Positions 1-37,943 of a stretch of DNA of 37,943 bases are shown piece by piece. The notes beneath the pieces were generated by a model, which saw only the letters and a list, made by a program, of their open reading frames with translations, was not told where the DNA came from and ran no database searches. Positions within the stretch are counted from its first letter, which is position 1; every line of letters starts with the position of its first letter. This DNA is from a virus, in IMG/VR virus record IMGVR_UViG_3300045975_000025, positions 1-37,943 of that record, one strand, 5' to 3'. The position numbers and the translations under genes were made by a program.

Positions 1-2
1 CG

Positions 3-890
3 ACCGAGACCTCGTGGCGGAAGTCCTACTGGACTCCCACCCCCCATGACGTGCCCGTCCTGGTAACCTACCACACGGCCTATCTGTTCCGGACCCCGAT
101 TCAGCGGCCCACGGTGCTGCGGGACTGGTCCAAGTTTGGGCGGCTGCTCGCGGGGCGGTGGCCTCGGAAGCTCCCGGCGTGGCAGAGCGTGAGCCCTGGG
201 ACCCTGCCCAAGCATGTGGCCTTCGACACGGAGTTTGACCCGCTGAATCGGCTGACCCGATACTCCATGGCGGATGTTCAACTCAACGGTTGGGTGATCG
301 AGGCGGAGGATCATACGCCCACAGCGGTGCTCAATGGGACCCGGATCATCGCCCAGAATGCTCCGGCTGACATCGGCCACTTCACCCGCCTGTTCGCCTT
401 GACCCACGAGGATGTCCAGAAGTACATGGTCATGGACGACATCATGTTGAAGCACGCGGTCTTGTACGCGGGCTACGCGCACGATCTTGATTTCCAGGGG
501 TCCTGGTACTCCGGGCTCAACCGCTGGAAGCACCTGGCATTCTCGGCCCCCAGGGATTATTCGGGGGGCGATGCCATCGGCACCATGGAGGTGGACCTGG
601 CGCTCAACCGGGAGTTCCAAGCCGACCCCCTCAGCTATAAGGTCTACTCCGAGTTCCTCCGCCCCCACGTCTGGACCATCGAGCGGGCCGTGCGGGTCGG
701 CATGGGGACCTACGCCAAGAACGTGGATCGGTTCTTGGACGAGTTGACCACCCAGGCCAAGGAGGCGACGCTCATGGCTGAGGCGGCGGTCGGGTTCCCG
801 ATCAACCTCGGCTCCCCTGGACGCTCGGGCCAGGTCGGGGTAGAGTTGTACGACGTGATGAAGCTCCCAACCAAGAGGGGGACCAAGTGA
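3..890 (+). CDS. UDG-like tail fused to PolA-type 3'-5' exonuclease (5' partial)
   Basis: The reading frame is already open at the left edge, so the gene starts outside the window. The first ~45 residues contain TYHTAYLFRTP and a downstream DW, matching the C-terminal motif (TYHPAxLLR) of family 4/5-type uracil-DNA glycosylases. A DnaQ-like exonuclease domain follows. Counting from the GTG at 51, Exo I is AFDTEFD (D59, E61), Exo II is NAPADIGHF (N103, D107) and Exo III is YSGGDAIGT (Y170, D174), so all five catalytic positions are present. The end (INLGSPGRSGQVGVELYDVMKLP) matches the segment that leads into the thumb of a family-A polymerase, but the frame stops there. UDG-exonuclease-polymerase fusions are known from SPO1-like phages. 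The polymerase half is at 1150-2208 in another frame. The exonuclease call is firm; the UDG call rests on one motif. Confidence 0.85.
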   Translation, partial: TETSWRKSYWTPTPHDVPVLVTYHTAYLFRTPIQRPTVLRDWSKFGRLLAGRWPRKLPAWQSVSPGTLPKHVAFDTEFDPLNRLTRYSMADVQLNGWVIEAEDHTPTAVLNGTRIIAQNAPADIGHFTRLFALTHEDVQKYMVMDDIMLKHAVLYAGYAHDLDFQGSWYSGLNRWKHLAFSAPRDYSGGDAIGTMEVDLALNREFQADPLSYKVYSEFLRPHVWTIERAVRVGMGTYAKNVDRFLDELTTQAKEATLMAEAAVGFPINLGSPGRSGQVGVELYDVMKLPTKRGTK

Positions 891-1147
891 CTCAGCAAGA
901 GCGAATCGTCTTTGACATCACCAACATGCTCGCGGCTCGCATCTTCGACAGCCCCAGCCATGGGCTCGTGCCCCGATTCCGGGAGGTCATGCGGGAGTAC
1001 CTGCTGACCGTGATCCCCGCCGACCGGCCCTTCGTGGCGGAGGAGGTCAAGGTGACCCCACCCCCGGTGGCTGAGGCTGCCAAGCAGTCCGACAAGCCGA
1101 CCGTCGCCAAGCTCCGGCTCAAGTTGGCGGAGGAGCAGGGCTCCTAG
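887..1147 (+). CDS. Small unknown protein between the two polymerase halves
   Basis: This 86-aa ORF begins at a GTG that overlaps the exonuclease stop (GTGA) and ends 2 nt before the TTG of the polymerase-domain gene, so all three are probably translationally coupled. The N-terminal half is predicted helical (MTQQERIVFDITNMLAARIF); the C-terminal half is rich in Pro, Ala, Lys and Glu and looks disordered. I do not recognise a family. It sits exactly where an intact family-A polymerase would have a short loop between exonuclease and thumb. It could be an inserted gene or a linker/accessory subunit that keeps the two halves together. The frame is also open upstream, so fusion by -1 frameshifting is possible but unproven. 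Confidence 0.65.
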   Translation: MTQQERIVFDITNMLAARIFDSPSHGLVPRFREVMREYLLTVIPADRPFVAEEVKVTPPPVAEAAKQSDKPTVAKLRLKLAEEQGS

Positions 1148-1149
1148 TC

Positions 1150-2208
1150 TTGCCCAAGTCCAAGGCAGCGGGGGTGTCCGAGGAGGAGATGTACGCCCTG
1201 ATCGAGAAGGGCTACGATCTCCCTCTCGTCCGCGCCCGGTTGCGGTACGCGGAAGCCCAGCAGTTGATGTCGCACTACCTGGAGAAGCTCAAGAAGCCGC
1301 GCATCTACCCGCAGATGCTCCCCACTCAGGTCTCGGGCCGCTGGTCCACCACGGACCCTCCGGTCGCCAACCTCGCCAAGAAGTACAAGGCGGGCGAGGG
1401 CGCGGTGATCATTCCCAACCGGGGGGAGAAGTGGCTGCTCTTTGACCTGGACGCCATCGAGGCCAAGATTCTCTCGGCGTTTTCCAGGGACGAGGAAGAC
1501 CTCGAAGCCTTCGCCAAGGACTACGATCTCCACACGCTGACCGCCATGAAGGCCCTCAACCTCCCGCTGCCCCCCACAAAGACCAAGGCCCTCAGCACCG
1601 CTGAGGATTGCGCGGCGTGGCGGGCCCAGGTGGCCTGGGCGGGACCCAAGGACCAGCGCAGGGACCTGTTCAAGACGGTCAGGTATAGCCTCCAGTACTC
1701 CTTCGCCAAGAATTTCCTGGACTCCTACAAGGGGGTCCTCCAGGCGAAGATCGAGTTCGACGACGCTACGGGGAAGCCCGTGTTCAGCCGGGACCAGTTG
1801 ATGGTCGCGGGCAAGGCGTTCATCTTCTCCAAGCGGTTTACCTGGGGGGTCTGGAAGCCCCGGACCTGGGCGGAGTGCATCGCCACGGGGCGGAGTCGGA
1901 CGGTCCTCGGGAGGCTGAGGCACCTATTCGGGGATGCCGAGAACAAGGCCAAGGAGGGGTTGAATCACCGGGTCCAGGGGACGGTTTCCGACATGATGAA
2001 CATCATGTTGCGGGACATCCTGGCTGCGTACCCCTCAGCCACGCTCAAGTGGAACGAGCACGACGGGGCAACCATTGGGTTCCCCCGCAACGTAGACCCC
2101 CTCAGCACCATCCAACCTATGATCGACCGGACGTGGGACATCGAGGGGGTGTCCATCCGGTCCACCTTCACACATGGGTGGGCGTACCACCCGGAGGAAC
2201 AGGCATGA
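1150..2208 (+). CDS. Family-A DNA polymerase, polymerase (thumb-palm-fingers) domain
   Basis: Catalyses template-directed DNA synthesis for phage replication. The 352-aa product starts inside the thumb and carries all three polymerase motifs: the TGRWSTTDPPVANL equivalent of TGRLSSxxPNLQN near residue 62; motif A LLFDLDAIEAKILSAF (D99, E104) followed by YDLHT; motif B RRDLFKTVRYSLQYS on the O-helix; QGTVSDMMN; and motif C NEHDGATIG. The residue matching E. coli PolI F762 is Tyr, as in T7 polymerase. Motif C reads HDG rather than HDE. The exonuclease is encoded separately upstream. The start is TTG with GGAGGAG at 1129-1135, a rather long spacing; a GTG at 1174 is an alternative. The stop overlaps the next ATG. 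Confidence 0.92.
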   Translation: MPKSKAAGVSEEEMYALIEKGYDLPLVRARLRYAEAQQLMSHYLEKLKKPRIYPQMLPTQVSGRWSTTDPPVANLAKKYKAGEGAVIIPNRGEKWLLFDLDAIEAKILSAFSRDEEDLEAFAKDYDLHTLTAMKALNLPLPPTKTKALSTAEDCAAWRAQVAWAGPKDQRRDLFKTVRYSLQYSFAKNFLDSYKGVLQAKIEFDDATGKPVFSRDQLMVAGKAFIFSKRFTWGVWKPRTWAECIATGRSRTVLGRLRHLFGDAENKAKEGLNHRVQGTVSDMMNIMLRDILAAYPSATLKWNEHDGATIGFPRNVDPLSTIQPMIDRTWDIEGVSIRSTFTHGWAYHPEEQA

Positions 2209-2723
2209 ATGTCTACGAATTGACGGTGTTGGCCTTCGGCTTCGCGGCCACGGTCCTCTCGCTCTGGGCCCTGATCGTCAGCTACGCGGCCCGAGCCATC
2301 GAGCCCGAGAATGGGGTGATCACGGTCGAGCGCCAGCTTACGGAGCAGCGGCTCCAGAAGGCCGAGCGCGAATTGTTCCGCCAGGGCCAGTACCCCGATC
2401 TGGGCCTTCGCGCCTGGTGCCGGGAGTGGCGGAGCAAGCTCCGGTCGCAGGTGTCTGGTCTGGAGTCGCGGGTGTACCGGCTGGAGCATCCGGTCGATGC
2501 TCCCACGCCCCCGTTCACCGCGGAGCCCCCGGCGCTCACCGCTCGTCCCCTGATCGGCTACGAGGATTGGGACAACCGGGACGCCCGCATCAACGCCCTG
2601 GAAGCTCGCTACCAGCGGCTCCTGGACCATCTCAAGCTGGCCGAGCAGGAGAAGCTGATCCCGGTGGTGGCTGAGCCCCAGTACGCTGCGGTCACGGTCC
2701 TGGCCAAGAAGCGCCGTGGCTAA
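2205..2723 (+). CDS. Membrane-anchored coiled-coil protein
   Basis: The ATG overlaps the polymerase stop (ATGA) with GGAGGA just upstream, which sets the start. The 172-aa product has a hydrophobic segment at about residues 4-27 (ELTVLAFGFAATVLSLWALI and on), then a long charged helical region with heptad character (VERQLTEQRLQKAERELFRQ), a Pro-rich patch (PVDAPTPPFTAEPPALTARP) and a second helical stretch (ARINALEARYQRLLDHLKLA). It should sit in the inner membrane with its C-terminus in the cytoplasm. Its location inside the replication operon suggests a membrane tether or scaffold, but that is inference. No family recognised. Confidence 0.75.
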   Translation: MNVYELTVLAFGFAATVLSLWALIVSYAARAIEPENGVITVERQLTEQRLQKAERELFRQGQYPDLGLRAWCREWRSKLRSQVSGLESRVYRLEHPVDAPTPPFTAEPPALTARPLIGYEDWDNRDARINALEARYQRLLDHLKLAEQEKLIPVVAEPQYAAVTVLAKKRRG

Positions 2724-2979
2724 AGCGCCGAAGCTGCTCACCCTGGTGGTGTTGCCCCCGGCTGACGAATGGCCGGAGGTAGCCAAGCTGGCAGCCCAGG
2801 GCCACAGGATTCTCAGTCTGGCTGAGGCGGAGTCCATTCCGCTCACCGAGATCGACGGATTCCTGGGCCCCCTCTGCTGGCGCTTGGGTGAGCAGCATCG
2901 GAAGTACCTCCCGGTAGCGGTCCAAGCGCTCCGGAGAATCAAGTACCCGCCCAAGAAGGGCGAGGCTGAGGTAGACTAG
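2716..2979 (+). CDS. Small unknown protein
   Basis: This 87-aa product starts at GTG and overlaps the end of the preceding gene by 8 nt. It opens with a beta-type segment (KLLTLVVLPPADEWPEVAKL), has helical middle and end parts, and finishes with a basic then acidic tail (RRIKYPPKKGEAEVD). No motif is recognised. Tight packing between the coiled-coil protein and the phosphoesterase supports it being a real gene of the replication operon. Confidence 0.6.
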   Translation: MAKAPKLLTLVVLPPADEWPEVAKLAAQGHRILSLAEAESIPLTEIDGFLGPLCWRLGEQHRKYLPVAVQALRRIKYPPKKGEAEVD

Positions 2980-2983
2980 AGCC

Positions 2984-3823
2984 ATGATCAAGACCTCTTT
3001 CGAGATTCCCCTAGCTGACGATCAAGACCTCCTGCTCATTCCCATCGGTGATGTCCACTACGACACGGACGAGTGCGACCGCGAGCGGGTCCATCGGCTG
3101 GTCGAGTGGGTCCTCAAGCAGGAGCAGAAGGGGCACCTGGTCCGGATGCTCGGCATCGGGGATTACCTGGACCTGGCGAGCCCCTCCAACCGCAAGCGGA
3201 TCATGGACATGTACGACACCACCCAGAAGTCCATTGATTCCATCGCGCTGATCGAGCTACAGCGGTTCGTCGAGGTCTTCTGGCCGATCCGGCATTGTTT
3301 CCTGGGGCTCCTGACCGGCCACCACACGCACGTCTTCACGAGTAGCAAGGCGGGCAAGGACTGGGCCGGGAAGACCTCGGATCAATGGCTTGCCCACGCC
3401 CTGGGCTGCAAGTCGTTCAGCGACAGCGACCGGATGGCGGTCCTGCTCGCCCGGATGAATTTCCCCCATGGAACCTATCTCGATGTCCTCGCGCTCCACG
3501 GTGGCGGAGGGGCTCAGACCCCTGGTGGCCGTGTGATGAAGCGCATCAAGTACGCCGAGATCGCCCCGACCGCGCACCTGGTCATCTCCGGCCACGACAA
3601 CGCCAAGATGGCGTATCCTCGGTCGGGTTTGGACTACGATCACGGGTCGATCAAGCGCTACGTCATTGGCTCGGGGTCCTTCCAGCGGGGTTACTTGGAG
3701 GGCCAGACCGGCTACGCCGAGGAGTGGGGGCTGGTGCCCGCCGACCTGGGCGTGGTTGTGGTCAAGATCAACGAGGAGCTTCGCAACGGGAAGTGGCGCA
3801 TCGACTACCATGCGTCGGTGTAG
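2984..3823 (+). CDS. Calcineurin-like metallophosphoesterase
   Basis: The 279-aa product carries the ordered metal-binding blocks of the calcineurin-like superfamily: GDVHYD (D23, H25), GIGDYLD (D60), TGHHTHV (position of the usual GNH[ED]; the Asn is His here), LHGGGG (H172) and SGHDN (the usual GHxH with the last His as Asp). Such enzymes hydrolyse phosphodiesters or phosphomonoesters; phage members near replication genes may act on nucleic acid ends or nucleotides. The changes in blocks 3 and 5 match a divergent phage subgroup rather than a dead enzyme, but substrate and activity are unknown. The start is ATG with a weak ribosome site (TAGAG). The 3' end overlaps the next gene by 14 nt. 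Confidence 0.85.
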   Translation: MIKTSFEIPLADDQDLLLIPIGDVHYDTDECDRERVHRLVEWVLKQEQKGHLVRMLGIGDYLDLASPSNRKRIMDMYDTTQKSIDSIALIELQRFVEVFWPIRHCFLGLLTGHHTHVFTSSKAGKDWAGKTSDQWLAHALGCKSFSDSDRMAVLLARMNFPHGTYLDVLALHGGGGAQTPGGRVMKRIKYAEIAPTAHLVISGHDNAKMAYPRSGLDYDHGSIKRYVIGSGSFQRGYLEGQTGYAEEWGLVPADLGVVVVKINEELRNGKWRIDYHASV

Positions 3824-4178
3824 GTGGTGCGGGGGGACCCTGGACCACTACTACAAGTGCCGGTTCTGCGGGAACCTGGGGCAGGCGATTCGCATGATGT
3901 CCCGGTACTGGTTCAACCGGATGATCCTGGGGATGGGAGCGACAGCGGCCTACGGGGTCCCAGTGGCGCAACGCCGAGCCTGCCACAACGCCAGCCAGAG
4001 GAAGTACTACCGCAAGCTCCTGGCCAAGGGGCTCACCCCACGGCAAGCCAAGGGGATCAACCCCGAGCGCCATCGAGCCTGGCAGCGGGCGTATGAAGCC
4101 AAGTGGGGTGGGCGGCTGGGACTCGGCACCCAAGCGTGGATCAACCGAGAGATTGCAAGGGGGGTAAGTATCCAATGA
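3810..4178 (+). CDS. Zinc-ribbon protein with basic C-terminus
   Basis: The 122-aa product begins with a compact zinc ribbon, CRWC-x9-CRFC (C4, C7, C17, C20). The rest is rich in Arg, Lys and Tyr (ASQRKYYRKLLAKGLTPRQA), consistent with a small nucleic-acid-binding protein. I chose the ATG at 3810, which overlaps the phosphoesterase end, because it puts the zinc ribbon at the N-terminus; the frame is open further upstream but only inside the phosphoesterase. It could bind DNA or RNA in the replication complex; no specific family is recognised. Confidence 0.75.
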   Translation: MRRCRWCGGTLDHYYKCRFCGNLGQAIRMMSRYWFNRMILGMGATAAYGVPVAQRRACHNASQRKYYRKLLAKGLTPRQAKGINPERHRAWQRAYEAKWGGRLGLGTQAWINREIARGVSIQ

Positions 4179-4351
4179 TGGCTACGGCACCACCGAGTAA
4201 GAGAGCACTGTCGCCGATTGAGACCCGTCTGCTCTACAACCTGCTGTCCCGGCTCCTGAACGAGATGCCCCTGACGGCGGCGGCCTTCGTCCCGCTGACT
4301 GAGACCCGGAAACACGTCGCGGTGATGGTCGCGGATGACGAGGTACGCTAG
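4175..4351 (+). CDS. Small unknown protein (58 aa)
   Basis: The start ATG overlaps the zinc-ribbon stop (ATGA), with a G-rich AAGGGGGG ribosome site a few bases upstream. A second ATG lies immediately after in frame. The product is a short helical protein (SPIETRLLYNLLSRLLNEMP is its core) with an acidic end. No family recognised. Support comes from ribosome site, overlap and tight packing. Confidence 0.55.
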   Translation: MMATAPPSKRALSPIETRLLYNLLSRLLNEMPLTAAAFVPLTETRKHVAVMVADDEVR

Positions 4352-4352
4352 G

Positions 4353-4685
4353 GTGAGCGAGCATAAGCTCTCCAAGAAGCCTGCCGTTCCCCAGTGGCGG
4401 AGTCTCCCAGATGTCCGCCGCAACGTCTACGACGCCCTGGCCCAGCTTCACGAGGTTTCCAAGCAGGTGGTCAAGGACTGCCCCAAGGATTTCGACGAGT
4501 TTGTCCAGTTTGCTCTCGTCAAGGGCATCCAGACCATCGACTCCTGGCTCAGCCAGAAGCTCGACACGCTGATCGCCGAGGAGAAGGCCAAATCTCCCAC
4601 CATCGAGATCGTCCAGCCGGGCGAGTTGAAGGCCGCGCTCCAAGAGGGCGACCTGGGCGAGATCATCAAGAGGCTCAAAGCATGA
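4353..4685 (+). CDS. Small helical unknown protein
   Basis: The product is about 110 aa and strongly helical: DVRRNVYDALAQLHEVSKQV, then a second region ending KSPTIEIVQPGELKAALQEG. I prefer the GTG at 4353, since GAGG at 4340-4343 lies 9 nt upstream; an in-frame ATG at 4335 would add six residues but has no clear ribosome site. The stop overlaps the ATG of the kinase gene (ATGA). Function unknown. Confidence 0.6.
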   Translation: MSEHKLSKKPAVPQWRSLPDVRRNVYDALAQLHEVSKQVVKDCPKDFDEFVQFALVKGIQTIDSWLSQKLDTLIAEEKAKSPTIEIVQPGELKAALQEGDLGEIIKRLKA

Positions 4686-5284
4686 GGATCATTGGGATCG
4701 CGGGCCGCATCGGGTCGGGCAAGGACATCATCGCGGACTATCTGGTCAAGCACCACGGGTTCGAGATTCTCCGCTTCTCTGGGCTCCTCAAGGACGAGGT
4801 GATCGCCCGGCTGCCCCGGACTCTGCTACAGATCGCGCACGCCAACGGAATCTTCTGCAAGCAGACCGAGACCCCGGCTGAGTTTCTCCACCGGCTGGTC
4901 TACGAGATCAAGCCGCCTGGCGTCCGGGAGCTTCTCCAGGAGTACGGCACCGAGGTCCGCCGCCAGGATGACCCGGCCTACTGGGTCAAGGAGTGGCTGA
5001 GGAAGGTCGAGAAGCTCACCATGCTCGACCCCAAGATGCCGCTGGTGTGCCCGGACACCCGATTCCCCAACGAGGCGCGGGCCATCAAGAACACCGGGGG
5101 CCTGGTGATCCGGGTCAACCGGCCTTCCCAGGGCCCCATGGCTCCTGACGCCCACGAGTCCGAGACCGCGCTCCTGGACTACCCCTACGACGCGGTGTTC
5201 ACCAATCCGGACATCCCCTTGTGGAAGGAAAACCTGGAGCGGAACGTGGCGGAGTGGGTCCTCAAGTGGTTCCACGTCCGGTGA
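4682..5284 (+). CDS. Deoxynucleoside monophosphate kinase (P-loop)
   Basis: The 200-aa product opens with a Walker A loop, GIAGRIGSGKD (K14), followed by helices, and contains PDTRFPNEARAIKN and VNRP-type segments characteristic of phage dNMP kinases of the T4 gp1/dephospho-CoA-kinase-like group. It would phosphorylate dNMPs, feeding dNTPs to the polymerase encoded upstream; it acts in the cytoplasm. The ATG at 4682 overlaps the previous stop and starts directly before the P-loop. It is the last gene before a 114-nt gap and ends the replication-type cluster apart from one small ORF. Confidence is high for a P-loop nucleotide kinase, moderate for the exact substrate. Confidence 0.82.
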   Translation: MRIIGIAGRIGSGKDIIADYLVKHHGFEILRFSGLLKDEVIARLPRTLLQIAHANGIFCKQTETPAEFLHRLVYEIKPPGVRELLQEYGTEVRRQDDPAYWVKEWLRKVEKLTMLDPKMPLVCPDTRFPNEARAIKNTGGLVIRVNRPSQGPMAPDAHESETALLDYPYDAVFTNPDIPLWKENLERNVAEWVLKWFHVR

Positions 5285-5398
5285 TGGTGGTCCCGAGCGA
5301 CCCCAAAGCTGCTGGCTGAGATTTCCGTCCGACTACAGGCGGGACACTCGTGCTCGATCTCGTCGATCATGGGGTGGCCCTCCAGAGGACTCTATTAT

Positions 5399-5602
5399 AT
5401 GCCGCCCTCTGACAACGAAGCCCTGATGATCTTCATGGCCAAGATCGCCAACAAGATCAACAGGTTACTTCACAAGGACCTCGGGAAGGTCACCGACGAT
5501 GAATTCAAGATTCACGCGATGGGGGTCACCATCTGCCTGATGGTTCAGTCGGAGCTATCGCTCCAGGGGGAAGATACGGTCTTCGTGGAGTCGAATAACT
5601 AA
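5399..5602 (+). CDS. Small unknown protein (67 aa)
   Basis: The ATG at 5399 has AGAGGA at 5384-5389, nine bases upstream, and is preferred over an in-frame ATG at 5369 that lacks a ribosome site. The product is mostly helical (ALMIFMAKIANKINRLLHKD). It ends one base before the stop of the convergent lysis genes. The 114 nt before it (5285-5398) contain no other feature I can see. No family recognised. Confidence 0.55.
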   Translation: MPPSDNEALMIFMAKIANKINRLLHKDLGKVTDDEFKIHAMGVTICLMVQSELSLQGEDTVFVESNN

Positions 5603-5603
5603 G

Positions 5604-5918
5604 TTAGTCCCGCACCGTGGCTGAGGCCCGCAGCTTCGTCTGGCAGGCTTCCTCGGTGCCCCCCAGGGCCAGGCAGGCGCTCTTGGCGTAGATCACCATG
5701 GCCTGCCAGTCGGCCTCCAGGACCACCACGCAGGGGACCTCCACGATGTCCCCGCGCTTGCACATGCCCTTAAGCGGGGCCTCCGTCAGCACGGGAAGGG
5801 TCCGGAGGAACGGGTCGGAAGTCTCCGAGACCACCGGCCCCGTCGCGCACCCGAACAGCAGCAGCAGCACCGGGATCGCGGCCAGCACTCGCAGCAAAAG
5901 CAAGAGCGGCGGACTCAA
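5604..5918 (-). CDS. Putative outer-membrane spanin lipoprotein (Rz1-like)
   Basis: This frame encodes a hydrophobic leader followed by a lipobox, PVLLLLFGCATG, typical of a signal-peptidase-II lipoprotein. The mature part has four further cysteines (MCKRG, VPCVV, SACLA, EEACQ). It lies mostly within, and in a different frame from, the preceding gene, which is the classic arrangement of Rz/Rz1 spanin pairs. As an o-spanin it would sit in the outer membrane and act in the last step of lysis. The start is uncertain: TTG at 5918 gives a 23-residue leader; a GTG at 5888 is also possible. It is longer than most Rz1 proteins and not Pro-rich, so a generic phage lipoprotein is the alternative. Confidence 0.6.
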   Translation of the reverse strand: MSPPLLLLLRVLAAIPVLLLLFGCATGPVVSETSDPFLRTLPVLTEAPLKGMCKRGDIVEVPCVVVLEADWQAMVIYAKSACLALGGTEEACQTKLRASATVRD

Positions 5919-6060
5919 GCTGGAGGCTCTCGATGAGGAGGCGCTGGCGCTCGCCCCGCTTGATCTCTGAGCGGACAAGCCACTCCTTGATGACTCCCAG
6001 GGCGAATTGGACCGCCGCTTCGCCCAGGTACTTGAGCGCCAGCCCAGCAAGGAGTTGCAC
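5770..6060 (-). CDS. Putative inner spanin-like / lysis-associated protein
   Basis: The 96-aa product starts at GTG immediately after the holin-candidate stop (TAGGTG), so it is probably translated by coupling. The N-terminus is amphipathic to hydrophobic (VQFALGVIKEWLVRSE), followed by a charged helix (IKRGERQRLLIESLQLESAA). The C-terminal 40 residues are low-complexity Gly/Ala/Pro/Asp and overlap the lipoprotein gene in another frame, so they may not be under strong selection. Position between holin candidate and lipoprotein suggests an Rz-like i-spanin, but a clear transmembrane segment is lacking. Confidence 0.5.
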   Translation of the reverse strand: MQLLAGLALKYLGEAAVQFALGVIKEWLVRSEIKRGERQRLLIESLQLESAALAFAASAGRDPGAAAAVRVRDGAGGLGDFRPVPPDPSRADGGPA

Positions 6061-6225
6061 CTACTTCTTCGGGTTGACGATGTTGGCGAGCGCCGTGACC
6101 ACGGTCACCGCCACGAGCGCCACGGTGGGGTGGCCCGCCAGGTACGCGCTGATCTGCCCCGAGAACTGCTCGATCACGAGCGCCAGCACCGGAATCAGGG
6201 TCGGCCAGAGCATCTTCCAATTCAT
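6061..6225 (-). CDS. Putative holin (54 aa, two TM segments)
   Basis: A short gene with an excellent ribosome site, AGGAGGA at 6234-6240, eight bases before the ATG. The product has two hydrophobic segments, MLWPTLIPVLALVI and TVALVAVTVVTALANIV, joined by a short turn (SGQISAYLAGHP), and ends with a basic tail (NPKK). Small size, two TM helices and position next to spanin-like genes fit a class II holin, which would form membrane lesions at lysis. The next gene begins directly after its stop. Confidence 0.65.
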   Translation of the reverse strand: MNWKMLWPTLIPVLALVIEQFSGQISAYLAGHPTVALVAVTVVTALANIVNPKK

Positions 6226-6250
6226 GGTTTGGTTCCTCCTGGGAAAGAGT

Positions 6251-6547
6251 TTACCGCGTGTGGGCAGGCGCGTAAAGAGGTTGTGGCCCGCCCCAGTAGG
6301 ACGGATCGAAGCAGCGGGTGGGGTCCCGCTTGGCCAGGTCTTGAAGCGCCTGGCAGTTGAGGTAGTCGATCCGGGCGCGCTGGATCGTGTATTCGTGGTG
6401 CTGGGCGAGCGCGCGGGTGACCGGACTCGGAAGCCAGCCCATGAAGGCGGCTGTAATGATGAGGGTCATCAGAAGACACACACCCGCCGCCCCTCCCCGC
6501 TGGAGGAGATTGCTCAACGCATTGAGCAGCGCGGTGGCGGAGTCCAT
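6251..6547 (-). CDS. Single-TM membrane protein of the lysis region
   Basis: The 98-aa product has an amphipathic N-terminus, one TM segment at about residues 19-41 (AGVCLLMTLIITAAFMGWLP), then a charged helix and a Pro/aromatic-rich tail with two cysteines. It lies between the large ejection protein and the holin candidate. It could be an antiholin, an N-terminally anchored i-spanin or a virion membrane protein; the data do not decide. The ATG has AGGG upstream. Confidence 0.6.
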   Translation of the reverse strand: MDSATALLNALSNLLQRGGAAGVCLLMTLIITAAFMGWLPSPVTRALAQHHEYTIQRARIDYLNCQALQDLAKRDPTRCFDPSYWGGPQPLYAPAHTR

Positions 6548-6555
6548 GACGGGCC

Positions 6556-9537
6556 CTATTGTACCTTGGGCCGGAGCAGATTCGCACGAGTCTCGTTGTA
6601 CTGCTTGAACGCCTCCGCCAGGTCCGGGTACTTACGGAGCATCGCGTCCTTGGCCCGAGCCTCGGCCTCGCGGATCGCCCCCAGCAGCATCCGCGCACGA
6701 CCCCCACGGGGCCCCGGCTGCTCGCGCTCGTAGATGGTCTTGTGGAGCGGATCGGTGACCATCCAATCAAGATGCTCCTTGAGCGTCTTCCCCGAGGTCG
6801 GGAACGGGATGGAATTCATCAGCTTCACGAGATCGCGGCGCTGGTGCGTGTCCATCTCCACGCCCCCGGCACTCCGGGTCCCCACAAACCACTCGTCCGG
6901 GTACTCCGGGCTGGCATCGTTGTCCACGAGAGCCTGGACGCCCGCCGAGGGCTTGATCGTCAGGTGCTTCGTGGGGAGCAGCGCATCCGCGACGCCCAAC
7001 TCCGCCTCGATGTCCTCGCCGCCGATGAGGCGAACGCGGGCCGGAAGGGTCATGGAACACCCCCAGGTCTTCTTGCAGGCTTGCTGGAGAACCCCGCGAG
7101 CTTCCCGCACCGTGTTGTCCACCAGCGCGGTGTTGGTCTGGTTGATGAAGTTGGGGACGAAGCTGGAGACCCAGCGGTCGAACATGTTGCCCCCAAACTT
7201 GTCAGGCTCCGAGATCGCCCGCGACATCTGCATCACCCCGGACATGAACGCGGGGTTCGTGATGTTCTTGGCGATGGCAGAGGCCGCGATGGAGACCGCC
7301 TCCTCGTAGCGAGCGAGTTCCGTGGCTGAGTGGCTGGAACGCCGGAGCACTTCGAGGTCCGCCGCCAAGCCCGCGACCTGGCCAAACACACCCAGCCGGG
7401 AAAACTGGATGTCCTGGTTGCCCACGCGCACGGAGTTGGGGAGCCCAACGTTGTGCTCAGCCTGAAACTGGACCTTCCGGTAGTCCTTTTCCCCGCCCCG
7501 GATCAGGTTGGCCGCCGCCATGCTGGTGAGCCCCGCCATCATAAACGACCCGAAGGCCGCCTTGGACAGTGCCTGCTCCCTGGCCATCCGCTGCGTGAGC
7601 GAGGCCCCCGGAGCCGCGCCCTCTTGGAGAATCTTCGCCTGCTCCGACATGACCTTCCGCAGCCCCGGCGCGTTGGCCAGGAATTCCACGGGCGTGTACT
7701 GGAGCGTCATCTTGGCGATGTTGACCGGGGTCCGGACGAAGGGCATGACGAAGGTGATGCCGGGCTGCTCCTCCCGCCAGTGGAGGAACGCCTGGCCACC
7801 CTTGCCGAGTTCCTTCTGGAGGGTTTTCTCGAACGAGTAGTCCAGCGCCCACTTGTGGACATCCGGGTAATCGGTGGCGTTGGTCGAGAATTCCCGGAAC
7901 AGGTCCTTGCGGCGCTTCGAGAACGCGGCTCCCTTGAGTCCCTCCGCCTCCGCCTGCTCCAGCGCCTTGCGGTAGGCGTACTGGTTGACGCCCATCCGGT
8001 AGAAGACCATCTTGAACGCCGCGTCCTCGGACATGAGCGCACGGGTCGGCATCCGGACAATCGCCTCGGCGGCGAAGTCCACGAAGCGACCAGCCAGGGA
8101 ATCCGGGGACACCCCAAGATTGGCCGCCGAAATCCCCTTCACCGGGAGGTCCACCTTCCCGGACATCCCGCCCTTGTTCATGCGCGACTGCTCCACGAAG
8201 CTCTGGCCCTGGGCCTTCTGAGCGAGGGTCGTGGAGACCTTGAGCGGGTCCATGGTCATGTCGCGGGTGAACGCATCCTGGCCAGACTTCATGGCGTTGA
8301 AGAACATCTCCGTGAAGTCCCCCCAGCCCTGAACGTAGCCCTTCATCAGCGCAGCGGATTCCCCGAGCCGGGTGCCTGAGCCGGGGATCAGCCCATAGAT
8401 CAGGGACTCCAGGGGAGCCGTGGTAGCCCGGATCGCGTTGTCCGCCATGTTGGCCACATGGGTCGAAGGAGCCGAGAGGATCGCGTTGATCCAGTACTCC
8501 TGGAGCATGTCGAGCCTGGTGACCCCCTGGCCGATGGCCCGCGCAAACTTCGCGGTCTTCACCGGGTCGTCCAGGGCCAGGAACATCTCCAGAAGCTCAC
8601 GGGGAGTGACCTTCCCAGGGGCTTGGGTCATCAACTCCCGGAGCATCTTCGCCTGAAGATTGATCGTGGCTGAGGGGTCATTCAGAATCCCCAGGCTCCG
8701 CCCGGACTCCGCCACAACCCCGAGCTTCTTGACCTCCGTGAGGCTGAGCAACTGAAGCTGCTTGAGGAACTCCTCGAACGGGGCATAGTTGCCCTGCTCC
8801 AGGCCAGTGAGCGCCGCGCGCGCAAGATTCGTGCCACGCTGGTGCGCCTGCTGCTGGAAGTGGATCAGCGTCGCAGAGGCCAGGTCGTCCATCGTGGTCC
8901 CAGCCGGGATTTCCCTGACCATATCCGGGTTGACACCCTTCGCCAACTCCTCAGCCTCGGCGTGGATCGGGTCGCGGGGACGGAACCCCCGACGCTGGGC
9001 CTCGATGTTGCCCTCAGAGAGGATCGTCTTCACCTCGTCCATGGTCATGGCGGTCTCGGCCTTCGCCAGGCCCTCCAGGCCAGGAGCGACGGTTCCCTTC
9101 GCCGCCTTGGCTGAGGCCCGACCCAGGAGGTCCTTGATCAGTGCCTTGATCCCCTTGTCCGCCACGCCCGCCAGCATGAACTCCACCGCCGCCTCCTCGG
9201 GGGCAGGCTGCTCCAGGATCGCCTGGGTGGTGTCCAGTTGGCCCTCCTGCGAGGGCATCGGCGTGGGCTCGGGGGCCCCAGGGGTCAGAGGCTGGGTCTG
9301 GCCCTCGGTCTGCTCGGCGGTGACCTCGGGACCAGGCAGAGGGTTCCCGAACTCATCGACCTGCTCCTGGTCCTCGGGGGCAGGCGGAGGACCCGCGACC
9401 GGCCCCTGGTCCTGGATCGGGGGCGGAGTGGACTCCAGCACCGGGTCGGCAGGGATTCCCCCGGTCTCACCGGCAGGCTCCGGCGTGTAGCTGATGGACA
9501 GTGACATCGGGACCGGCTGAACCGACTCGTCCGCCAT
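6556..9537 (-). CDS. Large internal virion (ejection) protein
   Basis: A 993-aa product, the longest in the window. The first ~110 residues are Pro/Glu/Gln-rich and probably disordered; the rest is largely helical. It contains WINAILSAPSTHVANMADNA near residue 340, a motif I associate with large injected/internal phage proteins (W[VI]NAxLSxPxTHxxN). Gene order (tail tubular B, gp13-like, gp14-like, then large proteins) places it where T7 has gp15/gp16, so it probably forms part of the core ejected into the host envelope. I see no lysozyme or transglycosylase active site. The start ATG follows AGAAAGG. It is followed at once by the lysis-region membrane genes. Confidence 0.75.
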   Translation of the reverse strand: MADESVQPVPMSLSISYTPEPAGETGGIPADPVLESTPPPIQDQGPVAGPPPAPEDQEQVDEFGNPLPGPEVTAEQTEGQTQPLTPGAPEPTPMPSQEGQLDTTQAILEQPAPEEAAVEFMLAGVADKGIKALIKDLLGRASAKAAKGTVAPGLEGLAKAETAMTMDEVKTILSEGNIEAQRRGFRPRDPIHAEAEELAKGVNPDMVREIPAGTTMDDLASATLIHFQQQAHQRGTNLARAALTGLEQGNYAPFEEFLKQLQLLSLTEVKKLGVVAESGRSLGILNDPSATINLQAKMLRELMTQAPGKVTPRELLEMFLALDDPVKTAKFARAIGQGVTRLDMLQEYWINAILSAPSTHVANMADNAIRATTAPLESLIYGLIPGSGTRLGESAALMKGYVQGWGDFTEMFFNAMKSGQDAFTRDMTMDPLKVSTTLAQKAQGQSFVEQSRMNKGGMSGKVDLPVKGISAANLGVSPDSLAGRFVDFAAEAIVRMPTRALMSEDAAFKMVFYRMGVNQYAYRKALEQAEAEGLKGAAFSKRRKDLFREFSTNATDYPDVHKWALDYSFEKTLQKELGKGGQAFLHWREEQPGITFVMPFVRTPVNIAKMTLQYTPVEFLANAPGLRKVMSEQAKILQEGAAPGASLTQRMAREQALSKAAFGSFMMAGLTSMAAANLIRGGEKDYRKVQFQAEHNVGLPNSVRVGNQDIQFSRLGVFGQVAGLAADLEVLRRSSHSATELARYEEAVSIAASAIAKNITNPAFMSGVMQMSRAISEPDKFGGNMFDRWVSSFVPNFINQTNTALVDNTVREARGVLQQACKKTWGCSMTLPARVRLIGGEDIEAELGVADALLPTKHLTIKPSAGVQALVDNDASPEYPDEWFVGTRSAGGVEMDTHQRRDLVKLMNSIPFPTSGKTLKEHLDWMVTDPLHKTIYEREQPGPRGGRARMLLGAIREAEARAKDAMLRKYPDLAEAFKQYNETRANLLRPKVQ

Positions 9538-9540
9538 GGA

Positions 9541-10680
9541 TTACCTTTCTCCCACGAGGGCTTCGAGTACAGCCCCCAGGCCGCCCTCAGCATAATGCTC
9601 CTTGGCGGCCCGAGCGAGCCAATCCGGCAGCAGGTACTCCAGGTCGGGCATCCCGCCCTGCTTGAGAATCTCGTCCTTGATCGCCTGCTCGACGTTGGGG
9701 TTCTTCAAGAGGTTCGACTTCCGGAACGTCTCGGCGTCGGACTTGGAGACCTGGAGCGACCGGAGCGGACCCGCCTGCGCGAAGGGCGCGACCATGCCCT
9801 CGGACTCACCGAAGTTGGCCGTGGGGCCCTTGACATCTCCGTGGCGGAACAGGGTCACCATCTCATCGGACGGCCCCATCACCGCCGACCCCCGCTGGCC
9901 CTGGGCCTCGGCAAACGCCTGGCGGATCGTCTCCCCGAGCTTGTTCATCTGGCCCCGCGTCTTGAGCATCTTGAGGCCCGACATCACCGCATCGACCCCC
10001 AGACCCGTGGCAGAGCCCAGAAAGGCGTTCTTGAGCCGGTTCTCCAACTCCGGGGCGTTCTTGTTCGTCCCCAGCCACTCGACCAGGGCCAACTGGCCCT
10101 CGGGGGAGAAGGCGTTGTAGGCGTCCCCGGCCAGGTTGGCGAGATTCCCGGCTTCGGGGTCCGAGGCGAAATCGGCCATGAAACCGGACAACGCGGCGGC
10201 CCCCTTGGTGCCCATCCCCGCGCCCTTCAAGGCTGAAGTGCCCGGAACGAACATGGACAAAAACTGACCCACGGGATGGCTGAGGGCCTGGACGGTGCCC
10301 ACGGGCTCCGTGACCGACCCCTCGCCCGTCCCCATCGCCTGCTTCCGCATCTTGAGCGCGCCCGCAGGGGTGGGCGCGAGTAGCTGAGCCACGTTCTCCC
10401 CCAGGCGCACGATGTCGTGCCCGGTCTGGAGGACCTGGCTGACCCCACCCTTAGCCAGTCCGGTGACCAGATCGCTCGGGGCGGCGGCCATGAACGAGCC
10501 CACCTTGCCCGCCGTCGAGAGCGCGGACTTCAACCCCGATTCGATCATCTGGTCGCCCGTCGGCACCCTGGGCAACGGCTGTGACGCCTGCCACTTAGCC
10601 CACTTCTCCTGCTCCTCCATCTGGAGGCTCGGGCTCTGGGTCAACTCCAGGCGCTTCTGAAGACTCTGGCCGAGGTCCAT
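9541..10680 (-). CDS. Internal virion / ejection protein
   Basis: The 379-aa product has a charged helical N-terminus (LQMEEQEKWAKWQASQPLPR), several Ala/Gly-rich hydrophobic helices in the middle (for example GTKGAAALSGFMADFA) that could insert into membrane, and a segment PELENRLKNAFLGSATGLGV seen in phage ejection-type proteins. It is packed between two other presumed core proteins with 2-3 nt gaps. Role by context: structural protein delivered with the DNA. No enzymatic motif seen. Confidence 0.65.
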   Translation of the reverse strand: MDLGQSLQKRLELTQSPSLQMEEQEKWAKWQASQPLPRVPTGDQMIESGLKSALSTAGKVGSFMAAAPSDLVTGLAKGGVSQVLQTGHDIVRLGENVAQLLAPTPAGALKMRKQAMGTGEGSVTEPVGTVQALSHPVGQFLSMFVPGTSALKGAGMGTKGAAALSGFMADFASDPEAGNLANLAGDAYNAFSPEGQLALVEWLGTNKNAPELENRLKNAFLGSATGLGVDAVMSGLKMLKTRGQMNKLGETIRQAFAEAQGQRGSAVMGPSDEMVTLFRHGDVKGPTANFGESEGMVAPFAQAGPLRSLQVSKSDAETFRKSNLLKNPNVEQAIKDEILKQGGMPDLEYLLPDWLARAAKEHYAEGGLGAVLEALVGER

Positions 10681-10682
10681 GG

Positions 10683-12410
10683 CTACTCTCCCTGGGGGCC
10701 ACGCACCTTCGCGCCCCCCTTACCCGAGAACACACCCTTCACGCGGTCCATGAGGCCGGGGCCCGACTGCTCCGCAGGCTTCTCGGGACCCTGGGCTTCC
10801 CCACCCGACTTCTCCCGGAGCGAGCGAATCCAGCGCATCTGGACCAGATAGAAGTCCCCAGCCTGGCGCGTGATGGCATTGGTCTGGATGTCCCGGACCA
10901 CCTTGTTCTCGTCCATGTCCTGGTAGCGCTGGGGAAGCTGGGAGTGAAGCAGACCGGGGTCCAGGGCTCCCTTGAGATGATCCGAGTTGCGCTTCAACAC
11001 CTGGGAGACCAACTCCGGCAGGTCCGCCTCCTTGTCCTTGCCCGCCAGGCGCGAGAACTCAATGGCGGCCCGGTCGGCGATCCCCGCGATCCGGGGGTCC
11101 CGGACAAACGCCGAGGTCTGGGTGTTCAACTGACCCTTGATGAACCGAGCCCAGCCCCTGACATCATCCCGCCGCTCCTTCTCCTCGGGGGTCTGGGGGG
11201 TCTTCTTCGCCTGGAACCAGGCCCGCAGCACCTCGTCCTTGAACTCCGGACGAAGCGTGGAGTTGACGATCTCCGTATTGGAGACCTCACCCAGCAGCGC
11301 CTTGTTCAGCCACTCCGCCTTCTGGTTGTGCTCCTCCGGCGTCGCAGGCTGCGTCTTCTCGCCCCGATCCCGGATGGACTGATAGGCGCGGGCGTTGTCC
11401 TGGATACCGTTGATCCGGTGGCCAAGAGTGCGGGAGTACTTGTTGGTGACCTGCAAGACATCCTCGATGGAGTGCTTGGCAGTCTTGCCGTCCAACTCGA
11501 ACTCCTCGCCACGCGAGGCGCGCTCGATGGCGGAGTACATCTCGCCCGCCATGGCGTCCACTTCCTCGTTGAAGACCCGGCGCTGCTCGGCGGCCTTGGT
11601 GTTGGCCGTGGTGAGCCGCCGCGAGTACTCCTCCCGCAGCATGGAAGTCACCGCGAGACGGCGCTCGGGGCTGAGGCCCTCGTAGCGCGGGTCCTGGCCC
11701 ATCTCCATCGCCTTGGTGGCGTTCCACATGACCGCCGTGCCTTCGGGGTCGTTCTCAGCCGGGACCGCCTGGACCGCCTGGCGATAGGCCCGAGTGCCCC
11801 AGATGGAATCGCGGGCCTTCTGCTCCATCAGCACCCGGTCCTTCTTGGACAGTCCACCCGCAGCCAGCGACTTGTCCATGCGCTGGGTGAGCGACTCCCA
11901 CTCCTTGGTGAACGTGGCGTCGTCCATCAGGTACTCGAACTTCCCAAGCTTCTCGGTCTCCGCCACGACATCCGACTTCTCGCGGTCCACGAAGGCTTTG
12001 TTCTGGACCCCGAAGGAGTGCTTCAACCGCTCCGTGCGGAACCCCGAGGCCCGCTTGAGGAACTTGTCGGCCAGCATCGGGTCCTTCACGTCGGACATCA
12101 GCTTGGTCACGGACTGGTTGAAGAAATCCGTGTGCTGGGCGACATGGGCATCCGGATCGGCGGTCTTCTCCTTCTCGCCCTCCCAGGTGTAGACCGCCTC
12201 CTGGAGGAGCCGGAACTTCTCGTTGGCCTCGGCATCGGTGCGGAGGTCCCGACGCTTGTCCAGCGTCTGCTTGAAGCCGAGCGCGGTCTCCAGGAGTACC
12301 TTGCCCCCAGCCATGAGCGCCTCAGCCTGGGGGTTCCGGCCGCTGGGCGTAGGGGTCTCCGGGGTGGCGACATCCACCCGGCCCACTCCGTACCGAGGAA
12401 GCTGAGGCAT
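10683..12410 (-). CDS. Internal virion protein, long helical (gp15-like position)
   Basis: The 575-aa product begins MPQLPRYGVGRVDVATPETP and is then almost wholly charged helix. I chose the ATG at 12410, just after the upstream stop and with GAGAAAGGGG before it; the frame is open further but only inside the next gene. This pattern (Pro-rich start, then hundreds of residues of coiled-coil-like helix such as DKRRDLRTDAEANEKFRLLQ) is common in podovirus internal core proteins and tail tip/injection proteins. Order relative to the gp14-like gene fits the T7 gp15 position. No enzymatic motif. Confidence 0.65.
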   Translation of the reverse strand: MPQLPRYGVGRVDVATPETPTPSGRNPQAEALMAGGKVLLETALGFKQTLDKRRDLRTDAEANEKFRLLQEAVYTWEGEKEKTADPDAHVAQHTDFFNQSVTKLMSDVKDPMLADKFLKRASGFRTERLKHSFGVQNKAFVDREKSDVVAETEKLGKFEYLMDDATFTKEWESLTQRMDKSLAAGGLSKKDRVLMEQKARDSIWGTRAYRQAVQAVPAENDPEGTAVMWNATKAMEMGQDPRYEGLSPERRLAVTSMLREEYSRRLTTANTKAAEQRRVFNEEVDAMAGEMYSAIERASRGEEFELDGKTAKHSIEDVLQVTNKYSRTLGHRINGIQDNARAYQSIRDRGEKTQPATPEEHNQKAEWLNKALLGEVSNTEIVNSTLRPEFKDEVLRAWFQAKKTPQTPEEKERRDDVRGWARFIKGQLNTQTSAFVRDPRIAGIADRAAIEFSRLAGKDKEADLPELVSQVLKRNSDHLKGALDPGLLHSQLPQRYQDMDENKVVRDIQTNAITRQAGDFYLVQMRWIRSLREKSGGEAQGPEKPAEQSGPGLMDRVKGVFSGKGGAKVRGPQGE

Positions 12411-12411
12411 C

Positions 12412-13065
12412 CTAGCCCCTTTCTCCGGCGCGATACGCCTGGTACGCAGCCGAGGAGGTCCCGCCACCCCCGCCACCCGTGAGACCTCCCGCCGCACTCA
12501 ATCCACCACCCGTCATGCTGGCCCCCGCGCCCCCGCCGAAGCCTCCAGCAATGCTCCCCGCCGACTGGAGCAGAGAAATCCCCGCGTTCATCGCGGGATT
12601 GATCTTGCCCGCCTCACGCTTGGAGAGATACGCCTGGTACTTCTTGGAGCGCTCCTCCAGGCGATAGCCGTACTGGACGTTTTGGGCCTCCATCTCCGCG
12701 TTGGTGGCGAAGTCCAACTCAGCCAGGAGACTGGAGCCCTCCCGCGCGACCACGCCCGCACCCGCCGCGCGAGCCGCGAAGGACTCTTGCAGCGCCCGGT
12801 CCTTCCGACGCTGGTTGGCCGCAGCCGCCTGACCCGCCGCAGCGGCAGCCTCGGCATCGGCTTCCTGAGCCTTGGCCTGGGCCTTGAGGGCATCCTGCTG
12901 AGACTCGGCAGCCGAGTAGGCTCCATAGGCAGAGGCCGCCGCCGCGATGGCCGCCACGGCCAGCACCGCGATCTCCGCCCCGGTGCCGCCAGAGATGGCG
13001 CGGAGCCTCTCCCCCTGGGGGCCGTACCACCAGCCGTCCCGGAGAACCCAGCCCTCAAAGATCAT
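12412..13065 (-). CDS. gp14-like internal virion protein
   Basis: The 217-aa product has a hydrophobic Ala-rich segment near residues 29-50 (AEIAVLAVAAIAAAASAYGA), a long Ala/Gln helix (SQQDALKAQAKAQEADAEAA), then a conserved-looking RRKDRALQESFAARAAGAGV region and a Gly/Ser-rich tail. This architecture is that of the T7 gp14 group of internal virion proteins that form the outer-membrane-inserting part of the ejection channel. GAGG lies eight bases before the ATG. The start overlaps the GNAT-like gene by 11 nt. Confidence 0.75.
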   Translation of the reverse strand: MIFEGWVLRDGWWYGPQGERLRAISGGTGAEIAVLAVAAIAAAASAYGAYSAAESQQDALKAQAKAQEADAEAAAAAGQAAAANQRRKDRALQESFAARAAGAGVVAREGSSLLAELDFATNAEMEAQNVQYGYRLEERSKKYQAYLSKREAGKINPAMNAGISLLQSAGSIAGGFGGGAGASMTGGGLSAAGGLTGGGGGGTSSAAYQAYRAGERG

Positions 13066-13504
13066 CGAAGAACCTCACGTAGACCACCATGTCTTCGCCC
13101 ATGACACCGTAGCGGCGCATGACGCCTTCCTTCTCGAAGCCCAGATGATCCGTCACCCAGCCATGCGAAACCGTAAAGGAATCCCGCACTAGCACTTGTA
13201 GTCGCCGGACCTTCAAGGCCCTAGCTGTGCCAATCATAGCCCGCTTCACCGTCCGATGGAAGAAGGCGTAATGGCCCTTGACACCAGGCCCGGCGATCAC
13301 CCAGCCCTCTCCGAGCCCCCGGTAGGGGACCACGATCCCACCGGCAGCGATGAACCGCCCGTTGCAGAACCCGCTCCAGCCGGGGTGCTGCTCGTAGATC
13401 GAGATGGCCTGCTGCCCGATCAGGAGCGCGTGGCCCCGCTCCAGCCAGGCGATCTCAGCCACATGGGCGGCCTTGAAGGGCACCAACTCGTGGTGGCAGG
13501 GCAC
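13055..13504 (-). CDS. GNAT-fold / T7 gp13-like protein
   Basis: The 149-aa product starts at a GTG that overlaps the tail tubular B stop by one base (TAGTG), with GAGG upstream. Its C-terminal half, HGWVTDHLGFEKEGVMRRYG followed by GEDMVVYVRF, is the typical end of a GNAT acyltransferase-like fold. T7-like phages encode gp13 (DUF2833-type, GNAT-like) in this same position between tail tubular B and gp14. In T7, gp13 is needed for proper virion assembly; enzymatic activity is not shown here. The usual acetyl-CoA loop (R/Q-x-x-G-x-G/A) is not obvious, so a structural role is as likely. Confidence 0.75.
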   Translation of the reverse strand: MPCHHELVPFKAAHVAEIAWLERGHALLIGQQAISIYEQHPGWSGFCNGRFIAAGGIVVPYRGLGEGWVIAGPGVKGHYAFFHRTVKRAMIGTARALKVRRLQVLVRDSFTVSHGWVTDHLGFEKEGVMRRYGVMGEDMVVYVRFFDDL

Positions 13505-16179
13505 TACGGGGCCTCGCCGTCGTCCATCACGTAGGAGTACCCAACCCCCAGCACCACCATCCCGAAGGGCTGGGTCTGGCGGATCGTTACCTGGCCCTCC
13601 CGGTCCCAGCCCAGGTTCACCTTGCGGAAGTCCCGGATGCGGCTGACGAAATCCGTGGGGACCTCCTCGTCCTCCACGAACATCCCCGGCCCGTGGGAGC
13701 AGTAGAACCGGACGTACACCGCGTTCGAGCGCTTGCGCCGGAACATCGCGGTTCCCTGGGGGCCAGCCAACTCCTGGCGGAGCGTCTTGATCTCGGTCTC
13801 GTAGTGGAGTCCGACCTCCACACGGTACGCCGGGCCAGGGAGCGACACGAACCCGCTCGCCACCGTGGTGGTGAAGTACTGCTCGGGCCGCGAGCCCTGG
13901 ACGAACCCCCGCTGGAACGCCGACTCCTGGAACGCCGAGGCCGGGGCCCACTTCACGTCCACCTCCATGCCTTCCAGGTGGCTGAGGCCCGCAAGGGCAT
14001 CAATGGCCGCCGTCCCATCCGCCCCACCCTCGTAGTTGAGCGCGGCGTCGGTGTTCAGTTGCCCATCGAACACCTCGATGAACCGCTTGGTGAAGTCCCC
14101 CACCTCCCGCTCGACCACGGTCCAGACTTCATCGGCGTCCCCGCACATGCCGGGGATCACGCAGACCGCCTTGTAGTCGCCCTGGGTCTCGTAGCGGGTC
14201 CAGGCCACCACGTTCTCCGGGCGCTCGTAGGAGCAGACGTTCAGGCCCCCGTCAGCCGAGACCGCAAAGAGGAAAGAGTCCGGCGCGGAGGCCCGAGCGA
14301 AGTCCACGATGCCCTCCCGGAAGCGATGCTCCGCGAGGATCGTGAGGTCCGGCGCGTTGTACGAGTCGGTTTCATACGCGAAGGAGAGTTCCCGAATCTG
14401 CCGCCCACCGCGCTGTAGAAAGAGAACCGCATTGCCCGCCCGAAGCGCGTCCACATTGAAGTCTGAGCCGTAGGCCGCTTCCGTGGTGACCGTGACGTTG
14501 GTTGCGGTGATCGAGGACTCGTTGCCCCCGGCCATCTTGAATTCCGAGCCGATGGTGCCGATCAGGAAATTCCGGATCGACTTCATCCAGCGAATCAGGT
14601 CCACCGTGTTGGACGCGATGGTGAACTCCACCGAGTCGTCGTCGTTGGGACCCGCCGCGAAGTTCTCGAAGTCCGCGACGGCAGACCCCCAGATGGTCTG
14701 CGGACGGGCCCGCGAGGAGGCAAACCAGAGACGCTGCTCGAAGAACGTCACCACACCAGGGAACCCCTGGGTGGAAGACCACGCAGCACTCTCCAGGGTC
14801 CAAGCACCCGCCACCCCAGAGGTGGACGAGGGGACGGTGAGGATGCGGGCCGTGACCACCGTGGCAGAGGTAAAGGCCGTGATCTCAAGGAGTCCGCTGT
14901 TGACCTTGATGAACCCCCCGACATCGCTGGTCCGGAAGGAGTCGAGGGCGGCGGTCACCGTGATGAGCGAATCCACGGGCTCCTTGGCGGAGAGCGTGAT
15001 CGCGGACGAGGGGCTGCCCACCAACTCCCAGGACCCCGAGCCGATGGGGTCGGTATTGATGAATTGCTGAATGATATCCACGGTGACCTGCGTCGCCGAG
15101 TCCACCGTCTTGATGATCGCCACCCCGCCACGGGACCGGATGGTCTTGTTGACATCCCCATCGAGGAATGCCGCAACATCCGTGGTGAAGACGATGTTCG
15201 CGCCGCTGGTCGCCCCGATGGTCAGGGTCGCCGAGGGGGCCAGGGGGGTCTCCTGGCTGGGCACCGGCTGGAAGGCGATGATCTGGAGCGTCCAGGTGGT
15301 GTCGCTCAGCCGGGTGAGCTTCCGGGGATCATGGTCCGGGTGCGCGATGTACAGCGTGTCCGCCGACTGCGTGAAGCGAAGCTGCGGGATGTCCTCGTTG
15401 GTGTACGGGGTGGTCAACTCGATCACGTCCGAGAGTTGGACCACGACATCATCCACACGGGTCTCGGTGCTCACCGAGGAGTTGTAGAACAGCAGCGTGG
15501 CCTCGGTGGTCGTGGGGATGAACGCCACCCGGTAGGAACCCGGAGCCAGCGCCTGACGGGCGACCAAATCCTCGCCCCCCGGCGCGGTGCCCAGCGAGAA
15601 GATCGCGGGCGCGTTGTCGATCCGGAATTCCGCGATGTAGCGCTCGCCGACCTCCAGGCCGGTGATCGTCTGCATCAGCGTGGCGTCACCCAGCCCCGCA
15701 CCCACCGCCAGGCTGGCGTAGCCGCCCCCATCAGTGACCGACCCCGACCCCGTGCTGTCCGTGTCCCAGCCCGTGAGGCCCGACGAGAAGTCCCCGTTGG
15801 TGATGAAGCTATCTCCCACGCCCTCGCCGAACAGCGGAGCCCGGTTCCGGAAGAACCGGATGTACTGGTGGCCAAACTCCAGCACATACGCCTGGTCGAT
15901 GTTGAACACGAAGGGAACCAGCCGGGTCTGGAGACTCCCGGCAGGATTCACCTGGAAGGCATCGACCTGGAAGGCCCCAAACTGGAAGGCGGAGTAAAAG
16001 GGCTTGGCCTCCGCGATGTACTGAGACCCCGCGCGCCGGGCACAGCCACCCGACACCTTCACCACGCAGTTGAGCAGCAACTCCGCGCCATTCCGGTACT
16101 TGTCGAAGTCGGAACGCGCGAACAGGAAGGGGCTCAACTCACCCCCGGTGAGACCCGTCTGGAAGGCCCGGACGCCCAT
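13504..16179 (-). CDS. Tail tubular protein B (nozzle)
   Basis: The 891-aa product starts MGVRAFQTGLTGGELSPFLF, then SDFDKYRNGAELLLNCVVKV and GGCARRAGSQYIA, the conserved N-terminal signature of T7 gp12-type tail tubular B proteins (GGELSP, ARxDxxxYxxG, GGxxRRxG). The body is beta-rich. It would form the hexameric nozzle of the short tail. An Ala/Phe-Gln repeat near residues 62-80 (SAFQFGAFQVDAFQVNPAGS) is notable. It lies between tail tubular A and the gp13-like gene, as in T7. Confidence 0.9.
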   Translation of the reverse strand: MGVRAFQTGLTGGELSPFLFARSDFDKYRNGAELLLNCVVKVSGGCARRAGSQYIAEAKPFYSAFQFGAFQVDAFQVNPAGSLQTRLVPFVFNIDQAYVLEFGHQYIRFFRNRAPLFGEGVGDSFITNGDFSSGLTGWDTDSTGSGSVTDGGGYASLAVGAGLGDATLMQTITGLEVGERYIAEFRIDNAPAIFSLGTAPGGEDLVARQALAPGSYRVAFIPTTTEATLLFYNSSVSTETRVDDVVVQLSDVIELTTPYTNEDIPQLRFTQSADTLYIAHPDHDPRKLTRLSDTTWTLQIIAFQPVPSQETPLAPSATLTIGATSGANIVFTTDVAAFLDGDVNKTIRSRGGVAIIKTVDSATQVTVDIIQQFINTDPIGSGSWELVGSPSSAITLSAKEPVDSLITVTAALDSFRTSDVGGFIKVNSGLLEITAFTSATVVTARILTVPSSTSGVAGAWTLESAAWSSTQGFPGVVTFFEQRLWFASSRARPQTIWGSAVADFENFAAGPNDDDSVEFTIASNTVDLIRWMKSIRNFLIGTIGSEFKMAGGNESSITATNVTVTTEAAYGSDFNVDALRAGNAVLFLQRGGRQIRELSFAYETDSYNAPDLTILAEHRFREGIVDFARASAPDSFLFAVSADGGLNVCSYERPENVVAWTRYETQGDYKAVCVIPGMCGDADEVWTVVEREVGDFTKRFIEVFDGQLNTDAALNYEGGADGTAAIDALAGLSHLEGMEVDVKWAPASAFQESAFQRGFVQGSRPEQYFTTTVASGFVSLPGPAYRVEVGLHYETEIKTLRQELAGPQGTAMFRRKRSNAVYVRFYCSHGPGMFVEDEEVPTDFVSRIRDFRKVNLGWDREGQVTIRQTQPFGMVVLGVGYSYVMDDGEAP

Positions 16180-16180
16180 G

Positions 16181-17023
16181 CTACTGCCTCACAGAGACGA
16201 GATCATCGGGGTACACGTCGTCCGGGGTGTCCTCCTGGCCGTCCATGGTCCGGGCCTCCGCCAGCGTCTGCTTGTAGGCGTCGAATTGCGTCTTGGTGGC
16301 GGCGAGAGACCCCGTGACCCCGTAGCAAATCTTGAACGCGAGCAGGCACTCCAGGGCGGAGTCGAATACCGGGTCCCACTTCGTCGTGTCGGAGATGTCC
16401 CGGATGAACAGGATGTCCAGCTTGCCCGAGGCGTTGGAGACGAGGTACTCGCCCTCGACCTTGATGGGCTCCGGCTTGTTGGACAGGTCCGCCCACCAGG
16501 ACCAGAGGATCGGCCCAGTGTTGGGGCCCGGAGAGGTCGCGGTCATCGCCACCTCCACCACGCGGAGGTAGTTCGTGGGCTTCGCATAGCGGAACGTCCA
16601 GCCGGAGGCCGGAGCAATCCGCCACTCCTCGATGGCGAAGCTGAGCGTGGTGATGTCCGAGTCCAACTCGACCGTGGCTGAGAGGAGGTCCACGGCGACC
16701 GCCGTGATCCGGCCCTGACCTCCACCATTGAACATCACCCGGTAGCCGACATCGGTCAGTGCGAACACCGCTGCCGAGGCCGTCGCGGTGATCGTGCCGG
16801 TGAGGGCACTCGCCGTCAGAGTCGCCTGGGGGAAGGTGTTGAGCCGCACCCGATGGAGCGCGAAGTTCCAGGGGTGGCTCCGGAGCGCTTCCTTGCGCGT
16901 GGGGGCGAAGTACTGGTTCACCAGGCGGGTCCGGTCGTTGACCGGCGTGACCAGGGACGCCAGCGGGTCCGCCCCCAGCCGCATCAGCGCACCGTTGGCG
17001 ACGACGAGTTCGCTCTCAGCCAT
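16181..17023 (-). CDS. Tail tubular protein A (adaptor/gatekeeper)
   Basis: The 280-aa product begins MAESELVVANGALMRLGADP and contains FAPTRKEALRSHPWNFA, the hallmark segment of gp11-like head-tail adaptors (YxxxRxxxLxxHPWNFA). It would form the ring below the portal that joins to the nozzle. The middle, ATASAAVFALTDVGYRVMFN, is a beta-type insert. GGAGGAA lies just before the ATG. It is directly followed by the tail tubular B gene. Confidence 0.9.
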   Translation of the reverse strand: MAESELVVANGALMRLGADPLASLVTPVNDRTRLVNQYFAPTRKEALRSHPWNFALHRVRLNTFPQATLTASALTGTITATASAAVFALTDVGYRVMFNGGGQGRITAVAVDLLSATVELDSDITTLSFAIEEWRIAPASGWTFRYAKPTNYLRVVEVAMTATSPGPNTGPILWSWWADLSNKPEPIKVEGEYLVSNASGKLDILFIRDISDTTKWDPVFDSALECLLAFKICYGVTGSLAATKTQFDAYKQTLAEARTMDGQEDTPDDVYPDDLVSVRQ

Positions 17024-17047
17024 GGGGTTCCTCCAGGCGCTATCGTA

Positions 17048-18373
17048 TCACGGGCAGTTGTTGGTCATCACCGGGAGCCCACAGGTGACGAGCTTCCCCG
17101 CGTTGGCCAGACCCGCCGCGATCCCAGGGCAGATGGACCGGGGGCTCACGGTCCCCGTGGGAGGCTCGTTGGACTTGATGACCTCCCGGCCCTGGTTGTA
17201 GGCCACGGCCCGCGTCGAGTCCCCCATGAGAAACATGTCCATCAGGGGCGACAGGTTCGACATGTCCTCGAACTCGCCCTGGAAGATGAAGTCCTCCCCG
17301 CCATTGTTCGACCAGAACAGCCGGACCCCCGTGCCCCCAGGGACCGCAGCAACCGCCTCCTCCAGGCCAATGGTCGCCACCCCCAGCCGGGTGTTGTTGT
17401 TCCCCGTGGGCTCCTGAACCGAGGCTGAGAAGTTCTCCCCAAGATCACAGGACACGCTGGAGCCCGTGGAGGTCCCGAGGCCCCCGGACTTGCCGAGCAG
17501 CACCCCGCCCGAGGACAGCAGCATCAGCTTCTGGGCATTGATGTTGTTGCCCCCCGCCTCGGTCCAGGACTCCCCGAGGTCATCGGAATACCAGACCGAT
17601 GTACTCCCCAGCACCGCGATGATCCGCAGGAGCCCCGAACGATTCACCCCGATCACCTGAGTCGGCAACGAACTCCCGCCCCAGGGCGAGATCGCCGAGA
17701 GGTCGATCAACTGGCTCCAGGTCTCCCCGAAGTCCTCGGTCTTCCAGATTGCCGCGTGGCGGGTGGTCGAGGACCCCAGGGGCCCACTCGTTCCCTGCTC
17801 CAGCCCGAACATGCAGTAGTAAGTCGAGTCGATCTTGAAGAACCCACCAGAGAGCGACATGAAGCCCGCGCCACCGGGGGTCCCAAAGTCCTTGGCCGGG
17901 ACCGTGAATAGATGGGCGACCTCCTGCCAGCCATTGAGGAACGGGTCCTCAGAATCCGGGTCCCAGTTGACCGCGATCTTCACATGGCCCGGCCCGGACT
18001 TCCCGTTGACCGAGACGAACGCAACCGAGTGCCCGCCGATCAACGCGAAGGGAACCCCCTCGATGTTGGCGAGGGCAAACGGCCCGTCCCGACGGAGGCC
18101 CGTGATCGCCAGGCCACCATCTTCCCCCGTGATCGGATTCGAGCCCCCAGGGTAGGTGAATTCATCCCCAGCGGGCGTCCGACGCACCATGCCCCCGCCG
18201 ATGTAGACCATCCCATCATCGGGGCTGGCGGTGATCAACGTGGTGCGGTAGGGGAAGTACGCATCGTCGTCGATGGACATGGCCCCCTGGATCGGGAGCG
18301 CAGAGCCGCCCAGCGACACCCGGAAGTCCGGGAGGTCTGCGCGGCGTGACCAGCCGGTGGGTCCGAACGGCAT
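17048..18373 (-). CDS. Beta-propeller protein with Asp-box repeats (probable receptor-binding/tail protein)
   Basis: The 441-aa product has repeated Asp-box-like motifs: KTEDFGETW, SDDLGESW, SCDLGENF and SNNGGEDF, spaced as in blades of sialidase-type (BNR) propellers. Its place between capsid/decoration and tail tubular A genes suggests a virion surface or tail-fibre protein that contacts host glycans. No sialidase catalytic set (Arg triad, Tyr/Glu) could be assigned by eye, so binding rather than cleavage is the safer call. The ATG at 18373 has no purine-rich ribosome site and follows a terminator-like hairpin; an in-frame ATG 32 codons on (MSIDDD) has GGGGG upstream and is an alternative start. 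Confidence 0.65.
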   Translation of the reverse strand: MPFGPTGWSRRADLPDFRVSLGGSALPIQGAMSIDDDAYFPYRTTLITASPDDGMVYIGGGMVRRTPAGDEFTYPGGSNPITGEDGGLAITGLRRDGPFALANIEGVPFALIGGHSVAFVSVNGKSGPGHVKIAVNWDPDSEDPFLNGWQEVAHLFTVPAKDFGTPGGAGFMSLSGGFFKIDSTYYCMFGLEQGTSGPLGSSTTRHAAIWKTEDFGETWSQLIDLSAISPWGGSSLPTQVIGVNRSGLLRIIAVLGSTSVWYSDDLGESWTEAGGNNINAQKLMLLSSGGVLLGKSGGLGTSTGSSVSCDLGENFSASVQEPTGNNNTRLGVATIGLEEAVAAVPGGTGVRLFWSNNGGEDFIFQGEFEDMSNLSPLMDMFLMGDSTRAVAYNQGREVIKSNEPPTGTVSPRSICPGIAAGLANAGKLVTCGLPVMTNNCP

Positions 18374-18411
18374 GGAAAGAAGGGGGGTCCCGAGTTACCC
18401 CGAGACCCCCC
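18374..18411 (-). terminator. Terminator-like hairpin after the capsid/decoration genes
   Basis: On the minus strand, GGGGGGTCTC and GGGACCCCCC (one G-U pair) form a 10-bp stem around a 10-nt loop, followed by TTCTTTCC. It falls after the decoration gene stop and right before the propeller gene. This matches the place of the T7 late terminator after gene 10. The T tract is interrupted, so partial readthrough is expected. Confidence 0.6.
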
Positions 18412-18420
18412 GTGGTTCCT

Positions 18421-18900
18421 CTACTTCAGGCTGCCGTAGACGACCACGACGTAGGCATCGCCCGCCGCCGCCGAGTCGCCCGTGTCGATGGTGATGGTGA
18501 TGTCCACCTGCTCCTTCGAGTCCAGATAGAACGGGGCTGCGGCCGGGAGCGAGAAGGCCGCGTCGATGGCCGCCCCACCCAGGTCCAGGTTGTCCGCGAA
18601 GGCGTTGTCGTCGGCGTTCACGGCATCGCCCGACTCGGCATCCGTGTAGGCCCCGTGGCCGACGTGGAGGTCCGCGTCGGTCGCGCCCTGCGGGCAGATG
18701 ATACGGCAGAGGTCCGGGAAGATGATCTTGCGGCCAGCGGGCAGGAGCACCATCTGCGCCGCGCCCTGGCCAGCCGCCGTGAAGGTGAGCTTGCCGACGG
18801 AGACGCTCAGCTTGCCGTCCCAGTCCGGCGACTTCACCTGCTCGACGGGCTCCGACTGATACTGCGTGTACTCCCGAGACATCGTGGGGGTCAGCGCCAT
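18421..18900 (-). CDS. Probable capsid decoration / minor structural protein
   Basis: The 159-aa product is predicted mostly beta: VGKLTFTAAGQGAAQMVLLP, KIIFPDLCRIICP, then DADLHVGHGAYTD and a final VDITITIDTGDS-type strand pair. Small beta-sandwich proteins with this pattern are commonly encoded directly after the major capsid gene in podoviruses and serve as decoration or spike proteins. No name is certain. It is co-transcribed with the capsid gene across an 82-nt spacer that holds a strong hairpin. Confidence 0.6.
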   Translation of the reverse strand: MALTPTMSREYTQYQSEPVEQVKSPDWDGKLSVSVGKLTFTAAGQGAAQMVLLPAGRKIIFPDLCRIICPQGATDADLHVGHGAYTDAESGDAVNADDNAFADNLDLGGAAIDAAFSLPAAAPFYLDSKEQVDITITIDTGDSAAAGDAYVVVVYGSLK

Positions 18901-18934
18901 GTTCGTGTCCTCTCTTTCGTGTTCTTTTAAGGCC

Positions 18935-18956
18935 GGGGGGCCCTCGCGGACCCCCC
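18935..18956 (-). promoter_or_regulatory. Hairpin between capsid and decoration genes
   Basis: In the minus-strand RNA, GGGGGGUCC and GGGCCCCCC pair over nine positions (one U-G) around a GCGA tetraloop. The G-U pair would be a C-A mismatch on the other strand, so the structure favours the mRNA. There is no U tract after it. It could be an mRNA processing or 3'-end-stabilising element for the capsid message, or an attenuator. Confidence 0.5.
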
Positions 18957-18982
18957 TCGCCTAAGTTGTCAGTCCGGCTCGG

Positions 18983-19864
18983 CTACACCGTCTCCGAGCA
19001 CTTGATCTCGACGATCTTGTTCTCCTGCATCCGGGTCGCGCCCATGCCCATCTTGGCATAGACGTACCAGGACCCGCGCTTGTCCCACCGCTGCACGATG
19101 TTCGTGCTGATCTCGGGGTTCTTGGCCGCGAGCACGCCCGAGCGGGCCCAGACGGGCACCCGGCGCTTCGAGGAGCCGTCCACCAGGAGACGCTCCGTGT
19201 GCTTGAACATGAAGCCCATGAAGGTGTTGAGTTCGCCCTGGACGAGCGCCTTCACGGAGTTGAAGTCCGCCGAGGTCACCTGCGTGGTGCTGAGCAGGTT
19301 GGCCAACTGCTTGGCCCCCACCGCGATGTAGAACTCCTCGCCCGAGAGGTCGTTCTCAGCGGCCCGCAGGAGCCGCTGCGCCTCGATGAGCTTGGTGATG
19401 GTCAGACCCGAGTCCGCGCCGCCGAAGTTGGCAGCGATCTGCTGGCCGGAGTCGAAGGACACCGAGGTGGCCCCCTCCTTGCCGGTGAACGCGGTGCCGA
19501 ACATCGCGTCGATGATGATGTCGTCCTGCTTCCGGCCCAGCGCGTAGGCCGCGTTCTGGGAGTACGGGTTGGCCGGGTCGATGAGCATCCGCACCTTGTC
19601 GATGGTGTCGATGAAATCGCCCCAGTCGAAGAAGCGCAGGGTGACCCGACGCCGGTCGTGGGGGGTGTTCACCTGGGGAGAGTCCCCGTGGCGGGTCGTG
19701 ATCTCCAGCGCCTCGGTGGGACCGATCTGCTCCCAGAACTGCTCCTCGGAGTTCTGGCTCTCGTTGCGGACGCAGTTGACGAGGCGGGCTCCCTTCTGCT
19801 GGAGCAGGTACTCCACCGTCCCGTGGTACTGCTTGACGAATGCTGTCGTGATCTGGTCGCTCAT
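18983..19864 (-). CDS. Major capsid protein
   Basis: The 293-aa product matches the HK97-fold major capsid family of many podoviruses: MSDQITTAFVKQYHGTVEYL, QKGARLVNCVRNE, TRHGDSPQVNTPHDRRRVTL, DKVRMLIDPANPYSQNAAYA and LGRKQDDIIIDA are all in the expected order. It forms the icosahedral shell. It is preceded by a perfect AGAGGAGG ribosome site, its own promoter and a structured leader, and follows the scaffold gene, the usual order. High expression is expected. Confidence 0.93.
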   Translation of the reverse strand: MSDQITTAFVKQYHGTVEYLLQQKGARLVNCVRNESQNSEEQFWEQIGPTEALEITTRHGDSPQVNTPHDRRRVTLRFFDWGDFIDTIDKVRMLIDPANPYSQNAAYALGRKQDDIIIDAMFGTAFTGKEGATSVSFDSGQQIAANFGGADSGLTITKLIEAQRLLRAAENDLSGEEFYIAVGAKQLANLLSTTQVTSADFNSVKALVQGELNTFMGFMFKHTERLLVDGSSKRRVPVWARSGVLAAKNPEISTNIVQRWDKRGSWYVYAKMGMGATRMQENKIVEIKCSETV

Positions 19865-19917
19865 TGAAGTGCCTCCTCTGGCACGAAAGTTTGACTACCT
19901 TTCACTTCGCCGGAGGA

Positions 19918-19987
19918 GTGTCCCTTTCGGGGTCCGCCTACCAGGTGGGCGGGCCTGGCTGCCCGTGAGCGGGTGTCCTTTCGGGTC
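19918..19987 (-). promoter_or_regulatory. Structured 5' leader of the capsid mRNA with two related hairpins
   Basis: Two near-repeats lie at 19918-19934 and 19973-19987. On the minus strand they read GACCCCGAAAGGGACAC and GACCCGAAAGGACAC: both fold into a short C/G stem capped by a GAAA (GNRA) loop, with one base pair fewer in the second. The first to be transcribed is enclosed by GAGCG/CGCTC, giving a hairpin close to the expected 5' end. Such 5' hairpins stabilise highly translated phage messages. Confidence 0.55.
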
Positions 19988-19998
19988 GCTCTATTGGG

Positions 19999-20028
19999 GG
20001 TATATCAAGGGGCGGGGGCTGATGTCAA
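19999..20028 (-). promoter_or_regulatory. Sigma70-type promoter for the capsid gene
   Basis: On the minus strand a perfect -35 box TTGACA (20023-20028) is followed after 18 nt by TATACC (19999-20004; TATA core of the -10). It lies in the 185-nt gap between scaffold and capsid genes and points toward the capsid gene. This is the best host-type promoter seen in the window. Confidence 0.6.
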
Positions 20029-20049
20029 CCCCCACCCCAAGATTTTTGG

Positions 20050-20886
20050 CTAGACCCGGTTGTGGACGACCTCGTACCAGCCCTGCATCTGGAGCACGGC
20101 CTCCTTGTGACCGGGGGCCCGCTCGTTCCAGTAGGGGTGGTTCTTGTCGTTCATCACCGCCGCGATCTTCTCCTGAGCCTCGTTGGGCCGAGCCGAGAGG
20201 TTCTCGACCTTCATCAGGCCATCATCGGCCAGCATCTTGCCGATCTTGCTGAAGAACTTGACGACCCGAGGGTCGTTCCCGGCCCCAGTCTCCGCCAGCG
20301 CAGCCTGGAGATCGGCCCCGCCATGCTCAGCCACCAGCCGGTGGGTGTAGCCGAGATTGATATCCGCAGCCGCGCCCCACTCGGCCTTGAGGACCTCCAT
20401 GCCCTTCCGCTGCTCCTCGGCGTACTCCTGGCTGAGCGCGGTCTCGCGGGCCAACTCCTGCTCCACATACCACTTCTCCAGCGCCGTGACCTGGCCCTTG
20501 GAGAGCTTGGCCCCGTGGGCGACCTTCCGGAAGCCCCCGATCATCGCCTCGTCGGCCTTCCGACCCTCGGGGGCCGCGAACGCCTCGTAGCCCTCGGGGT
20601 TGTCAGGCACACCGAGCTTGCCCCAGAAGACCTTGGCGGCCTCCGGGTCGGTCTTCTCGTTGGGAATCTCCACCCGGCTCCCCAGCATCTTCTGGAGGTT
20701 CACATGGGCGGTCGCCAGGTCGGCAGGCGACTTGTACTTCGAGAGCGTCTTGTCGGCCTTCAACTCCGGGGTCCAGCCCTCGCCGTCCATCCAGGCGTTG
20801 GGAGCCGGGGCAGGGGCCGGAGCCGGAGGTGTGCCAGCGGCGGGAGTCTCCCCAGCGGGGGTCCCAGCGGGCTTCTCGTCAGGCAT
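20050..20886 (-). CDS. Capsid assembly scaffolding protein
   Basis: The 278-aa product has a Pro/Ala/Thr-rich N-terminus (GTPPAPAPAPAPNAW), then an acidic, strongly helical body with an LSKYKSPADLATAHVNLQKM segment common in podovirus scaffolds, and a helical Lys/Gln-rich end. It lies immediately upstream of the major capsid gene, as expected. It would direct procapsid assembly and then leave. GAGGAG precedes the ATG. Confidence 0.82.
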   Translation of the reverse strand: MPDEKPAGTPAGETPAAGTPPAPAPAPAPNAWMDGEGWTPELKADKTLSKYKSPADLATAHVNLQKMLGSRVEIPNEKTDPEAAKVFWGKLGVPDNPEGYEAFAAPEGRKADEAMIGGFRKVAHGAKLSKGQVTALEKWYVEQELARETALSQEYAEEQRKGMEVLKAEWGAAADINLGYTHRLVAEHGGADLQAALAETGAGNDPRVVKFFSKIGKMLADDGLMKVENLSARPNEAQEKIAAVMNDKNHPYWNERAPGHKEAVLQMQGWYEVVHNRV

Positions 20887-20888
20887 GA

Positions 20889-21170
20889 CTACTCCTCGTT
20901 TTCCTCAAGGATGGCCACCTGTTGGGGCCCCTTGGTGTCATCGAGGGTCGCGTCCATGAGCGTGAAGCCCGCAGCCATCGCGGCCTCGATGCCCAGAAGG
21001 ATCGAACGCTGACCCTCACGGTAGTAGGTCTCCCGCTCCGGGTCCTTCATCCCCGGCTCGTAGGAGGGGCGAGCAAGCGTCCGACGGAGATCGTCGAGGA
21101 CCTTCTTGCCCGTCTCGGTGCTGAACAGCGTGGCGTACCACATGAGGCGATCTTCCGGCTTGAAGGCCAT
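20889..21170 (-). CDS. Bbp19-like small phage protein
   Basis: The 93-aa product contains MWYATLFSTETGKKVLDDLR and YYREGQRSILLGIEAAM, a pattern (F-x-T-x-x-G-x-x-VLxDL then REGxRxVxxxI) shared with Bbp19-type small proteins that lie between portal and scaffold genes in podoviruses. Its role in the virion is not established. The ATG comes directly after the portal stop. Confidence 0.65.
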   Translation of the reverse strand: MAFKPEDRLMWYATLFSTETGKKVLDDLRRTLARPSYEPGMKDPERETYYREGQRSILLGIEAAMAAGFTLMDATLDDTKGPQQVAILEENEE

Positions 21171-22889
21171 CTAGGCTCCGATACCCCCGGTGGGAACACC
21201 CGCCCCGATGGCTCCGCCAGCCGGGAGAATCCCAGACTTCTGGGCCTCCATGAGCGCCTTGAGCGCGGGGGCCGCGCCGCCCACAGCCTTCATGGTCTCC
21301 TGAGCCTGAGCCGCCTGGGCCTGCTGAGCCTGGGCCTGCTTGCGCTCGTTGCGCTTGGCGTCCACGGTCTCCTGGTCATGGATGATCGACGGCGGGACCC
21401 CGGTGGCGATGGCGATGGTCTGGACCGTCTTGTCCACGTCGATGATGTCCAGGACATCGGGCTGGAACTCCGCCATGGGCACCACGAGTTGCAGGAACCG
21501 CTGGATCGCCACGGTCTCGGACAGCCGCTGGGCGCGAGCCAGGGGACCCTCGTACTCGATGTCGAACGCCCCACCCATCTTCCGGTACTCGACGAGCGCC
21601 GGGGGCATGGGCAGGAACCGCTTGCGCCGCATGAGGATGTTGAAGACCCGCTCCACGAGGGGTTCGAGGAACTCCGTCTCCAGGCGGCCCAGCGTGGGCC
21701 CGAGAATCCGCTGCATCAACTCGTAGCGGACCTGGACCTCGTAGGCCGTCATCTGCGGGCCTTCCTGCAACTGCAACTGGTCGGAGAAGAAAATCCTCCG
21801 GATGGCCGCCTGGAGCTTGTCCTCCTCCATGTTGGCCACGTCCACGCGCGCGGGGATTTGCAGGGGCTCGACGGCATCCATGTCCCGCACATGGGTGAGG
21901 CCACCAGGGATCAGCCTGGGGGTCCCCAGCACGCCATCGTCCCGAATCTTCAGCGGCGGCTGCACCATGACCGCCATCGCGCGGAGCTTCAACTCGCGGA
22001 GCTTGTTCAGCGTCTTGGCATCGGGAAGCGCGGTGTAACCGGGGCTCCGCCCGTACTTCTCGCCGGAGGTCTTGGTCCAGCGGGCCACGGCGAAGGGGAA
22101 CTCGTGGAAGCCCCCCTCCTTCAGCACCACCTGGTCCTCCATCGCCACGTACATCGAGGCGAAGGGCCGGTTCTTCGGCGTGTCCCCAGAGGCGTCGTAG
22201 CCCTTGGGCACCGAGCGCCGGGGGAAGATCGCGTGGATGAAGTCGAACTCCTGGTCCGGGTTCCCCTTGGTCGGATCGAGGTTCTTCTTGATCCGGTCGG
22301 GAAGGTTCTCCTCGCCGAACATCGACTTGGCGTTCCGGGCCGAGAGCTTGAACTTGTACATCAGCGTATCGACCCGGCCCTCCTCGTTCTCGTCGATGAC
22401 GTAGGTGCCGGGGACCAGGGTCTGGAACCGGAGCCCCGCAAAGGGCTTGTTGGGCATCGGCTTCTTCTCGTCGATGAAGATGGCCGCCGTGCCCACCGTG
22501 GACAGGTCGATGTAGAACTCGTGGGCCTCCGAGGAGAAGTTCGACTCCCGAAGCTCGTCGTAGGTGATCAGGGAGGCGTCTTCCAGCCACTTGTCGGCGT
22601 CCGGGATCACCCCGAGAGCCAGGCCACGAATCCGGTAGAAGAACCACCGGACGGAGCCCGAGGTCAGAGACCCCTGCATGGAGGCCGCCAGCAACTCGAC
22701 CGAGTGGATGGGCGTCGAGTCCATCAGCTTCTCGGTCTGCTTGGAGCCAGGGCTCCGCTGAAGCTGGATGTTCGACTTCCTCGGCATCATCAACTCGTTG
22801 ATTTCCTGCCACGTCGGCGTCCAGAGTTGAAGGTCCGAGAACAGGTGATCCCAGCGCTTGATCAGTAGCTGCGCGCGCTCGTCCGCCAC
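21171..22889 (-). CDS. Portal protein (head-tail connector)
   Basis: The 572-aa product begins with a helical segment (LLIKRWDHLFSDLQLWTPTW) followed by QEINELMMPRK and IHSVELLAASMQGSLTSGSV and WFFYRI, the characteristic N-terminal pattern of T7 gp8-type connectors. The middle includes GEKYGRSPGYTALPDAKTLN and later GLTHVRDMD and ELMQRILGPTLGRLETEFLE, also typical. It forms the dodecameric ring through which DNA is packaged. The C-terminus is Ala/Gln-rich (QAQAQQAQAAQAQETM). The start is GTG with GGAGG upstream. Confidence 0.92.
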   Translation of the reverse strand: MADERAQLLIKRWDHLFSDLQLWTPTWQEINELMMPRKSNIQLQRSPGSKQTEKLMDSTPIHSVELLAASMQGSLTSGSVRWFFYRIRGLALGVIPDADKWLEDASLITYDELRESNFSSEAHEFYIDLSTVGTAAIFIDEKKPMPNKPFAGLRFQTLVPGTYVIDENEEGRVDTLMYKFKLSARNAKSMFGEENLPDRIKKNLDPTKGNPDQEFDFIHAIFPRRSVPKGYDASGDTPKNRPFASMYVAMEDQVVLKEGGFHEFPFAVARWTKTSGEKYGRSPGYTALPDAKTLNKLRELKLRAMAVMVQPPLKIRDDGVLGTPRLIPGGLTHVRDMDAVEPLQIPARVDVANMEEDKLQAAIRRIFFSDQLQLQEGPQMTAYEVQVRYELMQRILGPTLGRLETEFLEPLVERVFNILMRRKRFLPMPPALVEYRKMGGAFDIEYEGPLARAQRLSETVAIQRFLQLVVPMAEFQPDVLDIIDVDKTVQTIAIATGVPPSIIHDQETVDAKRNERKQAQAQQAQAAQAQETMKAVGGAAPALKALMEAQKSGILPAGGAIGAGVPTGGIGA

Positions 22890-22892
22890 GAA

Positions 22893-23147
22893 CTAGCCTC
22901 CGAGCTTCTGAACCGTGCCGGGCTGGCCCTGCGCCTGCTGGCTGGAGCCCAGGGCTGACGTGGCGATGGTGGACTGGAACCCACCCTCCAGACCCGCCTT
23001 GTAGCGCCGAGCCGCCCGCTTGTTCTGGACCGCCGCGTCGGACTCGCTGGGGGGCGCGGGGGTCGCCGGGGCCGGGCGGGCTCCCCCGCCTCCGCCACCG
23101 AAGAAGCCGCGCTGGTCGCGCATGATCTTCAGGAAGTAGCTGAGCAT
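22893..23147 (-). CDS. Small Gly-rich virion-associated protein
   Basis: The product is 84 aa from the ATG at 23147, eight bases after GGGAGG; an ATG at 23153 is too close to the ribosome site. It has a short hydrophobic start (MLSYFLKIMRDQRGFF), a poly-Gly run, a Pro/Ala linker and an RRYKAGLEGGFQSTIATSAL end. Similar small proteins with an Arg-rich then STIxTS/G end are frequently found beside phage portal genes. Function unknown. Confidence 0.6.
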   Translation of the reverse strand: MLSYFLKIMRDQRGFFGGGGGGARPAPATPAPPSESDAAVQNKRAARRYKAGLEGGFQSTIATSALGSSQQAQGQPGTVQKLGG

Positions 23148-23170
23148 GGTCATATCCTCCCGGCCAAAGA

Positions 23171-23488
23171 TTAGCACGGATTCGGCCCCTTGAAGTTTTC
23201 CAGCGCCATCGTGGGATGCCCACAGATGTCCAGCCTCCGGGCGTTGCCCCGGAACTTGAGCGCGGCGTCCGCCAGGGTGAGCGCGATCAGCGCCGAGCCC
23301 ACCATCTGGATCGCGGTCGTCAGGCTGGCTGAGCCGGTCAGGGCAATGGTGGAGGCCCCCGCCAGGTTGATGACCGTCGAGAGCGCGCCCATCGAAGTGA
23401 GCGCGATGGCTGAGGTCCCAGCCAGACTCGCGTCCTCATCGGTCAGGAAGACCTCGGGATTGAAGACCTCGCCGGAGTAGACGGACAT
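23171..23488 (-). CDS. Small repetitive hydrophobic structural protein
   Basis: The 105-aa product contains three imperfect repeats of about 17 residues: GTSAIALTSMGALSTVINLA, GASTIALTGSASLTTAIQMV and GSALIALTLADAAL. The repeats suggest a regular beta or fibre-like fold; similar Ala/Thr/Leu repeats occur in tail fibre segments. It starts at an ATG overlapping the upstream stop (TAATG). No family assigned. Confidence 0.5.
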   Translation of the reverse strand: MSVYSGEVFNPEVFLTDEDASLAGTSAIALTSMGALSTVINLAGASTIALTGSASLTTAIQMVGSALIALTLADAALKFRGNARRLDICGHPTMALENFKGPNPC

Positions 23489-24291
23489 TAGATCATCACG
23501 TCAGCCCACATATGGGCCTTCGAGGTGCCGATGGAGGTATCGGTCGCGGTGCAAAGGGTAGCGGTCCCCCCGCTGACGCGCCCGAGCAGGGAGAGCAGAT
23601 GGCGACCCTCCGTCAGAATCTTGGACAGCGAGAGGCTCCAAGCATTCCGCTGGTTGGACGCGGAGATCGTCTGACCGACATCCGAGGTCGGCGTCGTGGT
23701 CGAGTCGATCCCGAAGCCCATGTGTGAGGCGTTGCCCCCGGAGTTCGTGGACACCGTGCCGCTGGCCGCCATGAAGACCGCTTCGTCGGCCCAGGTGAGG
23801 AACTCCAGGCTGATTTCCGAGTTGACATCCGCCCAGTTGGCCGTGTTGTTGAACGTCCGGTCGGCGGAGTAGGTCCCGTGGAGGTCCTTGCGCTGGCGGT
23901 TGTAGTAGTTGGCCAGGAGTCGCCGAGCGTCGGAGTCCACGAAGGTGCCGGGAGTCCCCGCAGCGGTGTACAGCATCCCACACAGGGTCCGGGTCTCGTC
24001 CCCGATCATCACCGGGACACCCGTGTCCGCGTCCAACTCCCACGCGGTCTCCGAGGCTTCCAGGGTCAGCGTGTCCGAGTCATCGAAGGCGTAGATGTAG
24101 TACAGGGTGTCCGCATCGAGCCCGGTGTTGTCCATCGTGACCCCGGCTTCGGGGATCACCGCCGCGAGCCAGTCGGCTCCAACCTTCAGGGGGATGTACG
24201 CACCGATATACCGCTGGAGGCTGATTTCCGTGGTCGAATCGACCTGGAGCCGCCCCTGGAACGGTGCAACGTTGACAAGATCGGTGGCCAT
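23488..24291 (-). CDS. Tail-fibre-associated structural protein
   Basis: The 267-aa product is beta-rich with YYIYAFDDSDTLTLEASETA, TGVPVMIGDETRTLCGMLYT and DSDARRLLANYYNRQRKDL in sequence. This series (YYIYxxD...TGVxxxxGDxTRTLxGMxYT...NR) recurs in phage tail-fibre or tail-accessory proteins. It probably belongs to the host-contact apparatus encoded in this block together with the next several genes. Confidence 0.65.
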   Translation of the reverse strand: MATDLVNVAPFQGRLQVDSTTEISLQRYIGAYIPLKVGADWLAAVIPEAGVTMDNTGLDADTLYYIYAFDDSDTLTLEASETAWELDADTGVPVMIGDETRTLCGMLYTAAGTPGTFVDSDARRLLANYYNRQRKDLHGTYSADRTFNNTANWADVNSEISLEFLTWADEAVFMAASGTVSTNSGGNASHMGFGIDSTTTPTSDVGQTISASNQRNAWSLSLSKILTEGRHLLSLLGRVSGGTATLCTATDTSIGTSKAHMWADVMI

Positions 24292-24702
24292 CTACGCCAC
24301 CGTGACCGCGAGCGCCCCCACGTCGAAGAACGGAGCCGGGTCCCCGCTATTGACGGTCTTGGGAACCGTGAGCGCTCCGTAGCAGAGGAGATTCCCACCC
24401 GAGGCCGCATCCCAGATGCCGAAATGCGTCACCACGCCCCAGTTGGCTGAGGGAGCCGGGAACGTGAGGGAGGCGAGATTCGCGGAGAGCCCAGCGGTGA
24501 GCGAGGGAGCCGACCAGTTGAGGTCGTCCGCGTCACGCTGGACCCGCGCGTAGGAGCCCCCAGAGACCTCGGTGCCCGAGGCGTCGTCCGCAGGGTTCGC
24601 GGTATGCAGCGAGACGTGTCGCGCGGTGGTCTTCGCCCAGGTGGCTGAGCGGAGCAGATGGGCCCGAATCTGGCCCTCCAGGTAGTCAGATGCCTGGGAC
24701 AT
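24292..24702 (-). CDS. Phage tail fibre family protein
   Basis: The 136-aa product carries HVSLHTANPADDASGTEVSG, SYARV, then WGVVTHFGIWDAASGGNLLC and YGAL near the end. This is the recognisable pattern of a small, widespread phage tail-fibre family (LHTADPxDxGxGTEVSGxxYAR ... FGIxDAxxGGNLLxxGxL). It is likely a virion structural protein. It is tightly packed with its neighbours. Confidence 0.72.
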   Translation of the reverse strand: MSQASDYLEGQIRAHLLRSATWAKTTARHVSLHTANPADDASGTEVSGGSYARVQRDADDLNWSAPSLTAGLSANLASLTFPAPSANWGVVTHFGIWDAASGGNLLCYGALTVPKTVNSGDPAPFFDVGALAVTVA

Positions 24703-24705
24703 GGC

Positions 24706-24981
24706 CTACTTCGGGAAGATCGTCAGCAGGGAAGACGCGGTGATCGCGGCGACCTCCAGGCCCGTGACCTCGAAGTCCCCGAGGTCCACGACCACGGTTC
24801 CGGAGACCGGAGCCCGCAGCGTGGTGATCAGGGCCCCCGCGCCGTCTTCCAGGGTGACCGCACCCACCGCCGCAGCCGGAGCCGCATAGACGAGCAACCC
24901 CGGCTTCACCTTCTCCGTGTCGAACAGGACGGCAGCGGTGTCCACCGTCAACCGCCCGGTCTGAGTCAGGTCGTTCGCCAT
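24706..24981 (-). CDS. Small beta-rich structural protein
   Basis: The 91-aa product starts at the ATG at 24981, preceded by AGGAGAG. It is hydrophobic and beta-type (TVDTAAVLFDTEKVKPGLLV, GAVTLEDGAGALITTLRAPV, TVVVDLGDFEVTGL). The frame is open further upstream but only inside the neighbouring gene. Likely a minor virion or fibre component by context; family not recognised. Confidence 0.6.
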   Translation of the reverse strand: MANDLTQTGRLTVDTAAVLFDTEKVKPGLLVYAAPAAAVGAVTLEDGAGALITTLRAPVSGTVVVDLGDFEVTGLEVAAITASSLLTIFPK

Positions 24982-24991
24982 GGGTTCTCTC

Positions 24992-25606
24992 CTAGTTCTT
25001 GTAGTCGGACTGGGACACGTTCTGGAGGATGTCGTCGTTGGAGGTGCCCGTGCCCTTGACCTGGCAGGTGATCGCGGCCCCGTCGTCCTCGGTGAACGTG
25101 TGCTGCGAGTGACGCTCCAGGTCGAGGCCCACCCAGCACTTGATGACAACCCGCTGGGCATCCGAGCCCGTGCGGTAGACCTCGATCTCGTAGGACCAGG
25201 CCAGGTCGTTGGGGTTGGCCGTCACGTTGTTGAGCACGATGTCGGCCGCCGCGCCGAACTTGAACTCCAGGGTCTTGGGGTCCGCGTTGGCCGCGAAGTG
25301 GCCGGTGCCCTTGAGGATCAGGAGCTTCTTGTCCACTTCCAGGTGGGCGGCAGGGATGACATGGGAGTGGAGGTTGGTCTCGCCCGCGCCGACCGAGGCG
25401 GCCTGGGTGACGTTCACCAGGGAGAGTGGTGAGCCCCGCTTCTCCAGACGCCAGCCATCGTCTTCGGCGGTGCGCCGGACCATGGCATCGCCGTCGGACC
25501 CGCCATCGACGGTCAGTGAATCGTTCCACTCGTCGGGACCGACCTCGGTCTCCGAGCCCGCGTCCTCGACCGTGGAGACGAACCGATGAAGAATCTCTCC
25601 CGCCAT
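24992..25606 (-). CDS. Tail-fibre-type protein with HxFVS N-terminal motif
   Basis: The 204-aa product begins MAGEILHRFVSTVEDAGSET, then EVGPDEWNDSLTVDGG. The H[KR]FVSxxxDxxDxTxVxPxxWN pattern is common at the N-termini of phage tail fibre and tail-tip proteins. The C-terminal part is beta-rich with one Cys (IKCWVG). It belongs to the same structural cluster as the surrounding genes. Confidence 0.65.
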   Translation of the reverse strand: MAGEILHRFVSTVEDAGSETEVGPDEWNDSLTVDGGSDGDAMVRRTAEDDGWRLEKRGSPLSLVNVTQAASVGAGETNLHSHVIPAAHLEVDKKLLILKGTGHFAANADPKTLEFKFGAAADIVLNNVTANPNDLAWSYEIEVYRTGSDAQRVVIKCWVGLDLERHSQHTFTEDDGAAITCQVKGTGTSNDDILQNVSQSDYKN

Positions 25607-25609
25607 GGC

Positions 25610-25774
25610 TTACCGCCCCCTCTCGTGGCCGTACTTCTTCTGGGACCATTGACGGCGCTCGGCATCGTTGAGCGCCTTGTCGATCTCGCGCTTGGCTTCG
25701 CGCTCCTCCCGCTTCCGCTCGTCCTTCACCTTCTCCAGACGGCGGGAGAATTCGTCGCTGACGGACGCGCCCAT
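25610..25774 (-). CDS. Highly charged small helical protein (54 aa)
   Basis: Starts MGASVSDEFSRRLEKVKDER and continues as an almost uninterrupted charged helix with alternating Arg/Lys and Glu, ending YGHERGR. It lies between two structural genes with 3-nt spacing to the next start. There is no strong ribosome site, so it may be translated by coupling to the 11-codon ORF just upstream. Function unknown. Confidence 0.5.
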   Translation of the reverse strand: MGASVSDEFSRRLEKVKDERKREEREAKREIDKALNDAERRQWSQKKYGHERGR

Positions 25775-25775
25775 G

Positions 25776-25811
25776 CTAGTAGCCGGGACGCTTCTTCTTG
25801 CGCTTGCCCAT
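25776..25811 (-). CDS. 11-residue basic peptide ORF (possible leader peptide)
   Basis: A tiny ORF reading MGKRKKKRPGY has GAGG five bases upstream and begins 2 nt after the preceding stop; its own stop is one base before the next ATG. It may serve as a coupling leader or be a basic micropeptide. Given the size it may also be chance. Confidence 0.3.
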   Translation of the reverse strand: MGKRKKKRPGY

Positions 25812-25813
25812 GG

Positions 25814-26056
25814 CTACCTCACGCGCTCGATCCGGACCCGATACCGCTCGGGGCCGTTGGCAGCGGGCATCATGGGGCCCGCACCGTTCAGGTCGATGGT
25901 CGTGATGTCCGGCTGGGCATCCCCGGAGCCATCCGCCGCTGCCGTGGACAGGCGACCGTCCTCCGCCGCAGGGCTCAGCACGACATCGGTGCCCCCGTTG
26001 GTGGTGATCCGCATGTTGATGTCCACGTTCAACTCGATCTTGTCGCCGTAGGCCAT
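25814..26056 (-). CDS. Small structural-cluster protein
   Basis: The 80-aa product begins MAYGDKIELNVDINMRITTN and is beta-type, ending with a basic RYRVRIERVR. It lies immediately downstream of the terminase gene in the late operon. Family unknown; a virion component is likely from context only. Confidence 0.55.
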   Translation of the reverse strand: MAYGDKIELNVDINMRITTNGGTDVVLSPAAEDGRLSTAAADGSGDAQPDITTIDLNGAGPMMPAANGPERYRVRIERVR

Positions 26057-26069
26057 GGGGTCTCCCTCC

Positions 26070-27485
26070 CTAGTGCTTGAACACGTCGAACTCGGTGTCG
26101 GCCATCTCCACAGGCGGAGTATGCGCGAAGGGGGACCAGGCTGTCAAGGCCATCGGGGACGGGAGGTTGCCCTGCGCCTGCCAGGCGAGCGCCCGGTAAC
26201 GCAGAGCATCCGCCGCGTGGCTGGAGTAGTCGTGGACCGGCTTCTGGGACCAGACGCGAAGCTCCGGGTCCCACTCCCTGTGGTAGGCCACCAGGAGGTC
26301 CAGGAGCCGCAGGACGTTGGGATGATCCCGGAACATGGCTCGGGCCAAGAAAACCCGGCTGGCGTTGATTCCTTCGGCCAGGGCCACCTTCGGGACGATC
26401 TGCACGGGACCCAGGAGCCCCGGCTTGAAGCCCAGGTCCCAGGCGGTCTGGACGCGGGTTTTCCCCGAGGAGAACTCGGTCACCTTGCCGTCATGGGGCC
26501 AGTAGTGGCGGCCATAGAGATACCCAGCCTGCTGAAGCCACTTCGCATAGACCTCCAGGCCGCCGCCCTTGCCCTCGTGGAAGTCCACGACGTAGGGGAC
26601 CTGGCCCAGGGTCTGGGTGAGGATGATCGCCGTGGAGTCGTCCACGCCGAGGTCCCAGGCCGTGTCCACCGGGGAATGCTTGGCGAAGTACTTGGATTGG
26701 ATGCGGGATTCCAGCCGGGCCGAGGAGATCAGGTCGCCGTAGTAGGAGCCCTCCATCGCGCCCTCGAACGAGCAGAAGTACTCCTGCTGAATCGTCTCCT
26801 CGGACATGCCCGAGGCCCGCTCCTCGTCGATGATGTCGGGGCCCACCACCGGGAGTCCCGATTCGCCGGGCGCGTCCCGCTTGGTCTCGTCCACGGTCTT
26901 GAGCGAGCAGAACCACTGGGGGTTCTGGCGGGCGATGTTGTAAATCTCCCAACCCCAGTTTTTCCCACGGGGCGTGAAGTTGAACACCGCCCAGCCCCCG
27001 TTCTCGGCCAGGATCGGGCGGATCAGCGTCCAGGCCATGGGGTTCTGGATCGAGTACTCGCTGAACACGCAGCCCACGGGGTTCGTGCCCACCACCCGGT
27101 CGATGTTGTCCGTGCCGATGATCTGGAACCGGGAGCCATTCACGCAGGTAATCGACATCTCGGTCTCGTTCCGCTCAGGGAACAGGGACTTGGGGAAGTG
27201 GTCGAGGAACCGCTTGCCCTCCTTGTCGATGGCCTCCCAGATGGCCTTGTTGCCCTGGGTGTAGGTGGGGAAGAAGTAGAAATACGTCCCCACGCGCTGG
27301 AGCATCTTGGCGATCAGGAAGTTCAGGCAGGTCTTGTCCTTGCCGGAGCGGCGGTGCCAGACGAGGACCGCGCGGAGGCACCCGGCCTTCATCGCCATGA
27401 GGAAGTCACGCTGGTAGGATCGAGGCGCGTAGCCAACGGGCAATTGAATGGGCGGCACGAGGGGAGGATGACATGGCTGATGCAT
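26070..27485 (-). CDS. Terminase large subunit (packaging ATPase-nuclease)
   Basis: The 471-aa product has the packaging ATPase P-loop HRRSGKDKT (K49), a Walker B-like GCVFSE (E143), a coupling-type segment WAVFNFTPRGKNW, and an RNase H-like nuclease domain with TAWDLGVDDSTAI, PHDG and SSHAADALRY blocks. It drives DNA into the procapsid and cuts it. PRSYQRDFLMAMKAG near residue 21 is the usual adenine-binding start. The ATG at 27485 has no clear ribosome site and overlaps, head to head, a plus-strand gene by 13 nt; a GTG at 27458 is an alternative start. Confidence 0.93.
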   Translation of the reverse strand: MHQPCHPPLVPPIQLPVGYAPRSYQRDFLMAMKAGCLRAVLVWHRRSGKDKTCLNFLIAKMLQRVGTYFYFFPTYTQGNKAIWEAIDKEGKRFLDHFPKSLFPERNETEMSITCVNGSRFQIIGTDNIDRVVGTNPVGCVFSEYSIQNPMAWTLIRPILAENGGWAVFNFTPRGKNWGWEIYNIARQNPQWFCSLKTVDETKRDAPGESGLPVVGPDIIDEERASGMSEETIQQEYFCSFEGAMEGSYYGDLISSARLESRIQSKYFAKHSPVDTAWDLGVDDSTAIILTQTLGQVPYVVDFHEGKGGGLEVYAKWLQQAGYLYGRHYWPHDGKVTEFSSGKTRVQTAWDLGFKPGLLGPVQIVPKVALAEGINASRVFLARAMFRDHPNVLRLLDLLVAYHREWDPELRVWSQKPVHDYSSHAADALRYRALAWQAQGNLPSPMALTAWSPFAHTPPVEMADTEFDVFKH

Positions 27486-27718
27486 TTCGTCAAATCGCCG
27501 AGGGGCTCTACCACCAGGCCGGGGGGAATCGGGTCATCTGCTGCCAGGTCTGCCACGCCGAGGTCGAGGGCAACTACGCCTTCCTGCCGGAGAAAAGCTG
27601 GTGCCGGGGCTGTGGGCACTGGGTCCCGGTCTATCACCCCGGCTGTCAGTGGCACCCGGAGACCAGGGACTCCCTGGAGGACTGGCGGCGGTATCAGCCG
27701 CCCCAGGAGTTTTACTAG
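27473..27718 (+). CDS. Small zinc-ribbon protein, opposite strand to terminase
   Basis: The 81-aa product has two CxxC pairs (C24/C27 and C44/C47: CQVC, CRGC) plus a later Cys and His, consistent with a zinc ribbon. The ATG has a very strong ribosome site, GGGGAGGA, a few bases upstream. It is the only plus-strand gene within a long minus-strand region, and its start overlaps the terminase start. It might regulate the divergent late operon, but that is inference from position. Confidence 0.7.
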   Translation: MADAFRQIAEGLYHQAGGNRVICCQVCHAEVEGNYAFLPEKSWCRGCGHWVPVYHPGCQWHPETRDSLEDWRRYQPPQEFY

Positions 27719-27804
27719 GAATCGTCATTCTCAGCCAAAATAAAAATTTGGTTTTTAATATTTGTGAATCACAAAGGAATCCCCCTGGCAGAGAATCGTC
27801 ATTC
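27719..27804. repeat. Two operator-like copies of GAATCGTCATTC
   Basis: The 12-mer GAATCGTCATTC occurs at 27719-27730 and again at 27793-27804. Each copy is itself a small palindrome (GAAT-N4-ATTC). Two identical palindromic sites 74 bp apart flanking an AT-rich stretch, directly after a stop codon, look like binding sites for a dimeric regulator. Confidence 0.5.
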
Positions 27805-27832
27805 CGGCCCCTCTATATACAGTATTAATATA

Positions 27833-27855
27833 CCCTTCTGCTATAAGCAGAAGGG
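27833..27855. terminator. Perfect 9-bp hairpin in the control region
   Basis: CCCTTCTGC and GCAGAAGGG pair perfectly around a TATAA loop. There is no clear T tract on either strand, so it may be a weak bidirectional terminator or a protein-binding palindrome. Confidence 0.4.
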
Positions 27856-28064
27856 ATAAAGGATATCTATATACTATATAGCCCAGCCGCCAGCCTGGTG
27901 GGCTGGCTCATCCTGGGCTGGTATACGGTATCCTGCCCAGCCGCCCTTTGGAATCAGGGACTTGGAAAGATTGATCCTCAACCGGGAGGGGCTCGCCGCC
28001 AAGCTCGCCCCTCGTATACGGGCCACGACGGGTTCGCCGCGTCAAGCTGGGAACACCCTGTTCT

Positions 28065-28469
28065 CTAGGTGACGGGGTGGTTGGAGATCAGGACCCGGTG
28101 GGGGCCCCCCTGGGAGTCCAGGAGGTTGAGGAGCTTCATCAGCGCGGCGCGGGACTCAATGACGATATCCGAGCCCCGGCGCAGCCCGACGATGATGCAG
28201 CCCTCGGTGTCGGAGATCGTGTTCCCGGTGTGGATGCGGATGCCGGTGAACCCCGGAACGTCCTTGAGCAGCGGCAGCCGCTCCTTGAACTTGGGAGAGT
28301 GGGTGACCTCGACCTCGTACTCTCCAGCCGGGATCGCGGTGGCTCCGGGCACCTTGGGCCCCTCCCGCACCGCGTCCTCCAGCGTGTAGGCGAGGAACAC
28401 ACCCCCACTCCCCAGCTTCCCAATCGTCCTCACCGAATCCAGGTCATACCTGACGATTTCGAGGTCCAC
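28065..28469 (-). CDS. DUF5675 family protein
   Basis: The 134-aa product matches the DUF5675 pattern: FLAYTLEDAVREG, KVPGATAIPAGEYEVEVTHS, PLLKDVPGFTGIRIHTGNTI and SDTEGCIIVG. The HTGN-x3-DTEGC block (H80, D87, C91) resembles the His...Ser-x-GC active site of L,D-transpeptidase-like folds, so a cell-wall role is possible; no endolysin was found elsewhere in the window. That idea is inference; the family has no firmly established function that I know. The start is GTG with AAAGGA upstream. Confidence 0.75.
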   Translation of the reverse strand: MDLEIVRYDLDSVRTIGKLGSGGVFLAYTLEDAVREGPKVPGATAIPAGEYEVEVTHSPKFKERLPLLKDVPGFTGIRIHTGNTISDTEGCIIVGLRRGSDIVIESRAALMKLLNLLDSQGGPHRVLISNHPVT

Positions 28470-28507
28470 GGTGTTCCTTTCCAGGGAGCCGGGCTCCCAC
28501 GCGAGGC

Positions 28508-29095
28508 TCAGGAACCAGAATCGCTCCCCACGCCCGGCTGGGACTCCGCCAAATTCTTGGGGGTGGTGGGGGGTGAATTTTGGAAATCGGGCATGAAATT
28601 TGCAAGCTCTGCCTGCGCGTGCGCGGGCATGTGCTCGGGTAGCGCGGGCGGGCCCGCGTCTACATGCGCGGGGGGTGCATTTCCCGTGCCACCTGCCCAG
28701 TCCGGGAGCATCACCTGGATTGCAATACCCGTGCCAACGACCTTGGCAAGCTCGCCTGACAGTGAGGCAGAGGTTTTCTCCAAATTAAACGCAGCCCTAG
28801 CGAGCGCGTCCACTTCCATTGCCCCGGTTTTCCCCAGAGGTTGAGAGAGCCGATTGTCAAGCTTATCAAGTACTTTCGTCCCAACCCTGGCAAGCCGCTT
28901 GAGGTTGCGGGAGCGGATTTCGGCCCGCAAAGCCTTGATAAACAAGGGGTTATCGTGCCGACGGGTCACCCGCCAAATGGTGCTCGGCGAGACCCCCCAG
29001 TGTTCCGCAAGTACGCGAATAGGTTGACCGCCAGCGACGGCGGCGAGGATTTGCTGCTCCTGTTCGCTGCTAATGAGGGCCTTTGGTCCGGGCAT
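28508..29095 (-). CDS. Probable terminase small subunit (HTH)
   Basis: The 195-aa product from the ATG at 29095 begins MPGPKALISSEQEQQILAAV, followed by a helix-turn-helix (PIRVLAEHWGVSPSTIWRVT, about residues 25-44), a basic helix, a central helical oligomerisation-like region (VGTKVLDKLDNRLSQPLGKT) and a Pro/Ala-rich acidic tail. HTH plus helical core and position upstream of the large subunit fit TerS, which recognises packaging sites. A transcription regulator is the alternative. Earlier in-frame starts (29113 or 29281) lack support; the promoter-like box just upstream favours 29095. Confidence 0.6.
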   Translation of the reverse strand: MPGPKALISSEQEQQILAAVAGGQPIRVLAEHWGVSPSTIWRVTRRHDNPLFIKALRAEIRSRNLKRLARVGTKVLDKLDNRLSQPLGKTGAMEVDALARAAFNLEKTSASLSGELAKVVGTGIAIQVMLPDWAGGTGNAPPAHVDAGPPALPEHMPAHAQAELANFMPDFQNSPPTTPKNLAESQPGVGSDSGS

Positions 29096-29101
29096 GTCCC
29101 T

Positions 29102-29153
29102 ATCTTGAAACATGTGCCGAAAACTGTCAAGGGGTGACGCAATTTGTGTCACC
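29102..29153 (-). promoter_or_regulatory. Promoter-like box with 21-bp palindrome upstream of the TerS-like gene
   Basis: A perfect TTGACA on the minus strand (29125-29130) abuts an almost perfect 21-bp palindrome at 29133-29153 with half-sites GGTGAC and GTCACC. A weak -10 (CAAGAT, 29102-29107) would put transcription start at or next to the ATG, giving a very short or absent leader. The palindrome is placed as for an operator overlapping the -35. Confidence 0.45.
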
Positions 29154-29232
29154 TGCTTTTCCCCTTGCAAATCGCAGGGTTGCGGCGCGTTTGGGTGGAA
29201 AAATGCCCTGTTTGAGGTGCCGAAAATGGTCA
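29114..29232. repeat. Direct repeat GTGCCGAAAANNGTCA (two copies)
   Basis: The 16-bp element occurs at 29114-29129 and 29217-29232, 103 bp apart, identical except for the two central N positions. The first copy contains the TTGACA box on the complementary strand. They may be regulator sites or a promoter pair. Confidence 0.5.
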
Positions 29233-29930
29233 CTTCGAGAGGGGGCCAGGTCAATGAAAACGGGCACTTAGCGCTTGGCACGGGTCTGGCAGGAGCAAGG
29301 GCCGTCGCAAGCGGGGCACCGGGCCAGTAGGGGGCCGGACGCGGCGACAGGCACCGGGCGGACGTGATGCCCGGACAGGGGGCCCGAGGTTAGGTAGCCC
29401 CCGCAAGAGTAGGCGGACCAAACGCCTGTAGCGGCCAGAGGGCCACGGGCCAATGGGGGCCGAGGGTAGCGGGGCAGACGCCGAAACGGCTAGGGCGGCC
29501 AACCCCGGCAAGTTAGCGAAATGCCAAGTGGTAAACCCGCGAGTAGGGGTCTTGCGTAGACTCGAAACCCCCGAAACACGGTACTCGGGCATGGATGCTA
29601 GCGGGTCTGACGTGGCAAGGGTTGCACCCTTGACCCACAAAGTACACGTTGACAAGCCTTTAGGGCCCGGAACACGCCTAAGCTTGGCAAAGCCTAGCGC
29701 CATGCGTCTCTGGCACGCTGGGAAAGGTAGGCTAGCCAATGGGGGCCGATACTTAGCCCCTAGCGAGGGTAGGAACAGCGACGGTAGCCCGGTGGGAACG
29801 TCAACGGGCGGCAAAGTTTCCCGACACTTACGCGGGGCAAGCAAGCCCCGTGCCACATGGCCAAACGACGGGCGCAAACACTGGCCCGCTACCGCGCCAT
29901 GGCATGGGGCTTGCAAGCCTTACGCGAGCG
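29154..29930. other. Long gene-free region with many short hairpins
   Basis: About 780 bases contain no ORF with a credible ribosome site or protein-like composition. Instead there are many local inverted repeats: CCGGGC/GCCCGG near 29348-29371, CAAGGGT-TGC-ACCCTTG near 29617, GCGGGGC/GCCCCGT near 29832, GGCTTGCAAGCC near 29909, and the element GCCAATGGGGGCCGA twice (near 29450 and 29735). Frequent GAAA and short unpaired A-rich spacers between G/C stems look like a folded RNA. A large non-coding RNA, an origin, or a packaging region are all possible; I match none of the known large RNAs. Confidence 0.45.
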
Positions 29931-29985
29931 GAGGGGTGCGGGCGCAAGCCCGCATTAACGCGCACTCAGGGGTCCCAAGCCCCCT
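29931..29985 (+). promoter_or_regulatory. Two-hairpin RNA motif, copy A
   Basis: GAGGGG (29931) is followed by a stem TGCGGGC/GCCCGCA with a GCAA loop, a TTAACGCGCACTC linker and a second stem AGGGG/CCCCT with loop TCCCAAGC (29973-29980). The ATG of the 48-aa gene is 28 nt downstream, after AGGAGGG. See finding on the five-copy family. Confidence 0.7.
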
Positions 29986-30013
29986 ATCCCAAACCCACTC
30001 AGGAGGGAATCCC

Positions 30014-30160
30014 ATGTACACCGTCGAATGCAAGTGTGGCTACAAGTCCACGCAGCCGCGCGAGGAGAAGTCCGCCCAGATTCTGGCCGAGTATCACGAG
30101 GCCCTGAACAAGAAACGCGCCTACGCGCATGATGCGTGGCCGGTACGGATTCAGGGCTAA
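30014..30160 (+). CDS. Small unknown protein (48 aa)
   Basis: The ATG has a perfect ribosome site (AGGAGGG at 30001-30007) and follows motif copy A. The product starts MYTVECKCGYKSTQPREEKS with a CxC pair and ends with a basic helix. The frame is open for 560 bases upstream, but that stretch is the hairpin-rich non-coding region and lacks a ribosome site. Function unknown. Confidence 0.65.
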   Translation: MYTVECKCGYKSTQPREEKSAQILAEYHEALNKKRAYAHDAWPVRIQG

Positions 30161-30170
30161 ATACCACGCG

Positions 30171-30230
30171 GAGGGGTGCGGGGACTGAACACCCCCGCAT
30201 TAACGCGGCTAGCTGGTCCCAAGCCCAGCT
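30171..30230 (+). promoter_or_regulatory. Two-hairpin RNA motif, copy B
   Basis: Shares GCGGAGGGGTGCGGG with copy A. First stem TGCGGGG/CCCCGCA, linker TTAACGCGGCT, second stem AGCTGG/CCAGCT with loop TCCCAAGC (30217-30224). A further ATGGGT/ACCCAT hairpin follows before the ATG of the 99-aa gene at 30272. Confidence 0.7.
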
Positions 30231-30271
30231 ATGGGTCTTAGGCCGCCAACCCATACTCAGGAGACACCACC

Positions 30272-30571
30272 ATGGACGCGATGAACACCACGCAGGAGAC
30301 TCAGGAGATTCCCGAGAAGACTCAGGCCGAGTTGGACGCGCTCAAGCTCTGCCCGGAAGCCCAGGCGGCCGCCCGTCTCGTGGGCGCGTGGATTTGGGCC
30401 GAGTTTCCGAGCAAGCCCAGCCCGGATACGCTCACGTTCCTGAAGGCGCGCGGCTATCGGTTCAACCCTAAGCGCAAGGTCTGGCAGAATGCCTGCGGGG
30501 TGTTCACGCGCCGTGCGCCCTATGACCCCCGCGAGAAGTACGGGGTGCTCAAGGTCGAGTCGCTGGGCTAG
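30272..30571 (+). CDS. Small unknown protein (99 aa)
   Basis: The product contains FLKARGYRFNPKRKVWQNAC, a pattern (L-x-x-x-G[FY]R[FW]-x-P-x-[KR]KxW) found in small domains of mobile-element proteins that resize or accompany DNA-processing enzymes; its role is unknown. The N-terminus is Thr/Glu-rich and probably flexible. AGGAG lies nine bases upstream. It lies between motif copies B and C. Confidence 0.6.
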   Translation: MDAMNTTQETQEIPEKTQAELDALKLCPEAQAAARLVGAWIWAEFPSKPSPDTLTFLKARGYRFNPKRKVWQNACGVFTRRAPYDPREKYGVLKVESLG

Positions 30572-30573
30572 CT

Positions 30574-30632
30574 GAGGGGTCAGGGGGCCCGAGCCCCCTG
30601 ATTAAAGCGCAGCCACGGTCCCAAGCCCGTGG
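30574..30632 (+). promoter_or_regulatory. Two-hairpin RNA motif, copy C
   Basis: GAGGGG (30574), first stem TCAGGGGGC/GCCCCCTGA with loop CCGA, linker TTAAAGCGCAG, second stem CCACGG/CCGTGG with loop TCCCAAGC (30619-30626). The ribosome site GGAGGAGGAG starts right at the end of the second stem and the ATG of the 59-aa gene follows at 30646, so folding could affect access to the ribosome site. Confidence 0.75.
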
Positions 30633-30645
30633 GAGGAGGAGTACC

Positions 30646-30825
30646 ATGCGCCGATTCCAGAAAGGCCCCTGGACGGTCAATCTGGGCCGTCTGGGCACCG
30701 TGGGTGTTATCGCCCACCAATGGGACGGGTTCGCACTCAGGGGCCCGTGCCGTCCGTTCGGGACGTTTCACTATCTGTGGCTCACGCTGGGATGGGTGAG
30801 CATCCGCATTCGAGGGGAGGTGTAA
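30646..30825 (+). CDS. Small unknown protein (59 aa)
   Basis: The ATG is preceded by GGAGGAGGAG. The product starts MRRFQKGPWTVNLGRLGTVG and ends with an aromatic/hydrophobic segment (FHYLWLTLGWVSIRIRGEV); it is basic and beta-type, reminiscent of a small membrane-peripheral or nucleic-acid-binding protein. It is directly controlled, if at all, by motif copy C. No family recognised. Confidence 0.6.
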   Translation: MRRFQKGPWTVNLGRLGTVGVIAHQWDGFALRGPCRPFGTFHYLWLTLGWVSIRIRGEV

Positions 30826-30829
30826 ATCT

Positions 30830-31303
30830 ATGGCGGAGACCCCAGAGGAGACGCTGGCGTCGGTCGTGGCAGAGGTTCAGGCCGAGGAGGCCAACCTGGA
30901 GTCTCTAGAGACTCCGGAGCCCGAGGAGGAGATCAAGCCCCTGGGCGACAATGATTGCATGTACTGTCGCCAGGAGTTGATCGAGCCTCGCCACGATGAG
31001 TTGGTGTGCGACGGCTGTCTGTTCAGCCGCATGACGGTCGAGGATCGGTGCGCGTGGGTCTACCACGCGCTCAAGGTTGCGGCGGGGAAGTCGGCCAAGT
31101 ACAACGATTTTCTCGCTGTGCTCAAGGCCGAAACCGAGGTGGCGGTGACGCTGGCGAGTGGCAGAGACGCCAGGCTGGTCTACCAGTATTCGAGGGGACT
31201 GACGGAGGCGCTCGAATTCTGTGTCTCGGTCGAGAAGACCCCGTTTCCCATCGAAGCGTACAAGGAGTATGTCTCCAAGCGGCCCCAGATTTGGGGCGAC
31301 TAA
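30830..31303 (+). CDS. Acidic N-terminus plus zinc-ribbon protein
   Basis: The 157-aa product has an acidic, Glu-rich N-terminal ~38 residues, a zinc ribbon CMYC-x13-CDGC (C43, C46, C60, C63), then a helical domain (EDRCAWVYHALKVAAGKSAK). GGGGAGGTG precedes the ATG. The acidic tail could be a protein-interaction or DNA-mimic region. Function not known. Confidence 0.65.
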   Translation: MAETPEETLASVVAEVQAEEANLESLETPEPEEEIKPLGDNDCMYCRQELIEPRHDELVCDGCLFSRMTVEDRCAWVYHALKVAAGKSAKYNDFLAVLKAETEVAVTLASGRDARLVYQYSRGLTEALEFCVSVEKTPFPIEAYKEYVSKRPQIWGD

Positions 31304-31315
31304 GGGGGTGACGCG

Positions 31316-31411
31316 GTGAGCAAGCTCGAAATCCTCGTCGGTGGCCTGTTCCTACTCTGGGGCGGGCTGCATCTGCTGTTCCTGATCTACAAGATTCGGA
31401 ATCTCCGGTGA
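31316..31411 (+). CDS. 31-aa single-TM micropeptide
   Basis: Starts at GTG with GGGGGTGA just upstream and overlaps the next start (GTGA). The product is MSKLEILVGGLFLLWGGLHL and then LFLIYKIRNLR: one TM helix with a basic C-terminal tail (positive inside). Overlap with the next gene and the ribosome site support it. Possible small membrane effector; role unknown. Confidence 0.5.
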   Translation: MSKLEILVGGLFLLWGGLHLLFLIYKIRNLR

Positions 31412-31662
31412 GCCCGCCCAAGCTCAAGCCGGTGCTGCCACGGAACGTCTACACATGCAAGTGTGGACAGGGCACCCTGGACCCCAAGCAAGCGCTCGCC
31501 CATATTCAGGGCTGCGACGGACCCCTCGTGGTCCATGCGGAGGGGACGGAGGCAACGTTCGTGGCTCCCAAGGGACCGGGTGAGACCCAGGTCTTGGAGG
31601 GGGCCGTGTTGCACATGGACGGCAGGACCGGGACGATTGGATTCCCGGAACACTCTAACTAG
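31408..31662 (+). CDS. Small putative zinc-binding protein
   Basis: The 84-aa product starts at a GTG overlapping the micropeptide stop. CKCG near residue 17 and H-x3-C near residues 32-36 could bind zinc (C2HC-like). The C-terminal half is beta-type (LVVHAEGTEATFVAPKGPGE). No family recognised. Confidence 0.6.
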   Translation: MSPPKLKPVLPRNVYTCKCGQGTLDPKQALAHIQGCDGPLVVHAEGTEATFVAPKGPGETQVLEGAVLHMDGRTGTIGFPEHSN

Positions 31663-31675
31663 GGGGTGAGGATCA

Positions 31676-31876
31676 ATGGCCGTTCCGTCTGGCATCATCA
31701 CCAAACAGGTCGGAGAGAAGGTCTACGTGCTCGTGGGCTTGAAGGACAAGGAGGCCCCGCGCGACGACGCCTATGGTGAGCCATTCTGGCTCCGATGGGA
31801 CACGGTGGAGACCCCGATGGGTGAGACCGTGCCCGAGGGCAAGCGGGTGAGCGCGGCAGTCAATCTGCCCCTCTAG
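31676..31876 (+). CDS. Small unknown protein (66 aa)
   Basis: The product (MAVPSGIITKQVGEKVYVLV and on) is beta-type with alternating hydrophobic residues and no cysteines. GTGAGGA precedes the ATG. It is followed directly by motif copy D. No family recognised. Confidence 0.55.
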   Translation: MAVPSGIITKQVGEKVYVLVGLKDKEAPRDDAYGEPFWLRWDTVETPMGETVPEGKRVSAAVNLPL

Positions 31877-31878
31877 GT

Positions 31879-31933
31879 GAGGGCAAGGGGCCCGCGCCCC
31901 TTGTAAACCGCATGTGGGGTCCCAAGCCCCCAC
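31879..31933 (+). promoter_or_regulatory. Two-hairpin RNA motif, copy D
   Basis: GAGGG (31879), first stem CAAGGGGC/GCCCCTTG with loop CCGC, linker TAAACCGCAT, second stem GTGGGG/CCCCAC with loop TCCCAAGC (31920-31927). The ATG of the 583-aa gene is nine bases after the second stem and has no clear ribosome site, so the motif may be needed for or block initiation. Confidence 0.75.
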
Positions 31934-31942
31934 GGTCAGCCC

Positions 31943-33694
31943 ATGGACAAGAATGAATTTGAGGAGATGATGGAGTGGGTGGCGATTCCGCCGCCCGCTT
32001 GCTTCTCGAAGCCCGACAAGAAGGTTGAGATCGAGCAAGTCTACGAGGGCAAGGATTCCCATGGGCAAGCGCTGTACTCGTCACTCAAAATCACCGTCAA
32101 AGGAGGTGACTACGTGAAACTCATTGGCATCACGGCGGCTGAGTTTGCTGCCATCGCCCAGAAGGTGGACCCAGGAGTCCAGTGGAAATCCACGGGGGCC
32201 CCTGCGGGCACGGGCGAGGAGGGGTTTCTCTCCTACAAGGCGTCCACGTATTCCAAGCACAAGCTCATCAACAAGATGGGCGAGCCGTTCAATAAGCCCT
32301 GTGGACACGCGACGGCGGCCATGGTCTCGGCGGCCATCAAGCACCACAAGGAGTTGAATGGGATTCAGGTCACGATCTGGGCCGCCAAGCTCAAGTTCAA
32401 CAAGTACTCGCAGATGTCGCACTACAAGCACATGGCGGCCAAGGTGAACGAGGGGTTCACCTGTAAGTGCGCGGAGTTGGGGTTCCCTCAGTACTCGGCA
32501 AGTGGGGCGGGAGGGGTCACGATGGAGTCGCCCCTGCCCAAGCCTGTGGATTCTCTTGGGGAGTGGGCCAAGAAGGCCACGATGGAGTATCCCAAGCCCA
32601 AGCCTCCCAAGATTCTTGAGCATCTGCTCAAGGACCCCGAGGTTGGGGTGGTCAAGCCGGTGCCGCCCAAGCCGGTGCATCCGGATATTCAGTACGATCC
32701 TCTTGGTGGCCCCTCGCTGCCCCCTGGCGATGCTCAGGCTATTCCGGGGAAGCGTAGGGACATGCACGCGGCAACCTGTGGCGTATATGTGCTGGAGGAG
32801 ATGTACGTGGCCCTGGAATTGCTGGAGCGTAGTCAGGAGGGTGAGGTCACCCGGCGAGACTTGGATTTCATGCGCCGGGAGAGCTTCAAGGGTCGGCTGC
32901 GCGTGTTCCGGCGAGCCTATGCCGAGCGGCTGGCAAGGAATTTGTTTGACTTCTGCGTCATGGCCAGCTACGGAGAGGCGCGCCACCGGGACGGCCACTA
33001 CTACGCGATGGGCGAGGGGTCGGCTCAGGGGCGCTCAGCGGCCTATCTCAAGGCCACGAAGTACGACCCCAAGTATCTGATTCCCCTGCTGGAGCGGATG
33101 TTCTGCTGGGTGTCCTGGGGCGGCACGGATAATACGGGCTATGGCGGCCCTCGCTGGGGCAACATCGCCATCACGGCGGGGCGGTACTACGACCTCTTGG
33201 AGAACCCGGTGTTGTTCGTGGACCATTGCGTTGATCTGGTCCACAACGGGGGCATGGCCTTCAACAAGGGGCACATCATCACGAATCCTTCGGACCAGCA
33301 CGAGTACATGGCCATGCTGGACGAGAAGCGGAATGGGAGCCTGCTCAAGTGGAAGGGCCACAATCTTCCCATGGCCCCCGAGGTCATGTCCCTGGTCATC
33401 GAAGCCTGGGGCTTGGGGATCATCGAGAAGCCGCTGGCAGAGATTGTCCCGGTAGACGAGCCCCTGGTCCCCACGATTGCCTGGGGCGACAAGAAGCCCG
33501 GCAAGATGTCGTACCTGACCCCGGTGCTGGAGAAGCCGATCTACTGGAAGCCCGAGAAGAAGAAGTCCAAGGAGGAGTTGGCGGCTGAGAAGGCGGAGAA
33601 GGCTATGGCCTACCAGAAACTGATGGAGAAGAAGAAGGCGAAGCTCGCGGCCACGCACACGCCGGAGCACTATCCGGCAGAGAGGAAGGACTAG
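31943..33694 (+). CDS. Large unknown protein (583 aa) upstream of the tyrosine phosphatase
   Basis: I do not recognise this protein. An N-terminal domain (about residues 1-190) contains CGHATAAMVSAAIKHHKELN and CKCAELGFP. A Pro/Lys-rich linker (about 200-265, VVKPVPPKPVHP) leads to a helical second domain with WGGTDNTGYGGPRWGNIAIT, FVDHCVDLVHNGGMAFNKGH and MAPEVMSLVIEAW. The C-terminus is a Lys/Glu coiled helix (KKSKEELAAEKAEKAMAYQK). The FVDxxxDLxHNxGxxFNKxH block looks like a conserved active-site or binding segment. It is the largest accessory gene, preceded by motif copy D, and the phosphatase gene starts right after its stop, so the two probably act together. Confidence 0.75.
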   Translation: MDKNEFEEMMEWVAIPPPACFSKPDKKVEIEQVYEGKDSHGQALYSSLKITVKGGDYVKLIGITAAEFAAIAQKVDPGVQWKSTGAPAGTGEEGFLSYKASTYSKHKLINKMGEPFNKPCGHATAAMVSAAIKHHKELNGIQVTIWAAKLKFNKYSQMSHYKHMAAKVNEGFTCKCAELGFPQYSASGAGGVTMESPLPKPVDSLGEWAKKATMEYPKPKPPKILEHLLKDPEVGVVKPVPPKPVHPDIQYDPLGGPSLPPGDAQAIPGKRRDMHAATCGVYVLEEMYVALELLERSQEGEVTRRDLDFMRRESFKGRLRVFRRAYAERLARNLFDFCVMASYGEARHRDGHYYAMGEGSAQGRSAAYLKATKYDPKYLIPLLERMFCWVSWGGTDNTGYGGPRWGNIAITAGRYYDLLENPVLFVDHCVDLVHNGGMAFNKGHIITNPSDQHEYMAMLDEKRNGSLLKWKGHNLPMAPEVMSLVIEAWGLGIIEKPLAEIVPVDEPLVPTIAWGDKKPGKMSYLTPVLEKPIYWKPEKKKSKEELAAEKAEKAMAYQKLMEKKKAKLAATHTPEHYPAERKD

Positions 33695-34441
33695 ATGGGA
33701 AACGGGAATCATCATCCGAGCGCCCGTGAGGCCCGGTGTTCCGGGCACAGCGCGGCCATCAAGGTGTTCAACAGCCCGGTGAAGGTCTTTGCCGGGGGCT
33801 TCACGCCGAGAACGCCGATTCCAATCGGCGCGACGGTGCTGGACCTCCATGGGGGGTTGCACAGCCCAATCACGGGGCACCCCATGCTGGAGTCGCAGGT
33901 CATCAAGATCAACTGGCCCGACATGAGCATCCCGGCCATCGACCGTGACGGCTGGCTGAGGGTCGCACGGGTGCTCTCCAACCTTCGGCGGCCTTTGTTC
34001 GTCGGCTGCGGCGCGGGCCACGGTCGCACGGGCACGGCCCTCGTCATCATCGGGTGCCTGCTCGGCCAGATTCCCAAGAAGGCCGACCCGGTGGTCTGGA
34101 TCAGGGATCACTACTGCGAGAACGCGGTGGAGACCACGAGCCAGATCAAGTACATCGAAGCCATCACGCTCAGGTCGAGCGCGGCCAAGCCGAGCCACGG
34201 GAGCGGCAACTGGTCGAGCCAGACCTCGTGGGAGCGACGGGACGAGCCCAAGTGGGAGGAGCCCCGTGGGGGAGCCCGGTCGAGCGGCCCCTATGGCGGG
34301 GGCACGGTCAACTACCCCGCGACGCAGCCCAAGCCCAACTTCGACCGGATGTTCCCCAAGGGTGAGGAGCGGCGCGCGACGCCCGTGGAACACCTCAACG
34401 ACCCGGAGTTGAATCCCAACTCCACGCTGAACCGCCTCTAG
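33695..34441 (+). CDS. Protein tyrosine phosphatase-like enzyme
   Basis: The 248-aa product has the cysteine phosphatase P-loop CGAGHGRTGT (C105, R111) and an upstream WPD loop, NWPDMSIP (D76), the right order and spacing for a tyrosine/dual-specificity phosphatase. The residue before the Cys is Gly rather than the usual His, as in some phage relatives. DPVVWIRDHYCENAVET after the P-loop is also seen in phage members as I recall them. The C-terminal ~80 residues are Gly/Ser/Pro-rich and probably disordered. It could remove phosphate from host or phage proteins. GAGGAAGG precedes the ATG, which directly follows the stop of the 583-aa gene. Confidence 0.8.
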   Translation: MGNGNHHPSAREARCSGHSAAIKVFNSPVKVFAGGFTPRTPIPIGATVLDLHGGLHSPITGHPMLESQVIKINWPDMSIPAIDRDGWLRVARVLSNLRRPLFVGCGAGHGRTGTALVIIGCLLGQIPKKADPVVWIRDHYCENAVETTSQIKYIEAITLRSSAAKPSHGSGNWSSQTSWERRDEPKWEEPRGGARSSGPYGGGTVNYPATQPKPNFDRMFPKGEERRATPVEHLNDPELNPNSTLNRL

Positions 34442-34456
34442 GAGGGGGCGTCTAAC

Positions 34457-34954
34457 ATGGCAGATGTCAAGGTTCTTCCTTCCCTTCGGAAGGATAGCAA
34501 GGCGGTCTATTTCCCGTGCCAGATCAGGAAGACCGGGAGTGCCCAAGCCCGGCTCCAGGTCAGCTACGGGTCGGGCAAGCACTTCACGGAGGAGACGTTC
34601 GTCGTGAGCGAGGAGTTGGCGGAGTACCTCGGCCAGCTTCCCATGCCCCACAACTCGCTGGCCGGGACCGGGACCAAGTACGCCAGCGCGCGAGTCACGG
34701 TGCATCCCGACAAGGACAACGGCGGGAAGAACCACCCCATCCGGCTCCAGATCGAGGGGCCCAAGATCAATCGGGACTGGGGGGTCGAGTTCCTGCTCGA
34801 CTCCTACGAGGTCCACTCCGCCATCGGCGGGCTGATTGCCCAGATGACGGTGCCTCCGCCCACGGAGGAGGAGAACCCGCTCCTGGGCAAGCACGACGTT
34901 CCCTCGTACAAGTCCACCAAGAAGGTCGAGGAGGAGGAGGCGGACGAAGCCTAG
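34457..34954 (+). CDS. Unknown protein with acidic C-terminal tail
   Basis: The 165-aa product is beta-rich (ARLQVSYGSGKHFTEETFVV, KNHPIRLQIEGPKINRDWGV) and ends in an acidic tail, KKVEEEEADEA. A beta core with acidic C-terminus is the plan of phage single-stranded-DNA-binding proteins, but no SSB family motif is visible, so this is a weak suggestion. GGAGGGG lies upstream of the ATG. It follows the phosphatase gene and precedes motif copy E. Confidence 0.6.
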   Translation: MADVKVLPSLRKDSKAVYFPCQIRKTGSAQARLQVSYGSGKHFTEETFVVSEELAEYLGQLPMPHNSLAGTGTKYASARVTVHPDKDNGGKNHPIRLQIEGPKINRDWGVEFLLDSYEVHSAIGGLIAQMTVPPPTEEENPLLGKHDVPSYKSTKKVEEEEADEA

Positions 34955-34956
34955 CA

Positions 34957-35018
34957 GAGGGGGGCGGGGGGAGTGAACCCCGCCCTAATGCGGCAGCCGG
35001 GGTCCCAAGCCCCCTGGC
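34957..35018 (+). promoter_or_regulatory. Two-hairpin RNA motif, copy E
   Basis: GAGGGG (34957), first stem GGGCGGGG/CCCCGCCC with an 8-nt loop, linker TAATGCGGCAG, second stem GCCGGGG/CCCCTGGC (one bulge or G-U) with loop TCCCAAGC (35003-35010). The lipoprotein ATG is at 35033 after AGGAGAAGG. Confidence 0.7.
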
Positions 35019-35032
35019 AGAGAGGAGAAGGA

Positions 35033-35293
35033 ATGATACGTCAAGCCGCGCTAGCCGGATTGCTCCTACTCACCGGCTGTCAGCAGGCCCCGCAAGCCGA
35101 GGGTCAGTTGCCCCTGGCGAGGCCCTATGATCAGCGGTGGGAGCGGATCGTGATGACCGGAGGCCCGAGCCTCACGGTGGCGTGTTACAAGGGAGATCGG
35201 CTGTATCTCCTGGATTCCTACCTGGAGCGAGCCAACGAGTGGCATCTCACCAGCCCCAAGACGTTGGCGGTGGCGGTGGGAGCGTGTAAGTAA
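35033..35293 (+). CDS. Small lipoprotein
   Basis: The 86-aa product has a signal peptide with lipobox: MIRQAALAGLLLLTGCQQAP (Cys at 16). The mature part is about 70 residues and beta-type, with a second and a third Cys. It would be anchored in the host envelope. Phage lipoproteins can block superinfection or act in lysis; here there is no evidence for either. The ATG at 35033 is chosen for its AGGAGAAGG and the signal peptide. Confidence 0.75.
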   Translation: MIRQAALAGLLLLTGCQQAPQAEGQLPLARPYDQRWERIVMTGGPSLTVACYKGDRLYLLDSYLERANEWHLTSPKTLAVAVGACK

Positions 35294-35302
35294 GGAGGAA
35301 CC

Positions 35303-35464
35303 ATGGACAATACCTACGAGATTCCTAGCTGGGCCCTGGCGAGGCTGATCGAGGCCAAGGTCCCCAACCGGATTCTCTGGCCCGCCAAGCGGTGTCCGGG
35401 GCGTCCCTGTTCGTCCGGCTGCGACCATGTTCAATATCTGAACACGAAGGAGGTGACCCAGTGA
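35303..35464 (+). CDS. Small Cys-containing protein (53 aa)
   Basis: AAGGAGGAA lies directly upstream of the ATG. The product starts MDNTYEIPSWALARLIEAKV and has three Cys in KRCPGRPCSSGC, perhaps a metal site. The stop overlaps the next start (GTGA). No family recognised. Confidence 0.6.
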   Translation: MDNTYEIPSWALARLIEAKVPNRILWPAKRCPGRPCSSGCDHVQYLNTKEVTQ

Positions 35465-35583
35465 GCACGCGAGAGAAGCCCGAGCCCCTGCGCTGTGGCC
35501 TGTGCAAGCTCACGCGATTCGAGCATGAGCAGTCCAAGATCGACCACCGTTTCGTCGTCCCCAAGGAGGCGCTCAACAAGTGA
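35461..35583 (+). CDS. Small zinc-binding-like protein (40 aa)
   Basis: Starts at GTG with GGAGGTG upstream. The product (MSTREKPEPLRCGLCKLTRF and on) has CxxC (C12, C15) followed by His at 22 and 29, enough for one zinc site. The stop overlaps the next GTG. Function unknown. Confidence 0.6.
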   Translation: MSTREKPEPLRCGLCKLTRFEHEQSKIDHRFVVPKEALNK

Positions 35584-35750
35584 ACAGGACCGAGATCATC
35601 CACGCGCTCAAGAAGGAACGGGAGGCCCTGGGCAAGACACGGGATCGGCTGCGGGATATCCTCTCAGATGTTCAAGAGGAATACGATGCGGCCAGCGAAG
35701 CCTGGGATTCTCTGGACACCTGCATCGACAAGCTCTCGGAGCTTCACTGA
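35580..35750 (+). CDS. Short coiled-coil protein (56 aa)
   Basis: Starts at a GTG overlapping the previous stop (GTGA). The whole product is a charged amphipathic helix (MNRTEIIHALKKEREALGKT and on) with heptad spacing, as in a dimerising coiled coil. Its last base is the first base of the next ATG. Function unknown. Confidence 0.6.
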   Translation: MNRTEIIHALKKEREALGKTRDRLRDILSDVQEEYDAASEAWDSLDTCIDKLSELH

Positions 35751-36091
35751 TGCTGGACTCCAAGCTCAACCACTTCATCCCGATGGAGGTCTCGCGCCAT
35801 GGCCTGGAACAGGCCGAGATCACGGGCAACATCGACGGGCAGCATCACCTGGTCCGGTGGAAGACCGGCTCAGCCACGCGCCCCAAGATTGTCAACGCCT
35901 GGATTCACAGTCAGGTCCTCAGCATCGTGCTGTTCCCCCAACCCCTGGTCGTCCACATTCCGTGCTCGGTCTGCGGCGCTCTTACGCCGGTTCGGGCCCT
36001 GCCGGAAGACCTAGCCAAGATTCACATGGCAGGGTATCTCTGCCCCCGGCACTACGCCCTGCAAGAGGAGGCCCGTGGAACCATCGACTGA
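35750..36091 (+). CDS. Zinc-binding small protein (113 aa)
   Basis: The ATG overlaps the preceding stop by one base (TGATG). The N-terminal half is beta-type; the C-terminal half has CSVC (C72, C75) and CPRH (C98, H101), a CxxC...CxxH zinc site. Could bind nucleic acid or protein. It overlaps the next gene by 17 nt. Confidence 0.65.
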   Translation: MLDSKLNHFIPMEVSRHGLEQAEITGNIDGQHHLVRWKTGSATRPKIVNAWIHSQVLSIVLFPQPLVVHIPCSVCGALTPVRALPEDLAKIHMAGYLCPRHYALQEEARGTID

Positions 36092-36434
36092 CCTCGAAGG
36101 GCTGAGCCACACCCTCAGCCAGCAGTACGACCCCGAGATGGTCCAAGAGTTGTTGATCTTGGTCTATCGGTATCAGCCTGCCGACCCCCTTCGCTATGCC
36201 AGGCGGTGTGCCCGGACGATCCGGGCTGCTCGGCGGAGGGAGGCGGCCCGACCTATCTGTCCCGTGAGCGAGGCGTTTGGACTCACGGACCCCAGACCCT
36301 CTGCCTTGGACATGGCAGAGATGCGCGAGGAGCTGCTGAAGGCCCCGGCAGGGCTGGTAGCTGAGGCCCTGGGTCTGGTCACCCTCAACCGGAACAAGCG
36401 ATTCCGACTCAGGAGAAAGGGAGGATTGAATTGA
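36075..36434 (+). CDS. Arg-rich helical protein
   Basis: The 119-aa product starts at GTG with GAGGAG upstream. It has an Arg-rich helix (YARRCARTIRAARRREAARP) and a basic end (LNRNKRFRLRRKGG), suggesting nucleic-acid binding. A sigma-factor or HTH relation is conceivable from the acidic helix DMAEMREELLKAPAGLVAEA, but no HTH is clear. The stop overlaps the next TTG start. Confidence 0.6.
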   Translation: MEPSTDLEGLSHTLSQQYDPEMVQELLILVYRYQPADPLRYARRCARTIRAARRREAARPICPVSEAFGLTDPRPSALDMAEMREELLKAPAGLVAEALGLVTLNRNKRFRLRRKGGLN

Positions 36435-36859
36435 CCATCGGAGAGTTCAAGCGGATTCGGCAGGTCGCAGACAATCGCCCCATCATCGCTCGGCGGGCGT
36501 TCTATGTGCGGACGGACTGGGAGGGGGGAGCGTATCTCTACTCGGTCTTCAAGAGTCTCTGCTACACGAAGGCCACCGCGCGGGAGACGGCCACGGTGGG
36601 GAAGCGCAACGGACGGGGACTCTGGGCGGTGACCAAGCGCTCATCCTACCTGGGGCGGGAGTATCCGTTGGGGGCTAGCTACGCCCACGCGGTCGTGGCG
36701 CTCACCGGACGGGTGGCCATCCACACGAAGGGCTACCGAGCCCAGAAGCTCCGGATTCTCTTGGTGAGGGTCGAGGAGAACCATGATCGGCGGGAGCCCC
36801 TGCGCGCGTTCTGCCAGCTTCACGGGATTCGATTCCGGACGGTGAGGCTGGGCCGCTAG
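36431..36859 (+). CDS. Basic unknown protein (142 aa)
   Basis: Starts at TTG (TTGA overlap with the previous stop), supported by GGGAGGA six bases upstream. The product is basic (SLCYTKATARETATVGKRNG; YRAQKLRILLVRVEENHDRR) with mixed alpha/beta pattern. It ends the plus-strand block and overlaps tail to tail with the ATPase gene by 4 nt. No family recognised. Confidence 0.65.
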   Translation: MTIGEFKRIRQVADNRPIIARRAFYVRTDWEGGAYLYSVFKSLCYTKATARETATVGKRNGRGLWAVTKRSSYLGREYPLGASYAHAVVALTGRVAIHTKGYRAQKLRILLVRVEENHDRREPLRAFCQLHGIRFRTVRLGR

Positions 36860-36868
36860 GGCAGCGGC
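36852..36868. terminator. Hairpin at the convergent gene junction
   Basis: GCCGCT and AGCGGC form a perfect 6-bp stem with loop AGGGC, exactly where the plus-strand and minus-strand stop codons overlap. There is no T tract. It may act as a weak bidirectional terminator. Confidence 0.4.
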
Positions 36869-37617
36869 TGACTCCAGAGATTGTCAGGCAAGGTGAGGGA
36901 GGCCGGGATCGAGCCCCAGACCCAGCGACCATTGGCCGCACGGGCCATGGGGTACTCGGCCTTCTTCACCAGCCGCCCTCCCGCGACGACCAGCTTATCG
37001 GGTCGTAGTCCGAGGATGGCTGAGGCATTGGCGGCGAGTGCATGGGACCCAGCGGACCCATCAATGAAGTTCTCCACCATCCCAGCGGGGGGTTTCCGAG
37101 GGTGATGGAGGAGAAGATAGGGACCCTTCCAGATGTACGCGATGCACTTGCGGAATTGCACCACGGTCTCGATGTCGTTCAGGTCCTTGGGGAACAGCGC
37201 GTACTGGGAATCAAGGATCAGATACTCGACCTTCTCGTCGGCGAGCTTTTCCTTGATGAGCTTCGCGGCTTCGGGATTGGCCAGAGGCCAGGGTTCCGGG
37301 TCGGTGGCCATGAGGATCGGAGCCGAGGCGGAGATGTTCAACTGGGTCAACTGGGCCTGCCACTCAGCGGCAGGTTCGTCAGCCTGTAGGTAGGCGGTAC
37401 GGATCGGATGCTCAGGGGCCTCGAAGCCCAGGAATGGGGAGCCCAGGCTCAGGGACTCGGCGAGTTGGGCTGCGAAGATCGACTTGCCGACTTTCGCTTG
37501 GCTAATGAGATACGTCCAGCCAGAGCCAGGAATGAGACCCTTCACGATCCAGGTGGGAACCGGGAATTCATGGCTGAGATAGCCGCCAGCCGACGTGACC
37601 CACGATGACCAGCCCAC
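36856..37617 (-). CDS. RecA/RepA-like ATPase (possible helicase or loader)
   Basis: The 253-aa product has a RecA-fold P-loop, ISQAKVGKSIFAAQLA (K45), a YLQADEP segment after the first strand pair, Walker B EYLILDSQY (D136) and HHPRK near residue 171 in the place of a sensor motif, then GSAGSHALAANASAILGL. This is the plan of RepA/AAA_25-type hexameric ATPases used as replicative helicases or recombination ATPases by phages and plasmids. The start is GTG and overlaps the upstream gene's stop by one base (TAGTG). Confidence 0.78.
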   Translation of the reverse strand: MGWSSWVTSAGGYLSHEFPVPTWIVKGLIPGSGWTYLISQAKVGKSIFAAQLAESLSLGSPFLGFEAPEHPIRTAYLQADEPAAEWQAQLTQLNISASAPILMATDPEPWPLANPEAAKLIKEKLADEKVEYLILDSQYALFPKDLNDIETVVQFRKCIAYIWKGPYLLLHHPRKPPAGMVENFIDGSAGSHALAANASAILGLRPDKLVVAGGRLVKKAEYPMARAANGRWVWGSIPASLTLPDNLWSQPLP

Positions 37618-37826
37618 TAGGAGGTCTTTCCGGGGGAATCAGGGTAGTCGGTCTTGATCTTATCGACGAGCGCCTTGAAGGCTGTCGGACTGGCCGAGCC
37701 CAGGTACACAATCGCCTGCATCCCAAAGATCACCGCTTGCCAGTGGGTGAGACCGTAATTGGACTTGAGATCACGGACGACATTGTACACGTCGAGCGGA
37801 AGACTCTTGACCTTGAAGTAGTAGAT
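37617..37826 (-). CDS. Small unknown protein, possible ATC start (69 aa)
   Basis: The open frame ends TAG at 37617, overlapping the ATPase GTG. The only well-placed ribosome site, AGGAGGG at 37834-37840, is seven bases upstream of ATC at 37824-37826; there is no ATG, GTG or TTG in frame at that point. A GTG at 37790 is in frame but has no ribosome site. The product (YYFKVKSLPLDVYNVVRDLK..., HWQAVIFGMQAIVYLG) looks like a real protein with a hydrophobic middle. Either a rare ATC start or the shorter GTG version is used. Confidence 0.5.
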   Translation of the reverse strand: MYYFKVKSLPLDVYNVVRDLKSNYGLTHWQAVIFGMQAIVYLGSASPTAFKALVDKIKTDYPDSPGKTS

Positions 37827-37943
37827 GGCCCAACCCTCCTACTTGGTAGATGCACGTATACCCCCACTTGTCGCAGGGGTGGGGGGCCCCTCGTGGGGGG
37901 AGGGGGCGCGGCCCCCTCCATGAATGGTCCTGTATACCTATAC
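37827..37943. promoter_or_regulatory. Upstream region of the minus-strand ATPase operon with strong hairpin
   Basis: Contains a perfect 9-bp hairpin at 37899-37919 (GGAGGGGGC-GCG-GCCCCCTCC is made of two arms of nine), GGGGCCCC at 37883, and GTATAC twice (near 37856 and 37933). Likely the leader or promoter area of the ATPase operon, or the terminator of a gene beyond the right edge. No ORF seen. Confidence 0.4.

Follow-up and report, generated by a model that had tools for sequence, protein, structure and literature searches.

The window analysed here is a linear contig of viral DNA with 37,943 bases, the first 2.2 kb of which encode a family-A DNA polymerase that is split between two genes with a small open reading frame (ORF) between them. 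The locus is ordinary in its parts and unusual in its form, and the split is real and inherited, being shared by a group of uncultured bacterial viruses. Very probably, an ancestral gene for a uracil-DNA-glycosylase (UDG) domain, an exonuclease, and a polymerase was cut once, yielding a two-gene phage polymerase whose chains would reassemble and whose gap ORFs are passenger genes.

Arrangement of the locus

Three forward ORFs occupy the three reading frames, and both frame steps are -1. The exonuclease chain ORF (plus strand, as are all features of the locus) extends from position 3, which is only the contig edge, to the TGA at 888-890. It encodes the end of the UDG domain, a DEDDy 3'-5' exonuclease, and, as far as INLGSPGRSGQVGVELYDVMKLPTKRGTK, the first half of the thumb. 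At the first junction (882-893), a four base pair stop/start overlap, GTGA, leads into ORF86 (887-1147), a gap ORF of 86 amino acids (aa) whose GTG start overlaps the exonuclease TGA and which ends with a TAG; a weak ribosome-binding-like GAGGGG is situated just upstream. The second junction (1131-1152) reads AGGAGCAGGGCTCCTAG-TC-TTG. Here, the TAG of ORF86 (1145-1147) is followed after two bases by the TTG start codon, at 1150, of the polymerase chain, which has 352 aa (1150-2208) and comprises the second half of the thumb, the palm, and the fingers, with the motifs A (FDLDAIEAKI), B (RRDLFKTVRYSLQYS), and C (EHDG). These coordinates confirm the earlier note, which had described an 86-aa ORF in the third frame with GTGA and TAG-N2-TTG junctions. 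Base pairing of the AGGAG with GCTCCT is possible at the second junction and would be compatible with translational coupling.

The coding potential was quantified with a codon-bias profile trained on the long genes of this phage. One frame at a time appeared to be coding, with clean switches from the exonuclease frame to that of ORF86 at 887 and to the polymerase frame near 1148. The value for ORF86 was 0.63 bits per codon, compared to a median of 0.65 for real genes and a 99th percentile of 0.57 for off-frame sequences. Because of this profile, all three ORFs are regarded as coding sequences, and ORF86 looks like a coding sequence and not like a chance ORF.

A second IMG/VR contig (G001, IMGVR_UViG_3300045884_000044, 31,891 bp) has a single mismatch to positions 1-24971 of the window, at 14207, and is 100% identical over 1-7205, including both junctions. 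This contig perhaps comes from the same site as the window, so that it is not fully independent. The doubt about the assembly is removed by comparative evidence, because the same break is found in relatives (see below), and an assembly error as the cause of the break is excluded for practical purposes. Recoding of TAG was also considered as an explanation for the ORF ends and was rejected, as TAG is the commonest stop codon (34 of 69) and no tRNA gene was found.

The exonuclease chain and the UDG domain

The exonuclease ORF matched phrog_17 with an E value of 2.8e-7. The ORF of the window had no Pfam match, while PF01612 scored above the cut-off in two relatives, L065 and L061. The exonuclease motifs (D-T-E, N...D, and YxxxD) are present and conserved, and the DEDDy residues D229, E231, D283, Y339, and D343 (numbering of the first row) do not vary across six rows, one of which is the window. 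The exonuclease gene runs upstream of the window edge to window position -156 or further (read in G001/L001). G001 reaches 6,920 bases past this edge, and there the ORF leads into an N-terminal UDG domain. The UDG fragment of this phage is 46.8% identical to the fused polymerase of MW202742. The PF03167 scores are 40.8, 55.6, and 34.6 bits for L024, L065, and L061, respectively (cut-off 24.3), and 19.2 bits, which is below the cut-off, for the fragment of this phage.

An in-frame TAG (L001 3689-3691, equivalent to window -163 to -161) disrupts the UDG domain of this phage, and a TTG follows one codon further on. The TAG is located between cysteines three and four of a probable Fe-S cluster, and none of the relatives has a stop codon at this position. 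It may represent a second split, a nonsense mutation, or a sequencing error.

The polymerase chain and the position of the break

The polymerase ORF matched PF00476 with 59.6 bits (gathering cut-off 34.3, E value 3.5e-16) and phrog_17 with an E value of 1.6e-22; the polymerase chains of L030, L024, and L065 also exceeded the PF00476 gathering score. These matches support the assignment of the exonuclease and polymerase ORFs to one family-A polymerase that had been made from the sequence alone. The catalytic residues D99 of motif A, R171 and K175 of motif B, and H304-D305 of motif C are present in the window. Across 11 rows, D99, H304, and D305 are invariant and K175 is nearly so. Catalytic residues are therefore intact on both sides of the break, as had been claimed.

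The second chain has a start of its own. The N-termini of the polymerase chains of relatives (MPGRRK, MPFKRK, MPKPKR, and MPRSHAK) share the motif MP-x-K/R, and in most polymerase chains MP and basic residues are followed by a short stretch rich in S, D, and E ahead of the first helix. The TTG-initiated LPKSKAAGVSEEEM (LPKSK) of the window aligns with this conserved start. The exact start is uncertain in L022 and L027; for the latter, position 1594 was chosen, and 1570 and 1522 are possible.

In all seven split lineages, the break corresponds to residues 597-603 (about 598) of E. coli PolA. It had been placed between exonuclease and thumb; the split of this gene stands, but the break falls within the thumb itself, at the tip. 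The AlphaFold model of a fused relative, L061, had a mean pLDDT of 84.6 and a pTM of 0.84, and its best structural matches were the phage G20c Pol I (E 4e-26) and the Klenow fragment (E 4e-24). Segments of three or more residues with values under 50 were confined to residues 441-483 of this model, i.e. to the break site between the two flanking helices. A cut at the thumb tip leaves both active sites untouched. In the Klenow fragment, the thumb tip contacts the DNA and influences processivity. In the AlphaFold model of the lone polymerase chain, the thumb was badly placed (residues 42-84 under 50, rmsd about 12 Å), and this thumb is the basis for no claim.

Seven lineages share the break

Searches of IMG/VR with single proteins returned the same phage or nothing. 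The family came to light with a degenerate DNA pattern that encodes GRWSTTxPP, together with two alignment-based searches. Screening of 84,980 prokaryote genomes yielded one distant match only. A split at the same place, for which the earlier note had advised looking in related phages, is present in six further IMG/VR lineages, namely L024 (grouped with L036, which is identical over 9,775 bases), L022, L027 (grouped with L038), L030, L049, and L065. They are about 34-44% identical to the window. In the closest outgroups, L061, L062, L063, L064, and MW202742, the gene is a single ORF of about 815-870 aa without interruption.

The joined chains were placed in a maximum-likelihood tree, in which a branch with a support of 100/99 had the seven split rows on one side. 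When the columns around the break were omitted, the support for the split clade was 100/100. One split event would be enough for all seven lineages. A stable two-subunit polymerase, one of the readings offered in the earlier note, is supported by the occurrence of the same break in seven lineages of one clade.

The contents of the junction differ between these lineages. In L024 and L049, the junction is TGATG without any gap, and in L065 the two genes overlap by 38 nt. The gap has a length of 135 nt in L022 (where a 52-aa ORF extends into both genes), 223 nt in L027 (68-aa ORF), 259 nt in the window (86-aa ORF), and 865 nt in L030 (ORFs of 71, 73, and 151 aa). The gap ORFs are mutually unrelated, and three of the seven lineages have none. 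ORF86 is carried by no relative, and no convincing homologue was found in phages, IMG/VR (same contig only), PDB, Pfam, or PHROGs. Because the row nearest to the window, L065 (44% identity), is without a gap ORF, the acquisition of ORF86 most likely postdates the split. The proposal of a recent gene insertion holds for ORF86, but not as the cause of the split. Most likely, ORF86 is a passenger gene. Downstream of the polymerase gene, small genes of the window (2716-2979) and of L022 (3127-3474) are similar by eye, which suggests a shared gene order.

A model for the two-gene polymerase and its alternatives

We propose that the ancestral single UDG-exonuclease-polymerase gene received a single cut, situated in the disordered loop of the thumb tip, and that all seven known descendants have kept this cut. 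Chain 1 comprises the UDG domain and the 3'-5' exonuclease together with the first thumb helices, and chain 2 the second thumb helices, the palm, and the fingers. A single message would give rise to both chains, through stop/start overlap or re-initiation. They would reassemble via the thumb and the contact between exonuclease and polymerase, and this predicted co-assembly should result in an active, Klenow-like enzyme. Because the junction seems to tolerate extra DNA, small unrelated genes have probably been inserted repeatedly, and ORF86 would be one such gene.

A more far-reaching version, which we regard as unlikely, is that an obligate two-chain polymerase, with a thumb composed of both chains, serves replication in an entire phage lineage. 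Its open thumb tip would admit separate small proteins, among them the product of ORF86, as exchangeable accessory subunits, and the UDG domain of this phage would likewise be divided. Somewhat less probable still is that ORF86 encodes a third subunit, a processivity factor or linker at the thumb, and that the gap genes of the relatives have the same role. Small ORFs recur at the break site, and their location at the thumb tip is near the site where the thumb of T7 polymerase bears its thioredoxin-binding insertion. However, no similarity exists among the gap ORFs, a membrane-like peptide is part of one set, and three relatives lack a gap ORF altogether. The linker protein suggested in the earlier note is not supported, as the gap ORFs are mutually unrelated and absent from three of the seven lineages.

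It also appears very unlikely that the polymerase gene is a decaying pseudogene in this phage and that a host polymerase or another polymerase is used instead. The gene has two lesions, namely the break and the TAG that disrupts the UDG domain. The TAG runs counter to the two-gene reading, as it could indicate gene decay here, though not in the relatives. In contrast, seven lineages keep the break, their catalytic residues are conserved across 34-44% identity, and the codon bias is intact on either side of the break. No second DNA polymerase was found among the phage genes scanned, so that this part of the genome offers no replacement from the phage side.

Programmed -1 frameshifting at both junctions, which would yield a single fused polymerase whose thumb contains 86 inserted aa, is highly improbable, although it had been named as one possible reading. 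Both steps are indeed -1, the upstream frames are open (for about 35 codons ahead of ORF86 and about 25 codons ahead of the polymerase ORF), and an AGGGGGA precedes the first junction. However, inspection revealed a canonical slippery heptamer at neither junction, and overlapping starts account for the -1 steps. In addition, the 223-nt and 865-nt gaps of L027 and L030 hold several stop codons in every frame, so that a fusion would need several shifts there, and the conserved start of the polymerase chain likewise argues against frameshifting.

Scarcely credible is the assumption that the 271 bp from 888 to 1158 are a small self-splicing intron whose removal restores a single frame. Excision of this segment between two copies of CCAAG would join ...KRGTK to SKAAG... 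in frame, and other phage polymerase genes are interrupted by introns, a possibility that was raised by the authors of a study on OM43 phages (PMC10580990). However, no Rfam match, including group I and group II introns, was obtained at E<=5 over 600-1500, the predicted folding was no better than that of shuffled sequences (z -1.24), and the segment has an ordinary coding bias. Moreover, chain 2 has its own conserved start, and three relatives are split alike without intervening DNA, which makes splicing impossible where the genes overlap. A split intein was rejected because intein-sized N- or C-terminal segments are absent and the chains abut or overlap in L024, L049, and L065.

Comparison with known polymerases

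Family-A polymerases are normally single chains. The Klenow fragment and the Bst, Taq, and G20c Pol I enzymes share the fold and the motifs with the two chains described here, but they are single chains without a UDG domain. A phage PolA that contains UDG has been described for PaBG (PMC7412058). The nearest intact relatives, MW202742 and L061-L064, have the same domains in the same order as the window, but in one ORF. In the phage MIJ3, the replicase is also encoded in two genes; however, it is a family-B polymerase and is rejoined by a split intein (PMC6892783).

In the open-access literature, a split family-A polymerase was found for MEP401 alone, and a split at the thumb tip is reported nowhere there. 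The Methylophilales (OM43) phages MEP401 and MEP402 (Zobellviridae) have a family-A polymerase in two genes together with a small ORF (PMC10580990). This type of split is reported for most of the authors' group I genomes, and they suspected an intron (PMC10580990). The break in MEP401 is at about residue 699 of E. coli PolA, in the palm ahead of motif A, whereas that of the window is at about 598 in the thumb. Furthermore, no UDG domain was reported for MEP401 and MEP402, and the small ORFs are unrelated to that of the window.

In MW202554 (ctLwi270, Manatee Spring), the UDG-exonuclease and polymerase genes are separate and a third-frame ORF is situated between them, as in the window. However, its break is at about residue 522, at the exonuclease-polymerase boundary, and its polymerase is only distantly similar. 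The gap ORF of MW202554.1 (L017, 2878-3138) has no good start codon of its own and, by eye, an apparent NrdR-type zinc ribbon at its end.

As the sites at about 598, 699, and 522 differ, the splits are separate events. Phage family-A polymerases have at least three different break sites, in the thumb, in the palm, and at the exonuclease-polymerase boundary, and 'interrupted' polymerase genes should not be waved off as introns or errors. A cut in the DNA-contacting thumb that has been kept since before the members of the clade diverged to about 35-45% identity would imply that PolA, naturally divided into two parts, is functional in vivo. The clade offers ready-made pairs for tests of how processivity depends on the thumb and for split-polymerase tools.

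Other features of the window

The protein encoded at 33695-34441 has Pfam matches of the phosphatase type (Y_phosphatase at 22.7 bits, with a cut-off of 20.9) and also matches phrog_17568, which is labelled thymidylate synthase, so that the labels disagree. Five type-P5 twister ribozymes were found on the plus strand, at 29928-29984, 30167-30228, 30571-30630, 31876-31931, and 34953-35014, with scores of 51-57 bits compared to a gathering score of 37.6. They are located in and around a block of plus-strand genes at 29-35 kb, and five are many copies for one phage genome.
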